Positions 1-60,476 of a DNA stretch of 60,476 nucleotides are shown one piece after another. The stretch spans positions 1 to 60,476 of the IMG/VR virus record IMGVR_UViG_3300048996_000064; one strand, 5' to 3'. This DNA comes from a virus. The position numbers and the translations under genes are program-made. How positions within the stretch are numbered: the first letter of the stretch is position 1; each line of letters opens with the position of its first letter. The notes beneath the pieces are model-generated. The model did not search any database. It was given only the letters and a program-made list of their open reading frames with translations, and was not told where the DNA came from.

Positions 1-410
1 TAAGCAATTCATTTATTGATGAAAGTAATTTACTGACGCTATTCTTAAGGAGACAGAGTTTTTTAAAGTTACTATCCAAGACACAAATTTCTCCAATGCA
101 AATGCCCAAAAACATTGAGGGAAACCCACAATCTATTAAATTCCTTCGGGGATGTGGTCTCTCTGATCTGGAAATTGAATTCTGTAAGCTTTACAAGATA
201 AATCTGACAGACTCTCAAATAACTGATATTGGCTATAAGATTATCGAAAGCCGGACGAATTGTTCTTTGGAACTTTATTCTTGTTTTATCAGCTATTCCT
301 CTCAAAATACTGACTTTACAAAAAACTATTTGATAATCTTCAAAACTCAGGGGTTCACTGCTGGTATGCGCCGGAAGACTTAAAAATTGGCGATAAAATC
401 CGGCATGAGA
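1..410 (+). pseudogene. Decayed pentapeptide-repeat/TIR-domain gene, 3' part missing
   Basis: Three reading frames must be joined to recover the protein. The first part carries pentapeptide-like residues (about 29-110, FTDAILKETEFF and DTNFSNANAQ). Next comes FLRGCGLSD and the TIR strand SCFISYSSQN (about 96-350). A third frame continues with GVHCWYAPEDLKIGDK (about 348-400), the expected next TIR segment. The rest of the TIR domain is absent, and the minus-strand gene ending at 411 abuts the break. Proteins of this architecture are typical Bacteroidota NADase/defence or signalling TIR proteins. The gene starts before the window. Multiple frameshifts plus truncation indicate a dead host gene. 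Confidence 0.75.
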
Positions 411-677
411 TTACTTTTCTTTTACCTCTCTCTTAATTATAAAAACCGGGTCGATTGATTGTACTAGGTATTCAGGGTCTTTGCCTTTCTTCTGTCTCCA
501 GGTTATTACACTCTGCCCCGCATTCCTAGCCTTCTCTAATTTTTTGCAGGTCCAACCCGTTAATTCCATGATCCATGAAGCAGGTACCCAGGTTGGTGTT
601 TGTTTCAACGGTTCTAGCTTGTGCTCTATCCTTTGCAGAATAGCATACAGATCGTTCATAGATACAGGATTATTCAT
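411..677 (-). CDS. Small DNA-binding-like protein, paralogue of a prophage gene
   Basis: This 88-residue product has a short coiled N-terminus (about residues 8-25, RIEHKLEPLKQ) followed by TPTWVPASWIMELTGW, a helix-turn-helix-like segment, and a basic end. The same pattern (TPxWV, LTGW, K-rich stretch, then SI-P-F) occurs in the prophage protein at 5672-5902, so the two are paralogues. It lies outside attL, and its stop abuts the broken TIR gene. This suggests the stretch came from another phage or integrative element. DNA binding is inferred from the fold pattern only. Confidence 0.6.
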   Translation of the reverse strand: MNNPVSMNDLYAILQRIEHKLEPLKQTPTWVPASWIMELTGWTCKKLEKARNAGQSVITWRQKKGKDPEYLVQSIDPVFIIKREVKEK

Positions 678-759
678 AATATTACCTTTTGTTTTTCTTT
701 AAAGATATGCCCTTGCTGATCCGAAAGGATAAGAGTATTTTTATAATCAACCTTAGATT

Positions 760-1200
760 ATGCGAATAATAATCCTAGTAACTACATTGTTAGCTGCAAC
801 TGTTTGCTTAGCTCAACAGATCCCGAGGAAAGCGAATGTTATTAAAGTATCCCAGGTCACGTTTAAGCAGGTTGCAATGTCCTTGCTTGACGCTGGATAC
901 TTATTTCAGAAGATAGACAGCAATTACAATACTATTACCACAGAGCCTAAGGAGTACTCCCGCAAGGTAGGCGGCATGATACAATTAAACATTCGCGTAA
1001 AGGATAGCACCGTAATAATATCCGGGTATTGTGGATTAACGGAAGGCGATTTTAATAGCAGACCTTCTACTGCTCTGGGAGGCAAATCAGAAATAGCAAA
1101 CCAGGGAATGAAAGGTAGCCTTATGCGTGAAAGTTTTGACGTAATGAATAAGTTTGCTCGTTCTCTTGGTACGGATATCGTTTATATTAAAGAGGATTGA
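760..1200 (+). CDS. Exported protein of unknown function
   Basis: The 146-residue product starts with a clear Sec signal peptide (about residues 1-18, ending VCLAQ) and should be periplasmic or surface exposed. The mature part is a small mixed alpha/beta domain, with alternating strands at about 75-95 and no cysteine pair or catalytic motif that I recognise. It stands alone between the minus-strand gene at 411-677 and the displaced tRNA terminator, and is host DNA by position. No function is proposed. Confidence 0.6.
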   Translation: MRIIILVTTLLAATVCLAQQIPRKANVIKVSQVTFKQVAMSLLDAGYLFQKIDSNYNTITTEPKEYSRKVGGMIQLNIRVKDSTVIISGYCGLTEGDFNSRPSTALGGKSEIANQGMKGSLMRESFDVMNKFARSLGTDIVYIKED

Positions 1201-1249
1201 GCCCGGTTTGAGTGCAAAAAATATGTTAAATGGTATGAAAATCGGAAAT

Positions 1250-1280
1250 AAAAAAGGGCTCTAATTGCTTAGAACCCTTT
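1250..1280 (-). terminator. Original tRNA-Lys terminator, displaced by the prophage
   Basis: Read on the minus strand, the stem AAAGGGTTCT/AGAGCCCTTT (one mismatch, 8-nt loop) is followed by six T. It begins 7 bases beyond the outer edge of attL. In the uninterrupted chromosome it would lie just downstream of tRNA-Lys (58979-59051), whose 3' end is duplicated at attL. It is therefore read as the tRNA's native intrinsic terminator. Confidence 0.75.
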
Positions 1281-1287
1281 CCTGTGG

Positions 1288-1303
1288 CCGTGACCCCGCA
1301 CGG
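1288..1303. repeat. attL: attL core (16-bp direct repeat)
   Basis: CCGTGACCCCGCACGG here is identical to 58976-58991; the bases on either side differ. It corresponds to the last bases of tRNA-Lys (T-arm 3' side, acceptor and discriminator) plus a few flanking bases. The integrase gene begins about 150 bp inside, the usual arrangement for a tRNA-targeting tyrosine integrase. Confidence 0.88.
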
Positions 1304-1455
1304 ATTACTTAACAAGTTTTTCGTATTATTAATATAATCAGTTACTTACGTTCAAACACACACCTATCAAGGCTTTCGGGTAAATTAATATTATGATGCA
1401 GTATGGTGCATCATGGCGTAAAAAGACATATAATTGTACCCCAAACTGTCCCCCG

Positions 1456-2646
1456 ATGCCAAAATCAACTTTCGTCCTCAAAGATCCAAAGTCTAAAAAT
1501 ACAGCCATTAAACTACTTTACACCTGCTCAGATGGAAGGCTCCCCTACTACACCGGCGAATCGATCAACCCAACCCTATGGCCCCAAAAAATAACAAAAG
1601 GCACCACAGCCATTTTAAGCCGCATTACAGACACGGTAAATAAAACCATCGAAAGATACAAGATTATCGGAGAACCCTTAACCAAAGAGGCCCTGAAAGC
1701 TGCCATCGATGCTGTGCTGAATAAAAAGACCAAGACCCCGGCTTCTGATATGTACGGTGCTATGGAAGATGTGATCTCTAAAATGAGAACCGGGGAAATC
1801 CTGACACCCAAGACCAAGAAAAAATATGCTGCAAGTAGTATCAAAAACTTCAAATTCACGGTCATCTGCCTGAGACGCTTTGACCCCCGGCTGAAAATAT
1901 CCACCACTACACTATCAACTTATTACCGTTTTATTACCTGGTGCCATGAAAAGGACCTGTCTACTAATTATATCGGGACGCGTATCAAGAACTGGAAGAC
2001 CCTTGGCCAGATCGTCGGGGGTAGTGATATATTCCGGCACCCTGAATTTAAAAAACTGCAGGAGGACACCTTTGATATCTTCCTTGATGAAGAAGAGGTA
2101 AAAAGAATAATCGATTTGAAACTTCCCGTCGTCCGCTATGATCTTGTACGGGACTGGTTTGTGATCGGGTGCTATACCGGGCTCAGGGTTTCAGATATGC
2201 TATCTCTTACAAAACAAAACCTCGGCAAAGATTATATAACGATCGCCAATGAAAAGACAGATGAAAAAGTAGTGATACCTATCCACAAAAATGTAAAGAA
2301 GATCCTTACAAAATACAAAGGCTTTCCTCCAAAAATAACCGATGTAGAATTAAACCGTATCATAAAGGAAATAGCATGTAAAGCAAAGATCAACGATGAT
2401 GTACTTTACTCACTCACCAAAGGAGGTAAAAGAAAAGACTATTATTTAAAGAAATGGGAAATGGTTTCAAGCCACTCGATGAGGCGAACAGCTATTACCA
2501 ATATGAGGAAGTTTATACCGCCTGTTCCCGATTCATTGATAAAAAAAATCACTGGTATTAAATCAGATAAGACACTTTCCCGTTATGACAAGATAACGGC
2601 CGATGAAGCAGCAAGGATAGCAGCAACACATGAGTTTTATAAATAG
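1456..2646 (+). CDS. int: Tyrosine recombinase (phage integrase)
   Basis: It recombines the attachment sites for integration and, with a directionality factor, excision. The N-terminal arm-binding domain (STFVLKDPKSKNTAIKLLY) and a central SAM-like domain precede the catalytic domain. Visible catalytic residues, numbered from this start, are Arg244 (TGLR), His340/Arg343 (HSMRR) and Tyr377 (SRYDK). The second His/Trp expected in a TGH motif is Ile368 (TGI). ATG 1456 is preferred because integrases of this kind usually open with MP-STFVLK; an in-frame ATG at 1393 would add 21 residues. The gene is adjacent to attL. Confidence 0.92.
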   Translation: MPKSTFVLKDPKSKNTAIKLLYTCSDGRLPYYTGESINPTLWPQKITKGTTAILSRITDTVNKTIERYKIIGEPLTKEALKAAIDAVLNKKTKTPASDMYGAMEDVISKMRTGEILTPKTKKKYAASSIKNFKFTVICLRRFDPRLKISTTTLSTYYRFITWCHEKDLSTNYIGTRIKNWKTLGQIVGGSDIFRHPEFKKLQEDTFDIFLDEEEVKRIIDLKLPVVRYDLVRDWFVIGCYTGLRVSDMLSLTKQNLGKDYITIANEKTDEKVVIPIHKNVKKILTKYKGFPPKITDVELNRIIKEIACKAKINDDVLYSLTKGGKRKDYYLKKWEMVSSHSMRRTAITNMRKFIPPVPDSLIKKITGIKSDKTLSRYDKITADEAARIAATHEFYK

Positions 2647-2648
2647 AG

Positions 2649-2801
2649 TTACTTCTTACGCATATACTTTTGAAGCCTGAAAACCCCGGCGATCACTACC
2701 GCAAAGAAAGCTATTGAGATAGAAAGGCCGATCAGCACAGGGTCTTTTTCAAGGAGCCCCATTACTAATAATGCAGTTATAATAATGATTACTTCTTTCA
2801 T
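2649..2801 (-). CDS. Small two-segment membrane peptide
   Basis: This 50-residue ORF reads MKEVIIIITALLVMGLLEKD, then a second hydrophobic stretch (about 22-41) and a basic tail ending MRKK. It starts 5 bp after the stop of the SGNH hydrolase gene and shares its strand, so it is probably the last gene of that leftward unit. Converging transcription meets it from the integrase, whose stop is 2 bp away. The function is unknown; a small inner-membrane accessory or exclusion peptide is possible. Confidence 0.55.
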   Translation of the reverse strand: MKEVIIIITALLVMGLLEKDPVLIGLSISIAFFAVVIAGVFRLQKYMRKK

Positions 2802-2805
2802 AAAA

Positions 2806-3468
2806 CTATTTTAGATAAGGGTCAATTTCTTTTTTCCAACGCTGGTAACCTTTGCCGTTTAGGTGAATGCCGTCACGGGTAAGGGTGCTGTCAAGGTACC
2901 CGTTATACATAAGCGCTTGCGACAGATCGATAAATTTTATGCTCAGTGAATCACAGTTATTATGCAGCCAGTTATTAAACTTATTAACCAACTCCTGCTT
3001 ACCTGTGCTTGCAGCAACAGGAGGTATTGACTGAACATAAACATAAGGTATTCGCTTTTTGGCAAGTGTAAGTATTTCTTTATAATCACTATAAAACTCT
3101 GCCTCAGGATACCAGAGATCATTTGTACCTGCTTCAATAAAAAGTTTCACTGGTCTGTTAGGGATGATCGTTTGCAATCGTGAAAGGATCATCCGGGCCC
3201 TATTGCCCACTATACCCCGGTTTTTGATCGGCAAGTCAGGGTAATATTCATTGAGCGGAAATCCTTCTGTATGAGAGGTGCCTATAAATACGATGGACGA
3301 TGAATCAACAGGAAGAGAGTTCTGTACATCATACCTTACCTGGTTCCACTGGTCCATGTCTTTATTGACAGATGTAACAGTTACTTTCTTATAGATAATG
3401 AAAGATCCGAGTACCACATTTGCAGCAACAGAAAGGAATAGAAAAGTCTTTACAGTGACAAGTTTCAT
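2806..3468 (-). CDS. Membrane-anchored SGNH/GDSL hydrolase
   Basis: The 220-residue product has an uncleaved-looking N-terminal membrane segment (about 8-26) and an SGNH esterase fold. Block I is IGTSHTE (Ser65), block II lies near NRGIVGNR (82-90), block III is GTND (114-117) and block V is DGIH (199-202), giving a Ser-Asp-His triad. The family removes acetyl or acyl groups from sugars or lipids. It lies in a leftward block between integrase and repressor, where lysogen-expressed accessory genes are common. A role in modifying the host envelope or phage receptor is inferred. Confidence 0.82.
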   Translation of the reverse strand: MKLVTVKTFLFLSVAANVVLGSFIIYKKVTVTSVNKDMDQWNQVRYDVQNSLPVDSSSIVFIGTSHTEGFPLNEYYPDLPIKNRGIVGNRARMILSRLQTIIPNRPVKLFIEAGTNDLWYPEAEFYSDYKEILTLAKKRIPYVYVQSIPPVAASTGKQELVNKFNNWLHNNCDSLSIKFIDLSQALMYNGYLDSTLTRDGIHLNGKGYQRWKKEIDPYLK

Positions 3469-3477
3469 TATATAAAT

Positions 3478-3687
3478 TTATCTTTTTACACAATGCCATG
3501 ATAATTGACCGAATGCGTCACTTTGAGGAAGCTGATCTTCCGGCTGGCCATCGGTACAAACTTTTTCATTATAAGTCCCGCCTGTCCCGATGTTAGGAGC
3601 GTCGCAATCATAACATGGTCTGCTTTCACTCTTTTTGGAACATGCGAATGATGCCATCAGCATGCAGAGAAGAAGTATTTTTTTCAT
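3478..3687 (-). CDS. Small cysteine-rich lipoprotein
   Basis: The 69-residue product has a lipoprotein signal ending MASFAC, placing the acylated Cys at residue 16. The mature part has further cysteines in CYDCD, VCTDG and HCVKR, which could form disulfides. It precedes the SGNH hydrolase by 9 bp on the same strand. Expression in the lysogen is likely from position. A superinfection-exclusion or surface-modifying role is speculative. Confidence 0.65.
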   Translation of the reverse strand: MKKILLLCMLMASFACSKKSESRPCYDCDAPNIGTGGTYNEKVCTDGQPEDQLPQSDAFGQLSWHCVKR

Positions 3688-3932
3688 ATGAGGGTTGAAT
3701 AGTTAGAGTAAATACTTATAAGAATAAAGAGAAAATTGTTTGAGGTCAAAAAGAACGCATTCGGGTATTCATTTTTTTGGATAGTTAACATGTGTTCGTA
3801 CCTTTTACATTCTACTGTACGCCGCCCCTTTAATTCAATGCTCCTGTTTGCAACCTTTACTTTCGACGACTCCGCCGATTGCTCATACATTTAAATTGAC
3901 TGCTATGCCATCCAGCGAATTTAGGGACACTC

Positions 3933-4589
3933 CTATGCAGTGCTCTTTGTGCCTCCATCAGAGGGAATGCCCTCCTTCATGTCTTTACCGCTTTCATGCA
4001 TCCCAAAACGAATGCCCAGTCTTTGAAGGGCTTCCTCCTTCGAGTGAATCCTCAGGCCGGAAGCTATTTCAGCCAGCACGTCCAGAAGAGCAGGAGAAAT
4101 GGCGGGGTCGTTTATATGTTTATCTCCAACTGAACCGGCAATAGACCTTAATAGCTTTGTCAGATCAGCGTTACTATCAACCAGGGATTTCTCTTTTTCT
4201 GCATTGACGAGTTCGGCTTTTGCCCTAACTAAAGCGGCATCGGCTAATTTATTATTGCTATCTGCCAGTTTGTTGATCGTCTCAAGGGTATTCCCCGGAA
4301 GGCTATTTTCTCCAATTTGTTGATCCCCAGACGTTCCACGATTCGCATTTTCTCCATTTATTTTAGACTTATCTCCATCCAGCCATTGCAATATTAGGCG
4401 TTCATCCTCCGCTTTTGGATTAGTGCCCTCCTGATTCCACTTATAGACACGAGCCTTTGGTATTCCCGATTCTCTTGAAAACCGGGTGACGCTAATGTTT
4501 TGGCTTTTGAGTGTACTGTAAAGCCTAATAACCAGTTGGTTAGTAATTTTAGACACAAGGTTGCATTTATAATTCAGAGAAATCTCCAC
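3933..4589 (-). CDS. Prophage repressor, HTH protein without protease domain
   Basis: Residues about 18-70 form a helix-turn-helix (SVTRFSRESGIPKARVYKWNQEG), recognising the operators between it and the Cro-like gene. Residues about 100-150 are a charged, Ala/Lys/Glu-rich helix suited to oligomerisation. There is no LexA/CI-type Ser-Lys peptidase, so induction must use another signal. The ATG at 4589 would put the first operator copy inside the gene; a GTG at 4556 just ahead of the HTH is a good alternative start. Divergent from 4662. Confidence 0.72.
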   Translation of the reverse strand: MEISLNYKCNLVSKITNQLVIRLYSTLKSQNISVTRFSRESGIPKARVYKWNQEGTNPKAEDERLILQWLDGDKSKINGENANRGTSGDQQIGENSLPGNTLETINKLADSNNKLADAALVRAKAELVNAEKEKSLVDSNADLTKLLRSIAGSVGDKHINDPAISPALLDVLAEIASGLRIHSKEEALQRLGIRFGMHESGKDMKEGIPSDGGTKSTA

Positions 4590-4616
4590 ATAAATTTGGA
4601 GTAACGGAGAAATCTC
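4577..4616. promoter_or_regulatory. Paired repressor/Cro operator sites
   Basis: The 10-mer GAGAAATCTC, an inverted repeat GAGA/TCTC, occurs twice, at 4577-4586 and 4607-4616. The copies are exactly 30 bp apart, about three helical turns. Between them is a second inverted repeat CTCCA-N8-TGGAG (4584-4601). The sites lie between divergent regulatory genes and overlap the rightward promoter, as expected for a lysis/lysogeny switch. Confidence 0.72.
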
Positions 4617-4627
4617 TATTATATTTA
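4595..4627 (+). promoter_or_regulatory. Rightward early promoter (Bacteroidota type)
   Basis: TTTG at 4595-4598 and TATATTTA at 4620-4627 are separated by 21 bp, close to the Bacteroidota primary sigma pattern TTTG / TAnnTTTG. The second operator copy lies between the two boxes, so a bound regulator would block polymerase. It should drive the Cro-like gene at 4662 and the early genes. Confidence 0.6.
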
Positions 4628-4661
4628 CATTCAGATTTCCGAATGAATTTAAAACGAATAT

Positions 4662-4883
4662 ATGAAAATCAAAATTGAGGTTTTACAAAGACTGGATAAT
4701 AATAGTGGTTACGGCCTGGTCATGAGAACCTTGGACGTGGCTGCTACTACTGCACGTGATTATGTAAAAAAGAACAGTGAGAACCTAACCAAGGTCGCAA
4801 TGGTAAAAGCGATCGCCGAGGAATTTGGATTAGCGGATGATGATATCCTAGAAGTATCAGAGGTAAGGGAAACGCAAAACTAA
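4662..4883 (+). CDS. Small Cro-like regulator candidate
   Basis: The first gene of the rightward early operon encodes a 73-residue, mostly helical protein (TTARDYVKKNSENLTKVAMVKAIAEEFGL). A helix-turn-helix is plausible but not certain. Its position opposite the repressor and directly behind the operator-controlled promoter supports a Cro-like or antirepressor role. It is followed 16 bp later by the GIY-YIG gene. Confidence 0.6.
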   Translation: MKIKIEVLQRLDNNSGYGLVMRTLDVAATTARDYVKKNSENLTKVAMVKAIAEEFGLADDDILEVSEVRETQN

Positions 4884-4899
4884 TATCCACTTTTTGTTT

Positions 4900-5496
4900 A
4901 TGCAAGAGCTAGAATTAAATAAAATAGTTGTTCGTATTTATACGCTTACTAACCCGATCAACGGCGAGATATTCTACGTCGGAAGAACAAAAAACGCCTT
5001 ACACTGTAGGTTATCAACACATAATTATAAGTCGATGACCAAAAAATGGGATACATCATTACGGGATTATTATAAAACACTTCAAGAGCAAGGGATAAAA
5101 CCACTAATTGAGGAAATAGATAGAACTACATGGGCAAGAAAGAAAGAGGTTGAAGAGTACTGGATTCAACAATTGTCATCATGGGGGTTTAAGCTGCATA
5201 ACAAAAGGCACTATGTAAACAAAAGTTATTATGTAAGAGTCCCGCTCCCGTATGAGAACTTGTCAGCTATAGACTTAGGAATCATTCACAGACTTTATAG
5301 GGGCGGAGATTTTACTGAGATAGGCAAAATAGCCAAAGTATCAAGAGAGTACGTAAGAAAATTTTTCAAGCGTCACAGAATGCCCGGATATATAAAGGAT
5401 GCTTATTTGAAATATTATCGTAAGCGAGCAAAAGAAGTAGCTGAGTGGTACTTGTTGGGAGAAGAATCAAACAATCATTTATCTAAGGTTGCATAA
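4900..5496 (+). CDS. GIY-YIG domain protein
   Basis: Residues about 11-95 form a GIY-YIG nuclease module: RIYTLTNPINGEIFYVGRT holds the paired Tyr motifs and the catalytic Arg, and EEYWI may supply the metal-binding Glu. Residues about 125-190 hold a second helix-turn-helix-like region (FTEIGKIAKVSREYVRKFFKRH), probably for DNA recognition. Family members cut or nick DNA in repair, restriction or homing. ATG 4900 is chosen over TTG 4894. It is the second gene of the early operon, so an action on host or phage DNA soon after induction is plausible. Confidence 0.78.
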   Translation: MQELELNKIVVRIYTLTNPINGEIFYVGRTKNALHCRLSTHNYKSMTKKWDTSLRDYYKTLQEQGIKPLIEEIDRTTWARKKEVEEYWIQQLSSWGFKLHNKRHYVNKSYYVRVPLPYENLSAIDLGIIHRLYRGGDFTEIGKIAKVSREYVRKFFKRHRMPGYIKDAYLKYYRKRAKEVAEWYLLGEESNNHLSKVA

Positions 5497-5535
5497 AAAC
5501 TAATGACCGATCAATCATTAAATAAACCCTTGTTA

Positions 5536-5675
5536 TGTACGTATATATTCAATCAGAAAAAAAATTATGGACTGTTGGATTTTATGACCCTCAGGGTAAA
5601 TGGCACTCGGAAAGCGATCATGGAATAAGGGAAGACGCTGCCGAAAGAGTTCATTATTTAAATGGAGGAAAATGA
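5536..5675 (+). pseudogene. Tiny early protein with a one-base frameshift
   Basis: Two frames combine to give one coherent short protein: MYVYIQSEKKLWTVGF (from 5536), then YDPQGKWHSESDHGIRED and RVHYLNGGK (5583-5675). Restoring one T at the GGATTTATG run (about 5580-5583) would rejoin them, and 140 bp is one base short of a whole number of codons. Either the gene is inactivated or the base call is wrong. Its second frame ends in GGAGG followed by the overlapping start at 5672, so translation coupling may survive. No function known. Confidence 0.55.
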
Positions 5676-5902
5676 CCCTCGAACAAAAAATAGATAAGGT
5701 ACTTGAAATAGCGCAGCAGCAGCAGCGGTCAGCAAGGACACCTGCGTGGGTAGGGTTTTCTTTCATTAAAGATTTAACAGGATGGAATGCTGAGAAAAGA
5801 AGACAGGCGGTAAAGCATGGTATAATGAAGAAAAAAAAGGGAGAGAATTTGTACGATGCTAATTCTATACCGGAAAGATTTCTTAAAAAACAAATTGTAT
5901 GA
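5672..5902 (+). CDS. Small DNA-binding-like protein, paralogue of 411-677
   Basis: The 76-residue product contains TPAWVGFSFIKDLTGW (about 24-39), a predicted helix-turn-helix-like segment, then a lysine-rich stretch and SIPERF. It matches the pattern of the gene outside attL at 411-677. A GGAGG precedes an ATGA overlap with the tiny upstream gene, so this start is well supported; a longer reading from 5600 lacks such a signal. A regulatory or DNA-remodelling role in early infection is inferred. Confidence 0.65.
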   Translation: MTLEQKIDKVLEIAQQQQRSARTPAWVGFSFIKDLTGWNAEKRRQAVKHGIMKKKKGENLYDANSIPERFLKKQIV

Positions 5903-6123
5903 ATATAAAATTACCATCTATTCTGGAAGTACCGGCACCATCAGGCACTAAGGTTATTGCTAATGATGATTTTATAACGCTTGCAAGGAAAAACACCAAA
6001 AAGGACACTTTCAAATTATTCACCTGCCGGAAAGAAGAAATTCATCTGTTTGATTTAAATCAGGAAGACAACTGGATGGATTTTACCCGTGATGAATTGA
6101 AAAAGGTTCTGGCATTAAAATAA
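5899..6123 (+). CDS. Hypothetical early phage protein
   Basis: The 74-residue product overlaps the previous gene by 4 bases (ATGA), indicating translational coupling. It looks like a compact alpha/beta domain (FKLFTCRKEEIHLFDL) with an acidic C-terminal helix. I recognise no family. Confidence 0.6.
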   Translation: MNIKLPSILEVPAPSGTKVIANDDFITLARKNTKKDTFKLFTCRKEEIHLFDLNQEDNWMDFTRDELKKVLALK

Positions 6124-6146
6124 CCAACCAATAAAACCCCAATCCA

Positions 6147-6488
6147 ATGAGACAGTTACAGCAGATCACAGAAATAATCAATAATCTGGAAACAGGCCCG
6201 GCAATAATAGACTACTGGAAAAAGAGTGTAGCAGATGGTCATGTAGTCGATGTTCTCTACGCTATCAAATCAGAATTAATAGAAAACAGGAAGTGGATAG
6301 TAGTCCTGATAGGTGAGTTGCTTACTCAAACAATAGAAGAGTTCAACCCTGTTATTGAAAACGAAATCCTTCTGGAAGAACTGAATGACTTATGGATGGC
6401 TCCCCGTGATAGCAGGAACTTCTCAGCTATCCGTAAAATGATCTATGATATTGAAACCCTTTATAAGATCGCTGAACTTAAAAAATAA
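6147..6488 (+). CDS. Hypothetical early phage protein
   Basis: A 113-residue, predominantly helical, acidic protein with no cysteine, membrane segment or catalytic signature visible. The A-rich leader CCCCAATCCAATG before the start resembles leaders of neighbouring early genes. It belongs to the run of small early genes between the switch and the SSB-like gene. Confidence 0.6.
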   Translation: MRQLQQITEIINNLETGPAIIDYWKKSVADGHVVDVLYAIKSELIENRKWIVVLIGELLTQTIEEFNPVIENEILLEELNDLWMAPRDSRNFSAIRKMIYDIETLYKIAELKK

Positions 6489-6493
6489 TTGCT

Positions 6494-6865
6494 ATGTCAA
6501 CAACTTTAAAGATCACAGTTACTAAAGAGATATTGGAGAAGAGTAAAATGTGCGGTACTAAGCTAGGGATTTTGATGTCCGAAAATTGCGCCATAGCGAT
6601 AGCTGTTAGAGATATTTTTCCGGATGCTTGTGTAGGTAATCCACAAATACTTTTGGGGGTTCTGCCATTTGATGTGGTCAATCTTCCAATAGATGCCATA
6701 AAATTTATCGAACGGTTTGATGTGTCCTCTCCCCAAGATCGTGTAAATATGGAACCTATTTCTTTTGAAATAGAAATCCCCGATGAAGTAATCGCAAAGA
6801 TCAACATCGATGAATTGCGCCCTTTACTTATCAATCATCCAACACTTGAATTAGTAAACCATTAA
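6494..6865 (+). CDS. Hypothetical early phage protein
   Basis: The 123-residue product begins MSTTLKITVTKEILEKSKMCG, a beta-strand then helix pattern, with a mixed middle section and an acidic strand (MEPISFEIEIPDEV) near the end. No known motif. It is 5 bp after the preceding stop and 3 bp before the next start, so it sits firmly in the operon. Confidence 0.6.
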   Translation: MSTTLKITVTKEILEKSKMCGTKLGILMSENCAIAIAVRDIFPDACVGNPQILLGVLPFDVVNLPIDAIKFIERFDVSSPQDRVNMEPISFEIEIPDEVIAKINIDELRPLLINHPTLELVNH

Positions 6866-6868
6866 GCT

Positions 6869-7234
6869 ATGAATCAGAATACGCCGCAGTTTGCGATAGG
6901 GCAGAAAATAGTCAGAATAATTAAAGGTGATTACCCCGGCAAGCTTGCTGGAGAAATTGGCGACGAACACTTTGTTAACGCACTTGACTATTGCACCAAA
7001 TGTAAAAAATGGTTTGTTGATATTGGTACACGTAAGGCCACTACTCTCACAGCTTATAAATCTATCTGTGGTTGCGGTGATACCAAAGATATGGATGAGC
7101 CAATAATCTGGCACGAATCAACAGCCTTCGCCCCGGATGAAAAATCATATAAAGATATGCGCAAAGAGATAGCTGATAGCTTCTTTCAAACTAAAGAAGT
7201 ACCAGATAAACTATTAATTCCTAAGACCAATTGA
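6869..7234 (+). CDS. Small protein with a four-cysteine zinc-binding pattern
   Basis: A CTKC pair at about residues 42-45 and a CGC pair at about 67-69 could form a zinc ribbon, flanked by beta-rich sequence (QKIVRIIKGDYPGKL). The 121-residue product has an acidic helical tail. Zinc binding is inferred from cysteine spacing; DNA, RNA or protein binding cannot be told apart here. Confidence 0.58.
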   Translation: MNQNTPQFAIGQKIVRIIKGDYPGKLAGEIGDEHFVNALDYCTKCKKWFVDIGTRKATTLTAYKSICGCGDTKDMDEPIIWHESTAFAPDEKSYKDMRKEIADSFFQTKEVPDKLLIPKTN

Positions 7235-7276
7235 TAAACCGCCCCGTCCCTGTGAAAACGTTTAAAACTAATTGCA

Positions 7277-7357
7277 ATGAAAACGATTTTATACTTACTG
7301 TGTTTCCTGGTTCTTGAGGTAGTGGGAACGATATTTTATAAACGCAATATTGATTAA
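7277..7357 (+). CDS. 26-residue membrane peptide
   Basis: The reading frame MKTILYLLCFLVLEVVGTIF then YKRNID is a single transmembrane helix with a charged end. An A-rich leader (AAACTAATTGCAATG) precedes it, like other starts in this operon. A short peptide like this could modulate a host membrane protein, but there is no direct evidence. Confidence 0.42.
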   Translation: MKTILYLLCFLVLEVVGTIFYKRNID

Positions 7358-7373
7358 AAGTAACCCCTACCCT

Positions 7374-7541
7374 ATGTATATAATAATAACAGCCATGATA
7401 GTGATTGGATTTATAGCTGGATTAATGGTATGGTCTGAGTGGCAGAAAAGAAAGTTAATGAGTCCCTTTAATCCGAGACTGGATAAAGAAGCTGATAAGT
7501 TACTGGAAAAGCATTTTATCAAACAGTTAATGAATAAATAA
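7374..7541 (+). CDS. Small single-pass membrane protein
   Basis: The 55-residue product has one transmembrane helix (about 2-21, IIITAMIVIGFIAGLMVW) followed by a basic cytoplasmic tail (EWQKRK). ATG 7374 is preferred to an upstream TTG because it leads directly into the membrane helix. It follows another membrane peptide, so the two may act together. No function known. Confidence 0.55.
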   Translation: MYIIITAMIVIGFIAGLMVWSEWQKRKLMSPFNPRLDKEADKLLEKHFIKQLMNK

Positions 7542-7547
7542 ATAATC

Positions 7548-8012
7548 ATGCAAACATCTTACACCGTAGATTACTTTCTGGATAAGTTCTCTAAAATACC
7601 TGAAAGCCGTTGGACAACACATGTATTTTCTGAAAAGAAGTTTTTATCAACCAGGAAATGTTGTGCACAAGGCCACTGTCTTCCCCTATTCGTTCTTAAA
7701 GAGACGGAAAAGAAGAAGAGTATAAACATACGAATTGATAAATACTCTATACATGATTTTTCTGAAGCATTTGCACTAATAGCTTTATTTGGTCAAAGAA
7801 ACCTCACTACAAGCCAAAGGATTGCAAATATAAATAATGGTTCAGACATCCACTATAATCAACCAACTCCCAAACAAAGAATCCTTGCAGCTCTCAGAGA
7901 TATAAAAAAGTTGCAGGAGCCTGAAGCAAAACCAGAAGTCAAAGAGAGAATCAAATATGTATCGGTACCAACCTCGATAACAGAGCAGACAAAGGAAATA
8001 ATATTATCATAA
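7548..8012 (+). CDS. Conserved phage/mobile-element protein (DUF6197-like)
   Basis: The 154-residue protein has an N-terminal helical part with ACC/GHC-type residues (CCAQGHCLP, about 38-46) and the signature QPTPKQRILAALRD (about 104-117). I associate this pattern with small proteins of Bacteroidota phages resembling DUF6197, from memory only. The role is unknown. It is the last gene before a leader region with two strong hairpins. Confidence 0.55.
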   Translation: MQTSYTVDYFLDKFSKIPESRWTTHVFSEKKFLSTRKCCAQGHCLPLFVLKETEKKKSINIRIDKYSIHDFSEAFALIALFGQRNLTTSQRIANINNGSDIHYNQPTPKQRILAALRDIKKLQEPEAKPEVKERIKYVSVPTSITEQTKEIILS

Positions 8013-8042
8013 AATTTTTTTTTAGGATAAGGTTTAATGGTG

Positions 8043-8070
8043 ACCGGGGTGAGTTGGTAGCCGCCCCGGT
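8043..8070 (+). promoter_or_regulatory. GC-rich hairpin in leader region
   Basis: ACCGGGG (8043-8049) pairs perfectly with CCCCGGT (8064-8070) across a 14-nt loop, followed by TTATTTA. It lies between the stop at 8012 and the small gene at 8170. A related ACCCCGGTC / GGCCGGGGT pair occurs near 12775-12837 upstream of the methyltransferase. A weak terminator or mRNA stabiliser is likely. Confidence 0.45.
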
Positions 8071-8128
8071 TTATTTAAAAGTTCTTTAAACATAATTCAA
8101 GAATCTTTCCATAGAAGGGTTAGGCACA

Positions 8129-8166
8129 GAGGCCGGTTCTCATAGCTTTCACCGGCCTCACTTTTT
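8129..8166 (+). terminator. Intrinsic terminator or attenuator
   Basis: GAGGCCGGT (8129-8137) pairs perfectly with ACCGGCCTC (8151-8159) over a 13-nt loop and is followed by ACTTTTT. This should end part of the early transcript, or act as an attenuator or antitermination target, because the same-strand genes resume at 8170. Confidence 0.65.
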
Positions 8167-8169
8167 AAA

Positions 8170-8280
8170 ATGACAAACGAAACTATAAATATTGAAACCG
8201 AGGATTTAACTGAAGGTATCAGTGATCTATTCTTTTTGGCATTGGCTGATGGTTTGGTAGATATTGATTTAAAAGCGTAA
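8170..8280 (+). CDS. Short acidic peptide
   Basis: A 36-residue ORF, MTNETINIETEDLTEGISDL then FFLALADGLVDIDLKA, starts directly after the terminator-like hairpin and ends 28 bp before the SSB-like gene. It is strongly acidic. It may be a true small protein or a translated leader. No family recognised. Confidence 0.4.
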   Translation: MTNETINIETEDLTEGISDLFFLALADGLVDIDLKA

Positions 8281-8308
8281 ACACAATTTTAATAATAAAA
8301 CCAATTGT

Positions 8309-8941
8309 ATGGCAATTAATGCAACAAACAGCGGCGTAGTAAGGGAGCTCATTCCCGTAGGAAATTATATCGCTCGCTGTTACCAGATGATCGAGATCGG
8401 GACAGTAGTTGAGTTTGTAATGGGAAAACAGGTTACAGCAAAGAAGGTACGTATAGGCTGGGAACTGCCTACTGAATTAAAAGTATTCAAGGAAGAACAC
8501 GGGGAACAGCCTTTGGTAATTTCTAAGGAATACACACTATCAATGAACGAAAAAGCCAACCTCCGCAAGGATCTGAAAAGCTGGCGCGGGAAAGACTTCA
8601 CCGAGGACGAGGCAAAGTGTTTTGATATTACAAAACTGCTTGGTGTCCCCTGTATGCTCAACATCATTCACAAACCAAAGGTGAGCGACCCTACATCTAT
8701 TTATGAACAGATTGCGGGGATTACAGGTATTCCCAAAGGATTAAATGTTCCAAAAGCAATACTGCCGCTGTTTGAATTGAGCTTTGATTCATTCAACCGA
8801 CAGATGTTTGATACCCTTCCTGACTTCATTAAAACAAAAATGCACAGCTCGTTGGAGTACGTTGCTATGATGAATCCAGGTCACAACGAAATCGTTGACG
8901 CAAGGAGTATAACTGAACCAATCGATGACCTGCCATTTTAG
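8309..8941 (+). CDS. Probable phage single-stranded DNA-binding protein
   Basis: The 210-residue protein ends EPIDDLPF, very like the acidic SSB tail (DDIPF) that recruits replication partners. The N-terminal part (IPVGNYIARCYQMIEIGTV, then KVRIGWELP) resembles the OB-like phage family often listed as DUF669-type, and the centre has the strongly basic-acidic SWRGKDFTEDEAK. It should coat ssDNA during replication and recombination. Its position in the early region upstream of helicase and nuclease genes fits. The family assignment is from pattern memory. Confidence 0.62.
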   Translation: MAINATNSGVVRELIPVGNYIARCYQMIEIGTVVEFVMGKQVTAKKVRIGWELPTELKVFKEEHGEQPLVISKEYTLSMNEKANLRKDLKSWRGKDFTEDEAKCFDITKLLGVPCMLNIIHKPKVSDPTSIYEQIAGITGIPKGLNVPKAILPLFELSFDSFNRQMFDTLPDFIKTKMHSSLEYVAMMNPGHNEIVDARSITEPIDDLPF

Positions 8942-8946
8942 TAACA

Positions 8947-9114
8947 GTGAAAAAGAGAAAGTGCAGAAAGTGCGGGGATGATAAGCCGTTAAGAAGATTT
9001 TACAGGGATAAAACCAGAACGGATAAACTCAGAAGTAATTGTAAAGATTGCATGAAAGACAAAGCCAATGAACGATACCGGGAAAAAACGCGTGGAGAGT
9101 TTATGTACTTCTGA
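8947..9114 (+). CDS. Small zinc-finger protein (GTG start)
   Basis: The 55-residue frame begins VKKRKCRKCGDDKPLRRFYR and continues to NCKDCMKDKANERYREK. Two CxxC pairs (CRKC and CKDC) spaced by about 25 residues make a zinc ribbon seen in many phage HNH-associated small proteins. It overlaps the next gene by 47 bp in a different frame, so start choice is uncertain. Nucleic-acid binding is likely. Confidence 0.55.
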   Translation: MKKRKCRKCGDDKPLRRFYRDKTRTDKLRSNCKDCMKDKANERYREKTRGEFMYF

Positions 9115-9508
9115 GATAAACACCGGAAAAGTTTGTCCTTATTGCGGGAGCAAAACACAGTTCGTTGACAGTGTGGTTATATACGGTAAGAGTTACGGCA
9201 TGGTGTATTTGTGTGAGCCGTGTAAAGCATGGGTAGGTGTTCATAAAGGAACAGATAAAGCTCTGGGAAGATTAGCGAATGAAGAACTGAGAGAGTGGAA
9301 AAAGAAAGCCCATGATTTATTTGATGAACTCTGGATGCGAAAAGTCGGACAAGGATTCAGTTATAGAAATGCCCGCACTCTTGCTTACAAGTGGCTATCA
9401 GATCAGATGAAGATACGAGTAGATCAAACACACATCGGAATGTTTGATGTTGACCGGTGTAAAAATGTAGTTGAATTATGCAGCAAATATTGCAACCGGA
9501 TAACCTGA
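9068..9508 (+). CDS. DUF3268-family zinc-finger protein
   Basis: The signature CPYCGSKTQFVDSVVIYG (about 23-40) then LCEPCKAWVGVHKGTDKALG (about 48-67) gives two CxxC pairs, and GRLANEELREWKKKAHDLFD matches the DUF3268 pattern as I know it. The 146-residue protein has a C-terminal helical part. DUF3268 proteins are common in phages; their function is not established. Nucleic-acid binding is a reasonable inference. Confidence 0.72.
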   Translation: MNDTGKKRVESLCTSEINTGKVCPYCGSKTQFVDSVVIYGKSYGMVYLCEPCKAWVGVHKGTDKALGRLANEELREWKKKAHDLFDELWMRKVGQGFSYRNARTLAYKWLSDQMKIRVDQTHIGMFDVDRCKNVVELCSKYCNRIT

Positions 9509-9645
9509 GTGATGCCTATCACCTTCAAATCGAAGCAGAGCTTGAAGCAAGACTACTGTTAGCGGGTGGGGATCGTTCGGTCATCCTTGCAACAGAAGAT
9601 GTGATAAACGGGAAAAGCATTATTGTAATCACAGAAATAAAATAA
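9478..9645 (+). CDS. Small hypothetical protein
   Basis: A 55-residue frame, MQQILQPDNLSDAYHLQIEA to IIVITEIK, overlaps the end of the DUF3268 gene by 31 bp and fills the space before the gene at 9658. It is acidic, with a helical N-terminus and a strand at the end. No family recognised. Confidence 0.45.
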   Translation: MQQILQPDNLSDAYHLQIEAELEARLLLAGGDRSVILATEDVINGKSIIVITEIK

Positions 9646-9657
9646 AACCCAAAACCA

Positions 9658-9900
9658 ATGGAGTACAGACACAACGGAAATCCCCGCCACAACCAGGGAA
9701 GCTATGGCTGGAAGCCAAATGTTCCCTGTCTCAAAAAACCAGTTATCACAGGACAAAAGAAAATAGGAGGTAAAAAACATTATACAGGTGAAGGAGGTAA
9801 GGTATATGAAGCAGTAGCCTTTGATAAAATGTTCAATACTCCGGGTGGAATAGTGAAGCCAAATAAAACAAAGTACGTGAGGGATAGGATACTTTATTAA
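9658..9900 (+). CDS. Small basic hypothetical protein
   Basis: The 80-residue product is rich in Gly, Lys and His (HNGNPRHNQGSYGWKPN, TGQKKIGGKKHYTGEGG) with no hydrophobic core evident, so it may be partly disordered and bind nucleic acid. The start follows an A-rich leader (AAACCCAAAACCAATG). No family recognised. Confidence 0.52.
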   Translation: MEYRHNGNPRHNQGSYGWKPNVPCLKKPVITGQKKIGGKKHYTGEGGKVYEAVAFDKMFNTPGGIVKPNKTKYVRDRILY

Positions 9901-9936
9901 GCAACCAATTTTTTAACTCAAATAAATAATAACTAG

Positions 9937-10356
9937 ATGAAACCCGGTCAAATAATTTCTGTTACGACAATCATATTAGTTCTGTTTTCTGGCCTGATAG
10001 TTCTCGGGATGTGGGGCTGCCCCCATTACAAAGTTTATCAACAACGAAAGGAAGGTGAGGCAATGCTGGCACATGCAACCGCTTCAAAGGAAGTTGCCGT
10101 AGCTGAGGCAAAAGCTAAAATGGAATCTGCTTCTTTACTTGCACAGGCGGATACAATCCGCGCTCATGGAGTTGCAAGATCAAATCAGATCATCGGTGCA
10201 TCATTAAAAGGAAATCCGGAATACCTGCATTGGCTTTGGATTGATAACATAGAAAAGAATCCTCAGGCAGTTATCTATGTTCCCACAGAAGCAAACTTGC
10301 CAATTATGGAAGCTACCAGATTTCAAAACAAACCCGCTCAAACTGAAGTCAAATAA
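9937..10356 (+). CDS. Prohibitin/SPFH-like membrane protein
   Basis: An N-terminal membrane helix (about 5-25) is followed by a long Ala/Glu/Lys coiled helix (SKEVAVAEAKAKMESASL) and the tail NPEYLHWLWIDNIEKNPQAV then IYVPTEANLPIMEA. That tail is characteristic of phage proteins annotated as membrane protease subunits or stomatin/prohibitin-like. Only the SPFH tail region is present (139 residues), so this is a minimal version. It probably forms an inner-membrane ring or modulates a host protease such as FtsH; this is inference. Confidence 0.62.
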   Translation: MKPGQIISVTTIILVLFSGLIVLGMWGCPHYKVYQQRKEGEAMLAHATASKEVAVAEAKAKMESASLLAQADTIRAHGVARSNQIIGASLKGNPEYLHWLWIDNIEKNPQAVIYVPTEANLPIMEATRFQNKPAQTEVK

Positions 10357-10359
10357 GTA

Positions 10360-10704
10360 ATGTCAGCCATCCAATTAAATATCCTTCAAGCAACAGAAGC
10401 AAAAGATAAAGGCATACAGAAAGCAATTACTCATGCCAATGAAGTAGTACCCGACTGGTCAGATAAAGCCTATGCAATGCTTGTTGAATGGTTAAAGGAT
10501 TGGCCGAAAGGATTTACGTTCATGATTGAAGATTTTCGCAAGATATGCCAGATTAAAAAATTACCCGATCCTCCAACGGCAAGAGCGTTTGGCGCAATAG
10601 CAGTGAGAGCAAAAATTGCAGGACTGATTAAATCCAACGGGCAGAAACCAACAACAGGTAGTACTGGTCACGGATGCTATGCAAATCAATGGATGAAAGT
10701 ATGA
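10360..10704 (+). CDS. Conserved early phage protein, winged-helix-like
   Basis: The 114-residue protein follows the pattern GIQKAITHANEVVPDWSDKA, MIEDFRKI and PPTARAFGAIAVRAKIAGLI, seen in phage proteins encoded near replication genes. The arrangement looks like a small winged-helix or HTH domain with the short tail NQWMKV. Its last codons overlap the next start (ATGA at 10701). Confidence 0.55.
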   Translation: MSAIQLNILQATEAKDKGIQKAITHANEVVPDWSDKAYAMLVEWLKDWPKGFTFMIEDFRKICQIKKLPDPPTARAFGAIAVRAKIAGLIKSNGQKPTTGSTGHGCYANQWMKV

Positions 10705-11492
10705 AGATCAACGAAAAAAATACTGCCCTTGGCTTACTAGATGATATGAGCCCTCAGGCCTTCAGGATATGCGAAGATGCCGAACATTCTCCTCAGCAAT
10801 ATAAAACAGCTTTAGGATTAAGCATTGTAAGAGAGTGGCCTAAGATAGTTGATAGGTTTAAGAATAAAATCCAATATATAAGTGACCCGTTTCACAGTGC
10901 TTATATAGAAGCCCAAAGTAAATTAGTCTCTGTAATTGATGCCGAAGAAATAGATGAATCAGGAACTTTTATTAGCCGCTCTTCTCCTAGTGAAACCAAC
11001 ACCATTTTTTATGACATAAGGTCGGAAGGTAAAAGAGAAAATTTTAAGCTGACAGCGGTAATATTCTTCTTTACCAAAGAAACAACCAGAGATAAGCCTG
11101 CCTTAGCCATGTATGTTCAAAGGAATAGTAAGGGGATTAAAAGCTTTTTCTCTGAAACGGCGACCAACAACGACTTAGATAACATGAAGGTCGTATCAGA
11201 TATTTTCACACTTCTGCTATTCATTAAGTATTGTGACCTGGAAACCAAGCTCATTAAACCCAAGAGTAAAGAGCTTCACATTGGAACTAAATATCTCAAT
11301 GAAACAAATCACAAAATAGAAGTTCTGGATTCTACATGGTTTACAACTATCGTAAGAAGTGATGGCTTTAAGGTCAGAGGACACTTTAGATTGCAAGCAC
11401 ACGGCGAAGGTTTGCAGCAAAGAAAACTTATTTGGATTAGTGATTTTGAAAAATCAGGATACACAAGAACAGCAAAAGTTTTAAATCAATGA
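10701..11492 (+). CDS. Uncharacterised two-part protein with a C-terminal RGHF motif
   Basis: ATG 10701 overlaps the preceding stop as ATGA, so it is preferred to the ATG at 10674. The product is about 263 residues. An alpha/beta region (about 85-190) is followed by a basic C-terminal segment, FKVRGHFRLQAHGEGLQQRK then LIWISDFEKSGYTR. A similar RGHxR...IWI ending occurs in several mobile-element proteins, and AcrVA2-type anti-CRISPRs also carry an RGHW segment; this is a weak resemblance, not a family call. Early position suits a host-takeover or anti-defence role. Confidence 0.5.
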   Translation: MKINEKNTALGLLDDMSPQAFRICEDAEHSPQQYKTALGLSIVREWPKIVDRFKNKIQYISDPFHSAYIEAQSKLVSVIDAEEIDESGTFISRSSPSETNTIFYDIRSEGKRENFKLTAVIFFFTKETTRDKPALAMYVQRNSKGIKSFFSETATNNDLDNMKVVSDIFTLLLFIKYCDLETKLIKPKSKELHIGTKYLNETNHKIEVLDSTWFTTIVRSDGFKVRGHFRLQAHGEGLQQRKLIWISDFEKSGYTRTAKVLNQ

Positions 11493-11665
11493 ATACCGAA
11501 CAACAACTGCTTACCGAAGCAACCAACGAAATCAAGAACCTCAGAAAAGAAAATGAGTTAATGAAAGCAAGGCTTTCAATGTTTGACAGCATTATGATGA
11601 TGCTACATACAAATCCTGCCTATCCTGGACAGGGAATGTCACCGGATTTGGTTTATACAATTTAA
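11489..11665 (+). CDS. Short coiled-coil protein
   Basis: A 58-residue frame starts at an ATGA overlap with the preceding stop: MNTEQQLLTEATNEIKNLRK, then a Met-rich helix and a short tail. The heptad-like EIKNLRKENELMKARLSMF suggests a coiled coil. It may be an accessory partner of the protein encoded upstream. Confidence 0.52.
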   Translation: MNTEQQLLTEATNEIKNLRKENELMKARLSMFDSIMMMLHTNPAYPGQGMSPDLVYTI

Positions 11666-11701
11666 AAGCATTTAGAATCAACCCAAGATTAAACAATCAA
11701 T

Positions 11702-11956
11702 ATGAAAAATAAAATTCCAAAGCCTCAGCCGCCTATTATCAAGAACGATAAAGAAAATCCTATCCCCGTAGAAGTAATAGCAGAAGCCATTATACAGGTA
11801 GCAAAAGGATTTCAAGCCATGAGAAATTCAAAACTTTCCAGAAGGGCTATAATTCTTTTGATCAAAGATTCCTGCCCCGGCAATCCGGCAATTTCAGACA
11901 TCAGTAATATTCTTGATTCTGCTGCAAGTCTGGATAAAAAATATATTAAACAATAG
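11702..11956 (+). CDS. Hypothetical early phage protein
   Basis: An 84-residue product with a proline-rich start (IPKPQPPIIKND) and a helical middle (VIAEAIIQVAKGFQAMRNSK). The segment KLSRRAIILLIKDSCPG may be an HTH. No family recognised. Confidence 0.55.
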   Translation: MKNKIPKPQPPIIKNDKENPIPVEVIAEAIIQVAKGFQAMRNSKLSRRAIILLIKDSCPGNPAISDISNILDSAASLDKKYIKQ

Positions 11957-11964
11957 TAGTTACC

Positions 11965-12471
11965 ATGACATCCAGAGAGGAACTAATAAAACGTACACAG
12001 GATGCCCGTATTCCCAAAAAGAAGCCGGAGCAAAAGCCTATAGCAAAGCAATCTGAGAAAAAGAAAAAAGAAATATCAGAAGCAAAGAAAGTGGGAACAG
12101 ATGAGGCGCTCGATCAATTCTTTGAATCAGCCAGGAAAAAAATGTCAGGGGTTTGCCAGTGCGGTTGCACACAAAAGTCACAGAAGCATGACGATACCTT
12201 TTACCGCTTTTGTGTCTGCCACATATTCCCTAAAAGAATATTTAGAAGCATAGAAACACATCCACTCAACTGGGTAGAGAGAACATTTTGGGGTGGTCAT
12301 CACACAAACTTTGATGAACAGGGCATGGATAAGTGGCCAATGTATGCAGACTGGGATGATATAAAAGAGAAATTCCATGTCCTGGTGCCACTGTTAACTG
12401 AGGAAGAAAGAACAACAAAGTTTTATTCTATTCTTGAAGCACTAGTATATAATAAGGAGACCAACATATGA
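11965..12471 (+). CDS. Putative HNH-like zinc protein
   Basis: A lysine-rich N-terminal tail (about 1-45) is followed by CQCGC, then CVCHIFPKRIFRSIETHPLN and GGHHTNFDEQGMDKW. The Cys pairs, the HIFPKR segment and the Asn/His spacing resemble a degenerate HNH/treble-clef nuclease. Alternatives are a purely structural zinc protein or a NinG-like recombination protein. It overlaps the next gene by 4 bp. Confidence 0.48.
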   Translation: MTSREELIKRTQDARIPKKKPEQKPIAKQSEKKKKEISEAKKVGTDEALDQFFESARKKMSGVCQCGCTQKSQKHDDTFYRFCVCHIFPKRIFRSIETHPLNWVERTFWGGHHTNFDEQGMDKWPMYADWDDIKEKFHVLVPLLTEEERTTKFYSILEALVYNKETNI

Positions 12472-12689
12472 CATTTGAAGAAGTATTAAAAGCTTGTGCC
12501 ATTGGTGAAATGCCAAAGGTAAAAGACTCGGTCGGAAGAGTGGGTCAAGTAATAACCATTAAGAATGGGGACGGTTATCATGGTATCGCTGTCTTGTTCG
12601 ATGATCAGAATTGGGCAGACTGGTTCCGGGCAGGTGATGATACTGATAGGCGAAGAAAATACATGAGAGACTTGACCCTTAATGATTAA
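12468..12689 (+). CDS. Small hypothetical protein
   Basis: The 73-residue product starts at an ATG that overlaps the previous stop region, preceded by AAGGAGA. It has a beta-rich middle resembling a small barrel (VGRVGQVITIKNGDGYHGIA) and a basic C-terminus. It ends 6 bp before a hairpin. No function recognised. Confidence 0.55.
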   Translation: MTFEEVLKACAIGEMPKVKDSVGRVGQVITIKNGDGYHGIAVLFDDQNWADWFRAGDDTDRRRKYMRDLTLND

Positions 12690-12695
12690 AAACTG

Positions 12696-12714
12696 TTTCG
12701 CATGACTTGCGAAA
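12696..12714 (+). terminator. Hairpin at the end of an early gene block
   Basis: TTTCGC (12696-12701) pairs with GCGAAA (12709-12714) over a 7-nt loop. The A/T run is short, so termination would be weak. The non-coding stretch to 12864 also has CCTCG/CGAGG (about 12733-12754) and a long-range ACCCCGGTC/GGCCGGGGT pair, but no convincing gene. Confidence 0.4.
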
Positions 12715-12864
12715 AACCCCTGTAAAGTGAAAACCTCGATTGATCAGACGAGGGAGAAAAATGAAGATCAAACCCCGGTCGGCAAATATTCCAGGTAAGT
12801 TTTAATTGTATTGTTGGTAAAAAGGGGGCCGGGGTAAAATGATAATAATTGAAAGCAATATATA

Positions 12865-13581
12865 ATGGCGGTTAGGTTACATAATACCGATTGCATGAAG
12901 TTTATGAACGCTTTGCCAGATAAGGTATTCGATTTGGCAATTGTAGATCCTCCCTATGGTATCAATGCGCCTAACATGCAAATGGGGTCGGCTCCCAATC
13001 GTTCAAGAACGGATGGTTATGGCTCTGGCCCGGCTATTAGTAGTGCTGTAAGGTTAAAGGGTAGGTTAAACCAGTGGTCTGGCAAACTCAAAAACAGGGC
13101 ACTCAATACCATGAATTGTGACTGGGATACTGCTAAACCAAATCCGGAATACTTTAAAGAGCTTTTGAGGGTTTCAAAGAATCAAATTATATGGGGAGGC
13201 AACTACTTTGATCTTCCTCCAACCCGCTGTATAATATGCTGGGATAAAATGCAACCTTGGGAAAACTTCAGTCAGTGGGAAATGGCTTGGACCTCCTTTG
13301 ACAAACCTGCAGCCATCTTCCGTTATTCTAACACGGGGGGGGCAAATACAGAGAAAAAAATACATCCCACACAGAAACCGGTAGCCTTATACGCGTGGTT
13401 ATTGAAAAAGTTTGCAAGTCCGGCAAGCAAAATTATCGATACACATTTAGGAAGTGGAAGCAGCGCGATAGCAGCACACAAATTAGAGTTTGATTTCGAT
13501 GGATGCGAGATCGATCAGGTTTATTATTTAGCAGCTCAAAAGAGATTTAAAGAACAAACATCAATGCCTCTTTTTGAATAA
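12865..13581 (+). CDS. DNA methyltransferase (N6-adenine or N4-cytosine), beta class
   Basis: The catalytic motif DPPY (28-31, in DLAIVDPPYGI) comes first and the AdoMet-binding motif IIDTHLGSGSSAIAA comes near residues 190-204, preceded by HPTQKPVAL. This order marks a permuted beta-class amino-methyltransferase. No cognate restriction enzyme lies beside it, so it is probably an orphan enzyme protecting phage DNA or altering gene expression. The recognition site cannot be read from sequence. It sits after a hairpin-rich gap, suggesting a separate transcript or processing. Confidence 0.9.
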   Translation: MAVRLHNTDCMKFMNALPDKVFDLAIVDPPYGINAPNMQMGSAPNRSRTDGYGSGPAISSAVRLKGRLNQWSGKLKNRALNTMNCDWDTAKPNPEYFKELLRVSKNQIIWGGNYFDLPPTRCIICWDKMQPWENFSQWEMAWTSFDKPAAIFRYSNTGGANTEKKIHPTQKPVALYAWLLKKFASPASKIIDTHLGSGSSAIAAHKLEFDFDGCEIDQVYYLAAQKRFKEQTSMPLFE

Positions 13582-13611
13582 TGTAACAACTTAAAATCTA
13601 TAAATACAATC

Positions 13612-13890
13612 ATGGCAACAAAAACAACTTCTCCCGATCGCAAACCAAAGACAAGCCCTATGAAATGGCTGAAGCTAGGTGAAGCAAAAGACCCTGAGTT
13701 TAATAAAATGGTATTCCTGTATGACTCAAAAGTTCCTAAAGTAGAGGCTGCCAATATCGGTTGGCTCAAAGCGATAGAATCAGAGATCGGTAAAAAGGTT
13801 TACAAATTCTGCATAGGGGATGATGGCGATAAGGATATTGTCAATTCCGGATTCACCCACTATGCAATAATTAAAGCACCTGTAGAGTAA
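13612..13890 (+). CDS. Hypothetical early phage protein
   Basis: A 92-residue product with a basic, disordered start (MATKTTSPDRKPKTSPMKW) and a small alpha/beta domain. It lies between the methyltransferase and the DUF5131 gene. No family recognised. Confidence 0.55.
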   Translation: MATKTTSPDRKPKTSPMKWLKLGEAKDPEFNKMVFLYDSKVPKVEAANIGWLKAIESEIGKKVYKFCIGDDGDKDIVNSGFTHYAIIKAPVE

Positions 13891-13950
13891 ATGTTAACCC
13901 TTGAAAAAGCAAAGAAGATGGCTATCCACTAACAAGATAAATTAATTCTT

Positions 13951-14718
13951 ATGGGTAAAGAGAGCGCAATACAATGGACGGATGCAAGCTGGAATATTGC
14001 AAGAGGCTGCACAAAAGTAGATGAGGATTGTAAGTTTTGCTATATGTACCGGGATAGCTTTGATAATACCCGCTATGACCCAAAGCAGATAGTAAGAACA
14101 AAAACAGTGTTTAACCTGCCGCTGAAGCTAAAGGAGCCATCTAAAATATTTACATCTTCTCTCACCGATGTTTTCCATGAAGCCATTGATGGCTATCGTA
14201 AAGAGATGTGGGATATTATAAGGAAATGTCCTCAGCATACTTTCCAGATTCTAACAAAGAGGCCAGAAAGAATTACCGATCACCTGCCGGAAGATTGGGG
14301 CGAAGGCTGGGGTAATGTTTGGCTCGGTACTTCTGTCGGAAACCCCGATGCAGTACATAGAATTGATCATCTTGAGGACGTGAAAGCAAAAACAAAGTTT
14401 ATCAGCTTTGAGCCCCTGCATAAACGGATTGATAGAATGTTTGTAGCTAACGTTGATTGGATAATTATCGGCGGGGAGAGTGGCAATGAAACTGGTAAGT
14501 ATCGGTACCGGCCATGTGAATTAGAATGGATAGAGTACATCATTGATACTTATAAATCCAATGCGAATCAAGGCACAGGTAGGCAAACGGCAATTTTTGT
14601 AAAGCAACTCGGAACACACCTCGCAAAACAATTAAAACTAAAAGACAGGCACGGCGGTGATATTGAAGAGTGGCCGGAGTATTTAAGAATAAGAGAATTT
14701 CCGATGACTCACGTATAA
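13951..14718 (+). CDS. Phage Gp37/Gp68-family protein (DUF5131)
   Basis: The 255-residue protein has the family opening SAIQWTDASWNIARGCTKVD then CKFCYM, placing three cysteines in the spacing CxxxxxxCxxC, like a radical-SAM iron-sulfur site. Other family landmarks are FQILTKRPERI, NVWLGTSVGN, FISFEPL and WIIIGGESG. Members are widespread in phages; the reaction is unknown. A radical-SAM-type chemistry on nucleic acid is an inference. Its closeness to a methyltransferase and HNH gene hints at nucleic-acid modification. Confidence 0.88.
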   Translation: MGKESAIQWTDASWNIARGCTKVDEDCKFCYMYRDSFDNTRYDPKQIVRTKTVFNLPLKLKEPSKIFTSSLTDVFHEAIDGYRKEMWDIIRKCPQHTFQILTKRPERITDHLPEDWGEGWGNVWLGTSVGNPDAVHRIDHLEDVKAKTKFISFEPLHKRIDRMFVANVDWIIIGGESGNETGKYRYRPCELEWIEYIIDTYKSNANQGTGRQTAIFVKQLGTHLAKQLKLKDRHGGDIEEWPEYLRIREFPMTHV

Positions 14719-14772
14719 CCCGAAAGATAAAACACCAATACTCAATTTAAAAAAACTAAGGAATAAGATCCA

Positions 14773-15162
14773 ATGGTCAACGATCATAATACTAAGCAGC
14801 GTTATAGGGACAAATTACTTGATCCGCGTTGGCAGAAGGTAAAGAACACTATCCAAATACGCGACCGCTTTACCTGCCAGAAGTGTGGATGCAAGGATAA
14901 TGCCCTCCACGTTCACCACAGGCACTATTTAACCGGCAGGGACCCTTGGGATTATCCTGAGCAGCTACTGGTCCTTCTGTGTGCAAAGTGCCATAAAGAC
15001 GAAGAGGAAGCCGCAGAGGTGATCAGGGAAATGGCTCCCGCGCTACACAACTTCGGATATTTCAATACGGAGATAAGAGACGAGATTAATAAACTAATAG
15101 AATCCAAGATGAAAGATGCCAAACAGAATGATAAGGGACTGGACGGCCAGCGAAAAGATTGA
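14773..15162 (+). CDS. HNH endonuclease
   Basis: The core runs DRFTCQKCGCKDNALHVHHR, then DPWDYPEQLLVLLCAKCHKD, giving a CxxC...HVHH...CxxCH zinc and active-site layout. At 129 residues it has the short size usual for phage HNH enzymes. It lies upstream of the replication genes rather than next to terminase, so a role in recombination or host DNA breakdown is as likely as packaging. The C-terminal helix overlaps the next gene by 47 bp. Confidence 0.87.
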   Translation: MVNDHNTKQRYRDKLLDPRWQKVKNTIQIRDRFTCQKCGCKDNALHVHHRHYLTGRDPWDYPEQLLVLLCAKCHKDEEEAAEVIREMAPALHNFGYFNTEIRDEINKLIESKMKDAKQNDKGLDGQRKD

Positions 15163-15826
15163 TTTGATTTCCTTCCAGGCCGAAGTTTTTTTTATACGCC
15201 TTTGCATGAAAGCGGACGATTACGGCTCCTTCCATGCAAGCCCTAAGCTCTTAAAATCGTTTTTATTCCCATTGCGTTCGGGATCAATACGAGAAACGGA
15301 CATTACCCGCTGGATGGCTGAGTGCCAAAAGGCCGGTCTGCTCTCTTTCTATAATGCCGATTCCAAACCCTATGTGAGAATAATAAATTTTGGGCAGAGG
15401 TTGCGTAATAAGAAAAACAGGTTTCCCGATCCTGCAGAAGATTTCGCGGCGAGTTGCGGCGAGTTGCGGCCTGAAGAAGAAGTAGAAATCGAAGTAGAAG
15501 TAGAAGTAGAACAACAGAGAGAACTAAAGCAGGAAGAAGTGCGCGCGCCTGACCTGTCGGGATCAAACCTGTTCCGTAAACCTAAAATCCCTACGAAACA
15601 ACAGGTTTGGGAAGTGTTTGCAGCAGCGGGAGGAACCAAAGAAATGGCGAAATCTTTTTTTGACAAATACGAAGCAACTGGTTGGTATGCAAATAATTCA
15701 CCCATTGTTCAGTATTCAGCACTTGCTCAAAAGTTTATCGACACATGGAAGCGAAACGAACAGGAGAAAAAACCTAAAGAATCCGTACCGGCATCAGCAC
15801 CGCTAAAAACCATAACGCCGCAATGA
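15116..15826 (+). CDS. Phage replisome organizer / replication initiator
   Basis: The N-terminal domain (IRDWTASEKIDLISFQAEVF then MKADDYGSFHASPKLLKSFL) is the typical winged-helix start of phage replisome-organizer proteins. A low-complexity linker of repeated Glu-Val (about 121-135, from GAAGTA repeats) leads to a second helical domain (about 160-215) resembling a helicase-loader part. It should bind the phage origin and load DnaB, encoded immediately downstream with a 4-bp overlap. The linker DNA also has a 10-bp tandem repeat (GAGTTGCGGC, about 15452-15471). Confidence 0.78.
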   Translation: MPNRMIRDWTASEKIDLISFQAEVFFIRLCMKADDYGSFHASPKLLKSFLFPLRSGSIRETDITRWMAECQKAGLLSFYNADSKPYVRIINFGQRLRNKKNRFPDPAEDFAASCGELRPEEEVEIEVEVEVEQQRELKQEEVRAPDLSGSNLFRKPKIPTKQQVWEVFAAAGGTKEMAKSFFDKYEATGWYANNSPIVQYSALAQKFIDTWKRNEQEKKPKESVPASAPLKTITPQ

Positions 15827-17223
15827 ACTACACTAAAGGAATTCACTATAGCATCGATATTGAAGCATGTGTGCTTGGTGCATGTCTGCTTGAAGGCGGC
15901 GCATTCGGGAGAGTGTATGACATGCTACAGCCCGATCATTTCTACAACACAGGCAACCAGGAAGTTTACGCTACCCTGAAATCCATGTTTGAGAACGGGA
16001 TGCCGATAGACCTTGAAATTTTAATTGACAACCTTATCCGGGTTCAAAGAAAGCCGGAGCTATGCGGGGATAGTACCCCCTATTTCGTAACCCGACTTAC
16101 AAACTATGTAGTTTCTTCCGCCCATCTTGAATTTCATGGGTACATCATAAAAACAATGTGGATGGAGCGGGAAATAATTCGCCTCACGCACGGAGGCGCA
16201 GCGCTTCAGGGAAATCCGCGGCAACAGATAGCGGACCTGCACCGACAGCTACAGGCACTGCAGGAGGGCGCTGTAGAGCAGGATTGGCAGGATATGACGC
16301 AGCTAATGGTTGGCCTATACAAGAATCAGGAAAAAATGAAGCAGTCGGGAGGCATCGGAGTTCCCACGGGAATAAGAACCCTTGACCAGAAAAACGGAGG
16401 ATTTCAGAACGGGAACCTTGTTGTTGTAGGCGCAAGGCCAAGTATGGGTAAAAGCGCATTTGTAGGAGGGTTGGCTATTGAGATGGCAAAGCGCGGTAAA
16501 TCGGTTGGTATAATTTCCCTTGAGATGGCAAACAATGAGATAGCTGCAAGACTTGCTGCCTATGACACAGAAACTGATTTTAATGTCGCCTTCAGGGGTT
16601 TATATAAAGACCAGGAACAGGCTCACCGGTTATACAAAAGGATTGGTAATTCGACCTCTACACTCCCAATATATGTCAGCGATAAAACGAAAGTAAACAT
16701 CCATGAGATCCGGGCGAAGGCAGAAAAGCTAAAGAGATCTCATGGGTTGGACTGCCTTATTATCGATTACCTGCAACTTGTCAGTTCTACAGAGTATTCA
16801 AAAAACAGGAACAGGGAGAATGAAATATCTGAAATGAGCCGCGGCGCAAAGATCATGGCAAAGGAAATGGATATTCCCGTAGTCATCCTTTCACAGTTAA
16901 ACCGGGAAGTAACCAAGCGTAAGGGAGCCGACCGCTATCCCCAACTAAGTGACCTGAGAGAAAGCGGGTCATTGGAGCAGGACGCCGATGTAGTGATGTT
17001 TATTCACCGGGACTTTATGATGGGCATAGTCCAGGATGAACAAGGGTTTTCAACAGAAACACAAGCCGATCTGGTAATAAGGAAATGGAGAAATGAACTG
17101 GCAAACTTTATTATTCCCTTAGAATTTGACGGACCTAAAATGAAGTTCACAGAACGTAAGGGATTTGTGATGACAAACGTGATGCCTTCGCCTTACGAGA
17201 AAAATGATGAAGATCCCTTTTAA
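15823..17223 (+). CDS. dnaB: Replicative DNA helicase (DnaB family)
   Basis: The N-terminal DnaB domain (about 10-110) precedes a RecA-type motor with Walker A GARPSMGKS (203-211), the B-motif LIIDYLQLV, and SQLNREVTKR and DLRESGSLEQDAD in the helicase core. The 466-residue length is normal. The protein unwinds the replication fork of phage DNA. Its start overlaps the stop of the replisome-organizer gene, matching a loader-helicase pair. Confidence 0.96.
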   Translation: MNYTKGIHYSIDIEACVLGACLLEGGAFGRVYDMLQPDHFYNTGNQEVYATLKSMFENGMPIDLEILIDNLIRVQRKPELCGDSTPYFVTRLTNYVVSSAHLEFHGYIIKTMWMEREIIRLTHGGAALQGNPRQQIADLHRQLQALQEGAVEQDWQDMTQLMVGLYKNQEKMKQSGGIGVPTGIRTLDQKNGGFQNGNLVVVGARPSMGKSAFVGGLAIEMAKRGKSVGIISLEMANNEIAARLAAYDTETDFNVAFRGLYKDQEQAHRLYKRIGNSTSTLPIYVSDKTKVNIHEIRAKAEKLKRSHGLDCLIIDYLQLVSSTEYSKNRNRENEISEMSRGAKIMAKEMDIPVVILSQLNREVTKRKGADRYPQLSDLRESGSLEQDADVVMFIHRDFMMGIVQDEQGFSTETQADLVIRKWRNELANFIIPLEFDGPKMKFTERKGFVMTNVMPSPYEKNDEDPF

Positions 17224-17266
17224 CATCTACATCAAATCAACAGAGTAAAAAAACTAACTCTCATTT

Positions 17267-17836
17267 ATGAGCAAGCAATTAACAGCAGAGGAAATACTCC
17301 GCAAGCATGGTAAGATAAAGGATGATGTAGGTCGATTCAATTTCCGAAAGCATACAAATGTAACCGTCAAGCAAGCATTAGCAGCAATGGAAGAATACCG
17401 CTCTCTTGGAGTATCAGGTATGAAGTGGGTGAAGTGTTCTAAAAGATTGCCGGATAATAATACAAATCCAGCTCACATTGTTTTCAGGAATATTATTACA
17501 AACAGAGTTCTTGATATTCATTCATATTGGACAGATGAACTGCTTGAATTAAATGATGCAGATATAATCGGCAAGCCAGTTGGCACATTAATAAAAAAGG
17601 AAGGTGTAGAATGGCTTGATGAATCCCTCTCTACTATAGAAGATGGATGGATAAGTGTGGATAAGGAGTTACCTCCGAAAGATGAATTTTTTAATGGACA
17701 TTCTATCTGTGTACTTGTTTCAGATGGGAGGAAAGTGTATTCAGATATTCACTCTTTTGATTCGGGTAACTGGATAAAATTTGTTAAATCAATTACTCAC
17801 TGGCGCAAACTCCCTTTACCACCTACTAAACTATAA
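17267..17836 (+). CDS. Two-domain DUF551-like protein
   Basis: After a short helical start, residues about 55-120 form one unit (WVKCSKRLPDNN, IITNRVLDIHSYW, WLDES) and residues about 127-189 a second ending in ITHWRKLPLPP, the hallmark of DUF551-type domains. The first unit is nearly duplicated at the N-terminus of the protein at 19902-20834. Such small domains recur in phage early regions and their function is not known. Confidence 0.62.
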   Translation: MSKQLTAEEILRKHGKIKDDVGRFNFRKHTNVTVKQALAAMEEYRSLGVSGMKWVKCSKRLPDNNTNPAHIVFRNIITNRVLDIHSYWTDELLELNDADIIGKPVGTLIKKEGVEWLDESLSTIEDGWISVDKELPPKDEFFNGHSICVLVSDGRKVYSDIHSFDSGNWIKFVKSITHWRKLPLPPTKL

Positions 17837-17839
17837 GAT

Positions 17840-18289
17840 ATGCAAAATATTTATCCAGTAATTACTCTTTATCAACCGTGGGCTACGTGGATTATTCGTG
17901 GCTGGAAAACTATTGAAACCAGAACGCACAACAGGTTTACAAGTCTCAAAGGGAAATCAATTTTGATTCATGCGGGTCAAACAACAGATAGCGAAGCAGC
18001 AAATACTCCTTATCTGAAAGTGGGACAGATTATACAAAACCCCGATGAGGTTATCAATGGATATATTTTAGGAGCCGCTATGGTATATGATTCAAAATTG
18101 CTCACTGATGAAGATTCAAAGGCTGCGCTGATTGATTGCGGTAGTGTAATAAGATATGGCCTGTTCCTGAAAGATATTGTCAAGTTTGAAGAGCCTATCC
18201 CGGTAAAAGGTGAAATGGGTATCTGGTATTTTGATCTGGCTAAAAAAGAAAAGGTGAAGAAAGCAAACATCAATTCGTTATTCAGCTAA
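17840..18289 (+). CDS. ASCH-domain protein
   Basis: ITLYQPWATWIIRGWKTIETR (about 8-28) and KGKSILIHAG give the PUA-like ASCH barrel with its conserved basic/aromatic pocket, and GEMGIWYF closes the domain. ASCH proteins bind RNA, modified bases or nucleosides, and some act as ribonucleases or deacetylate N4-acetylcytidine. The 149-residue size fits a stand-alone domain. Its place in the early operon suggests interference with host RNA. Confidence 0.8.
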   Translation: MQNIYPVITLYQPWATWIIRGWKTIETRTHNRFTSLKGKSILIHAGQTTDSEAANTPYLKVGQIIQNPDEVINGYILGAAMVYDSKLLTDEDSKAALIDCGSVIRYGLFLKDIVKFEEPIPVKGEMGIWYFDLAKKEKVKKANINSLFS

Positions 18290-18305
18290 CAATAGAATAA
18301 ACCAA

Positions 18306-18692
18306 ATGAGTGATAAAAACGCAACATCAATAGATCATTTACTATTCCCTCGTTATAAGATAATAGCTGATTATCCCGGAAATCCACATAAGGTTGGCCA
18401 TATCCTTGAATATGCAAGGGGTGACGATTGGGATAAAAAGCATATTGAAACCTGTAAAAAGTATCCTCACCTATTTAAGGAACTTGCTTGGCACGAGGAA
18501 AGACCGAAAGAAGATATGCCTAAGTATATAAAACATGGCGGTGTGGTATATCCATTAACCGGGGAAAAGATTGAACGCTACCGGGACAGAATAATTGTAA
18601 TCTATCCTCTGACAGAATCTGATATTATGTTTTCAGATAGCCTACCAGCAACCGAAACCGATTATCTCAAGTATATAAACCAAAAACAATGA
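18306..18692 (+). CDS. Hypothetical phage protein
   Basis: A 128-residue, acidic and aromatic-rich product containing PRYKIIADYPGNPHKVGHIL, KKYPHLFKELAWHEER and a C-terminal helix. The FPRYKIIADYPG style recurs in small phage accessory proteins, but I cannot give a family. It overlaps the next gene by 4 bp. Confidence 0.55.
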   Translation: MSDKNATSIDHLLFPRYKIIADYPGNPHKVGHILEYARGDDWDKKHIETCKKYPHLFKELAWHEERPKEDMPKYIKHGGVVYPLTGEKIERYRDRIIVIYPLTESDIMFSDSLPATETDYLKYINQKQ

Positions 18693-19393
18693 CCCCATAC
18701 TACCTCTATTCAAATGGTAAGCTAAAGAAAGTGGAGAAGGAGAAGCCCGAGAAGTGGCATATTTTTGCTCCTCATTATGATTCTAAAAGAGATATAACAC
18801 CCGAATATGAAGGCAAGCTACTGGAATGGCGAGATTATGTTGCGACACTTCAACCAATCGAAGTTCATCCTGACCTCCAAGCTATCTGGAAAGAAGGAGA
18901 GAAATATTACCCCGGAAAGGATTTCAAATGGGGTACAGCCCCCGATAATAGGAAAGTCGTATACGATGACGAGGATGATTATAAGCTGGCACAATATGAG
19001 GCAAAGCATGAATTATCACCTACTCCTAAATCGATGGCCATCCCTCTACCAGTAGAATCAGAAGAAAGCCAGGAGGAAGACATATATGTTATGTTTCAGG
19101 ACTTGGTAACTCAGACGGGAATTAAGGATAGTATATTAATTGAGGCATATTATAAAGGGAATCTTAGCGAAGAATTAAGAGATAGAATCAGGAAGCAATA
19201 CCCTAAAATTGAATGGTGCATAGTAGAATCCGAATCTACCTATCCTCTAACACAGAAGCAAATGGAGGATATATGGGATCATGCTGTATTGCATTGCGAA
19301 ACAAAGGGAAATGATTCACTTTTGAAACAGATAATCTCACCCGACAAAGCCGCTTATCTAAAACAGCATTTCAACATCACTATTAAAGAGTAA
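18689..19393 (+). CDS. Hypothetical phage protein
   Basis: A 234-residue hydrophilic product with an acidic linker (PVESEESQEEDIYV, about 123-136) between an N-terminal part and a helical C-terminal part. It starts in an overlap with the previous stop. There is no membrane segment or catalytic motif. Confidence 0.55.
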   Translation: MTPYYLYSNGKLKKVEKEKPEKWHIFAPHYDSKRDITPEYEGKLLEWRDYVATLQPIEVHPDLQAIWKEGEKYYPGKDFKWGTAPDNRKVVYDDEDDYKLAQYEAKHELSPTPKSMAIPLPVESEESQEEDIYVMFQDLVTQTGIKDSILIEAYYKGNLSEELRDRIRKQYPKIEWCIVESESTYPLTQKQMEDIWDHAVLHCETKGNDSLLKQIISPDKAAYLKQHFNITIKE

Positions 19394-19397
19394 TACT

Positions 19398-19697
19398 ATG
19401 GCGGTCTACGTTGATGACATGTACACCATATCTCGTGGGAAATTCGGTCGTATGAAAATGTCACATATGGCTGCTGATACCCATGAAGAATTAATTGAAA
19501 TGGCAAAAAAAATCGGTGTTAATACAAAATGGATTCAGGATGAAGGTAAAGGAAGTGAACACTTTGATATTGCAATGTCTAAGCGTGAATTAGCAATTAA
19601 ACATGGTACGATAGCCATAGGTATGCGTGTGCTTTGTCTTGCTAGGATTAAACGTAAATCACCAAACGAAAAATTAATTATAAAAGAAAAAGAGTAA
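19398..19697 (+). CDS. DUF4031-family protein
   Basis: MAVYVDDMYTISRGKFGRMK then SHMAADTHEELIEMAKKIGV and HFDIAMSKRELAIKHG match the DUF4031 pattern (MAVYVDD, H-ADT, skR--AI--G). The 99-residue size is normal. The conserved Asp and His residues could bind metal, but no activity is established. It is 4 bp after the preceding stop. Confidence 0.78.
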   Translation: MAVYVDDMYTISRGKFGRMKMSHMAADTHEELIEMAKKIGVNTKWIQDEGKGSEHFDIAMSKRELAIKHGTIAIGMRVLCLARIKRKSPNEKLIIKEKE

Positions 19698-19701
19698 TAC
19701 T

Positions 19702-19896
19702 ATGGAAAAAGAATTAACACCAGAAGACAAATCTGAACAAGAGTTGGCTGACAAAATAAATGGACTGCTAAAGGAAAAATTTGGCATGGACTTGAATAGA
19801 GGTTGCGGGGTAACTCTTGAAAAGAGCCACTATATCGGAGATCGAACAAGAGAGATTGATGAAGAACTGAAACAACTTAAAACGCCTAAACAGTAA
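19702..19896 (+). CDS. Small hypothetical protein
   Basis: A 64-residue, charged, mostly helical product (TPEDKSEQELADKINGLLKE) with a Gly/Cys turn. It is embedded in the operon by a 4-bp gap on each side. No family recognised. Confidence 0.52.
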   Translation: MEKELTPEDKSEQELADKINGLLKEKFGMDLNRGCGVTLEKSHYIGDRTREIDEELKQLKTPKQ

Positions 19897-19901
19897 CTAC
19901 T

Positions 19902-20834
19902 ATGGAATGGATAAAAGCGATTAAAAGACTTCCCGAACCAGAAATGAAAGGGATTATATTTCGGAACATTATTACGGGAAAAGTTTTGGATATTCATTCG
20001 TATTGGAGCGAAAAATATTTAGAATTAAATGACGCTGATAAAATTGGTAAGCCAGTTGGAACGCTTATTGAAAAAATAGATGTTGAATGGCTTGACGAAT
20101 CAAAACCCCTATCCGTCACCTCCAATGTAGAAGAGTTAGCTGCATATTTAGAAAAATACCGGCACGATGAATCAATGACAAGTCACAGGATTGCATATAA
20201 GATATTATCTAGTGCAGGTAAAAGGCCTGTTGATGCCGTTGAGTTAGCTAAAGAAGTTTGGGCTATGACAATGGCTTACGCAAATAATCTTTGTATTCAA
20301 TTGGCAAATGCTTTCAATAGTGACGATGAAATAGAAAAGGCGACTGCCGCCAGCGGATGCGCTTTAAAAATCCGGACAGAAATAGACGATCCGCACCCCG
20401 ATATAATTAAATACGCTCAGCAGTTTCAGCCTCCTGCTACCCTATCAGCATCTATTATCGAAGCATTGGAGAAAGCTAATCCGTATTTGCAACCATTTGG
20501 TTATCACAAAATAGGTTATTCATGTGCGGTATCCAAACTCCGTGAACTTATATCATCCCAACCGCCAAATGTTTTAGATGGTATTCAAAAGTCTCTTGCT
20601 AAAGACTGGGATGATGAAGCAAATTATTCAATATCTCCTTCACCAGATATTAGTTTATTGATAGAATCATTGAAAGAGTGTGATGATTATTTAAACCAAC
20701 ATCACTTTGCATGGGGGATTCCCGTTTATCCGAATAACATTGGAGCAAACTCTATTCTGCATACGAAAATAAAACACGCTCTTTCCCAATACAACAACAA
20801 TCAAGGGAAAGAAGAAAAGGAGGAACAACTATGA
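19902..20834 (+). CDS. Multidomain phage protein with duplicated N-terminal domain
   Basis: Residues 1-66 (WIKAIKRLPEP, IITGKVLDIHSYW, GKPVGTLIEK, VEWLDES) are nearly the same as part of the protein at 17267-17836, a clear intra-phage duplication. The remaining ~240 residues are helical and acidic with no motif I know. The gene overlaps the next by 4 bp. Confidence 0.58.
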   Translation: MEWIKAIKRLPEPEMKGIIFRNIITGKVLDIHSYWSEKYLELNDADKIGKPVGTLIEKIDVEWLDESKPLSVTSNVEELAAYLEKYRHDESMTSHRIAYKILSSAGKRPVDAVELAKEVWAMTMAYANNLCIQLANAFNSDDEIEKATAASGCALKIRTEIDDPHPDIIKYAQQFQPPATLSASIIEALEKANPYLQPFGYHKIGYSCAVSKLRELISSQPPNVLDGIQKSLAKDWDDEANYSISPSPDISLLIESLKECDDYLNQHHFAWGIPVYPNNIGANSILHTKIKHALSQYNNNQGKEEKEEQL

Positions 20835-21067
20835 ACTTTGATATATTAATACCTACGCAAGAACAACAAACTGCCTATAATTTATTGGAATATTCTGATA
20901 ATATAATGGAAGCAGGATTTTCATTGGCAAAAAAACTTGCTGTACAAATTGCAGATGCTAAATATTGGGAAGCCTACGATTGCGAAAAAGCAGAACGTCA
21001 GGAATATTGGCGGCAAGTGAAGATCAGGCTTGATACTATTGATAATTTCACCGCAAACAATCCATAG
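20831..21067 (+). CDS. Small hypothetical protein
   Basis: A 78-residue product starting at an ATGA overlap. It is helical and acidic with aromatic residues (YWEAYDCEKAERQEYW). No function recognised. Confidence 0.52.
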   Translation: MNFDILIPTQEQQTAYNLLEYSDNIMEAGFSLAKKLAVQIADAKYWEAYDCEKAERQEYWRQVKIRLDTIDNFTANNP

Positions 21068-21074
21068 ATATACC

Positions 21075-21596
21075 ATGAGTACAGACCTTTTTGAAAAAGT
21101 AGAAAGCGGGGCAGAGTTCAGCGACTGCCGAAAATACAGATTTGCGCTTTGGCGTATTTGGGATAACTCAAAGCCATTGATAATGTTTATTGGCCTCAAC
21201 CCGTCTACTGCTAACGAAACAGAACCAGACAATACAATTAAATCAGTTACCAGACTCTCAAAGAATTTGGGATACGGCGGCTTTTACATGATGAATTGCT
21301 TTCCATTTGTATCAACCGACCCTGACGCTTTAAAGGATTACGACAAAGAAGTATTCAGCCAGCACCAGTTTTTCATAAATAATCAGAAGCTAAAGGCAGT
21401 CGCAGTCCTGTGTAAGGATATTGTTTTTGCATGGGGAAATTTCGATGTAGTTAAAGATTTGCGCCGGGACAAAGAACTGTTGCAAATGTTCCCGGAGGCA
21501 AAGGCGTTGATATTAAATAAAAACGGCTCTCCCCGACACCCTTTATATGTTTCAGCCAACACAAAACTTATTCCTTATAAAACTCTACCACAATGA
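21075..21596 (+). CDS. DUF1643-family protein
   Basis: RFALWRIWDNSKPLIMFIGL followed by NPSTANETEPDNTIKS is the DUF1643 signature; FAWGNFD and RHPLYVS come later, also conserved. ATG 21075 begins MSTDLFEKVESGAEF and is preferred to an upstream non-ATG start at 21030 that would overlap the previous gene. DUF1643 proteins occur in phages and mobile elements and resemble uracil-DNA-glycosylase-like folds; activity is not proven. It overlaps the next start by 4 bp. Confidence 0.82.
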   Translation: MSTDLFEKVESGAEFSDCRKYRFALWRIWDNSKPLIMFIGLNPSTANETEPDNTIKSVTRLSKNLGYGGFYMMNCFPFVSTDPDALKDYDKEVFSQHQFFINNQKLKAVAVLCKDIVFAWGNFDVVKDLRRDKELLQMFPEAKALILNKNGSPRHPLYVSANTKLIPYKTLPQ

Positions 21597-22051
21597 GTAC
21601 ACCTACTATAGTCTATATACCCGTTCCGGTAAGTGAAAAGCCGGAAAAAGATGGCTGGTATACCATCGTTGCTGAAAATGCAATTGATTTAAGCCGGTGG
21701 TTTGATTCAGAGCGTGGATGGGATATTCCAGAAACCGAATACGCCTATACTTACTGGCTCAAACCAGTACAAATATCCTCAGATAGCCCGGTGCAGAAAG
21801 TTATTGATTGGATACAGGGAAATTCATCAGACATTGAGAGTAGTAATATGAGGGCGGCAATGCAAATGGTTGCAGATTATCTCAAACACAACAACCTCCC
21901 CGCAGACCTTGCAAGATCAGCCAGAATCCAGCAGTTAGAACAAGATGTTGAAACTTTCAAAGATGCAATGATAGAAAGAAATGATGCTTATAATAAATCA
22001 TGTGTTAGAATAAAAGAACTGGAAACAGAACTCAAAAAGTTTAACCCATGA
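21593..22051 (+). CDS. DUF551-like domain with C-terminal coiled coil
   Basis: Residues about 10-60 (EKPEKDGWYTIVAEN, YAYTYWLKP) look like a diverged DUF551-type small domain, and the C-terminal 50 residues form a coiled coil (RIQQLEQDVETFKDAM, RIKELETELKK). The 152-residue protein may scaffold others. Function unknown. Confidence 0.52.
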   Translation: MSTPTIVYIPVPVSEKPEKDGWYTIVAENAIDLSRWFDSERGWDIPETEYAYTYWLKPVQISSDSPVQKVIDWIQGNSSDIESSNMRAAMQMVADYLKHNNLPADLARSARIQQLEQDVETFKDAMIERNDAYNKSCVRIKELETELKKFNP

Positions 22052-22067
22052 ATGAAAAGAAACTACA

Positions 22068-22373
22068 GTGAGGGCCCGCAAAACTGATAGCAACCAGGCA
22101 GAACTCGTAAAGCAAATGAGAAAGATAGGGATATCTGTTTTCATAACCTCAGGCGTAGGCGATGGTTTTCCGGATGTGGTAGCAGGGCTCAGAGGGAATA
22201 ACTACCTGTTTGAAATCAAAGATCCAAATAAATGCCCGAGCGCAAGAAAGCTGACACCCGACGAGCAAGACTTTTTTAACACTTGGAAAGGGAGTGTTCA
22301 TAAAGTGGAAACTATTGAAGATGTGATCAAAATTGTAAACTCTTTAAACACATATTATGGACAAACTAACTGA
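22068..22373 (+). CDS. PD-(D/E)XK nuclease (VRR-NUC-like)
   Basis: The core GDGFPDVVAG (Asp36) and NNYLFEIKD (Glu49, Lys51) form the D-ExK catalytic set, with KLTPDEQDFFNTWKG following as in VRR-NUC phage enzymes. The 101-residue protein starts at GTG 22068. Such enzymes act as structure-specific or Holliday-junction nucleases, so it probably processes recombination or replication intermediates before packaging. Confidence 0.8.
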   Translation: MRARKTDSNQAELVKQMRKIGISVFITSGVGDGFPDVVAGLRGNNYLFEIKDPNKCPSARKLTPDEQDFFNTWKGSVHKVETIEDVIKIVNSLNTYYGQTN

Positions 22374-22704
22374 ATTATTACAACAACTGGCCAATAAGCT
22401 AGGAACAACGGTTGAACATCTTTGGATGGTACTAACCCGGCAAGGTCAAATTGAAGCGGTAAAATCAATGATCATTTTCGGAGTTGCAATTTTATTTGCT
22501 GTGTTATATGCTCTTCTTCTTAGAAATAAATATGCTATTTTAAAAGAAGAAGACAACGACCTGTTAGGCTTTGTTTTTTTATTTACTGGGCTTGGGGGTA
22601 TTATATATTTATCTGTGACTGCCTGCCAATTTGTAAGCGACATCGACGGCTTACTGAATCCAGAATACTGGGCGCTAGAACATATCATAAAAAAGCTAAA
22701 ATAA
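22357..22704 (+). CDS. Two-helix membrane protein
   Basis: The 115-residue product has transmembrane helices at about 37-56 and 68-90, with a helical N-terminal domain (LQQLANKLGTTVEHLW). It overlaps the nuclease gene by 17 bp. The function is unknown; an inner-membrane accessory protein. Confidence 0.55.
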   Translation: MDKLTELLQQLANKLGTTVEHLWMVLTRQGQIEAVKSMIIFGVAILFAVLYALLLRNKYAILKEEDNDLLGFVFLFTGLGGIIYLSVTACQFVSDIDGLLNPEYWALEHIIKKLK

Positions 22705-22739
22705 TAAACAAGCATTGCTGATTTAAATCAACTGGTAAA

Positions 22740-22895
22740 ATGAAAAAACGATTATTAAAACTGTTCCTGGCTATACCCATTACCCTGTTTGGCTTTTTGG
22801 TATTATCCGCTTCACTTCCTTATTGGCTGGCAACAGGAAAGTTTTTAGGAGATATGTATCTAAGCTGGGCGTCTGATTATTTCGAGAATCTGTGA
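22740..22895 (+). CDS. Small membrane peptide
   Basis: A 51-residue frame, MKKRLLKLFLAIPITLFGFL then VLSASLPYWLATGK, has one strong hydrophobic helix and a basic start. An A-rich leader (CTGGTAAAATG) precedes it. It lies between two supported genes and ends 2 bp before the next start. Confidence 0.48.
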   Translation: MKKRLLKLFLAIPITLFGFLVLSASLPYWLATGKFLGDMYLSWASDYFENL

Positions 22896-22897
22896 AA

Positions 22898-23128
22898 ATG
22901 AATTATCCTGAAATGAAATACATCATTCAAAAGAAAGTCCGGTCATCAAACTATTTCTTTTCAGAAAGGACAGCTAACTGGCAGGGATTAAAGGAGAACG
23001 CAACAGCCCTTACTCATTCAGCGGCAATTGGATGGAAAACATTTTTACAGGAATCTTATCCGGAACAAACATTTGAGATCATCCCCTATGATAGACTGGA
23101 ACAATTAACTACCGATGCTTCAACCTAA
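22898..23128 (+). CDS. Small hypothetical protein
   Basis: ATG 22898 gives a 76-residue product (MNYPEMKYIIQKKVRSSNYF), with an in-frame GTG at 22892 as the alternative. It is aromatic and moderately basic. It overlaps the next gene by 14 bp. No family recognised. Confidence 0.5.
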   Translation: MNYPEMKYIIQKKVRSSNYFFSERTANWQGLKENATALTHSAAIGWKTFLQESYPEQTFEIIPYDRLEQLTTDAST

Positions 23129-23342
23129 ACTATCAACCAGGTTTACCGAAGACTTTCATCATGTCAGCGACAACGAAACAGTCTATGAGATACTGTATTC
23201 CTACGATAACCCAGAAAGCTCAACAGCCTATCCCGAACAAAACAAAGCCTCTAAAGTACCCCTTAACTTCCCTATATGGCTTCATAAAGAAAACTGCCAG
23301 AGAGAATGTAATAAGAGAAATATTAAACCCATTGAGAGATGA
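23115..23342 (+). CDS. Small hypothetical protein
   Basis: A 75-residue product overlapping both neighbours slightly. It contains NETVYEILYSYDNP and a cysteine pair near the end (ENCQRECNKRN). A competing frame at 23161-23355 was judged a shadow because it overlaps the XRE start more deeply. Confidence 0.45.
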   Translation: MLQPKLSTRFTEDFHHVSDNETVYEILYSYDNPESSTAYPEQNKASKVPLNFPIWLHKENCQRECNKRNIKPIER

Positions 23343-23581
23343 AAAACGCACGTAGAAACTGGATAAAAGAAAGGCTCAAGTACTTCCGCAAGCAAAAGAA
23401 CCTTCAGCCAAAAGATGTGGCGGAAAAGATAAACATCAAAACAAAGACCTACTCAGCACATGAAGAAGGAAGATCAGAGCCTGATCTTTTCCGCTTAAAA
23501 GACATCTGTGCAATCTACAGTATTACCGTGGATGAGTTCCTGGATGGTTGCCCCTCACAAGTTACCCAATCATCTTGCTAA
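23339..23581 (+). CDS. XRE-family HTH regulator
   Basis: WIKERLKYFRKQKNLQPKDV then KINIKTKTYSAHEEGRSEPD and ITVDEFL form a complete XRE helix-turn-helix (about 8-65) in an 80-residue protein. Its place as the last early gene, 52 bp before the terminase operon, suggests control of the early-to-late switch. The intervening stretch (23582-23633) probably holds the late promoter, but I see no convincing box. Confidence 0.8.
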   Translation: MKNARRNWIKERLKYFRKQKNLQPKDVAEKINIKTKTYSAHEEGRSEPDLFRLKDICAIYSITVDEFLDGCPSQVTQSSC

Positions 23582-23633
23582 CAATTTGAGACGCTACTAT
23601 TCTGCTTTAGCTTTATAGATTAATTTATTTTGA

Positions 23634-24212
23634 ATGGCAGACGAGCAGGAAAAGAAATCTTTAACGGAGAAACAAGAGAAATTTTGCCAGGAATATCTTA
23701 TTGACCTGAACGCTACTCAGGCGGCAATTAGAGCCGGTTACTCAGAAAACACTTCTTACTCTATCGGATGGGAAAACTTGAGGAAACCTGAAATCCAAAC
23801 CCGGATTCAGGACTTACGTGACGAGATGGCCAAGGGTTTCAACATTACAAAAGAAAGAATAATTGAGGAGTACAGGCGGCTTGCATTCTTTGATATCAGA
23901 AAAATCCATACAGCGGACGGAGGTCTAAAATCAGTAACTGATTTTGATGATGATTCTGCAGCAGCTGTAGCGGGTATAGAGGTTTACGAAGAGGACCTTA
24001 AATCTGATGATCCGGGGGAGCAAATTACAATAGGAAGGCTCAAGAAAATAAAGCTAGCGAACAAGAAAGATGCCCTTGATTCTTTGTGCAAAGTGTTGGG
24101 ATATAACCCGCCTGATAAAAAAGAACTTACGGGCAAAGATGGCACTGAGCTATTTCCTCAACCTATTATCAACTACCACTATCCAAACACTGTTCAAAAA
24201 GAATCTACGTGA
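23634..24212 (+). CDS. terS: Terminase small subunit
   Basis: SLTEKQEKFCQEYLIDLNAT then QAAIRAGYSENT is the DNA-binding HTH of the Terminase_2 family, followed by the oligomerisation region (KERIIEEYRRLAFFDIRKI). At 192 residues the length is normal. It recognises phage DNA for packaging. Unusually the large subunit does not follow; 8.5 kb of glycan genes intervene, beginning with a 4-bp overlap at 24209. Confidence 0.92.
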   Translation: MADEQEKKSLTEKQEKFCQEYLIDLNATQAAIRAGYSENTSYSIGWENLRKPEIQTRIQDLRDEMAKGFNITKERIIEEYRRLAFFDIRKIHTADGGLKSVTDFDDDSAAAVAGIEVYEEDLKSDDPGEQITIGRLKKIKLANKKDALDSLCKVLGYNPPDKKELTGKDGTELFPQPIINYHYPNTVQKEST

Positions 24213-24751
24213 TTCATTTTACTACGCCGTTCAGAGCGGATAAAAATTTAGGGAAAGCTTACAATGATGCCATGGCATTTATACCGGACGGTGATCATAA
24301 CTGCATGCGGGATATAGATACCCTATTCCTTACCCCGGACCAGCCAGTTATCATTGAGCAATATGTGAATGAATACCCGAATGCTGTTTTAACCTGCTTT
24401 ACAAACCGGCTGAGCCAGCTGTCAAGGCCACAGTTACTGGGCGAAATAGTTAGCGAAGAATCTGATATCAGGGAGCATATAAGGCTTGCAGAATTACAGG
24501 CAGAAAAATACAGGGTATCAAAAATGGCAACGGAGATCCATAGGGATATATCCGGTATGCTGATGGTGGTGCCTAAATCTGTTTGGCAAAAAGTTCCTTT
24601 CCCTGAAGAGGGTAAATGTCTTGGTGTTGATACTTATTGGGGCAGAAAGATCAGGGAGGAATACATTCAGATTCTACGGATGGATGCGATTTATATCTTC
24701 CATACCTACAGGATGTCGAAAGGAATTCATGATAAAAGTCATTTAAAGTGA
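24209..24751 (+). CDS. GT-A-like glycosyltransferase
   Basis: The 180-residue product carries DIDTLF (Asp35-x-Asp37, a DxD-type metal site), then a variable acceptor region with DISGMLMVVPKSVWQKVPFP and YIFHTYRMSKG, the ending seen in short phage GT2-like enzymes. It should transfer a sugar from a nucleotide donor. It overlaps both terS and the next gene by 4 bp, so it is co-translated. The acceptor is unknown. Confidence 0.72.
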   Translation: MIHFTTPFRADKNLGKAYNDAMAFIPDGDHNCMRDIDTLFLTPDQPVIIEQYVNEYPNAVLTCFTNRLSQLSRPQLLGEIVSEESDIREHIRLAELQAEKYRVSKMATEIHRDISGMLMVVPKSVWQKVPFPEEGKCLGVDTYWGRKIREEYIQILRMDAIYIFHTYRMSKGIHDKSHLK

Positions 24752-25500
24752 CGAATAACGAACTCTATTATACTATCCAGCAAAGAACCCTAAAAAAAGA
24801 GCCCACATCTGTTGTCAGAATGGGTGACGGAGAAGCTATTGTGCTGAATGGGTATAACGATGAATCAAAGCTGCAATGGGTATTTAACAGGCAATTAGGT
24901 TACATACCAACACCCGAACAGGTTACGGCTATTCAAAATAACCTTGTCCGTGCCTATTCCGATGCCGACTATATTGGCGTCCCACAACACAAGAGAGAAG
25001 GATTAAACCCCTACTGGTACAGATGCATGGAAATACTCGAAGAAAAAACAGGGAGCCTGGATGACCGCAAAATGACTTCTGTTGACTTTCATAATGACTG
25101 GCTTGCTGCTGGTTATTTCGATAAGCTATTAGAGGGGTTGGATACGCTGTGTTACATCTCCTGCAGAAATCTTGATGACAGATTCAGGGAAAGATTCGGA
25201 ATTAAGAATATTCACTCTTTCATTATTGCCCCTGAGATGAAGTTTACCCCCGGTTACGCGGGAGAAAAGCATTACCCCGATCAATACCAGAAGATCAAGG
25301 AATCGATGAGAACTATCCCAATCCCCGGAAACCTGTGTCTGGTCGGTGCAGGTGTTGTCGGTAAGGTGTATAATACATGGTTCAAAGAAGCGGGCGGTAT
25401 ATCGCTGGATATCGGGAATGTGTTTGACGCATGGGCAGGGCTTGTAACAAGGGGAAGAGATCGTGGTGTGGGCGTAACTGATGAAACTTATAAACTATGA
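24748..25500 (+). CDS. GT-D-fold glycosyltransferase
   Basis: VVRMGDGEA (residues 22-30) matches the R-x-GDGE signature of GT-D glycosyltransferases, and the C-terminus has LCLVGAGVVGKVYNTWFKEA then GGISLDIGNVFDAWAG, also typical. The 250-residue size fits the catalytic domain. GT-D enzymes extend glycans on bacterial adhesins or polysaccharides. It overlaps both neighbours in ATGA form. Confidence 0.75.
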   Translation: MTNNELYYTIQQRTLKKEPTSVVRMGDGEAIVLNGYNDESKLQWVFNRQLGYIPTPEQVTAIQNNLVRAYSDADYIGVPQHKREGLNPYWYRCMEILEEKTGSLDDRKMTSVDFHNDWLAAGYFDKLLEGLDTLCYISCRNLDDRFRERFGIKNIHSFIIAPEMKFTPGYAGEKHYPDQYQKIKESMRTIPIPGNLCLVGAGVVGKVYNTWFKEAGGISLDIGNVFDAWAGLVTRGRDRGVGVTDETYKL

Positions 25501-25625
25501 TGGTTAGATTATTGAAATGCCTATTGTTGTTTCCTATATGCAGCTTTAATACATGCATAGTTCTTCCATTCTTTATTTTCAGGTGGATTATTTCAGGGAA
25601 AAAATTGGAGAACCTTTATTTTTAA
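25497..25625 (+). CDS. Small membrane peptide in the glycan cassette
   Basis: A 42-residue frame starts at ATG 25497, overlapping the previous stop: MMVRLLKCLLLFPICSFNTC then IVLPFFIFRWIISGKK. It is hydrophobic with a basic end. It could anchor cassette enzymes at the membrane; this is only an inference. Confidence 0.42.
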   Translation: MMVRLLKCLLLFPICSFNTCIVLPFFIFRWIISGKKLENLYF

Positions 25626-25649
25626 AATGGTTATTCGGACACTAACATT

Positions 25650-26291
25650 ATGAAAGTAGCAATCCTCACAGCCTCCATCGGTGGTATCGATGAAATAAAA
25701 GGCATACCAAAGCAGACCATTGATGTGGATTACTACGCCTATTTTGATAATAACCTGCCCTATCCACTTCCAAATCTGAACAACAGGCTCAAATCAAAGT
25801 ACCTGAAAATTCAGACACACAGATTCTTACAAGGTTATGATTACTATATCTGGATCGATGGCAGAATAGAAATAAAGGCTGATGTGTTTGCAGAAGAAAT
25901 GATCAAGGCTTTAGGGAATGATGATGTGGCCTTATTCCCGCACCCCGAAAGGAAGACAATAGGAAAAGAGTATGAATTTATATCTGGAGAAATAAAAGCC
26001 GGCAACCCTTACCTGACTAGCAGATACGCTAACCAGGTAATGGAGCATGAGATGAAATGGGTTCATACAGGCATAATGTGGAGTAACCCCCTTTATTCCT
26101 GTAATGTTTTTATCAGGAAAGCAAACCCAAAGGTGGATGAAGCTTTTAACGAATGGTGGTCCCGCTGCATCGAGTTCAGCAACTTTGACCAGTGCATGTT
26201 CAGTTGCACAGTCCCGTATCTGTGTAAGGTGAAAGCTTTAGATCGAATGGATTTTAGGAAACAGTTTGAAATAGGAAGCCACATAAAATGA
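25650..26291 (+). CDS. DUF616-type glycosyltransferase-like protein
   Basis: KYLKIQTHRFL and YYIWIDGRIEI (65-75) are hallmarks of the DUF616/TOD1 group, and AILTASIGGIDEIKGIP resembles its opening. The 213-residue product lacks a signal peptide, so it acts in the cytoplasm. A second member lies at 30852-31490, so the cassette carries two. It overlaps the cupin gene by 4 bp. Confidence 0.7.
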   Translation: MKVAILTASIGGIDEIKGIPKQTIDVDYYAYFDNNLPYPLPNLNNRLKSKYLKIQTHRFLQGYDYYIWIDGRIEIKADVFAEEMIKALGNDDVALFPHPERKTIGKEYEFISGEIKAGNPYLTSRYANQVMEHEMKWVHTGIMWSNPLYSCNVFIRKANPKVDEAFNEWWSRCIEFSNFDQCMFSCTVPYLCKVKALDRMDFRKQFEIGSHIK

Positions 26292-26743
26292 TCGAGATAT
26301 ATTCCAAAGTAAACCCGGATGTTCTTTTACACATTGTTGTGAGAAAAGAAGATTTTGAACCCGGCAGAAAGGATGTAGTGAACAATAACGAGTTTTTGCA
26401 ATGTGCTTTACTGAATATGGAGAAAGGTAAAACCTTCCAGCCACATAAGCATATCTGGAAACAAGGGCCACGAAAAGTAATAGCACAGGAGAGTTGGGTT
26501 TGTTTTAGCGGAAAAGTAAGGTGTATTCTCTATGACCTTAATGATAAGGTAATCGCTGAGCCTATTTTAAAAGCTGGGGATATGTCCATGACCTTTGAAG
26601 GAGCACATACCTATGAAATACTGGAAGATAATACTATGGTGGCTGAGTTTAAGACAGGACCCTACCACGGGCAATTAAAAGATAAAGAGTTTATTCAAAC
26701 AGGAGGAATAGTTCATGATCAAGGTCGTAATTACCACGTCTGA
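26288..26743 (+). CDS. Cupin-fold protein
   Basis: Beta-barrel motifs PHKHIWK (about 52-58), ESWVCFSGKVRCILYDL and GDMSMTFEGAHTYEI carry cupin metal- or sugar-binding histidines. Small cupins in polysaccharide loci bind or epimerise nucleotide sugars, and some tune chain synthesis. The 151-residue size fits one barrel. The 29-bp overlap with the next gene is the deepest in the cassette. Confidence 0.68.
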   Translation: MIEIYSKVNPDVLLHIVVRKEDFEPGRKDVVNNNEFLQCALLNMEKGKTFQPHKHIWKQGPRKVIAQESWVCFSGKVRCILYDLNDKVIAEPILKAGDMSMTFEGAHTYEILEDNTMVAEFKTGPYHGQLKDKEFIQTGGIVHDQGRNYHV

Positions 26744-27332
26744 CGCCTACCATCACATACTACCTATTTTCTTCAAGCTATATGTAAGAGAATGGAACTG
26801 GCCTTGTGAGCTTGTAGGTTATAAGAAGCCCGATATGGAGCTACCAGAATGCTGCACATGGGTAAGCCTTGGCGAACAACGAGGACCAAAGTATTTCTCT
26901 GATGACCTAAGGCCTTACTTTAAAAAACAGGATCAGTATTTCGTCTGGCTATTCGAGGATAGCTTTATTAAATCTGTGGATAAAGAGAGGCTGGAATGGT
27001 TGAAAGATAAGTGTGGTAATGTTTGGCAGTTTCAGCCAATTGGTAGAATATGCCTCAGCAGAGAAGGGATGAACAGGCCGCATGTGGTGAATGGTGAATG
27101 GTGGTTTGCAGACCCTAAAAGTTTGTACAGGTTATCTACTCAGCCATCTATCTGGAAAAGGGATTTCCTGCTTCAGTATTTGACGCCGGGACTTACTCCG
27201 TGGGCTTTTGAAAAACAGGAAACCGTAGACGACTGGGCGATCATGGGGCCAATAACAAGCATTGTGAGTCACAACGAAGGAGTTACAAAGAAAGATATTC
27301 ATAAACTAAATTTAGAAGGGATCGTATTATGA
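26715..27332 (+). CDS. Probable glycosyltransferase
   Basis: The 205-residue protein opens MIKVVITTSDAYHHILPIFF and has STQPSIWKRDFLLQYL (about 148-163) and PWAFEKQETVDDW, a pattern I associate with small glycosyltransferase-like proteins in phage and polysaccharide loci. FVWLFEDSF (about 76-84) may hold the metal-binding acid. Assignment is by pattern and context. It is coupled to the methyltransferase that follows (ATGA). Confidence 0.58.
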   Translation: MIKVVITTSDAYHHILPIFFKLYVREWNWPCELVGYKKPDMELPECCTWVSLGEQRGPKYFSDDLRPYFKKQDQYFVWLFEDSFIKSVDKERLEWLKDKCGNVWQFQPIGRICLSREGMNRPHVVNGEWWFADPKSLYRLSTQPSIWKRDFLLQYLTPGLTPWAFEKQETVDDWAIMGPITSIVSHNEGVTKKDIHKLNLEGIVL

Positions 27333-27871
27333 TAAAGCTACACGTCGGCTGCGGTAAAAGGGACTTTGGTGAAGACTGGATTCATGTGGACGGCGCAAAG
27401 CACCCACATATATCCTGTCATGATGTATATGCGTTTGATGATTTATTTCAACCCAATAGCATTAATCTCATTTACGCAAGTCACATGGTAGAATATTTTG
27501 ACCGTAAAGACGTGGCTAATATACTTGCAAAATGGCATTCACTTATGAGCGAAGGTGGTGTTATCCGTTTAGCTGTCCCCGATTTTGAATCTATTTGGGA
27601 TGAGTACGAATGCTCAAATAATCTCGACTGTTTATTAGGAATGCTCTACGGTAAAATGAAATTGAATGACCAAATTATCTACCATAAAACAATTTACGAT
27701 TTCGATAGCCTGAAGAAAGTACTAGAAGCAGCCGGGTTTAAAGATGTTCGCCGTTACAATTGGGAGCAAACTGACCATGCCCAATTCGACGATCATTCAC
27801 AAGCCTACTTACCCCACATGGACAAAAAAAACGGCAGGCTGATGTCATTAAACGTTGAGGCAACAAAATGA
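27329..27871 (+). CDS. Class I SAM-dependent methyltransferase
   Basis: LHVGCGKRDFGEDWIHVDG (4-22) is the AdoMet-binding motif I with the acidic ribose-binding end. INLIYASHMVEYF and GGVIRLAVPDFESIW follow as in the glycan-locus methyltransferase group. The 180-residue single domain probably methylates a sugar hydroxyl or a carrier intermediate. It overlaps both neighbours by 4 bp. Confidence 0.78.
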   Translation: MIKLHVGCGKRDFGEDWIHVDGAKHPHISCHDVYAFDDLFQPNSINLIYASHMVEYFDRKDVANILAKWHSLMSEGGVIRLAVPDFESIWDEYECSNNLDCLLGMLYGKMKLNDQIIYHKTIYDFDSLKKVLEAAGFKDVRRYNWEQTDHAQFDDHSQAYLPHMDKKNGRLMSLNVEATK

Positions 27872-28575
27872 ACTGGATACGCGAAGATATAATGAACCCT
27901 TACCTGGATGTATGCAGGCGTGCTGTAGAAGATGATGAAGTCTTTGCAGTGTTTAAGTCACTGCCGGCGTACAGGAAGATATTGGAGCATACAAGCCAAA
28001 GGCAAGGCGAGATTTACATGTACAAAATACCGGGCGAGTACGATGTTATTAAATTTATGACGAATGATGTGTACGGATCACCCGAAATGTTTCCATATTC
28101 GGGATATTTAATGTCCCCCACCACCTTGCAATATATCTACGTACTTAGCCGGTTGGAAAAATTGTTTGGTTCATTAGGCGGATTTAGAATTGCAGAGATT
28201 GGTGGCGGGTATGGAGGTCAATCAAAGATCATACAGGATAAATATAGGGTTGATTATCACTTGTACGATCATCCAGATGTAGTTAATCTACAAATGAAGT
28301 ATTTGGGAAAATTCAATATGTCTGCTACCGGCATTCTTTATTCAGCGGCTCCATTAGGGTACGACCTCGTAATTTCCAACTACGCCCTTTCTGAGATCAC
28401 AGAACCTTTGCTGACAGAATACGTAAGAAAGATTCTCTTACACTCAAAACACGGATATATCACCTGTAACGGACAGATAAATGCAATGCAGGAGATCAAA
28501 GATAAATTCCCCTCATTCAACATAAGCCCGGATATTGAAGGCGAAAGAGAAACAAATTATATCATTACATGGTAG
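27868..28575 (+). CDS. Putative sugar O-methyltransferase
   Basis: FRIAEIGGGYGGQSKIIQDK (about 106-125) is AdoMet motif I in the form used by the putative sugar O-methyltransferase family (TIGR04371-like). LYDHPDVV and YDLVISNYALSEI continue the Rossmann core. The 235-residue product is shorter than many members but the core is complete. It overlaps the aminotransferase gene by 7 bp. Confidence 0.75.
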   Translation: MNWIREDIMNPYLDVCRRAVEDDEVFAVFKSLPAYRKILEHTSQRQGEIYMYKIPGEYDVIKFMTNDVYGSPEMFPYSGYLMSPTTLQYIYVLSRLEKLFGSLGGFRIAEIGGGYGGQSKIIQDKYRVDYHLYDHPDVVNLQMKYLGKFNMSATGILYSAAPLGYDLVISNYALSEITEPLLTEYVRKILLHSKHGYITCNGQINAMQEIKDKFPSFNISPDIEGERETNYIITW

Positions 28576-29285
28576 ATAAAGTAACATATAACCCTTGGCC
28601 GATCGGAAATATACCCGAACACCTTCAGCGACCAGAATTAAAACAGTTGAAAGAGAAAGGCTATGAGTTTTCAGATCCACGTGAAGTTGTAGCCTTGTTT
28701 GAAAACAAAGTAGCCGCATTTGCCGGGAGTAAATTCGCCGTGGCTGTTGACTGTTGCACCCATGCAATAGAACTGTCATTACGTTACCTTATCAATAAAG
28801 GAGAGTTATCTACCCGATCAACTATTTACATTCCAGCAAACACTTATGTCTCTATTTATTGGATGCTGAAACAAATGGGGTTTTCGGTGAGGTTTGATGA
28901 AATCAACTGGGAAGGGGTCTACCATTTATCTCCTACAGCCGTTGTAGATGGTGCTGTAAGGTGGATAAAGAATATGTATGTAGGCAACAACTCACTGCAA
29001 TGTCTATCCTTCCAGATCAAAAAACCTATTCCTATAGGACGAGGGGGGGTGATTCTCACTGATGTTAAAGAAGCCGCAGAATGGCTTCGTCTTGCAGGCT
29101 ACGATGGCAGGGATTTAAACACAGCTTACGATCAGCCGGGCCACGTTAAAATGAATGGCTGGCACTACTACATGACACCGGAAGACGCAGCAAGAGGAAT
29201 ACTATTGATGGATCAAATAAAATTTAGCGGCGACTCCGCTGGCTGGCAGAATTATCCTGATTTACGTAAAATTCTGAATATTTAA
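28569..29285 (+). CDS. Short DegT/DnrJ/EryC1/StrS-type aminotransferase
   Basis: The family transfers an amino group to keto-sugar nucleotides using pyridoxal phosphate. Visible are AVDCCTHAIELSLRYL (PLP-phosphate region), IPANTYVS, VVDGA (Asp127) and SFQIKKPIPIGRGG (Lys151 or Lys152 as Schiff-base lysine). It has only 238 residues against about 370 usually, so the C-terminal domain is largely missing. It may act with a partner, be degraded, or be a minimal form. GDP-mannose 4,6-dehydratase nearby would supply a suitable 4-keto substrate. Confidence 0.75.
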   Translation: MVDKVTYNPWPIGNIPEHLQRPELKQLKEKGYEFSDPREVVALFENKVAAFAGSKFAVAVDCCTHAIELSLRYLINKGELSTRSTIYIPANTYVSIYWMLKQMGFSVRFDEINWEGVYHLSPTAVVDGAVRWIKNMYVGNNSLQCLSFQIKKPIPIGRGGVILTDVKEAAEWLRLAGYDGRDLNTAYDQPGHVKMNGWHYYMTPEDAARGILLMDQIKFSGDSAGWQNYPDLRKILNI

Positions 29286-29294
29286 AACAACGAC

Positions 29295-29831
29295 ATGACT
29301 TTAATAGTGGGAATAATTGATAAAGAAAAGGTTTACATAGGGGCAGATTCGGCAGGTGTTGCCGGGTTGGATATTACGACAAGGAAAGATGCAAAAGTTT
29401 TTAAGAAAGGAGACTTTGTGATTGGCTGTACATCATCTTTCCGTATGATTCAACTTATCCGTTTTTCATTTAACCTGCCCAAAAGATATGATAATCAAGA
29501 TGTTTACGAATATATGTGCACCTCTTTTGTAAACGAATTAAGGAATGTATTTAAAAACGGAGGGTTTGCCCGGAGAGACAATGAGGTAGAAAGCGGCGGT
29601 TTCTTTTTAGTCGGATACAAAGGGAGGCTCTTTACTATTCAGGGAGATTATCAGGTAGCTGAAGGCGAAAAGCCTTATGACGCTGTAGGTTGTGCAGAAT
29701 CTTATGCGCTTGGCGCGCTCGATGTGATGGATCAAACATTGGGCGCATCAGAAAGAATAACAAGAGCACTTGAAATAGGTGTTTATAGATCAGGAGGCGT
29801 AAGGCCGCCTTTCATAATAGAGTCAATATGA
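29295..29831 (+). CDS. Proteasome-like Ntn hydrolase
   Basis: MTLIVGIIDKEKVYIGADSA places Thr2 next to the start Met, as for the N-terminal nucleophile of proteasome beta/HslV-type enzymes. IGCTSSFRMIQLI and YDAVGCAESYALGALDVMD also match the fold. The 178-residue length fits a single HslV-like subunit. No ATPase partner is encoded nearby. It could mature or degrade a phage or host protein, or be a self-standing peptidase. Its presence inside a glycan cassette is unusual. Confidence 0.75.
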   Translation: MTLIVGIIDKEKVYIGADSAGVAGLDITTRKDAKVFKKGDFVIGCTSSFRMIQLIRFSFNLPKRYDNQDVYEYMCTSFVNELRNVFKNGGFARRDNEVESGGFFLVGYKGRLFTIQGDYQVAEGEKPYDAVGCAESYALGALDVMDQTLGASERITRALEIGVYRSGGVRPPFIIESI

Positions 29832-30862
29832 AAAAAGCATTTCTTACAGGAATCTCGGGCCAAGATGGCAGTTACTTATCCGAATATCTTTTATCATTAG
29901 GATACGAGGTGCATGGAATTATTCGCCGCCACTCTATCAGTGAATCGCAGGATATACGCATAGCACACCTGCCGGTTAAAACCTATTACGGTGACTTGCT
30001 CGACCAAAGCAGCATTGAAAGATTGTTGACCCAGATTCAGCCTGATGAAATATACAACCTCGCTGCCCAATCTCATGTAAGAGTAAGTTTTGATATACCT
30101 CAATTCTCCTGTCAGGTTAACAGCATTGGAGTTCTTAATATCCTTGAAGCCTACCGCAGGTGTTGCCCACAGGCTAAATTCTACCAGGCATCGAGCAGTG
30201 AAATGTTTGGCGATAGCGTAGACGAAGACGGATACCAGCGGGAAACAACACCCATGCACCCTGTTAGCCCTTATGGAGTTTCAAAGTTGTTTTCCTATCA
30301 CATGGTAAATAATTACAGAAATAGCTATGGGCTGCATGCCTGTAATGGCATTCTGTTTAATCATTCAGGGCCACGAAGGGGTGAGGCATTTGTAGAGCAA
30401 AAGATAGTCAAGGCAGCTGTGAGGATTAGTAAAGGTCTACAGGACACTTTGGAGCTTGGCAACATCAACGCTTACCGTGATTTTGGTCATAGTAAAGATT
30501 ACGTACGAGCCATGCACCTGATAATGCAGCAAGAGAAACCGGATAATTATGTGGTAGCCTCGGGGGAAACCCATAGCATTGAAGATGTGGTGATTTATGT
30601 TTTTAATAAGCTGGGGTTAAATATTACAAGCCATGTGACCCATGACAAAGGTTTTGAAAGGCCAACCGAATTACCCTATCTGAAAGGTGATAGCTCTCGA
30701 GTCAGAGCGTTAGGTTGGAAGCCAGATTACAGCTTTGAAAGTATGATGGATGAAATGATTGAGCATTGGCAAAAAATCTGTGGTTTTGATTACAGCCTTT
30801 TAAGTATAAAAAATCCTGAGGATTGGAGACCTTGGGCAAAGCTCGGATTCAATGAAAGATAA
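29828..30862 (+). CDS. gmd: GDP-mannose 4,6-dehydratase
   Basis: TGISGQDGS (7-15) is the NADP-binding glycine motif, SSSEMFGD (122-129) carries the catalytic Ser/Glu, and YGVSK (149-153) the Tyr/Lys pair; NHSGPRRGEAFVEQKI and a C-terminal substrate-binding region follow. At 344 residues it is full length. It converts GDP-mannose to GDP-4-keto-6-deoxymannose, the precursor of fucose, rhamnose and perosamine. No GDP-fucose synthase is encoded nearby, so the amino sugar route via the DegT protein is the likeliest next step. Confidence 0.95.
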   Translation: MKKAFLTGISGQDGSYLSEYLLSLGYEVHGIIRRHSISESQDIRIAHLPVKTYYGDLLDQSSIERLLTQIQPDEIYNLAAQSHVRVSFDIPQFSCQVNSIGVLNILEAYRRCCPQAKFYQASSSEMFGDSVDEDGYQRETTPMHPVSPYGVSKLFSYHMVNNYRNSYGLHACNGILFNHSGPRRGEAFVEQKIVKAAVRISKGLQDTLELGNINAYRDFGHSKDYVRAMHLIMQQEKPDNYVVASGETHSIEDVVIYVFNKLGLNITSHVTHDKGFERPTELPYLKGDSSRVRALGWKPDYSFESMMDEMIEHWQKICGFDYSLLSIKNPEDWRPWAKLGFNER

Positions 30863-31490
30863 AATTATTTTTACAGCATTATTCGGCAACTATGAAGAGT
30901 TGAAGGAACCAACGTTTATAACGCCGGGATGGAAGTATATATGCTTTACCGATCAGGAAATTGAATCTATAAATTGGGCAATAATTCAATCTCAATACAA
31001 AGAGAAAACAGAAGACGCTAGATCAGTAGCTCGCTGGTTTAAGATAATGAAACAAGAGGGAGATCAATCTATCTGGATCGATGCCTCCTTTCAAATCAAT
31101 TGCAACCTAGATGATTTCTGGAACGAACACTTTAAAGCACCTTTTACAGCCATTAATCATCCTGTAAGAAACTGTATGTATAAGGAGGCGTGGGCTTGCA
31201 TGAAAAGAAAATTAGGCGGGACTGATGTAGTAAAACAAATGGAAAGATACAGGGACGAAGGGTTGCCGGAAAAGAATGGCCTTATATCATCGGGTATTTT
31301 ACTAAGGAATAACTCAGAACAAACAAAAGAGTTCTGCGATCTATGGTGGAAGCAGGTTTTATCAGGCAGCATTAGAGATCAAATAGGATTTGCTTATGCA
31401 GCCTGGAAGATGCCGATAGTTAATTATTTTGATTACGATTACAGGGTGAGGCAGGAATTTATTTACTCAAAGCATTACCACAACAGATGA
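30852..31490 (+). CDS. DUF616/TOD1-like glycosyltransferase
   Basis: The opening IIFTALFGNYEELKEPTFIT, then WKYICFTD, SIWIDASFQI (73-82), GLISSGILLRNN and RDQIGFAYAAW reproduce the whole DUF616 pattern. The product is 212 residues and cytoplasmic. It is the second such gene in the cassette but only distantly similar to 25650-26291. It overlaps gmd by 11 bp and the next gene by 4 bp. Confidence 0.76.
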   Translation: MKDKIIFTALFGNYEELKEPTFITPGWKYICFTDQEIESINWAIIQSQYKEKTEDARSVARWFKIMKQEGDQSIWIDASFQINCNLDDFWNEHFKAPFTAINHPVRNCMYKEAWACMKRKLGGTDVVKQMERYRDEGLPEKNGLISSGILLRNNSEQTKEFCDLWWKQVLSGSIRDQIGFAYAAWKMPIVNYFDYDYRVRQEFIYSKHYHNR

Positions 31491-32062
31491 ACAACCATAC
31501 CGATTTATTGAATTATATAGCCAAGAAGATTGGAGCTCAAACCTACCTGGAAATCGGCGTTAGCAATGGGAAGAACTATATTCAGATTGATTGCGCAATA
31601 AAGATTGGTGTTGATTCCGATTTGCAAAGCGCAGCATCACACAAAATTACCAGTGATGAATTTTTTAATAAAAACCCGGCCTTGTTTGATTTGATATTTA
31701 TTGATGGTTTACATGAAGCAAAGCAGGTAAAACGGGATATTGAAAATGCTTATAAATTTCTCAGTGAAAAAGGTGTTATTGTGGTCCATGATTGCAATCC
31801 TGAAAGAGAGGATATGACACATATACCAAGGGATGCAAAAGTGTGGTGCGGGGATGTCTATAAAACTGTATCAAGAATAGGCGGAAAGAAGTTCACCATA
31901 GATTTTGACTACGGATGTTGTGTAATTAAAAAATCAGAAGTATCGCCACTTATATTTAGTGAACTATGGCCTTCGTGGTACATGTTCAACATTAAAAGAC
32001 ATGAATTTCTCAACCTTGTTTCAATCGAAGAAGGACTAAAAATTATTGACTCATGGATATAG
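31487..32062 (+). CDS. Class I SAM-dependent methyltransferase
   Basis: AQTYLEIGVSNGKNY (about 17-31) is AdoMet motif I, and LIFIDGLHEAKQVKRDIENA then GVIVVHDCNPERED match the Methyltransf_24 type found with sugar and glycan genes. The 191-residue product is one domain. It is the third methyltransferase of the cassette. It overlaps both neighbours (4 and 10 bp). Confidence 0.76.
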   Translation: MNNHTDLLNYIAKKIGAQTYLEIGVSNGKNYIQIDCAIKIGVDSDLQSAASHKITSDEFFNKNPALFDLIFIDGLHEAKQVKRDIENAYKFLSEKGVIVVHDCNPEREDMTHIPRDAKVWCGDVYKTVSRIGGKKFTIDFDYGCCVIKKSEVSPLIFSELWPSWYMFNIKRHEFLNLVSIEEGLKIIDSWI

Positions 32063-32712
32063 TCATACCATACATACACTCAGAAGCAAACGAGTTGCGT
32101 TATGCACTACGCAGTATTTGTAAGTACCAGGAGCATGATAAGCTATTACTGGTAGGCGATACTCCCGAGTGGTATAAAGGGGATAAAATAAGCGTAGAAT
32201 ATGTGCTGGGCAGACCAGAATTTGACGTAACCCGCAAAATATTGATGGCTATTCCAAGGCTTTCCAAAGACTTTATTCTATGGCAGGATGATATTTACAA
32301 ACTCAACAGCAATAAGATAAAGCCAGTTTACTGTGATACCCTTAGCAATGCACTTTCAAAAAGAAGAGAAGGAAGATTTAAAGGCATCATGCAAAACACG
32401 CTCGCTGCTTTCCCTGATGGATATTATTACGGTGGTCACACTCCCATGATAATAAACGGGGAAAAGTTCAAGCAGGCGGTAGAAACACACTGGACAAGGG
32501 ACCTGATCCCTAAAACCATGTACGGTAATTTCGCTGGCATTGGCGGAGAACTGGTGTCAGATTGTAAATTGAATGGAAGGTTACCCTACCCTATAATCAA
32601 ATCATTTATTCAGGGAAAAGATTATTTCTCTACCGGTCATTTTAGCATGAATAAGGATATGGTCAAAGTGCTTGATGAGCTATTCCCGGACAAGTGTAAA
32701 TATGAAAAATAA
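32053..32712 (+). CDS. Stealth-like sugar-phosphate transferase / glycosyltransferase
   Basis: MDIVIPYIHSEANELRYALR opens like Stealth-type proteins, and DFILWQDDIYKL (about 73-84) supplies the acidic DD metal site. NFAGIGGELVSDCKLNG near the end also fits. Stealth proteins transfer sugar-1-phosphates in capsule synthesis. At 219 residues this is a reduced form. It overlaps terL by 11 bp, closing the cassette. Confidence 0.62.
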   Translation: MDIVIPYIHSEANELRYALRSICKYQEHDKLLLVGDTPEWYKGDKISVEYVLGRPEFDVTRKILMAIPRLSKDFILWQDDIYKLNSNKIKPVYCDTLSNALSKRREGRFKGIMQNTLAAFPDGYYYGGHTPMIINGEKFKQAVETHWTRDLIPKTMYGNFAGIGGELVSDCKLNGRLPYPIIKSFIQGKDYFSTGHFSMNKDMVKVLDELFPDKCKYEK

Positions 32713-34075
32713 GGGCATTGAAATAAATTTTCGTCCCTCTATTAAACAGGATGAAGCATGGGGTTATCTGAATGATACAGAAACTACATTTGTTGGATAT
32801 GGAGGGTCTGGAAACAGCGGTAAATCATATTTAGAATGTCATTGGCTTACTATGAATAGTATAACCTATCCCGGAACGGGTTGGTTTTTAGGAAGAGAGA
32901 CGCTTACTGTTTTGAAAGACACGACTCTTAAAACGCTTTACAAAGTATTCAATGAATCAAATATCCGGGCGGGCAGAGATTATAAATTTAATGGCCAATC
33001 CAATGTAGTGCAGTTTAGTAACGGCTCTGAGATATTTCTATTAGATTTAAAATTTGCACCTTCTGATCATTTGTACCAATGGCTTGGCGGTTATGAATTT
33101 ACTGGCGGATGTGTCGATGAGTCAGGAGAGGTTAACAGGCAGGCGATAGTAACTCTTGCTTCAAGAATAGGCAGGCGCAGGAATCATGAGTATAAACTAA
33201 AGGCAAAAATCTGTGAAGGATTCAACCCGAGTAAGACCCATGTGTACTCAAGGTATTATAAGCCATGGAAAGAAAAGAAATTACCGACTGAGTATAAATT
33301 TGTGAAAGCCCTGCCTTCTGACAACCCTTCACCAGAAGTTGATGAATGGATCAAGACTATTCAAGCAACTAAAGATAAGCAACTGATCGAGCGTCTAATA
33401 GAAGGAAACTTTGAATATGACGATGACCCGGCAGCATTAATTGACATTGATAAGGCCAATGATGTATTTAGTAATCTCCATGTTGCGCGGGGAAGAAAAT
33501 ATGTTACGGCAGATATAGCAAGATTAGGTGGTGATAGAATTGTAATAATTGAGTGGGATGGAATGAGGGGCAAGGTTACCGCTTTCGAGAAAAAACTAAT
33601 CAATGATAGTACAGCTAATATTGAGGCCGCAAGGATACGCAATTGTTGCGGCAAATCAGATGTAATCGTAGATAGTGACGGGATGGGTTCAGGTGTCCAG
33701 GATTTTGGAGGATTTAAGGGGTTTATGAATGGATCCAGCCCATTACCCGATCCCAGAAACTCAACCGACGCCGATGGCAAACCGGTAAAAGAAAGTTTTG
33801 ATAGTCTGAAGTCACAGTGCGGATTTCGGGTTGCCGAAATTATCAATAATAATGGTTTATATTTGGAATGTGAAGATTGGATGAAAGACCTTATCATCGA
33901 AGAGTTTGAGCAGGTGAAACAAAAGAAATTAGACAGCGATATGAAAAAGGGTCTTATCCCAAAGGATAAAGTAAAAGCAAATATCGGTCGGTCTCCGGAT
34001 TTTTGGGATGCAATTTTAATGAGAATATGGTTTGAGCTTAAACCAAGATTTGTATTAACTGCGGATAGCGTATGA
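32702..34075 (+). CDS. terL: Terminase large subunit
   Basis: The ATPase domain has Walker A GYGGSGNSGKS (32-42) and GGCVDESGEV as the acidic Walker-B site. The RNase-H-like nuclease is visible as YVTADIARLGGDRIVIIEW, VIVDSDGMGSG and SPDFWDAILMRIWFE. At 457 residues it is complete. It cuts and pumps DNA into the prohead. ATG 32702 is chosen over 32672 because MKNKGIEINFRPSIKQDEAW aligns with the usual start. Confidence 0.94.
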   Translation: MKNKGIEINFRPSIKQDEAWGYLNDTETTFVGYGGSGNSGKSYLECHWLTMNSITYPGTGWFLGRETLTVLKDTTLKTLYKVFNESNIRAGRDYKFNGQSNVVQFSNGSEIFLLDLKFAPSDHLYQWLGGYEFTGGCVDESGEVNRQAIVTLASRIGRRRNHEYKLKAKICEGFNPSKTHVYSRYYKPWKEKKLPTEYKFVKALPSDNPSPEVDEWIKTIQATKDKQLIERLIEGNFEYDDDPAALIDIDKANDVFSNLHVARGRKYVTADIARLGGDRIVIIEWDGMRGKVTAFEKKLINDSTANIEAARIRNCCGKSDVIVDSDGMGSGVQDFGGFKGFMNGSSPLPDPRNSTDADGKPVKESFDSLKSQCGFRVAEIINNNGLYLECEDWMKDLIIEEFEQVKQKKLDSDMKKGLIPKDKVKANIGRSPDFWDAILMRIWFELKPRFVLTADSV

Positions 34076-34272
34076 CAGGAATATCAACGAAGCAATTTTG
34101 GGTAAAAGAAAATCCTGATGCTTCAACCTGTACCGGATGTCAAACAATGATCGTATCTGCCAAGTATGTTTTATCGGTTGAGATAAAAGCCGGAACCAAC
34201 ACAGAAACCATTCCAACCAGTACCGTACTTTGTCAAAGCTGTTACGATGCTTTAAAAATTAAGAATGCGTAA
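34072..34272 (+). CDS. Small zinc-binding protein
   Basis: The 66-residue product has CTGC (about 20-23) and CQSC (about 54-57) pairs, a plausible zinc ribbon. It overlaps terL by 4 bp. It may assist packaging or be a head accessory; no family recognised. Confidence 0.52.
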   Translation: MTGISTKQFWVKENPDASTCTGCQTMIVSAKYVLSVEIKAGTNTETIPTSTVLCQSCYDALKIKNA

Positions 34273-34429
34273 GTCCCTTTATATACCATACATATTACTA
34301 CTGATCATCGAATGGCTTATAGACATGATAGTAGAAATAATAAAGGTTATTCATAAATCTTTTGAAACAATGGCATTAGCCACTCAAAAATATATCAATG
34401 AGCCTACTAAGCAAATCCCTTCAGACTAA
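34265..34429 (+). CDS. Small membrane protein before portal
   Basis: A 54-residue frame, MRKSLYIPYILLLIIEWLID then MIVEIIKVIHKSFETM, has one membrane helix. It overlaps the stop of the zinc protein gene and the first 32 bp of the portal gene. Supported by tight overlaps and codon pattern only. Confidence 0.45.
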   Translation: MRKSLYIPYILLLIIEWLIDMIVEIIKVIHKSFETMALATQKYINEPTKQIPSD

Positions 34430-35804
34430 AGCTGAAAGGCAAATCCAAACCCCCTTCTCGGGTACGCAGTTCCAGATCATTAACGGAAGGCTCGTTTCTA
34501 TCTCTGACAACCCCGTCAACTACTTAAAAAACGGCTATGATATCAATGATATCGTTTATTCGATATTGAGCCTGATCATGGATAAGATCCGTGTTTCTCC
34601 ATGGGGATTATATAAGATCAAAGATGAATCAGCCATGAAAGCCTACCAGGGTATGCAGCGTAAAAGCCTGTGGTTTGCTGATGATTACCGAAAAATTCGT
34701 GATCTAAGACACAAGGCTATAGAACCAGTTAAAGACCCGGGCAGAATGGGCGAGTTGCTTAAATATCCTAACGACGACGAAACGATGAGTGACTTCGTGG
34801 CAAACGGGTGTGGGTATAAGCTTTCAGTAGGCAACAAATATATTTATGCTGATATACTGGAAGCGGGAGCAGATAAAGGGCTTCCTAATAAATTAATCAA
34901 CCTTCCTGCCCAATACGGAGAGATAGAAGCTACTGATTCTTTCCCGACAATAATTACCGGGTATAAGATTTCCCTATGGTCTACCCGAAGATTTCTTCCT
35001 GAAGAGATCATGCATGAAAAATACTGGAACCCAAACTGGAATATTAACGGGCAGCAGCTATACGGGGTTGCGCCTTTAAAAGCGTCATTGAAAATATTGA
35101 ACAGGGATAATAGTTCACTTGATTCATCTGCCAGTAGATTTCAGAATCAGGGTATCAGCGGTATTCTTCACATGAAAGGTGTGCCGGGCCAATCAAATGG
35201 CGATGACCTTGTGACCGAAGTAAAGAACCTGAAAAAGACAATGATCAATGAATGGTCGGGGCCACAGCAAACGGGGAAAATGGGTCTATCTGGCTATGAT
35301 ATGGGATGGCTACCAATCGGGCTCACGGCAGAAGAAATGCAGCAGATCGAGAACGAGAAATGGAATCTTCGCCGCCTGTGTAATGTATGGGGCGTTCAAT
35401 CTCAATTACTCAATGACCCAGATAATAAAACTTATGCCAACCAGGAAGAAGCGGAGAGGTCACTTACAACACGCTGCGCTATTCCTGCCCTCACCTCTTT
35501 CCGCGATAACCTGAACCGTAAACTGCAAAAGGATTGGGGACTAAAGGGTAAGGGATTGATTGCTGATTATGATGCGTCTGTTTATACTGAGCTACAGCAG
35601 GATACCGCTAAGATGGTTGAATGGCTGGATAAGCTAATGAACAGGGGCCTGCCTCCTAACAGGGCTATGGAACTACTCAACCTTGAAAGAATTGATAATC
35701 CAATATTCGATGAACCATGGATTTCTCTAAACGCTGGTCAGCCACTTTCGGAATGGTTATTGAACCCTGTTGATGACGCTTTAAACATGTTCGATGAATC
35801 GTAA
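34398..35804 (+). CDS. Portal protein (HK97 family)
   Basis: The 468-residue product shows the portal layout: an N-terminal stem region, the conserved NINGQQLYGVAPLKASLKIL, then NLKKTMINEWSGPQQTGK and the crown (QDTAKMVEWLDKLMNRGLPP). It forms the dodecameric channel through which DNA enters and to which the tail attaches. It follows terminase and precedes the head morphogenesis gene, the normal HK97 order. Confidence 0.9.
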   Translation: MSLLSKSLQTKAERQIQTPFSGTQFQIINGRLVSISDNPVNYLKNGYDINDIVYSILSLIMDKIRVSPWGLYKIKDESAMKAYQGMQRKSLWFADDYRKIRDLRHKAIEPVKDPGRMGELLKYPNDDETMSDFVANGCGYKLSVGNKYIYADILEAGADKGLPNKLINLPAQYGEIEATDSFPTIITGYKISLWSTRRFLPEEIMHEKYWNPNWNINGQQLYGVAPLKASLKILNRDNSSLDSSASRFQNQGISGILHMKGVPGQSNGDDLVTEVKNLKKTMINEWSGPQQTGKMGLSGYDMGWLPIGLTAEEMQQIENEKWNLRRLCNVWGVQSQLLNDPDNKTYANQEEAERSLTTRCAIPALTSFRDNLNRKLQKDWGLKGKGLIADYDASVYTELQQDTAKMVEWLDKLMNRGLPPNRAMELLNLERIDNPIFDEPWISLNAGQPLSEWLLNPVDDALNMFDES

Positions 35805-36000
35805 AAGTCTTTTAGAATTAAAACAGTTATTGCAAGACCCGCATATCCATAAGCAGGTTTATGATAAATTCCCTGTGAGTAAAGCAGAGAAAAAATGTCC
35901 TGTTGAAAAATCAGATATGGCTAAGCTACGATTCAATTTCGCAAAGAAACTGGTTGAAGGTCAATCAAGAGAAAAGGTAGAATATGGAAATAAACCCTAA
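35794..36000 (+). CDS. Small hypothetical head-region protein
   Basis: The 68-residue, basic product overlaps the portal stop by 11 bp. Segments KQLLQDPHIHKQVYDKFPVS and KLRFNFAKKLVEGQS suggest a helical protein. No family recognised. Confidence 0.5.
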   Translation: MNRKSLLELKQLLQDPHIHKQVYDKFPVSKAEKKCPVEKSDMAKLRFNFAKKLVEGQSREKVEYGNKP

Positions 36001-36133
36001 GATAGAAATGCGTAATGGCAGAATAGGGCTTTTCTATGATAAGCCTGCAAAGGTTATTCATATCAATAAAAAAGAAATGGATAACGCAGTAAAATTTGTC
36101 AACACTATTATTAAGAAGGATGACAAACGCTGA
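35984..36133 (+). CDS. Small basic protein
   Basis: A 49-residue frame starts at ATG 35984 (MEINPKIEMRNGRIGLFYDK) and ends at 36133, overlapping genes on both sides. It is basic with a beta-strand start and a helix end. Probably real because it bridges two tightly packed genes; function unknown. Confidence 0.42.
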   Translation: MEINPKIEMRNGRIGLFYDKPAKVIHINKKEMDNAVKFVNTIIKKDDKR

Positions 36134-37007
36134 GGTCATAGCGCAATATGAAAGGGTAAACAGCCAGCAGGAAAAGGTTTACTTTCCGAGGGTCCGTAAA
36201 GCTATTCAGTCAAAGCAAAAAGAGGTGGTTGCCGTGTTAAAAAGCAGTGGCATTGAAGCGGCAAAACAACATTTACACAACTCCATCGGAAATGAAAAGC
36301 TGACAAAAGTTATCGAGGAACTTTACAAAAAAGTGGGACTTGCTCATGCCCGGTTGAATTATTCCCGAATGCTCAGTGATACCGGAAAAAAATCTTACTC
36401 CTTCCCTATCGAAACAAAAGGATTCGGTTTTAATCAGGTCTGGACAAATTATATACTTGGATATCTCAGAAAATTCCTCTTAGAAAAAATTACTTACCAC
36501 GTAGCTGTTACAACAAGAGATTCATTACTGGCTATTCTTTCCGTAGCAACTACAGAGGGTTGGAGCATAGACCAAACGATTGATAAAATAGAAAATTGGC
36601 CCGGAGAACGTTATCAGGCTGCACGAGTTGTAAGAACTGAAGTTAACAGGGCGGCAAATGTTGGCGCAAGGGCGAACAGCGAAACTTTTGCCTATGAACA
36701 ACGTAAGGAATGGGTAGACGCAGGCGATAACCGAGTAAGAGGGAAGAAGCCGAAAGACCATGCGAACCATGCTAAATTAGGTGGTACAATAATAGATGCA
36801 GATGACCTATTTCACGATTCTATTAACGGTGATAGACTTGAATTTCCGGGAGATATAAACGCTAGCGCTGCCAGTACCGTTTTTTGCAGATGCTTGGTTA
36901 TTTATACCGCGAAGCGTGACAAAGAGGGAAATTTAATACCTAAGCGAAGATCAACTGCCGTAATATTTCCAAGACAATTACCACAGCGCCAAACGATCAG
37001 TATATGA
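36120..37007 (+). CDS. Head morphogenesis protein (SPP1 gp7 / Mu F-like)
   Basis: ARVVRTEVNRAANVGARANS then KEWVDAGDNRVRGKKPKDHA and LEFPGDINASAASTVFCRCL reproduce the Mu-F-like signature (R-E, K-W, DH, PGD, C-C). ATG 36120 follows AGAAGGA and is preferred to a TTG at 36096. The 295-residue product is incorporated in small numbers into the prohead. It overlaps the next gene by 4 bp. Confidence 0.86.
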   Translation: MTNAEVIAQYERVNSQQEKVYFPRVRKAIQSKQKEVVAVLKSSGIEAAKQHLHNSIGNEKLTKVIEELYKKVGLAHARLNYSRMLSDTGKKSYSFPIETKGFGFNQVWTNYILGYLRKFLLEKITYHVAVTTRDSLLAILSVATTEGWSIDQTIDKIENWPGERYQAARVVRTEVNRAANVGARANSETFAYEQRKEWVDAGDNRVRGKKPKDHANHAKLGGTIIDADDLFHDSINGDRLEFPGDINASAASTVFCRCLVIYTAKRDKEGNLIPKRRSTAVIFPRQLPQRQTISI

Positions 37008-37369
37008 ACAAGATAGAAAAACAAATAGAGATGCTGAACAGGCCGCTGCCAATGCCGTCCCTTGATGTTAATATCGGATTGATAAACTTTCCTCCTTTAA
37101 GTAGAGTGCTGGATTGTCTGGCAACTAAAACAGGATTCGGATTAAAATCAGATTACGGGACGATTATTTTTGATCCCGCAGAGCTGGTTGTGTATGATTA
37201 TACAAATGGCGAACTGACTAAAACTATTTGTAATACAGAAAAGAATTTTATCAGCTATTTAAAGCTTGCGGCGATCAATTACAGAACTTTTATAAATGCT
37301 CATACCTGCATTGAAATTGTAAGGAGAAGAAAAATTTCTGAAGGGAAGCTATTGATTGTTGAAAAATGA
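37004..37369 (+). CDS. Hypothetical head-region protein
   Basis: A 121-residue product overlapping the head morphogenesis gene by 4 bp. It is a mixed alpha/beta protein (LDVNIGLINFPPLSRVLDCL) with a basic C-terminus. The following 184 bp have no gene and separate it from the protease gene; they may contain a promoter, but I see no clear box. Confidence 0.52.
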   Translation: MNKIEKQIEMLNRPLPMPSLDVNIGLINFPPLSRVLDCLATKTGFGLKSDYGTIIFDPAELVVYDYTNGELTKTICNTEKNFISYLKLAAINYRTFINAHTCIEIVRRRKISEGKLLIVEK

Positions 37370-37553
37370 GTTAGCTTTATACTGGATTATTAAGGTGGGT
37401 TATAAATAAAAAACAGCCTGTTCTCAGCAGACTGTCTAAATATCTTTCGGAGCCTTTCCGTGTCACAAATCTAAATCATTTGTATGGCACGTAGAACCCA
37501 ATTCTCCACACGTTTTTCAGATTCTATTGCCATGCTAAGCTTAAATCTTTAGC

Positions 37554-38336
37554 ATGAAACAGTTTGAAATCAAGACTCTTGACGGAGGCGTTTTAGATGT
37601 AGATGATAAAAGTCGTCGTGTGAAAACAGCCTGGAATAGAGTGGGCATCCTTGATTTTGATAAGGATATTATCGAGAAAACAGGTTTTGATAAAACGATC
37701 AAGGAACGGGGACCCAAAGCTAAAAATCTTATCTGGCACCTGACAGACCATAAACCTTCTTTGAAAGATGCGGTGGGCAAACCTACAGATGTTTTTGTAG
37801 AGAATGATTTTCTCGTCTCAATTACTGATATTCCAAATACTACATGGGGGAATGACGTACTTGAATTTTATAAAACCGGCACTATTAACCAGCACTCAAT
37901 CGGTTTTTCAACAATTAAACGGGAAGTATTCAATGATGATGACTGGGCCAAGCGTTATACGGTAATCAAAGAGGTGCAGCTTTATGAAGGATCAGCAGTT
38001 TTGTGGGGAGCAAATGAATTTACCCCTACTCTATCTGTGGGCAAATCCCTCACCAAAGAAGAATCTGAAAAAGAATTTTTGAAAATAAAAACAGAACTTG
38101 ATAGCTTTGCTAAGCTCTTCAAGTCTGGTCATCTCTCTGATCAATCCTTTGAACTGGTTGAAATGAAGATGACACAGCTTACAGACAGACTCCAACAGAT
38201 TTTCCAAGAAATCACTCAACCCGCCGCGAAAGCAGTAGAGCCGATTAAAGAAAACTTGTTAGATGTTTTTAAAACATTTAATAACTCTTTAAACTCTACT
38301 CGCAATGACTCCCGAACAATTGAAGCAAGAGCTTGA
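37554..38336 (+). CDS. HK97-family prohead protease
   Basis: VKTAWNRVGILDFDKDIIEK opens the U35-type fold, with His66 (HLTDHKPSL) and Ser115 (INQHSIGFS) as likely catalytic His and Ser. The C-terminal 70 residues form a helical extension. The enzyme matures the capsid by removing the scaffold domain. The gene overlaps the capsid gene by 32 bp. Confidence 0.9.
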   Translation: MKQFEIKTLDGGVLDVDDKSRRVKTAWNRVGILDFDKDIIEKTGFDKTIKERGPKAKNLIWHLTDHKPSLKDAVGKPTDVFVENDFLVSITDIPNTTWGNDVLEFYKTGTINQHSIGFSTIKREVFNDDDWAKRYTVIKEVQLYEGSAVLWGANEFTPTLSVGKSLTKEESEKEFLKIKTELDSFAKLFKSGHLSDQSFELVEMKMTQLTDRLQQIFQEITQPAAKAVEPIKENLLDVFKTFNNSLNSTRNDSRTIEARA

Positions 38337-39615
38337 TACACTCAAATCTTCTGTGGAATCAATCGCCGATGCAAAGGCAAAAGCAGCCGTTCTTGAACAG
38401 ATCAAATCAATTGAAGCAAAAATTAGTGATGCTGTTAAGGATCTCCCCGCATTAAAACAACAACTGGAAGAAGCTAAATCCGCTGCAGAAACTGCAAAGC
38501 AGGAAGTTGCTGATTTTAAAGCTGCTCAGGTAACAAAAGACGAAGCCGATAAGGCAAACCAGGAAGCATTAAACAACGCTCTCTCTGATATTAAAGCCCT
38601 CAAATCAGCCAAGCCAAAAAGGGAAGACCTTCCAACTCTTGGCGAAGCAATAATGACCGCATTCAATGAAGGAGATAACTTCAAGAATATTGAAATGATG
38701 GCCACGAACCACAAGGATCGTGAAAAGAAATTTTCAATTGAACTAAAAACAGTAGGTGACGTATCTGTATCTGCCAACTATACAGGAGGCTCACGAGGTC
38801 TTCAGGTACTTTCTCCTGCAATTGTTCAAACCCCTCCAAGGAAAGTACATATTCGCCAATTAGTACCTAATGGCACTATTGGGCAGGGTACCGAGTTTGT
38901 TTTCATGAAAGAAAACGGTGATGGCGAAGGCGCAATCGCTCCTACAGCGGAAGGAAACACAAAACCGCAAATCGATATTGACCTGGTAGAAAGTTCAGTG
39001 AAGATTGAAACTATTGCCGGTTGGATGAGAGTCACACGAAAAGCCATGAACAACATTCAGGGGTTTTTATCATTCCTGAATGCAAGGCTGCCGGAAAAAC
39101 TTTTGCGTGTAGAAGATACCCAATTACTCAACGGTGATGGCGTGACACCAAATATCAAAGGTATCATGCGGTCTGGCAATTTTACTGCCGCTACAACTAC
39201 AAGCTCATTCTTAGGTGAGCAGCTCATCGATGGGCTTGCTCAGCTGGAAGATACTTATGACCGCAGCGCAACCGGCATTTTACTTCGCCCGGTCGATTAC
39301 TATAGCTTCTTTAAACATAAAGCAACAACATCAGGAGAATATGACCTGCCAAAGAATTTCACATTTGACGGCGGTGTGCTTCGTATTTCCGGTGTTCCTG
39401 TATTCATGTCTACAGGCATGATCGCTGACCAGTATATCATCGGTGACTGGCAGATGGGTGCGCAACTTCTTATCCAGGAAGGTATGCGTATTGAATTCTT
39501 CGAGCAGGACGGTACCAATGTTCGCGAGAACAAGATCACTATCCGTATCGAGGAAACGGTGGCATTCCCTGTATTTGGTTCAACATTCTTTGTAGTTGGT
39601 TCAGCAGGCAGCTAA
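38305..39615 (+). CDS. Major capsid protein (HK97 fold)
   Basis: Residues 1-110 form a coiled-coil delta/scaffold domain (QLEEAKSAAETAKQEVADF), which the protease removes. The rest is the HK97 fold, seen in QVLSPAIVQTPPRKVHIRQL, IETIAGWMRVTRKAM, LNARLPEKLLRVEDTQLLNG and GVPVFMSTGMIADQYIIGD. The 436-residue length is typical. It builds the icosahedral shell. Confidence 0.95.
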   Translation: MTPEQLKQELDTLKSSVESIADAKAKAAVLEQIKSIEAKISDAVKDLPALKQQLEEAKSAAETAKQEVADFKAAQVTKDEADKANQEALNNALSDIKALKSAKPKREDLPTLGEAIMTAFNEGDNFKNIEMMATNHKDREKKFSIELKTVGDVSVSANYTGGSRGLQVLSPAIVQTPPRKVHIRQLVPNGTIGQGTEFVFMKENGDGEGAIAPTAEGNTKPQIDIDLVESSVKIETIAGWMRVTRKAMNNIQGFLSFLNARLPEKLLRVEDTQLLNGDGVTPNIKGIMRSGNFTAATTTSSFLGEQLIDGLAQLEDTYDRSATGILLRPVDYYSFFKHKATTSGEYDLPKNFTFDGGVLRISGVPVFMSTGMIADQYIIGDWQMGAQLLIQEGMRIEFFEQDGTNVRENKITIRIEETVAFPVFGSTFFVVGSAGS

Positions 39616-40481
39616 TGGACTATACCCGCAATGAGGACCGTTGGCCAGCCAGGAGTGGCGTGAGTTACAACTTAATTCATTCGGTGGAAGATATTTCAGA
39701 TGAGAGTGGCGAGCCTACAGAGCCCGTCACTCTTGCTGAAATGAAATCCTATTTGCGGCTTGAAGGTGGACCCATCAATGGTGCAGGACTTTCATTGCAG
39801 GAACCTATTCCTAAAACACTTGTTTCGGGAAAAATTGTACAAGATCCATTACTGCAAGCCGAAGGTGTAGTAATAACAAGCGTAGTTCGTGAAGGATTAG
39901 GCTACAGTCAAACTACAGGAACACCAGGCTCAAGGCAATTTGTTTTTAATGCTGCATTGGGAACGATCACATTCGCCGAAGATGGAGATAATGTAGCGGT
40001 AGATATTACGTATGGCATTTCAGGCGAATCGGATAATACAGGTGACTTCGATTTTGATGATACGCTCATTGAGGCGATGATCACAGCCGCTAGACAGCGG
40101 TTAGAAATTTATACCGGGTGTTCGCTAATACCAAAAACAATTGAGACTGTTGTAACAAACTTGTGTGGTATGGTATCTCTGCCGGCAGGACCAGTGACAG
40201 GTGACGTATCAGGGGTAGATTCTGAAGGGGTCGAAATAGTAGCCGATAGTATTAAACTTGTTGGTTCAAAATTCCCGGACCTGAAAGAACCTTTGCTGGA
40301 ACATATGGTACTAACCTATGAAGCCGGGTATGCAACATTACCAAAGGGATTAAAACAGGCGATCATGGCAGAAGTAGCCTACAGGTATGAACATAGGGGC
40401 GACGAAACAGAGGATGAAGGAATGTGTAAAACAGCAGTATCTCTTGCTAACCCTTTTAAACGGGGCAATGCCTTTGGATAA
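39615..40481 (+). CDS. Head-tail connector (gp6-like) with an inserted domain
   Basis: PVTLAEMKSYLRLEG (about 36-50) and IEAMITAARQRLEIYTGCSL then PKTIE are the two halves of the phage connector helix domain, but about 95 residues of beta-rich sequence separate them (KTLVSGKIVQDPLLQAEGVV, NAALGTITFAEDGDNVAVDI). Usual members are much shorter. The insert may decorate the neck. The connector joins portal and tail. Confidence 0.78.
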   Translation: MDYTRNEDRWPARSGVSYNLIHSVEDISDESGEPTEPVTLAEMKSYLRLEGGPINGAGLSLQEPIPKTLVSGKIVQDPLLQAEGVVITSVVREGLGYSQTTGTPGSRQFVFNAALGTITFAEDGDNVAVDITYGISGESDNTGDFDFDDTLIEAMITAARQRLEIYTGCSLIPKTIETVVTNLCGMVSLPAGPVTGDVSGVDSEGVEIVADSIKLVGSKFPDLKEPLLEHMVLTYEAGYATLPKGLKQAIMAEVAYRYEHRGDETEDEGMCKTAVSLANPFKRGNAFG

Positions 40482-40795
40482 TGGGAATAGGTGAACGAAA
40501 ACAAATACAGCTTATCCAGCTCACTTCCTCTAAAGGACCGGAAGGAAACTGGAACAGCGAAGCCGGAACACCGACGAACACATGGGCAGAAGTAACAAGT
40601 GTGAATCAATCCCGTGATTATGCAAATGGACAGACGGGTATTTCAGAAACAAAGAGGTTCAAAGTAAGGTTCCGGTATGATAAACATCCCGGTGTCGATT
40701 GGAAAATAAGGTATGATTCAAAAGACTGGACCGTCAGCAGCGTGATAAGAGAAAATGAAAAATCCTTTTACTGGATCATAACAGCATCAGCATGA
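40481..40795 (+). CDS. Head-tail adaptor (joining) protein
   Basis: The 104-residue product has the all-beta pattern of head-tail joining proteins, with TWAEVTSVNQSRDYANGQTG and RFRYDKHPGVDWKIRYDSKD matching the usual A-V---R.....Y and I-Y landmarks. It sits immediately behind the connector gene and 4 bp before the gp10-like gene. Confidence 0.76.
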   Translation: MGIGERKQIQLIQLTSSKGPEGNWNSEAGTPTNTWAEVTSVNQSRDYANGQTGISETKRFKVRFRYDKHPGVDWKIRYDSKDWTVSSVIRENEKSFYWIITASA

Positions 40796-41445
40796 GATTC
40801 AATGTAAAGGTAACAGGGATAGGCGCTCTACAAAAACAGATCACCACTGCTTCAGAAAAAGTCAGGGAAGTGTGTGAAAAGGAAGTGCAGGAAGCGGGGC
40901 AGGATTGGGTAGCAGGGGCTGTGAGGGACGCTCCCGTTGACCAGGGCGCTTTAAGAGGGTCGATAAGCTTTAAGCAATCCGATACCCATACGTTAGCAGG
41001 TTCTTTGATAGCGGTTGAAATAGTAGCACAAAAGTTCTATGCTCCATTCATGGAGTTCGGCACAAAGGGTAAGTATCAGCCAATTCCCGGAACCGAAGAA
41101 ATAGCGGCGCAGTTCAAAGGGTATAAAAGCGGCGACTTCCAGGAGTTGTTAAGAATGATCGTCAGGTGGGTAAAAAGAAAAGGAATTACAGGTACTTATA
41201 GCGTAAAGACCCAACGCAGGACCGGAAACAAGATCAACCAATTGGCAGAAGATTATAAGGCAGCGTGGCCGATTGCAATGAGCATTCTAAAAAACGGCAT
41301 CAACCCACATCCTTTCTTTTTTAAACAGGGAGACGTGGTTTGGCTAGATATGGTAAAGCGAATGCAGACGGCATTGCAGCGAGAAACAAAAGTATCGGTA
41401 ATACTTCCCGGAGGAATTAGCAGACCTAATATAACTACGATATGA
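40792..41445 (+). CDS. HK97-gp10-like tail completion protein
   Basis: VCEKEVQEAGQDWVAGAVRD then APVDQGALRGSISFK and YAPFMEFGTKGKY give the HK97 gp10 signature. An extra C-terminal region makes it 217 residues. It completes the neck or tail end. It overlaps the next gene by 4 bp. Confidence 0.8.
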   Translation: MRFNVKVTGIGALQKQITTASEKVREVCEKEVQEAGQDWVAGAVRDAPVDQGALRGSISFKQSDTHTLAGSLIAVEIVAQKFYAPFMEFGTKGKYQPIPGTEEIAAQFKGYKSGDFQELLRMIVRWVKRKGITGTYSVKTQRRTGNKINQLAEDYKAAWPIAMSILKNGINPHPFFFKQGDVVWLDMVKRMQTALQRETKVSVILPGGISRPNITTI

Positions 41446-41864
41446 TCAACTACGGGAGATTAATATTAAAGGCGTGGTTTGAAATGCTGGATGGTGTAGT
41501 ATCAAAACCGGTGTACAGGACAGATGCTGACAGTGCAGAGACGGGACATTATTTTTTAATAAGGATTGAAAGTAATACAACCCGGAATACCAATAGCTCT
41601 TTTGTTAATAACCCGGTTGTTATTATTGAAGCAATAACAAGGTTTGAAAATAAAATTGATGATGCGGTTGCGTGTGATATGATGATAGAAGTTGATCAAT
41701 TGATCTTTCCGGATCCTTCCAGGAACGGTTTACCTGTTCAAACAGGTATGCAAGTGGTAAAAGTAACAAAGCAGACGGAAACAGTATTAGCGGAAGATAA
41801 CGGTTCATTTCCAAAAATAAACAGGATAGTTGCAAGGTACTTGCATACGGTCCTTCAGACATAA
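41442..41864 (+). CDS. Tail completion/terminator protein (DUF3168-like)
   Basis: A 140-residue alpha/beta protein: an N-terminal helix, then a strand pair (YFLIRIESNTTRNTN, PVVIIEAITRFEN) as in tail-terminator proteins. Position between the gp10-like and tail-tube genes supports the role. Sequence similarity alone is weak. Confidence 0.65.
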   Translation: MINYGRLILKAWFEMLDGVVSKPVYRTDADSAETGHYFLIRIESNTTRNTNSSFVNNPVVIIEAITRFENKIDDAVACDMMIEVDQLIFPDPSRNGLPVQTGMQVVKVTKQTETVLAEDNGSFPKINRIVARYLHTVLQT

Positions 41865-41893
41865 ACTCTTTTAACTCTTTAAAAAATAGTGTC

Positions 41894-42343
41894 ATGGTAA
41901 AAGTAAACGGATCACTTGTCACCCTTAAATACCGGGTTTGGCCTTCTGCAACATGGCTGAATATTGTTTGCGTCGAGGATTCAACCTTTGAGATCACGCA
42001 GGATGTAGCAGAGCGGGAAACAAACTGCGGAGTTATCACCAATCCCGGAACAACAAAATTCAATGCGCAGGTAAATGCTGTGCAGAATGCAAATCCCACC
42101 GCAACAGAAGCCGATTACAAAAAGATCAAGGATTTGATGCTGGCAAAAACAAAGGTTCAATTCCTTTATCAAAGCGAGGCTGATGCTGCAAATGGACTAT
42201 CTGATGCTGAAGGTATTTACAATAAGGGTAACGGGTATTTTACTACCCTTTCCTCAACAGCGGGAGCAAGTGCAGATGGCATTCTTTCCTATTCACTCAC
42301 GCTTTCCGGAACAGGTACACTTGACGACTTTGATGAATCATAA
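41894..42343 (+). CDS. Major tail tube protein
   Basis: The 149-residue, beta-rich product (KVNGSLVTLKYRVWPSATWL, FEITQDVAERETNC, TLSGTGTLDDFDES) matches TP901-1/lambda-V-like tube proteins in size and position. It polymerises around the tape measure. A 29-bp gap with a T-rich stretch precedes it, perhaps allowing extra initiation for this abundant protein. Confidence 0.78.
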   Translation: MVKVNGSLVTLKYRVWPSATWLNIVCVEDSTFEITQDVAERETNCGVITNPGTTKFNAQVNAVQNANPTATEADYKKIKDLMLAKTKVQFLYQSEADAANGLSDAEGIYNKGNGYFTTLSSTAGASADGILSYSLTLSGTGTLDDFDES

Positions 42344-42346
42344 TTT

Positions 42347-42778
42347 ATGAGCTATACAACTATAACAATAGAAGGCCAGCAAATTGGCCTTCGCTTTGGC
42401 TATCCGTGTGTAAGATGGTTTACGGAAGCAGGGGTGGAAAATAAAGACTTTTTTGAAGGATCGAAAGATAAGGAAGGCAACCAGGAAAATACAACCCTCT
42501 CAGAAATAGGCATTGCAAAACTCGTTCAGTTCGCCTATGAAAATGAATGTGCAGTAAAAGAAATTAAGCCTGAGATCATTTTTGAAAAGTTCTATGAATG
42601 GGTAGAGCAAAGAGTAGAAGGCGAACTATCCAACGAATTATCAGAAGTGCTGACGGTATGGGCCGGTAGCATAGCTATAAAAAGGCTGGTAGAAAAAACT
42701 CAAAAAAAAAGTCAGGAGAGCCAGAACGAACAGACTTTGACACCATCGAACGAATCCTCTACGGAGAAGCAGGAATAA
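42347..42778 (+). CDS. Tail assembly chaperone, short (G-like) form
   Basis: The 143-residue product has a conserved core (YTTITIEGQQIGLRFGYPCV, KLVQFAYENECAV) and ends in a low-complexity Lys/Ser/Gln tail. It is the usual chaperone located between tube and tape measure genes. Near its 3' end the run CAAAAAAAAA makes a slippery site leading into the next frame, so part of the ribosomes would make a longer protein. Confidence 0.8.
   Translation: MSYTTITIEGQQIGLRFGYPCVRWFTEAGVENKDFFEGSKDKEGNQENTTLSEIGIAKLVQFAYENECAVKEIKPEIIFEKFYEWVEQRVEGELSNELSEVLTVWAGSIAIKRLVEKTQKKSQESQNEQTLTPSNESSTEKQE
42703..42709 (+). promoter_or_regulatory. Probable -1 ribosomal frameshift site
   Basis: In the frame of the G-like gene the codons are CAA AAA AAA AGT, giving the slippery heptamer A AAA AAA. 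A -1 slip reads AAG TCA GGA and continues as KSGEPERTDFDTIERILYGE then AGIKPWELLKMSYREVTLTI without a stop, straight into the frame ending at 43080. Siphovirus tail chaperones commonly use such slips. I see no clear downstream pseudoknot. Confidence 0.8.
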
Positions 42779-43080
42779 AGCCATGGGAGCTTTTAAAAAT
42801 GTCTTACCGGGAGGTAACACTGACAATTGAAGGACTGAGAGACAGGGATAAATTTTACCATGATCTACTGAGAAGGGCAACGATGATCATCAGTTGTTCT
42901 GGATTCGGTGGAAAAGAAATCGCAAGAAAGTTTGATAAGTTTTGGCCGGTTGCTGATCAAATTGAAAAATCATCACAGAGAGATAGAGCGCTTGCCTTGC
43001 TGAAACAATTCAAGGACCAGGAGCAGCAAAAATCAGATGAACTAAAAGTAAAAGAAATCATCGATGCCAGAAGGACTTAA
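42709..43080 (+). CDS. Tail assembly chaperone, frameshift extension (T part of G-T)
   Basis: This frame is open from the slippery site to 43080. Its first residues (TDFDTIERILYGEAGIKPWE) come from sequence upstream of the first ATG (42799) and are typical of the T part, which shows it is made as a fusion. The full G-T product would be 244 residues. It binds the tape measure during tail assembly. An ATG at 42799 could also start a 93-residue protein, but that would cut the conserved motif. Confidence 0.76.
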   Translation, partial: KSGEPERTDFDTIERILYGEAGIKPWELLKMSYREVTLTIEGLRDRDKFYHDLLRRATMIISCSGFGGKEIARKFDKFWPVADQIEKSSQRDRALALLKQFKDQEQQKSDELKVKEIIDARRT

Positions 43081-45064
43081 AATAATAGTAGGTGCCGATG
43101 TAAAGGAAGCAGAAAGGGCTATGAAGAGCCTCACCGCTACCGCTACGAGTGAAGGAAAAAAAGCGGGAACAGCATTGGGGAGTGGATTAAATAAATCGAT
43201 TCCTGCCATTCAAAATATTCCAAAAGCGGCAGCGCCAGCTATACAGGCAGTTTCCAAATTGGGCGATACCATCGAAACTCTACGGGCAAAGCTACTGGCA
43301 AAACAATCTTTTCTTGTTACAGAAAAAGATATTGGGAAGATTGCCGTACTCAATACCGAAATAAGAGAGCTGACAAGTGAAATTGAAAGGGTTAAAAGAG
43401 CTGGTACAACAGGATTTGATTCTCTGGGTAATGCTGTTACTAAATCAGCTACCGGGTTCGGGGCCTTTACAGCAGGGGCTCAAAAATCATTTTCTGCATT
43501 GAGGCTAGTTGCCAATATATTACCTGGGATTGGTATTGCTGGTTTAATTGGCCTGCTATCCGAAGGTGTTGTATCCTTGTTTAAATTCTCATCTGGCTTA
43601 GATCAGTCGGCAGTAGCTGCAACAAAGTTTGCAATTGAAATTAATAGTATCAAACAGGGGTTAAAAGAGTTTGAAGAATCATTAGACTTTGGCGCTGATA
43701 TTGACAAGCTAAAAAATAAATTAAAGTTCGGTGACTCTGTTAAAACAGATCTATTAAACTTCAATATTGACAAGAAAAAGAATGACGAGATAATCAATTT
43801 AGCCAACTCTCAAATTGACCAATTAAATGAAAGGATTGGTCAATTAAGAAGCAATGCAAGCAATACATTAGGAAAAAATGCAAGGGAGTTGCTACAGACG
43901 TTTAATGTTGATCTTGATATTCCGGATAACCTGATTGATGATCTAAAGGAGTCAGATAAGAAAGTGTTAAGAGAGATAAAAGAGAGTGCCACAAAAATTG
44001 AAGGGCTTCAGAATCAGAGATTAAAAGCGTTTGAGGAAAATTCCAAAGGAGAAATCGAAGTACAAATAAAAAAGAATGAAAGGATCAAAAAGCTAAATGA
44101 TAAGTTTATTGATGATACGATAACAAAAGCAAAACAACTTGCTGCTTTTCTAGATAAAAATACACAGTTTGCAGTACACTTTGAAGTTGATCCCTTAGAT
44201 TCTACTCAGGTAACATTTAAAAAGGCAAAGGAATTTATTTCAGATGCAAAAAAATTCGTTGAAGAAGGGTTTGCAGCATTCCATTTTAAACCAATCCTGA
44301 TACGACCTGAGTTCAAGTTCCTGGATGAAAAGAAATTTGTAGCCGGGTTTAAAAAATTAACAGAGGAACAGGCGACAAAAACTTACGATCAGTTAAAAAG
44401 CGATTTTGAAAAAAACATTGAAACACTAACTAAAAATTCTCCTTTAGCCTTTAGAATACAGGCTAAAATTCTCACCGATATTAGAAAGGAAGATGTTCAA
44501 AGAGCTTCACTCGCCTCTGGCGTTGGATTAAAAATAGAGGGTGTGAATGCTGCTAAATCTGAATTAACAGACCTTCAAAAAAGGACGATTGCTTCAGCTA
44601 ATGCAATTACCGGTGTGCTTACTCCTGCATTTCAAAGTTTATTCTCAGCTATACAAGCAGGTGAAAATCCATTGAAAGCTTTTTTTGAATCTATAGGAAA
44701 TTCGGTTGCCCAGTTAATTCAAAAATTGATTGCGGCCGCTATCCAGGCGGCTGTATTAAATGCATTATTCCCCGGAGGTATCGGCGGGGTAAAAGGCTTC
44801 GGAGGATTCTTTAAAAATTTCCTTGGGTTTGCCAAAGGCGGTTTAGTATCTGGCCCTACCCTCAGCCTTATAGGTGAGGGCCGTGGGACATCCAGATCAA
44901 ACCCCGAAGTAGTGGCTCCACTGGATAAATTAAAAGGAATGCTAGCCGGAATTGCGGGTAATGCAAATTTTCAACCATTAGTAGTAACAGGAAGGGTAAG
45001 AGGTCGTGATATATCACTTTCAAATTCCCGGGATTCACGACAAAGAAGGAGGCTGGGAGGATGA
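43064..45064 (+). CDS. Tail tape measure protein
   Basis: At 666 residues it is a modest tape measure: a basic Ala-rich start (IIVGADVKEAERAMKSLTAT), hydrophobic segment (LPGIGIAGLIGLLSEGVVSL, about 150-170), long coiled-coil centre and a Gly-rich C-terminus (FPGGIGGVKGFGGFFKNFLG). It sets tail length; by the usual ~1.5 angstrom per residue the tail would be about 100 nm. It overlaps the chaperone and tail-tip genes. Confidence 0.9.
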   Translation: MPEGLKIIVGADVKEAERAMKSLTATATSEGKKAGTALGSGLNKSIPAIQNIPKAAAPAIQAVSKLGDTIETLRAKLLAKQSFLVTEKDIGKIAVLNTEIRELTSEIERVKRAGTTGFDSLGNAVTKSATGFGAFTAGAQKSFSALRLVANILPGIGIAGLIGLLSEGVVSLFKFSSGLDQSAVAATKFAIEINSIKQGLKEFEESLDFGADIDKLKNKLKFGDSVKTDLLNFNIDKKKNDEIINLANSQIDQLNERIGQLRSNASNTLGKNARELLQTFNVDLDIPDNLIDDLKESDKKVLREIKESATKIEGLQNQRLKAFEENSKGEIEVQIKKNERIKKLNDKFIDDTITKAKQLAAFLDKNTQFAVHFEVDPLDSTQVTFKKAKEFISDAKKFVEEGFAAFHFKPILIRPEFKFLDEKKFVAGFKKLTEEQATKTYDQLKSDFEKNIETLTKNSPLAFRIQAKILTDIRKEDVQRASLASGVGLKIEGVNAAKSELTDLQKRTIASANAITGVLTPAFQSLFSAIQAGENPLKAFFESIGNSVAQLIQKLIAAAIQAAVLNALFPGGIGGVKGFGGFFKNFLGFAKGGLVSGPTLSLIGEGRGTSRSNPEVVAPLDKLKGMLAGIAGNANFQPLVVTGRVRGRDISLSNSRDSRQRRRLGG

Positions 45065-47391
45065 TCTTTAATAAAGTATATCGCGGAGAGTTCCTTTCCA
45101 TGCAGGTAGATTCAGGTAATGCAGAAGATCAAAAACTGATCACTGTAAATATCTACGATGCATTAAGTGGTGAGGTAGACGAACCTACAGAGATCATCCC
45201 CCTGGAAATGGCTGAAAGGCCAGCGGTAGTTTCTGTGGAAGATAATGACGAAGATAAATTTACATGGAGAAGAAGTAAGCGGCTGGAAATAAATATCCAT
45301 AGCACCGATTCAATCGGCATGGAAACATTTGTAGTTGGTGGGGATAACCGCTATTATGTTGAACAGTTCGAGGAGTCAAAATGTAAATTCCGGGGTTGGC
45401 TGTCTGTGGCAGATATACAGGAAGATTTTTTACCTAACCCAAATGTAATAACACTGATCGCTACCGATGGGCTAGGATTTTTAGATAGCGAGCCTCTGGT
45501 AAACGAAGATGACGAAAATCCTACAAATGAAAATTCGATCCTGGATTATATCCGCTGGTGCCTGAGAAAAACAGGCATTGAGCGGGACATCTATATAAAT
45601 ATGAATACGAGGGAGAAAACTGCGTCCTCGTTAAATTCCGATACAACTGGTGAAGGGCACTTTTATAAATTTTGTTATCTCGATGCAAAGACATTCGAGG
45701 AGGAAATAGGGTTATCGGAATCCTGTGGCACTACTCTTGGAAAAATATTAAGGCCTGGGCTTTTTTGTACGCAATCAGATGGCGATTACTGGATAGTACT
45801 TGAAGATGAAATAAGGTATGGCGTTGCACAGACATTTGCACGGTTTGACAGCGAGGGAAACTTTATAGAATATATGTCTAAAGACTTCTCTAAAAATATC
45901 GGGGTCAATGAACCATTAGGGATCATGGATGAAGATATGCTGGCAGGCGCAGAGCAGCCGGTTAAATCAATCCTTACCACATTTCCTTATAATTATCCTT
46001 CTGAGATACCATGCAACAGGGATTTTTCACGGGGTACTGGCGCTGATCCTACAGGCGTGGCCTCAGAAACTATTGATTACACGCTGGAATGCTGGGACTT
46101 TCTAAAAAGGGGTAGCACTTCTTCATCAATAGATGTAGCGCCTTCTGTGGGAGCGACAGGCAAGCTTAGAAAACTATTTGAATTCAATTACGAAAAAGAG
46201 CGTTACCTAGTCATTCAAAACCTTGCGGGGTTTGCCCATTACTTTAAATCAGAAGCAATACCACTAAGAGCAAAAGATAAATTCAACTTCGGAATAAACT
46301 ACCATTATGACAGCGACTTTGGGGCAGTGAGAACAGAAGTCGCTCATATCCGGCTGGAAGGGGATGACGGATTTTTATATGACTGGGATTATGACACACA
46401 ATCGGGGGATAATGGATGGATACAGGTAACCCCTGCCAATGCAAACGTGTGGACAGGATTAGTAAACGATAATATTACCGATGTTGATACAAGAGAGTGG
46501 ATCAGCTTTTCAGCGGAAAGCAAACCCGTACCCGTGTCAGGCAGGTTATTTATACGCCTATATCTGGGACAGGCAAACCCTGTGTTTAAATACTATGCTG
46601 GATTAACCTTTACGCATATCCCTTTCATCAATGGATCTTACCAGAAGTACAAATCCCAAACGCATAAGGTAACGCAGGAAGGTACACAGAAACCTAAAAA
46701 AGAATATGACATATCTATATCAGACGCTCCTAATACGCTGATAAAAGGGGCCTTGCTGAAAAAAGATACCGGACTTGAGATATTTAACGGCGAGGTAAAT
46801 TTTGCACCCACGTTTAAGAACTTCCAGTTGACAGGTGATTTCAGAAACGTATTCCGGGCAGGCATGAGGATACAAATTTCTGGTAGTAGCTTAAATGACG
46901 GCGAATATAAGATAGTAAGTGTAAGCTATGCCTTCCTGATCGATAATACCACAGTCATTTTAGACGGCGATACGGTACTGGAATCGGGAGTAACGGTTTC
47001 TATTCACCTGATCATTTTCTCCCTCACAGAAGGATTCTATGACGGGTCTGCGTTCCCGGATGCCGATTATCCGGATGATACTTACGTCAAACCATACGGG
47101 GAAATGCAAGCCTTCTGGGTATTCAACCAGTACAACCGGCTGATGATACGTTTTGAGGGGAAGATAGACGGGCTGGATATGAATGATGAAAGCGGGGATA
47201 TGCCTGACCTCCTGCATAAATATTATTTCACCGATCCTGACTTAAAAACCAATAACAGGGTATTCCAACTTCTTCATTACGAAATGGATTATCACCTGTG
47301 TGAATGGGAAGGATTCTGGGTACAGGTCCATAATTCAGGAGAGCCAAACAAAGTATATACAGGTCATGAGTTTAAATATATAACGGAATGA
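45061..47391 (+). CDS. Tail tip / hub protein
   Basis: The 776-residue protein begins like a distal-tail or hub protein (FNKVYRGEFLSMQVDSGN, YYVEQFEESKCKFRGWLSVA) and continues with large beta-rich domains. It directly follows the tape measure gene with a 4-bp overlap, the classic place for Dit/Tal proteins. Two functions (Dit-like start, Tal-like rest) may be fused. The cell-facing end may carry the later fibre proteins. Confidence 0.7.
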   Translation: MIFNKVYRGEFLSMQVDSGNAEDQKLITVNIYDALSGEVDEPTEIIPLEMAERPAVVSVEDNDEDKFTWRRSKRLEINIHSTDSIGMETFVVGGDNRYYVEQFEESKCKFRGWLSVADIQEDFLPNPNVITLIATDGLGFLDSEPLVNEDDENPTNENSILDYIRWCLRKTGIERDIYINMNTREKTASSLNSDTTGEGHFYKFCYLDAKTFEEEIGLSESCGTTLGKILRPGLFCTQSDGDYWIVLEDEIRYGVAQTFARFDSEGNFIEYMSKDFSKNIGVNEPLGIMDEDMLAGAEQPVKSILTTFPYNYPSEIPCNRDFSRGTGADPTGVASETIDYTLECWDFLKRGSTSSSIDVAPSVGATGKLRKLFEFNYEKERYLVIQNLAGFAHYFKSEAIPLRAKDKFNFGINYHYDSDFGAVRTEVAHIRLEGDDGFLYDWDYDTQSGDNGWIQVTPANANVWTGLVNDNITDVDTREWISFSAESKPVPVSGRLFIRLYLGQANPVFKYYAGLTFTHIPFINGSYQKYKSQTHKVTQEGTQKPKKEYDISISDAPNTLIKGALLKKDTGLEIFNGEVNFAPTFKNFQLTGDFRNVFRAGMRIQISGSSLNDGEYKIVSVSYAFLIDNTTVILDGDTVLESGVTVSIHLIIFSLTEGFYDGSAFPDADYPDDTYVKPYGEMQAFWVFNQYNRLMIRFEGKIDGLDMNDESGDMPDLLHKYYFTDPDLKTNNRVFQLLHYEMDYHLCEWEGFWVQVHNSGEPNKVYTGHEFKYITE

Positions 47392-48092
47392 GCGCGGCAA
47401 TTTTTGGTACAGACGTGACGCTGGAAGTAAAAATATCAGGAAGCTATATAGCTATAGGTTGCGCTACTAATTGCTCTTTCCGGTTTAATAATGAGATTAT
47501 TTTAAAGACAGATGTAAATGCAGGGTTATTCAGAAAAAAGAAAGCCAGGATATCAGATTGCTCAGCGGGTGTTTCAGGGCTGACGACACTTGTGATAGAC
47601 ACTACGGCTTCATCCTTATATTTTTTGCAGGAGGGTGTCAGGCGTATTGAGCAGGACCTGAGATTTACGTTTATTGATCTTGATGGGGTCAGTAAACAGA
47701 TACAGGGATTTTTTATAGTTGAGAATATTGAGGTAAATGGAAGTGCATCTGATTTTTCAGAGACTGATATCGAATTCCAGGGAACGGGAGGATTTGCTAT
47801 TAGTACAATTGACGATGAAAGCGGGGAAGGAATAATACCTGGTGATATTAAGTGGGATTGGTGGGAAACAGTTGAAGGAGAGTTTGCGATCAGCGGTCCG
47901 GGTCATTACGGCAGATCATTTACAGGACTGGATGTTATCGAAGTGGACAGGGAGGGAACCCAGTATGATATCAATAACGTTGTTTCCCTTTCAAGAAAAT
48001 GCGTTTATGACGGAACAACAATTGACTTTGGAGCAGATAACCCTTTTAATGATGGAACAAGAATTTATGTAATCTGGCAGGAAGCACCATGA
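47388..48092 (+). CDS. Beta-rich tail protein (tube-like N-terminal domain)
   Basis: Residues 1-145 (IFGTDVTLEVKISGSYIAIG, IILKTDVNAGLFRKKKARIS) resemble a TP901-1 type tail-tube fold, and a separate C-terminal part (about 155-234) may be a binding module. It lies among tail-tip genes with 4-bp overlaps on each side. A structural tip or minor tube role is inferred from context. Confidence 0.58.
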   Translation: MSAAIFGTDVTLEVKISGSYIAIGCATNCSFRFNNEIILKTDVNAGLFRKKKARISDCSAGVSGLTTLVIDTTASSLYFLQEGVRRIEQDLRFTFIDLDGVSKQIQGFFIVENIEVNGSASDFSETDIEFQGTGGFAISTIDDESGEGIIPGDIKWDWWETVEGEFAISGPGHYGRSFTGLDVIEVDREGTQYDINNVVSLSRKCVYDGTTIDFGADNPFNDGTRIYVIWQEAP

Positions 48093-48358
48093 CACTAAAC
48101 AGACTAACCATAGAAGCCCCGGCAGGAAATTTTTTTGTCGCGCATTGGAAATTGGCCTATGCAGATATAGTGAGCGTGAAAAGGAACGGGCAAAGGGAAT
48201 ATTTGGTTGAAGCAAAGCCTACGGGCACAGCAACAAATGTTTATCATAATGTAGGTCTGGGTAGGCTGGAATGGTCGGAGGACAGGTTATTTAATCATGA
48301 AGTGATGGACGACAACGGGTACGTCCTTCCTGAATTCATTCATATTTTATATAAGTAA
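48089..48358 (+). CDS. Small tail-region protein
   Basis: The 89-residue product has alternating strands (NFFVAHWKLAYADIVSVKRN) and precedes the fibre gene by 2 bp. It might be an adaptor between tip and fibre. No family recognised. Confidence 0.55.
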   Translation: MTLNRLTIEAPAGNFFVAHWKLAYADIVSVKRNGQREYLVEAKPTGTATNVYHNVGLGRLEWSEDRLFNHEVMDDNGYVLPEFIHILYK

Positions 48359-48360
48359 AC

Positions 48361-51300
48361 ATGAAAAAGATATTTTTAGCATTCTCACTGTTAGCAAGTT
48401 TGTTGAGTTTCGCGCAACCCGCGCCCGTTGTGCCAGGATATACAAACATAAACGACAGGTATATCCATTTGAGTTTATATCCACGCTCATTTGGAGCACC
48501 GGCAGGACCTTTTGCTACACTGCAGAATGGACAATGGGTAAGAGCGGGAGCTTTATTTGCCGATACGGTCGGATCAGACAAAGGCTTAAAAGTGTGGCTG
48601 GATGGTGGCTGGAAGAGGTTGATCGATTCATCCACTGCAAGTACACTGGGTGCAAAATTTGGTCAGGCTGATACTGTCCTTACAGCAGACCGCTATGTAA
48701 ACCTCAATGAAAATGAATTTGCCACCCGAAATGGCACACTTACAGTTGGTAAACAGGACAGCCTCGGTGTAAGATTGCATCATTTGTGGAGCACTTTATC
48801 ATCAACTAACTGGACAGTTACAGGATCATCTACATCTACATCAGGAGATTCTCTTATAATAAATGGTACCACTCAGTTTACTTCTTTGATCTGGACAGGT
48901 GGAGAAAACTGGCATACGCAGATGTATTTCAGGAGCAAAGCAAAAACAAATGCTCTTCAGCGGATCTACATTGCTCTTATCCCGAACACATCAAGTTCAT
49001 CCTCTACAAGGAAAATGCAGTTTGCAGGGGAAGATTCCAGCATGTACCTCAATTACGGGATCAATTCAGGTAGCTCAACTCCCGATTTTTCAAACAGGGG
49101 TAACATCTATTTTGATGGCCTGGCCAACGATACTTATTTCTTTGAGTTCTGGTCCTATATCGGAAAGTTAAGAGGCAGGGTCACCAACCTGCGAACTGGG
49201 CAAACCACGCAGTTGGACATAGCCTCTGTACCAATAGGAAACGTTTCAAGAGTTGTCATATCTGCTACAGGTAGCTTCTCTTTTTATAATGCTTTTGATT
49301 ATTATATAGATGCTCCTCGTCCGCTATATGTCTTTTCGGGAACATCCATTACCAATGGCGTTGGTGTAAGTAATCCTGCTGACAGGTGGCCGGTAAGAGC
49401 AATGTACCAGTTCAGCAACCCATACATGATGTATGCAGGAGGCGGTGAAACTACGGCTGATATGATATTGAGAATTGATGAGTGGCTGAACTTCATCGGG
49501 GGTGACCTGGTGCTGGAATACATAACCAACGATCTCAATACAGGTGTTCCTATAGCTACGACAATGGGAAGGTACCGTCGGATATCAGATTCGGCTTTGG
49601 TAAGAGGTAAAAAGATCATTCTTATTTCACCGCTGCCAATGCCCAACGATAACGCAGCATGGATAGATTCTTTGCAGCAAATAGCAACGGATTATGGATG
49701 GCTGTACGTCGATGCTAATACACTCCTTAAAGCGGGGAATGGTGGAGGGTTTGACCGGAATACCAAATATGCTTTTGATGCTGTCCACTTTAATGCTAAG
49801 GGAATGCAGGTCATAGCTGATAAATTCATTCAAACGGCTGTAGATAGTTTAAAAAGAATACCGCCTTTCAAGGTGGGAGCCTTATCAAGATCAACAGAGA
49901 TAAGTAGCTATATGGCCATTAACAAGGATGGTGAACTTGTCCTTACACCTTCCGGGTATGATAATTCATGGATACGAAATATTAGAAGCGCAGATCTTTC
50001 AGAGATTCAACATGCAAATATTGTTATAGATGGTAGAGTTATATTTAATGGCATTGGTACGCAGAATATATCTGATTTTATGGTATCCGGGGTTAACGGA
50101 CCTACTAATCCAGACTTCTGGATCTATGGTAGTGATACCAGGATGAAAAGCGCTATCGCCAACTTATTCACCTGCAACGGATGGCAGATAAATAACATTT
50201 ATTCCCAGATAGAGAATACCAAAATATTCATGGTTGGCACTTCTTTTTTCCAGCCATTCCAGACGGATTTTAAAATAACAAGATTTCAGCCGGGTTCAGG
50301 AACCCCGGCCACACTTACACTTGATAATGATGTGTCGAGTGGCGCAGCACCTTCAGGGTATGTGATACTGGATATGAAAAACAATGGTGTGAGAAAAGCA
50401 TCTGTAGATAAAGAAGGTATTATAAGAACTATCAGTCCATCAGGTTATAGTTATAATGTAAATGGATCATTGGGTACTAATGACTGGGATACAAAAGGAA
50501 GGGTTGATAGTTTAATTGCTGTAGTGTCTGCGCTTAGTTTATCAAACCCAATGACTACAACGGGGGATATTATTTACTCTTCCAGTGGATCAGGTACACC
50601 TGCTAGACTGGGAATAGGAACCAATGGACAGGTATTAAAAACCAGTGCTGGTGGTATTCCTGAATGGGCTGATGAAACAGCGGGCGGTGGTGGAACGGCA
50701 TGGGATGATATTACCGATCCAACGGGAAGCTTATCACTAACTTTTAACGATGGCGAAATATCTGCATTTGCAAATGGAAGCAATACAGAAACATACTGGA
50801 CTACTACAAATAATTCAATGACCAGCGGTACCTCTTATAGCTGGACAACCAGTTCAATGACCAGTGGCAACATCTTAAATATTGTTTCTACATCTACAGC
50901 ACTTGCGGCAAATAACGAAGGAGTGAATATTGACATATCAGGAGCCAATGGAACAAACGCAATTACAGCTACTGGATTAAGATCATCTGTTACCAATACC
51001 AATGCAACGTCGGGAACTAACGTTGCAGCAGCCTTTGTTGCTTCGGGTGCAACTACCGCTAACTGGGCGCTATTTACAGGTACCGGGTCAAATGATGGTA
51101 GAGTAAATATTAACGGTGCAACTACTCTTACAGGTAATTATGCAATGATTATTCGGGGAGTGAACGACAATGCAGGAAGTGGCATTGTGACACTGCTCGC
51201 CAATAACCAATCTGCTAATACTACTATAGGTTATGGTGGTATGACATTCAGCGCAGGTGGTACAATATCATCATCAGCTGGGGCCCTTGATCTTACTACA

Positions 51301-51993
51301 GCAGGAGCCTTTCAGTTTATTAACCATACAACCAATGTGATAAACATGGTTGCTACGGTAGGTACATCAGTTGGAGGATCATCATTCACACCTACTGCCC
51401 GACTTCATATTGCAGCGGGAACCACAACAGCGGGTACGGCTCCACTTAAATTTACTTCTGGCACTTTATTAACAACAGCAGAAGCCGGAGGGGTAGAATT
51501 TTTGACCGATAAATATTATGCCACAATAACAACCAGTGCAGCCAGGAAAGAGCTTACATTAAATGATGCGGCGCTCACTTCTGGTAGAATGCCTTTTGTT
51601 ACCACAAACGGAAGGTTAACCGATAATGCAAATTTTGTTTCAGATGGTTCAAGGTTTACAATCGGAGGCACCAATCCATCAACCTCAACAGTAGACGTTC
51701 AGGGAAGTTTTGCCTATGCAGTGACTTCTGTTTCTACAAATACTACGCTTGACGCAACTCATTGTGTCGTTTTGGTAGATGCAACCAGCGGCAATATAAC
51801 AATCACACTTCCGGCAGCAGGAACAGCAAACCGGAGAATATACATAGTAAAGAAGATAGACGCTACAGCTAATACAGTGACTATCGACGGGAATGGATCT
51901 GAAACAATCGACGGAGCGACAACGCAGGTAATATCGGCTCAATGGGCAAGCTATACCGTGCAAAGTAACGGCACTAACTTTTTTGTTCTTTAA
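48361..51993 (+). CDS. Large tail fibre with SGNH hydrolase domain and signal peptide
   Basis: Residues 1-18 look like a Sec signal peptide (MKKIFLAFSLLASLLSFAQ). An SGNH esterase domain follows: FSGTSITNG near 325, YITNDLNTG near 388, DAVHFNAKG near 473. A long Ser/Thr/Gly-rich fibre region (about 740-1110) then leads to a C-terminal knob-like part (SGNITITLPAAGTANRRIYI). It probably deacylates a surface glycan while binding it. A phage structural protein with a secretion signal is unusual. Confidence 0.82.
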   Translation: MKKIFLAFSLLASLLSFAQPAPVVPGYTNINDRYIHLSLYPRSFGAPAGPFATLQNGQWVRAGALFADTVGSDKGLKVWLDGGWKRLIDSSTASTLGAKFGQADTVLTADRYVNLNENEFATRNGTLTVGKQDSLGVRLHHLWSTLSSTNWTVTGSSTSTSGDSLIINGTTQFTSLIWTGGENWHTQMYFRSKAKTNALQRIYIALIPNTSSSSSTRKMQFAGEDSSMYLNYGINSGSSTPDFSNRGNIYFDGLANDTYFFEFWSYIGKLRGRVTNLRTGQTTQLDIASVPIGNVSRVVISATGSFSFYNAFDYYIDAPRPLYVFSGTSITNGVGVSNPADRWPVRAMYQFSNPYMMYAGGGETTADMILRIDEWLNFIGGDLVLEYITNDLNTGVPIATTMGRYRRISDSALVRGKKIILISPLPMPNDNAAWIDSLQQIATDYGWLYVDANTLLKAGNGGGFDRNTKYAFDAVHFNAKGMQVIADKFIQTAVDSLKRIPPFKVGALSRSTEISSYMAINKDGELVLTPSGYDNSWIRNIRSADLSEIQHANIVIDGRVIFNGIGTQNISDFMVSGVNGPTNPDFWIYGSDTRMKSAIANLFTCNGWQINNIYSQIENTKIFMVGTSFFQPFQTDFKITRFQPGSGTPATLTLDNDVSSGAAPSGYVILDMKNNGVRKASVDKEGIIRTISPSGYSYNVNGSLGTNDWDTKGRVDSLIAVVSALSLSNPMTTTGDIIYSSSGSGTPARLGIGTNGQVLKTSAGGIPEWADETAGGGGTAWDDITDPTGSLSLTFNDGEISAFANGSNTETYWTTTNNSMTSGTSYSWTTSSMTSGNILNIVSTSTALAANNEGVNIDISGANGTNAITATGLRSSVTNTNATSGTNVAAAFVASGATTANWALFTGTGSNDGRVNINGATTLTGNYAMIIRGVNDNAGSGIVTLLANNQSANTTIGYGGMTFSAGGTISSSAGALDLTTAGAFQFINHTTNVINMVATVGTSVGGSSFTPTARLHIAAGTTTAGTAPLKFTSGTLLTTAEAGGVEFLTDKYYATITTSAARKELTLNDAALTSGRMPFVTTNGRLTDNANFVSDGSRFTIGGTNPSTSTVDVQGSFAYAVTSVSTNTTLDATHCVVLVDATSGNITITLPAAGTANRRIYIVKKIDATANTVTIDGNGSETIDGATTQVISAQWASYTVQSNGTNFFVL

Positions 51994-52019
51994 ACATGTC
52001 TGAAACTAAAATCAATTAT

Positions 52020-53027
52020 ATGAAACGCTTTTTATTATTATTAGTTCTTTTGCCTTTATTTATTTCCTGCAATGAAAATGCACAAAGGGAAGATACCCCT
52101 TATTCAAACAATGATTCAAGACCTGCTTTTCTTTTATCGGATACCGGAAAGTATATAAGCCTCCTTTCAAAAACAGTCGCCCCCGATCAGGTAATAGAAT
52201 TATATGACAAGGAAGGGAATACGGTTTATGTAACCCCAAGATCAGAGACAAAAACAATCACCTATACTAATTCATGGATAGATACAACAGTCAAAAGAAA
52301 AGTTGTTGAGGTGCCTCCTGTGATTCCTCCAACCGATCCTCCACCTAATCCAGGCACCCGTCAGGGAATAGTCTATGAAGATGGCTTTGAACGTCCAGAC
52401 CCCGGCAAACTATATGCAAATGAACAGCAATGGTGTTGCAGCTATAGTGTAACATCAGCTACAGATATAGTAAGAGAAGGAACGAGATCAGTGAGAATGG
52501 AGCATAGAGGCACTGACCCTGTTGTTTCATCAGGTGAAAGAGTGGAATTAAAATCTACTGCCAATTTTAAAAGCCTGCCAGAAGTATGGTACGGCTACAG
52601 TATATATTTTAAAGCTCCGTGGGACGCTTTCTCAGCTAACGAGCATCTACCACAGTGGCACCCACAAAGCAATACTGGCGGCATGGTCCTCGGTATGTGG
52701 ACAGGCAAAGGGACATTTGACCTGAAAACAAATCCATCGGGTGGTAGTAGTTCATCTTCCCTTGTATCAAATGCAAAGAAAATAGTTACGAATAAATGGA
52801 CAGATTTTGTATGGCATATCAAATGGGGTAGTCCGGGATTGCTTGAGGTATGGATAGATGGAGAACTCTACTACAGCAAAGCAATCACAACCAGCACAAG
52901 CGGTATACCTTATTTTAAATTCGGGTTGAATGGTGGTAGCTATCCGGTAAACCTGAACAGGATTTTTTACATGGATGCTCTCAGGATTGGAAATGAGAAA
53001 GCAACTTATAAAGATGTAGCACCTTAA
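52020..53027 (+). CDS. Heparin-lyase-I-like polysaccharide lyase, lipoprotein
   Basis: ATG 52020 starts a lipoprotein signal (MKRFLLLLVLLPLFISC, acylated Cys17). A proline-rich linker (about 95-112) leads to a jelly-roll lyase domain: GERVELKSTANFKSLPEVWY, LPQWHPQS, KWTDFVWHIKWGSPGLLEVW and YFKFGLNGG, resembling the heparin lyase I family. Such lyases cut acidic polysaccharides. It is either a tail depolymerase or a surface enzyme of the lysogen. ATG 51996 is an alternative start that would hide the signal. Confidence 0.78.
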   Translation: MKRFLLLLVLLPLFISCNENAQREDTPYSNNDSRPAFLLSDTGKYISLLSKTVAPDQVIELYDKEGNTVYVTPRSETKTITYTNSWIDTTVKRKVVEVPPVIPPTDPPPNPGTRQGIVYEDGFERPDPGKLYANEQQWCCSYSVTSATDIVREGTRSVRMEHRGTDPVVSSGERVELKSTANFKSLPEVWYGYSIYFKAPWDAFSANEHLPQWHPQSNTGGMVLGMWTGKGTFDLKTNPSGGSSSSSLVSNAKKIVTNKWTDFVWHIKWGSPGLLEVWIDGELYYSKAITTSTSGIPYFKFGLNGGSYPVNLNRIFYMDALRIGNEKATYKDVAP

Positions 53028-53044
53028 AATATTAATTGTGAATA

Positions 53045-53602
53045 ATGGGCTGGGATATAGTAGGAGAAAAGTTAGTCGATCTTTTAAAGATTGTATTTGT
53101 ACGGAAAAAGCCGTCCGATGCTATCAAGGATTCGATCAAAATAAGAATCCAGGCTAATGAGCTTGTATATAGCGGCCTTAGCATCGATTGCTTTTTTATA
53201 GTGATGGTTCATAATAGCGGAGGAAAATTAAAACCGCACAATTTTAAGTTCTGGTCAATCATAGATGGGTTTTTTGATGAGGTCACATTGCCGAAATTCA
53301 AGTACGACAACTACCAGAACACGAACATGGATTTAGAATTTGCGCAGTTAGCGGCAAGGATCTATGAGAAAAAGGAAGTGTCAATCCGTACCAGTGAACT
53401 ACCAGTAGATAATTTACGAACCTCTTATGAATATGAAGGTTTGGAGTACATAAGATTTTATTACTTAAAACAAGACCGCAATGCGATGTGGTTTATTATG
53501 GTGGGTACTGCAGCGGAAGACGAGTCGCTGGAAAGCGTTCATCAAAGGCGTAAAATCTTTTTGGCTGTGAATAATGTAAAAAATATTATTCGAGGTTATT
53601 AA
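53045..53602 (+). CDS. Hypothetical phage protein
   Basis: The 185-residue product is soluble, with IDCFFIVMVHNSGGKLKPHN (about 49-68) and repeated aromatic strands. The pattern recalls a signalling-type alpha/beta domain seen in other Bacteroidota phages, but I cannot name the family. It lies at the start of the lysis block, 18 bp after the lyase gene. Confidence 0.55.
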   Translation: MGWDIVGEKLVDLLKIVFVRKKPSDAIKDSIKIRIQANELVYSGLSIDCFFIVMVHNSGGKLKPHNFKFWSIIDGFFDEVTLPKFKYDNYQNTNMDLEFAQLAARIYEKKEVSIRTSELPVDNLRTSYEYEGLEYIRFYYLKQDRNAMWFIMVGTAAEDESLESVHQRRKIFLAVNNVKNIIRGY

Positions 53603-53615
53603 TAAAATATATGCA

Positions 53616-54026
53616 ATGGAAAAATATCCTGATTTCTGGTCAGTCGTTTTAGGAAATGGGCCTCATGGCTTTTTCTTTGGCTTCTTAACAATGGGCTTGA
53701 TTGCTGCATTCACTATGTTCTGCATACTGGCAGTTGGAAGAGATAAGAACAGTCAAACTACCCCGGAGCAATGGAGTTGGAAATTTTATTGGATGAATAA
53801 TGTACTCAGGATACTGGCTACATTCTTCCTTCTATTCTTATTTGTGAGGGTAGCCTATGAATACGTAGCCGTTGGGTGGATGCTTTTTTGGTCAATAGGT
53901 ATAGGGTTCGGGTTTCCAAAACTAGCCCATATTGCAAAAGACTGGGGTGTACTTACCACAAACAACCTCAGCGAGAAGATAAAAAAAGCTATCGATCAGC
54001 AAAAAGACCTTGATATAAAAAAATAG
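53616..54026 (+). CDS. Holin candidate
   Basis: The 136-residue protein has three hydrophobic stretches (about 18-42, 63-81, 85-101) and a charged C-terminal tail (NLSEKIKKAIDQQKDLDIKK). Size, topology and position before the endolysin gene fit a class-I-type holin. The membrane protein at 55374 is a competing candidate. Confidence 0.52.
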   Translation: MEKYPDFWSVVLGNGPHGFFFGFLTMGLIAAFTMFCILAVGRDKNSQTTPEQWSWKFYWMNNVLRILATFFLLFLFVRVAYEYVAVGWMLFWSIGIGFGFPKLAHIAKDWGVLTTNNLSEKIKKAIDQQKDLDIKK

Positions 54027-54048
54027 AAACAAAACTAAAATCAACTAT

Positions 54049-54390
54049 ATGCGAATACTAGTCACACTTATTTTATCGATCAGTCTTGTGACTGCTTTTG
54101 CTCAGGAAACTGTTTTTACAGACAATAAAACCAATGTAACTAAACACGTTGAAACAGTTGGCACAAAATCAGATTCACTCACAAGAGCGATAGACAGCAA
54201 CTTTGTTATCGTTGACCTGCGTGACTTGAACAAGCTCTACACATTCATGGGTGATGCCATTAAATTTCCTGATGGAGTAGAGAAAACATTCTCAGCCAAT
54301 GACAGGGACAGGCTGTTTATTCTACTCAACGAGTTTGTTTTAGCACCTGCCGAGAAAAGAAAACGACCTGTTTATAAACCCGGTAAATAA
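54049..54390 (+). CDS. Exported small protein
   Basis: A Sec signal peptide (about 1-19, LVTAFAQE) leads a 113-residue product rich in Asp, Lys and Thr. It has a DLRDLNKLYTFMGDAI helix and a basic end. The start shares an 18-nt leader with the lyase gene (17 of 18 bases the same). A periplasmic lysis helper is plausible; function unknown. Confidence 0.58.
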   Translation: MRILVTLILSISLVTAFAQETVFTDNKTNVTKHVETVGTKSDSLTRAIDSNFVIVDLRDLNKLYTFMGDAIKFPDGVEKTFSANDRDRLFILLNEFVLAPAEKRKRPVYKPGK

Positions 54391-54459
54391 AAAAGGGTCG
54401 AGTAAAAACCCAACCCTGATAATTAAATCCAATTTCCAATGAAAAACTAAACCAAAGTT

Positions 54460-55377
54460 ATGAAAATAAATCATCCTAAAATAGCGCTTGGCCTTTCAGT
54501 ATTTTATCTGATTGTTGCCTTAATACTTTTGCTATTTACTCTTTTCTCATGCAGGACGGTAAAAGAATCAACATCTACACGGATAAACACGGATAGCCTG
54601 GTAACTCATGTAAAAGATTCATTGACCCGTGTACATACATCTGAAGTCACGGAGTTAAAAAAGATGATAGAGGAAATGACCTCGGCGGGTGTAACATTTG
54701 TGACGGTGGATAGTTGCCCGGAAAGAGAATCGGTATTAGCATTGCTGGATAGCGCAGGTAAAGAAAGATATAAGGCTATTGAACTGGCTGCAAAAGTAAA
54801 AGAGTTATCGAGCAAAGTAACTATCTCAGAGAAAGGAGCTATCACAGCAGAAGGAAAGATCAAGGCTGCTTACTTTACCAGCTCACGTATGGAAAGCGAA
54901 TTATTCAGGGTAGAGAAAACCAATGATAGTTTACGCCATGTGATCGAGACAGATAGTATAAAGTATGCAAAACAGATAGCGCAAGAGGCAAACAAAAAAA
55001 AGAAGTCATCTTTTCCCTGGTGGATGGTATGGGCGGCGGGTGCAGTTGGTGTGGTGGTAGGCTGGATAGCTAAATCAAGATTATCAATTCTAAAATTAAA
55101 AGGTATGAATAAAGTAACAATGTTTTTACTCGCAGCTATGACAATGCTGTTAGGTTCCTGTGGTCATTTTCACGATGACCCGGGTACAAGTGTATGGGCT
55201 GAAGGTGCATTTCTTGTGCCTACGGTCCTAGGTATTCTGGCAGCTATCTTTACCTACCAGTACTTTTATCCGGGTAAGAATAAGCCCAAAAATAAGCTGT
55301 GGCTTGGTGGTGCTGCCCTCATGCTGTTGTTGATCGTGTTAGCGATTTGGTATTTTAATTCTCCTAACTGGGCATGA
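54460..55377 (+). CDS. u-Spanin-like lipoprotein fused in frame to a second lipoprotein-like module
   Basis: The N-terminal signal ends LFTLFSC (acylated Cys31), followed by a coiled periplasmic region (about 40-180) and a membrane helix (about 186-204, WWMVWAAGAVGVVVGWIA), the layout of a unimolecular spanin linking both membranes. In the same frame Met216 starts MNKVTMFLLAAMTMLLGSC, a second lipobox (Cys234), then two membrane helices. Either one fusion protein or two proteins from an internal start at 55105 is made. The lysis block position supports spanin function. Confidence 0.65.
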   Translation: MKINHPKIALGLSVFYLIVALILLLFTLFSCRTVKESTSTRINTDSLVTHVKDSLTRVHTSEVTELKKMIEEMTSAGVTFVTVDSCPERESVLALLDSAGKERYKAIELAAKVKELSSKVTISEKGAITAEGKIKAAYFTSSRMESELFRVEKTNDSLRHVIETDSIKYAKQIAQEANKKKKSSFPWWMVWAAGAVGVVVGWIAKSRLSILKLKGMNKVTMFLLAAMTMLLGSCGHFHDDPGTSVWAEGAFLVPTVLGILAAIFTYQYFYPGKNKPKNKLWLGGAALMLLLIVLAIWYFNSPNWA

Positions 55378-55826
55378 CCACGCAGCTATACTATATCATC
55401 TGCGCTGAAATTTATTTGCTTGCCTGTATATTATTTCTTGCTGGTAAAGATGCTACAAGCTATAAGTTAAAAGATCACAATCGTCCAGCGGGATCCTTGC
55501 AAACAAAGCGGGTTAAAAGGTGGCACCGGGATGGCGTTGCATTATGGGTCCTTTGCACCCTTCCGGTGGCTGTTCTTATTAGTCCGTGGCTGGCTGTATT
55601 ATCTGGGTTAATACGGGCAATGTGCTTCGATCCCGCTTTTAATCATTGGGCAGGGCTATCTACTGATTTTCTGGGAGGCTCTGCTATGTTTGACCGCTTC
55701 TTTGTAAGGCTATTCGGCGAACGGGGTGCATTAAAGAAAGCTGCATTATTTCTTGCGCTGGTAGTCCTGATGAATATTTTCTACTATAAACTTCCTTACT
55801 TAAAACCTTTGCTTTATGTTACCTAA
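55374..55826 (+). CDS. Multi-pass membrane protein, holin candidate
   Basis: The 150-residue product has at least three hydrophobic stretches (about 5-22, 54-80, 123-142) with a basic loop (KRVKRWHRDG). It starts in a 4-bp overlap with the spanin-like gene and overlaps the endolysin start by 11 bp. That placement is consistent with a holin or accessory lysis protein. Confidence 0.5.
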   Translation: MTTQLYYIICAEIYLLACILFLAGKDATSYKLKDHNRPAGSLQTKRVKRWHRDGVALWVLCTLPVAVLISPWLAVLSGLIRAMCFDPAFNHWAGLSTDFLGGSAMFDRFFVRLFGERGALKKAALFLALVVLMNIFYYKLPYLKPLLYVT

Positions 55827-56367
55827 TAAATATAAATGGATTGAAGAAATAGGCATACTGCCTAAATTATTATCGGCAGGACTTCAATACTTTGGAGTAA
55901 AAGAAATACCCGGCGTAAAGAATAACCCGGTGATCATGGACATGGCAAAGGGATTGGGAGTAGATAAAATCTATACCAACGATGATCAAAGCTGGTGCGC
56001 CGTGTTTATCAATCACCTGATCCGGATAACCGGCAAACCTATTGACCTGCATCCCAAGGACCTCTATGACCTTCTGAGGGCAAGGCAGACAGCGACAAAG
56101 TTCAACATCGTCAAAAAAGAAGATGCTGTCCTTAGTGATATTGTGCAATTAAGCAGGGATGGCGGCGGTCACGTTTGCCTGTTCATAGCTAAAACTCCAA
56201 AAGGATTTATCGGGTACGGCGGCAACCAGGGAAATAAAGTATCGTTTGTAGAATTTGACTGGGACAGGATAATAGCCGTAAAAAGGTATTACGCTACCGC
56301 TCCCCCTAAATCCGCTATAAGATATAACATGGACAGCGAGGGCAATATGTCCGTGAATGAAGCATAA
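55816..56367 (+). CDS. Endolysin (TIGR02594/CHAP-like amidase or peptidase)
   Basis: YFGVKEIPGVKNNPVIMDMA is the TIGR02594-type opening. SWCAVFINH (Cys about 60) and GGGHVCLFI (His about 117), with GYGGNQGNKVSF, give the Cys-His core of an NlpC/CHAP-like peptidoglycan hydrolase. The 183-residue length is normal. There is no signal peptide, so a holin must release it. It cleaves cell-wall peptides or amide bonds. Confidence 0.85.
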   Translation: MLPNKYKWIEEIGILPKLLSAGLQYFGVKEIPGVKNNPVIMDMAKGLGVDKIYTNDDQSWCAVFINHLIRITGKPIDLHPKDLYDLLRARQTATKFNIVKKEDAVLSDIVQLSRDGGGHVCLFIAKTPKGFIGYGGNQGNKVSFVEFDWDRIIAVKRYYATAPPKSAIRYNMDSEGNMSVNEA

Positions 56368-56427
56368 CTCTATTCTTTCCTTTCTCAGACAGTTGGTTTT
56401 GGTTTACGGTCAGCCTGTTTCTACGGG

Positions 56428-56580
56428 TTGACCTTTTTGTTTATCAGCGTGTTAGGGCATGTCTCCGACATGAATGTCGGAGAGTGGGGAATCTTATATA
56501 CCTCTTATGTGATAATAGCCTTCGTAGTCTATGGCTATCAGTTTGTTATTTATGTGATTGGCAGTTTGATTATAATGTAA
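56428..56580 (+). CDS. Possible small membrane protein with non-ATG start
   Basis: In the same frame as the endolysin, after its stop, a 50-residue hydrophobic ORF runs from TTG 56428 (LTFLFISVLGHVSDMNVGEW, then YTSYVIIAFVVYGYQFVIYV). Two membrane segments are likely. It has no ATG, and an ATG in another frame (near 56358) dead-ends, so a frameshifted longer gene is possible. Confidence 0.35.
   Translation: MTFLFISVLGHVSDMNVGEWGILYTSYVIIAFVVYGYQFVIYVIGSLIIM
56462..56483. repeat. Perfect hairpin inside the candidate membrane ORF
   Basis: TCTCCGACA (56462-56470) and TGTCGGAGA (56475-56483) form a 9-bp perfect stem closed by TGAA. There is no T-run, so it is unlikely to be a terminator. An RNA stabiliser or processing site after the endolysin gene is possible. 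Confidence 0.5.
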
Positions 56581-56592
56581 TAGGTTTGAATC

Positions 56593-57105
56593 ATGGAAGA
56601 AATTTTACCAGTATTCCCTATCAAAGCCTTTGACAGAAAAGGAGAGTTGAAATATGCTCCGCCAGTAAGCGAGCATGAGTTCCACTTTATTATAAAAAAT
56701 GCCTCTAAAAGAAAGCTTAAAGGTTACGGTTTCAGAAAATGGACAGGTGATCTGTGGCTATTCCCACGCGAATGGTATAACATTATACCTGACGGATACC
56801 CGGTTATCCATGCTGCACTATCGCTCGGCATTGGTAAAAGTGAAATATTTAAAAAAGATAAAACCAGCGACGATGAAAAATTCGGGTGCCTTCATTATGG
56901 CATAAGAATAAATAGAAGCCCATCATTCAATGACCTGGTATATAGATTCTCTTTGGCAACAATCTTTCTTTGCCTGATACTGATTGCTGGTGAAAAGCTG
57001 GTAGAGAAAAGTTTTGGTTTGATGACATGTGCATGCGCGGCCGGGATAGTTGGCTCAATATTAATGGCATTAAAAGCCAAAAGGAATACCAGAAGGAGCA
57101 GGTGA
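56593..57105 (+). CDS. Membrane-associated hypothetical protein
   Basis: The 170-residue product has a soluble N-terminal domain (about 1-110, GYGFRKWTGDLWLFPREWYN) and two C-terminal membrane helices (about 120-160) with a basic tail (KAKRNTRRSR). It has a cytoplasmic domain facing the membrane, so it may sense or anchor. No family recognised. Confidence 0.55.
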   Translation: MEEILPVFPIKAFDRKGELKYAPPVSEHEFHFIIKNASKRKLKGYGFRKWTGDLWLFPREWYNIIPDGYPVIHAALSLGIGKSEIFKKDKTSDDEKFGCLHYGIRINRSPSFNDLVYRFSLATIFLCLILIAGEKLVEKSFGLMTCACAAGIVGSILMALKAKRNTRRSR

Positions 57106-57151
57106 ATTACTTCTTTTTGTTTCATTAGTAGATTGCATTATTATTGCTTGC

Positions 57152-57742
57152 ATGTTTACTTTTACACATAAACAAATAGTTGAGATCGCTTATAAGTGGT
57201 TGCTGAAGAATGGCGGCGTTGGTGTAGCTTTCAAGGAATTGAAATCCTGTGCTGATGAAATCCCAGATGTTATTGGCTTCGATTCATATCAGTCTATTCT
57301 GATCGAATGCAAGGTATCACGATCAGACTTTTTGCAAGATAAGAATAAGCCACATCGAGCCAAAGGAATGGGTAATTGGAAATATTTCTGTTGCCCTAAA
57401 GGTTTGATAAAAAAAGAAGAGTTGCCAGACAAGTGGGGATTAATCTACGTTGATGAACAAGGGAAGGCTCGCATTGAATATGATTGCAGGAAGAAAAAGA
57501 TCAATGAAGGTTGGCCTCAGGAATGGATGAAGAAAGAATATCCTGAAGGATATATACGAACGGTTACAGCCGATGAAAACAAATTTGAGGCTGACACAGA
57601 AGAAGAAAGGAGAATAATGTACACTGCTCTAAGAAGATTAATGTTACGCGGATTTATGAGACATATCTATGAAGAAACAGATTCTAAGTCCCATCCAGAT
57701 GTAAATGAGGTTATAGCATTGAATCAAACACTTTTTGAATAA
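57152..57742 (+). CDS. PD-(D/E)XK nuclease-like protein
   Basis: EIPDVIGF (Asp39) and SILIECKVSRSDF (Glu52, Lys54) form the D-ExK catalytic set, then KPHRAKGMGNWKYFCCPKGL and WGLIYVDEQG match a family of small nuclease-like proteins seen in phages and mobile elements. At 196 residues there is a C-terminal helical extension. DNA cleavage is inferred; the target is unknown. Confidence 0.72.
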   Translation: MFTFTHKQIVEIAYKWLLKNGGVGVAFKELKSCADEIPDVIGFDSYQSILIECKVSRSDFLQDKNKPHRAKGMGNWKYFCCPKGLIKKEELPDKWGLIYVDEQGKARIEYDCRKKKINEGWPQEWMKKEYPEGYIRTVTADENKFEADTEEERRIMYTALRRLMLRGFMRHIYEETDSKSHPDVNEVIALNQTLFE

Positions 57743-57951
57743 TGCAATCATTTGTATTTGATATAGACAACGACCCTTATAAAGTAGAAGATAAAGAGCT
57801 ATACTATTTAGTTACTTTCCCTGACCTGCATTCAGAAAGGTTATTTCCTTACTTAGATGAATCACAGGAAACAGCCTTTAGATTTGAAAACAGGTTGAAT
57901 GAAGAATTAGCTGGTAAGATTGGAGAAGAAATAATCAGGAATACTATGTAG
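57742..57951 (+). CDS. Small acidic protein next to the nuclease
   Basis: A 69-residue acidic product starts directly at the nuclease stop (1-base overlap). Its charge and coupling suggest it could be a partner or inhibitor of the nuclease, but nothing else supports this. It converges on the gene at 57944-58375, overlapping by 8 bp. Confidence 0.5.
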   Translation: MQSFVFDIDNDPYKVEDKELYYLVTFPDLHSERLFPYLDESQETAFRFENRLNEELAGKIGEEIIRNTM

Positions 57952-58375
57952 TTGTTTCTTTATGAATGTTTACTTCAAGTTCTTTTCCCATGAGAGAGTA
58001 GTATAAGTTTTGGAGTTGGTGTAGGTATTCAATAAGTTTCATCGGGGAATATATTTCCGTGCCAAATGGATTGCACAAAAAATATTTATTGTTTTCAAAG
58101 CGGCATATATTAAACAAATCATTTTTATAAATTCCGTTTGCTCTATTCTCAAACCCGCCAGCCTCTAAGATTTCAGGAGTGAGGGGAATAGGTTTCAATT
58201 TACTTTCAGGAACAAGTTGTTTAGGGCAGCGATCAATAAGCACTAACGGCTCTTCGCCATCGCCGTTACCATCAATGCCCCACGCCGGGATTCCCAACAC
58301 TGTATAAATGCCCGCATCATTGCTGATCTTGCATTTTACTTTGTTGCCTTTTCTTAAATCTTCTGTTTTGATCAT
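57944..58375 (-). CDS. Hypothetical phage protein (minus strand)
   Basis: The 143-residue product opens MIKTEDLRKGNKVKCKISND, a beta-barrel-like start, and contains IPLTPEILEAGGFENRANGI and IYSPMKLIEYLHQLQNLYYS, a layout common in Bacteroidota phages. Function unknown. It is one of few leftward genes and is divergent from 58466. Confidence 0.6.
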   Translation of the reverse strand: MIKTEDLRKGNKVKCKISNDAGIYTVLGIPAWGIDGNGDGEEPLVLIDRCPKQLVPESKLKPIPLTPEILEAGGFENRANGIYKNDLFNICRFENNKYFLCNPFGTEIYSPMKLIEYLHQLQNLYYSLMGKELEVNIHKETTT

Positions 58376-58465
58376 GCCACAATACTAAATCATTTTCCCT
58401 TAATTTTACATCCCGCCTGTTAATAAATTACCTCACCTTAAAAATCTACCGCCAGATGCAGATCA

Positions 58466-58771
58466 ATGGAGAGCTTTTCTTTTTGTGTGCAAAAAAAGCA
58501 ACGGTTATATAGAATCCAGGTGGATATAACTTATAAATCTGATAATGTCATCCGCTTTAAAATACATGCCGGCACAAAATGGATGCTTGCAGAGAAGTGG
58601 CTATTCAGAAAACGGAACCAGTGGAAGCTGGGCAACCGGAACTTTACCCCGGACGACGATATCAAAGGAAATTCAGCGGTCATGATGGATATTCTGCGGG
58701 GGATCGATCAATACCTGGATCCGCTAAAACCCCGTGGTCCACACTACAAAAATGATTTCGATATAAAATAG
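58466..58771 (+). CDS. Hypothetical protein at the phage right end
   Basis: The 101-residue, basic product (VDITYKSDNVIRFKIHAGTK then WMLAEKWLFRKRNQWKLGNR) is beta-rich at the start. It is the last gene before attR, and a terminator follows. It is divergent from 57944-58375. The role is unknown; expression in the lysogen is possible. Confidence 0.55.
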   Translation: MESFSFCVQKKQRLYRIQVDITYKSDNVIRFKIHAGTKWMLAEKWLFRKRNQWKLGNRNFTPDDDIKGNSAVMMDILRGIDQYLDPLKPRGPHYKNDFDIK

Positions 58772-58822
58772 TAATTTTAAGGCTGAGTTATTCAGATTCA
58801 AGAATTACCGTGAAAGATTTTT

Positions 58823-58860
58823 AAGCCATTGCAGTCGTCAGCTGTGATGGCTTTTGTTTT
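58823..58860 (+). terminator. Rightward terminator at the prophage right end
   Basis: AAGCCATtgCAG (58823-58834) pairs with CTGtgATGGCTT (58842-58853), followed by TTGTTTTT-like sequence. It ends transcription of the last phage gene and would shield the tRNA gene and host genes from phage read-through. Confidence 0.65.
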
Positions 58861-58929
58861 TGCATGCATGCCCGAATATACATCAGCACAAAGCGGGAAA
58901 AAGTGTACCCTTTATTGTACCCCATCCTA

Positions 58930-58971
58930 AAATCAAAAATGCAAGCACATGTAATTTAGATACTTGCATTT
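58930..58971 (-). terminator. Phage-supplied replacement terminator for tRNA-Lys
   Basis: On the minus strand AAATGCAAG (58971-58963) pairs perfectly with CTTGCATTT (58945-58937) and is followed by TTGATTTT. It lies 7 bp downstream of the tRNA 3' end on the phage side of attR, taking the place of the native terminator now at 1250-1280. Confidence 0.65.
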
Positions 58972-58975
58972 TACA

Positions 58976-58991
58976 CCGTGACCCCGCACGG
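58976..58991. repeat. attR: attR core (16-bp direct repeat)
   Basis: It is identical to 1288-1303 and overlaps the last 13 bases of tRNA-Lys. Because the repeat rebuilds the tRNA's 3' end, integration leaves the tRNA gene intact. Confidence 0.88.
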
Positions 58992-59051
58992 GCTCGAACC
59001 GTGGACCTACTGATTAAGAGTCAGTAGCTCTACCAACTGAGCTACGGAGTC
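58979..59051 (-). tRNA. tRNA-Lys (CTT anticodon)
   Basis: The 73-nt minus-strand sequence folds into a full cloverleaf. Acceptor GACTCCG pairs with CGGGGTC (one G-T pair); the D-arm holds AGCTCAGTTGG; the anticodon stem is ACTGA/TCAGT with loop CTCTTAA, anticodon CTT; the T-arm has GGTTCGAGCC. The discriminator is A and CCA is not encoded. The prophage uses its 3' end as attachment site. Confidence 0.95.
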
Positions 59052-59075
59052 ATTTATGTTTATCACTGTTTCCAG

Positions 59076-59149
59076 TGACCCCGTCAGGATTCTACCAAGG
59101 CCTTTTGATCCGTAGTCAAATGCCCTATTCTTCTTCACAATTTCGGGAC
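59076..59149 (-). pseudogene. Decayed tRNA-Arg(ACG)-like gene
   Basis: The anticodon arm is well kept (TTTGACTACGGATCAAA, anticodon ACG), and GGGCA before it and CGGGGTCA at the 3' end look like tRNA-Arg. The T-loop is broken (GGTAGAATC in place of GGTTCGAATC), the D-arm is damaged and the 5' acceptor (GTCCCG) is short. The 74-nt span still equals a tRNA. It lies 24 bp upstream of tRNA-Lys on the same strand, so the pair was once a tRNA cluster. Confidence 0.6.
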
Positions 59150-59213
59150 GGCAAATATAGTGCATCTGGCGGGAATGATTTTTGTGGCGATTCAATTATC
59201 TAAAACATCAGCT

Positions 59214-59378
59214 ATGAAAAAGATCCTCCTGGTCATCCTGTTTGCCGTAGGTATTGGCCTGATCGCTTTTGCCAGTATGAAGAGCGTTACCAGCAAAAAC
59301 AAAAAAGAACCTACCGAGAAGAAATCAACCCCGCCAGAGAAGAAAAAAGAGGGCAAAAGGTCCTGTTGGATGAGTTGA
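59214..59378 (+). CDS. Small membrane-anchored host protein
   Basis: ATG 59214 begins MKKILLVILFAVGIGLIAFA, a signal or single membrane helix, followed by a Lys/Glu-rich tail (SKNKKEPTEKKSTPPEKKKE). The 54-residue product lies outside attR. An ORF from 59160 would be longer but starts inside the tRNA-flank region. Confidence 0.5.
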   Translation: MKKILLVILFAVGIGLIAFASMKSVTSKNKKEPTEKKSTPPEKKKEGKRSCWMS

Positions 59379-59724
59379 TTTGCTCCAAAATACAGCCCTG
59401 ACCCATCTATCCTAAACTGACTTGTTTTTATACCTTAAAAACCAAGCCCTTAGGTGGTTTGGGTCTGAATATGGGGTATAACTAATTGATATTCAATACG
59501 CTGATGCGTGGGCAAAAAAATTATAAATATTCTATCAAATTTAGATTTTGTGAATCTTCCAAATTGCTAATTTTGGATTACTCACCTGACCCATTACAAT
59601 TCTCCCCCATTATCCAATTGTTCTGAGATTGCCAGTTTTGATGATAGTATCGACTATTTCGGCTTGTCAAACGAAGAAGATAAAAGAATTAAACTAAATA
59701 AATAAAATAAGAAGGGAGGGCCGT
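59379..59724. other. Gene-poor host stretch
   Basis: No supported gene. It holds a small hairpin CCAAGCC/GGTTTGG (about 59443-59463) and A/T-rich sequence; its last bases have GAAGGGAGGG, a clear ribosome-binding site for the gene at 59725. Confidence 0.55.
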
Positions 59725-59991
59725 ATGTACACTTATGATTTGCTGGAAAAAGGGTGTCACTACCTGATCAGGGAAAAACAAGATGACCCGATCACGTTGA
59801 TTAAAGTGGCTGTAGAGACAGACCACTGCCTTTTTATTCAGCGCTTTGATGATCCTACATTGACAGAATGGAAATTGAAAAAAGATGGCCTCGCTGATAT
59901 CATCGAGTGCCTGACTGATGAAGCCGTAAAAGAGTGGGAAGAACACTACACAAGCGAGGATGCCTACACTGAAGAAGAAGATGAGGATTAA
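59725..59991 (+). CDS. Small acidic host protein
   Basis: The 88-residue product (MYTYDLLEKGCHYLIREKQD) is a small alpha/beta domain with an acidic tail (EEHYTSEDAYTEEEDED). A purine-rich ribosome-binding site, GAAGGGAGGG, lies just upstream, unusual in strength for this genome. Followed by a strong terminator. Function unknown. Confidence 0.62.
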   Translation: MYTYDLLEKGCHYLIREKQDDPITLIKVAVETDHCLFIQRFDDPTLTEWKLKKDGLADIIECLTDEAVKEWEEHYTSEDAYTEEEDED

Positions 59992-60028
59992 ACATCCCGG
60001 CCACACCATTCATGTATAATTGTACTAT

Positions 60029-60075
60029 GGGTGATTAGAATGAATTATTTTAGATTCAACTAATCACCCTTTTTT
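60029..60075 (+). terminator. Strong intrinsic terminator touching the next start codon
   Basis: GGGTGATTAG (60029-60038) pairs perfectly with CTAATCACCC (60060-60069), followed directly by six T (60070-60075). The ATG of the aminopeptidase gene is the very next base. It ends the transcript of 59725-59991, and may also attenuate or shape the start of the following gene. Confidence 0.85.
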
Positions 60076-60476
60076 ATGCATATACCATTCATTAAAAAGA
60101 TCGTACCCGCATTTTTCCTCTCTCTGTTATCTATCAGTGCCTTTGCCCAGGACAATCTTCCCAAAGACTATCTCACCAAAGAGTTTCATGCCGGTCGTCG
60201 TGAAGCATTGCGAAAGTTAATGCCGGATAATTCCGTAGCCGTGATATTCGCTTTCCCGACCCGCAATTTCTCCAATGATGTGGACTATTTCTATCATCAA
60301 AACCCAGACCTGTATTATTTCAGTGGCTATAAAGAACCTCATTCCCTTCTCCTGGTCTTCAAAAGTCCACAGACAGATGGCAATGGCAACACTTTCTCAG
60401 AAGCCCTGTTTGTACAGAAAAGAAGCGCTGCTGCAGAGCAATGGACAGGCAAAAGATTAGGTACAGAAGGTGCCAA
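60076..60476 (+). CDS. Secreted Xaa-Pro aminopeptidase, N-terminal part
   Basis: The gene runs off the window. A Sec signal (MHIPFIKKIVPAFFLSLLSI then SAFAQ) is followed by the aminopeptidase P N-terminal domain: FHAGRREALRKLMPDNSVAV and RNFSNDVDYFYHQNPDLYYF then SGYKEPHSLLLVF. The enzyme removes residues before proline in the periplasm. The metal-binding catalytic domain lies beyond the end. It is a host gene outside the prophage. Confidence 0.88.
   Translation, partial: MHIPFIKKIVPAFFLSLLSISAFAQDNLPKDYLTKEFHAGRREALRKLMPDNSVAVIFAFPTRNFSNDVDYFYHQNPDLYYFSGYKEPHSLLLVFKSPQTDGNGNTFSEALFVQKRSAAAEQWTGKRLGTEGA

Follow-up and report, generated by a model that had tools for sequence, protein, structure and literature searches.

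In mycobacteriophages such as Che8, Corndog and Myrna (Freeman et al., 2023, as cited in PMC12619734 and PMC12363180), phage-encoded glycosyltransferases are reported to glycosylate virions, and the glycans are reported to lie at the C-termini of capsid and tail-tube subunits (PMC12619734; Che8 is named in PMC12363180). In Che8, terS and terL are adjacent and the named glycosyltransferase is gp110. In the chlorovirus PBCV-1, virus-encoded Gmd and glycosyltransferases make O-methylated deoxyhexose glycans on the major capsid protein Vp54 (PMC4691112), although this is a eukaryotic virus with N-linked internal sites on a different capsid fold and without a terminase-linked operon. Cellulophaga phages phi17:1, phi18:1 and phi12:1 (Helsingorvirus type) have a Methyltransf_24 gene plus a fused glycosyltransferase gene of predicted TOD1 and GT1 type in the head operon; these are only two genes, gp41 and gp42 in phi17:1, located between MuF and protease, there is no Gmd, DegT or cupin there, and terS and terL are adjacent.

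We have analyzed a stretch of 60,476 nucleotides from IMG/VR record IMGVR_UViG_3300048996_000064 (positions 1 to 60,476; hereafter, the window), in which 13 sugar-handling genes plus a 41-aa hydrophobic ORF lie between terS and terL. The initial annotation had described at 24209-32712 a glycan-synthesis cassette of 13 genes, almost all coupled by overlaps of 4-29 bp, consisting of at least six glycosyltransferase-like proteins, three methyltransferases, a cupin, a short DegT, gmd and an Ntn hydrolase, plus a small membrane peptide, and this observation was confirmed in both coordinates and gene content. Compared with the mycobacteriophage systems, which belong to a different host phylum, this is a cassette with its own predicted nucleotide-sugar pathway and three methyltransferases, placed inside the terminase operon. 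The genes and the two proposed acceptor proteins are as follows.

23634..24212, plus strand: terS, terminase small subunit, left anchor (PF03592, 3.6e-35)
24209..24751, plus strand: GT1, predicted GT-A glycosyltransferase, proposed protein O-glycosyltransferase (phrog_14179, 3e-33)
24748..25500, plus strand: GT-D fold glycosyltransferase (PF22882, 5.7e-13, above cut-off)
25500..25625, plus strand: 41-aa hydrophobic peptide ORF, read from sequence without an assigned function
25650..26291, plus strand: TOD1/MUCI70-like glycosyltransferase (PF04765, 8.6e-6, above cut-off)
26288..26743, plus strand: WbuC-family cupin (TIGR04366, 42.7 bits, marginally above the cut-off of 42)
26715..27332, plus strand: predicted GT-A fold glycosyltransferase with no Pfam hit (unk205)
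27329..27871, plus strand: SAM methyltransferase (PF13489, 5.7e-5, below cut-off)
27868..28575, plus strand: NanM-type sugar O-methyltransferase (TIGR04371, 51 bits, cut-off 44)
28569..29285, plus strand: mini-DegT PLP enzyme without the C-terminal small domain (PF01041, 1.7e-13)
29295..29831, plus strand: HslV-like Ntn hydrolase (phrog_1040, 3.7e-22), with no homologue seen in the other cassettes
29828..30862, plus strand: Gmd, GDP-mannose 4,6-dehydratase (PF16363, 1.1e-111)
30852..31490, plus strand: TOD1/MUCI70-like glycosyltransferase, fused to the GT1 domain in Cellulophaga phages (PF04765, 1.2e-11; phrog_26101)
31487..32062, plus strand: Methyltransf_24 methyltransferase (PF13578, 6.6e-11)
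32053..32712, plus strand: Stealth-like transferase (phrog_7999, 6e-21; PF11380 Stealth_CR2, 2.8e-4, below cut-off)
32702..34075, plus strand: terL, terminase large subunit, right anchor (phrog_2, 1.4e-20; the TTG at 32672 is a mechanical start)
38305..39615, plus strand: major capsid protein (MCP), C-terminus VVGSAGS, proposed acceptor (PF05065, 2.1e-24)
41894..42343, plus strand: tail-tube candidate, C-terminus DDFDES, proposed second acceptor (remote homologue of phage tail-tube proteins, PF06199 in L398; no Pfam hit of its own)

Junctions within the cassette run from -29 to +24 bp, and the cassette overlaps the terS stop by 4 bp and the terL start by 11 bp. By tblastn, TerL is 35-40% identical to that of Flavobacterium phage 11b and other Bacteroidota phages. 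Of the six glycosyltransferase-like proteins, two are supported by folds predicted with AlphaFold2 and compared by Foldseek, two by PF04765, one by PF22882, and that at 32053 only by the sub-threshold Stealth_CR2 hit and phrog_7999. The GT1 model (pLDDT 91.3) matched LARGE1 (1e-4) and the fucosyltransferase WrtF (4e-4) and GT1 has a conserved DxD motif, whereas a sequence search of GT1 against PDB found no relatives. The unk205 model (pLDDT 91.5) gave 136 Foldseek matches at E<=0.001, the best ones being glycosyltransferases. Gmd was aligned to PDB 1n7g (7.5e-92) and 1db3 with the S/T-E and YxxxK residues kept, while its NCBIfam equivalog score of 366.8 is below the cut-off of 415.

The same ordered cassette abuts terL in three other independent IMG/VR contigs (L174, L179 and L250) at 37-68% protein identity to the window, and L174 also has a DUF5681 terS-like gene upstream; this recurrence is more than chance. 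None of about 137 TerL-recruited relatives has the cassette, and the location, which the initial annotation had called notable, is unusual for relatives but is shared with these three contigs. Against a role in the virion, L170, L213 and L249 carry the enzymes outside a recognisable head module. Since cassette proteins are more alike between phages than portal, MuF or protease (37-68% versus 26-36%), as expected if moved horizontally, and since the cupin-methyltransferase-DegT-Gmd subset occurs widely in other viral contigs, we considered that the cassette is moron cargo captured from a host capsule locus and retained by chance, with no target in the virion. We consider this very unlikely, because the same order is found beside terL across very diverged phages, the genes are translationally coupled, active-site residues are intact, and the association with MCP and tail tube described below would remain to be explained.

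The initial annotation had inferred that a methylated 6-deoxy(amino)hexose glycan is built during late expression to decorate the virion, the DNA or the host surface, and this interpretation is partly supported. The DNA branch, in which sugar would be put on modified bases of the packaged genome to evade restriction, as in T4-like or Thanatos-like phages, is suggested by the location next to the terminase genes, by the fact that phage glycosyltransferases commonly glycosylate DNA (PMC12619734), and by the annotation of the Methyltransf_24 homologue in phi17:1 as a DNA methylase. However, no thymidylate-synthase-like hydroxymethylase or other base-hypermodification enzyme was found among 74 further window proteins scanned with Pfam, and DNA modification would not explain the Ser/Thr ends of MCP and tail tube, so that this branch is disfavoured. 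For the host-surface branch, in which host polysaccharide would be remodelled in lysogeny or late infection to block superinfection or favour release, there are an integrase at 1393-2646, O-antigen-type enzymes (WbuC cupin, Gmd and NanM) and a polysaccharide lyase in the phage. This is also disfavoured, because there is no flippase, polymerase or membrane glycosyltransferase as in gtr-type serotype conversion, no long hydrophobic segment was found in any cassette enzyme, all of these being predicted soluble except the 41-aa peptide (hydropathy 2.15 over 19 residues), and the cassette is placed in the late operon rather than in a lysogeny region. No GT1 was found in 395 Bacteroidia genomes at 1e-10, a negative result without a positive control.

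The virion branch is strongly supported, and was narrowed to the C-termini of two proteins by comparison with hundreds of relatives. GT1 belongs to a phage family found in head operons: among 76 loci recruited by GT1 alone, the gene lies within 1 kb of a head gene in 50, on the same strand in 48/50, and a within-locus control gave 20 observed against 9.0 expected. This control replaced a comparison with DegT loci, for which head proximity was 0/80 but only 2 of the loci have detectable head genes. The presence of GT1 predicts the last residue of the two most abundant virion proteins. MCP ends in Ser/Thr in 25/25 clusters of GT1+ phages versus 8/61 of those without GT1 (90% clusters; 16/16 versus 2/13 at 50%). 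The tail tube does so in 16/18 versus 0/42 clusters, and both proteins together in 51/54 GT1+ loci and 0/49 GT1- loci. Portal, protease and MuF do not, the specificity counts being portal 1/29, MuF 0/31, protease 0/42 and connector 2/38, although the window's own portal also happens to end in Ser. In phylogenetically independent contrasts, 8 well-supported pairs were obtained, of which 6.3 agree on average and 0 oppose (sign-test median p 0.03); the independent-pair test for the tail tube is too small to be significant on its own. Within one capsid family ending GDFTAV, the only GT1+ member, L429, ends GDFTAT. The phi17:1 MCP ends VSGT and its tail protein RTVGT, and as a literature control, the Che8 MCP ends KTGS and its major tail protein SDGS.

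This prediction held in a second sample recruited by MCP, with 10/10 versus 5/39, where 2 of the 10 had been seen before; a mixed MCP alignment was too diverse to scan with. Three of the five exceptions carry other, unrelated glycosyltransferases in the head module, namely GT11 plus an O-methyltransferase after MCP in L529 and L532, and a Stealth/methyltransferase/GT4 cassette before terL in L614, while L594 and L625 have a Ser-terminated MCP with no glycosyltransferase seen. E. coli Phapecoctavirus did not give a clean test of generality, and in the E. coli phage Ro121c4YLVW, which has a GT1 homologue, the MCP ends LTTA. Only GT1, not the whole cassette, is tied to the Ser/Thr signature; full-cassette phages are few, and the signature is statistical rather than a detected glycan.

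We consider, with a probability of roughly 0.8, that the cassette is a virion-protein glycosylation pathway built into the late packaging operon. Gene content, coupling, recurrence at terL, the predicted GT-A folds and the association of GT1 with Ser/Thr-terminated capsid and tail-tube proteins were established computationally, whereas the glycan itself, late expression, the exact sugar and the following steps are inferred. The cassette would be co-translated with terS, terL and the head genes from one late transcript; the mini-DegT and cupin would carry out a sugar conversion, possibly to an amino-deoxyhexose; GT1 would transfer the first sugar in the cytoplasm directly onto the C-terminal Ser/Thr of MCP and tail-tube subunits, before or during assembly; and the other glycosyltransferases would extend the chain, which the three methyltransferases would cap. 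In this view, the head and tail surface of the particle carry a methylated deoxyhexose glycan, probably as a shield or to tune adsorption.

A wider reading, which we regard as somewhat more likely than not, is that Ser/Thr at the very C-terminus of both MCP and the tail-tube protein is a general, sequence-readable mark of glycosylated tailed-phage virions, and that it has arisen several times with unrelated glycosyltransferases (GT1, GT11, GT4-type cassettes and mycobacteriophage enzymes), most of them kept in the head operon. GT1 would then be a new family of protein O-glycosyltransferases acting on C-terminal Ser/Thr. Virion glycosylation has been shown in only a few phages. If the mark holds, glycosylated phages could be read off genomes, including those from metagenomes, the acceptor site would be known in advance, and the function of many unannotated head-operon glycosyltransferases would become directly testable in cultured phages such as Cellulophaga phi17:1. 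This would also explain why sugar-pathway genes sit among packaging and capsid genes.

A promoter and terminator scan of 23300-34600 gave no more hits than shuffled sequences (31 versus 30.7 and 6 versus 8.9, respectively), and thus neither supports nor rules out internal promoters. No convincing att repeats were found in the largest direct-repeat families. The mini-DegT differs from full two-domain DegT sugar aminotransferases of perosamine-synthase type, since its homologues have a median length of 200 aa and lack the C-terminal domain, and it is classified only as DegT-related. A degenerate or broken DegT was rejected because the PLP Lys and Asp are conserved in 91/91 homologues.

The record studied is a 60,476-base IMG/VR virus sequence, in which 13 genes and a 41-aa hydrophobic ORF lie between the two terminase genes. 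The features with positions that are needed here are as follows:
23634-24212, terS (PF03592)
28569-29285, short DegT protein (mini-DegT)
29295-29831, HslV-like Ntn hydrolase, between DegT and Gmd
terL, ending at 34075

Neighbouring genes overlap by 1-29 bp or are separated by at most 24 bp; the first gene begins inside the end of terS, and the last overlaps the likely terL start by 11 bp. The six glycosyltransferases claimed in the initial annotation stand up: two are supported by AlphaFold2 models (pLDDT 91) whose best Foldseek matches are GT-A glycosyltransferases, three by Pfam matches above cut-off (GT-D-like, and TOD1_MUCI70 twice), and one only by weak Stealth similarity. Gmd keeps the dehydratase residues when aligned with solved enzymes. 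The short DegT is not a broken gene, since 91 homologues have a median length of 200 aa with invariant PLP lysine and aspartate. This family of about 200 aa, which has complete PLP active-site residues but lacks the C-terminal domain, is abundant in viral contigs (at least 596 confirmed candidate stretches, and contigs L249-L328 in our set) and often sits beside cupin, methyltransferase and Gmd genes.

The arrangement is not a one-off. Scans with the first glycosyltransferase of the cassette (GT1) and with DegT brought in three other contigs (L174, L179, and L250), in which the genes GT1-GTD-cupin-GT-MT-(NanM)-DegT-Gmd-TOD1-MT24 are found in the same order and directly overlap terL. In the fuller record of L174, a DUF5681 ORF, which we infer to be probably terS, precedes the cassette, and portal, MuF, protease, major capsid protein (MCP), and connector genes follow. 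NanM was not detected in L250, and the Ntn hydrolase and the first TOD1 enzyme (TOD1a) are missing in all three, the HslV-like hydrolase being found in none of the related cassettes. Identity to the record studied is 37-68% for cassette proteins, 43-48% for TerL, and 26-36% for portal, MuF, protease, and MCP, so the arrangement is old or has moved repeatedly. In contrast, none of about 137 loci recruited by TerL carries the cassette. Among 112 of these, the gene just upstream of terL is most often a recognised small-terminase family, and no sugar family appears among the top 25 Pfam families. Annotated relatives such as 11b, phi17:1, and BS-TP3 have adjacent terS and terL, while in Polaribacter phage P12002L (L009, 88-6801) the two are separated by about 4.5 kb of unrelated small genes, which is another interrupted terminase pair. 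The statement of the initial annotation that an uninterrupted terS-terL operon is the norm is therefore right, with exceptions.

In 80 contigs recruited by GT1 alone, a head gene lies within 1 kb in 50 of 76, on the same strand in 48 of 50; at 90% clustering these are 36 clusters, 16 of which have a head gene within 1 kb. In 23 longer loci with head genes, 20 have GT1 within 1 kb against 9.0 expected for random placement, and 19 lie inside the head block. Positions of GT1 differ: before terL, before portal, between MuF and protease, and between MCP and connector. In contig L173 (9935-15705), a different sugar cassette (GT1, GT2 family, methyltransferases, polysaccharide deacetylase, and Stealth-like) is inserted between MCP and connector.

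Reading of MCP C-termini showed that phages with GT1 (GT1+) end in Ser or Thr, and this was then tested. When negatives were restricted to loci with at least 6 kb upstream and 3 kb downstream of MCP, 100/100 GT1+ MCPs (19/19 clusters) ended in Ser or Thr, versus 2/24 clusters without GT1 (GT1-). For the tail-tube protein, the counts were 64/67 versus 0/49 loci and 16/18 versus 0/42 clusters, and other head proteins do not show the signature. Since many contigs are near-duplicates, cluster counts should be used rather than locus counts, and the GT1- status depends on how much sequence a contig covers. Because GT1 had been used to recruit the positives, we scanned again with two MCP alignments, without GT1 as a query, and obtained 10/10 GT1+ (two of them already known) versus 5/39 GT1-. 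Three of the five exceptions turned out to carry other glycosyltransferases in the head module: contigs L529 and L532 have a GT11 enzyme (PF01531) and a CmcI-like O-methyltransferase between MCP and connector, and contig L614 has Stealth-like, methyltransferase, and GT4-like genes immediately before terL. The remaining two, L594 and L625, are true exceptions, and their tail-tube proteins do not end in Ser/Thr. The pooled counts are 25/25 versus 8/61 clusters (Fisher 4.5e-15, not corrected for phylogeny). On an MCP tree built without the last 12 residues, there are 8 well-supported independent contrasts, of which 6.3 agree on average and none opposes (median sign-test p 0.03). One contrast is very clean: in the capsid family of Flavobacterium phage 11b, mostly ending GDFTAV, the GT1+ member L429 ends GDFTAT, with GT1 just upstream of its terS-like gene. 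The rule is not clean in E. coli Phapecoctavirus, and the tail-tube assignment in the record studied is itself remote. A Bacteroidia prophage (L526, 2158-5380) has nucleotide-sugar genes (cytidylyltransferase and FkbM methyltransferase) directly upstream of portal although its MCP ends VVLK, and this may be a counter-example or reflect a different target.

As a control from the literature, mycobacteriophages are reported to carry glycans at the C-termini of capsid and tail-tube subunits (PMC12619734), with Che8 among the glycosylated phages (PMC12363180). The Che8 record gives MCP ending VVFNKTGS and major tail protein ending EQYSDGS, although these are the sequence ends and not residues confirmed as modified. 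In a draw of 13 capsid genes from 295 Bacteroidia genomes, five end in SGS, and three of those lie near a family-2 glycosyltransferase. In the Bacteroidia chromosomes L518-L521 (e.g., L518, 6333-8964), a prohead-protease/MCP gene pair with MCP ending in SGS sits mostly in non-phage chromosomal surroundings with secreted repeat proteins, and L520 and L521 also have a GT2-family protein nearby; this looks like a domesticated capsid pair.

All cassette enzymes are predicted to be soluble, which fits sugar transfer in the cytoplasm onto capsid and tail subunits rather than export to the surface. All of the evidence is sequence-based: gene content, gene order, and the association of GT1 with the protein ends come from the analysis, while the transfer of sugar to these proteins and the individual steps of the pathway are inferred. 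Gmd gives GDP-4-keto-6-deoxymannose by established enzymology. What the mini-DegT and cupin do with this product is a matter of inference; an amino-deoxyhexose is plausible, but the DegT lacks the C-terminal domain of known aminotransferases. Since GT1 is the common denominator of the signature, we assign it, also by inference, the priming step. The TOD1 enzyme and MT24 form the minimal partner set in phi17:1-type phages. PBCV-1 offers a working analogue, with virus-encoded Gmd and O-methylated deoxyhexoses on its capsid protein (PMC4691112). The biological use of such a modification might be shielding, adsorption, or stability.

ALTERNATIVES. DNA glycosylation lacks an acceptor-base pathway in this genome, as judged from Pfam scans of 74 further proteins, and does not explain the protein ends. 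Host-surface conversion lacks membrane components among the cassette enzymes. Passive cargo does not explain the conserved order, the coupling, and the acceptor association.

Within 40481-60457 of the record, one protein matches polysaccharide lyase PF14099 and one a GDSL lipase, which are a possible tail-borne depolymerase and esterase, and a second GDSL protein lies in the left half. No att repeat was identified, but a phage integrase near the left end (1393-2646) and a tRNA-Lys near the right end (58978-59051) suggest a temperate phage.
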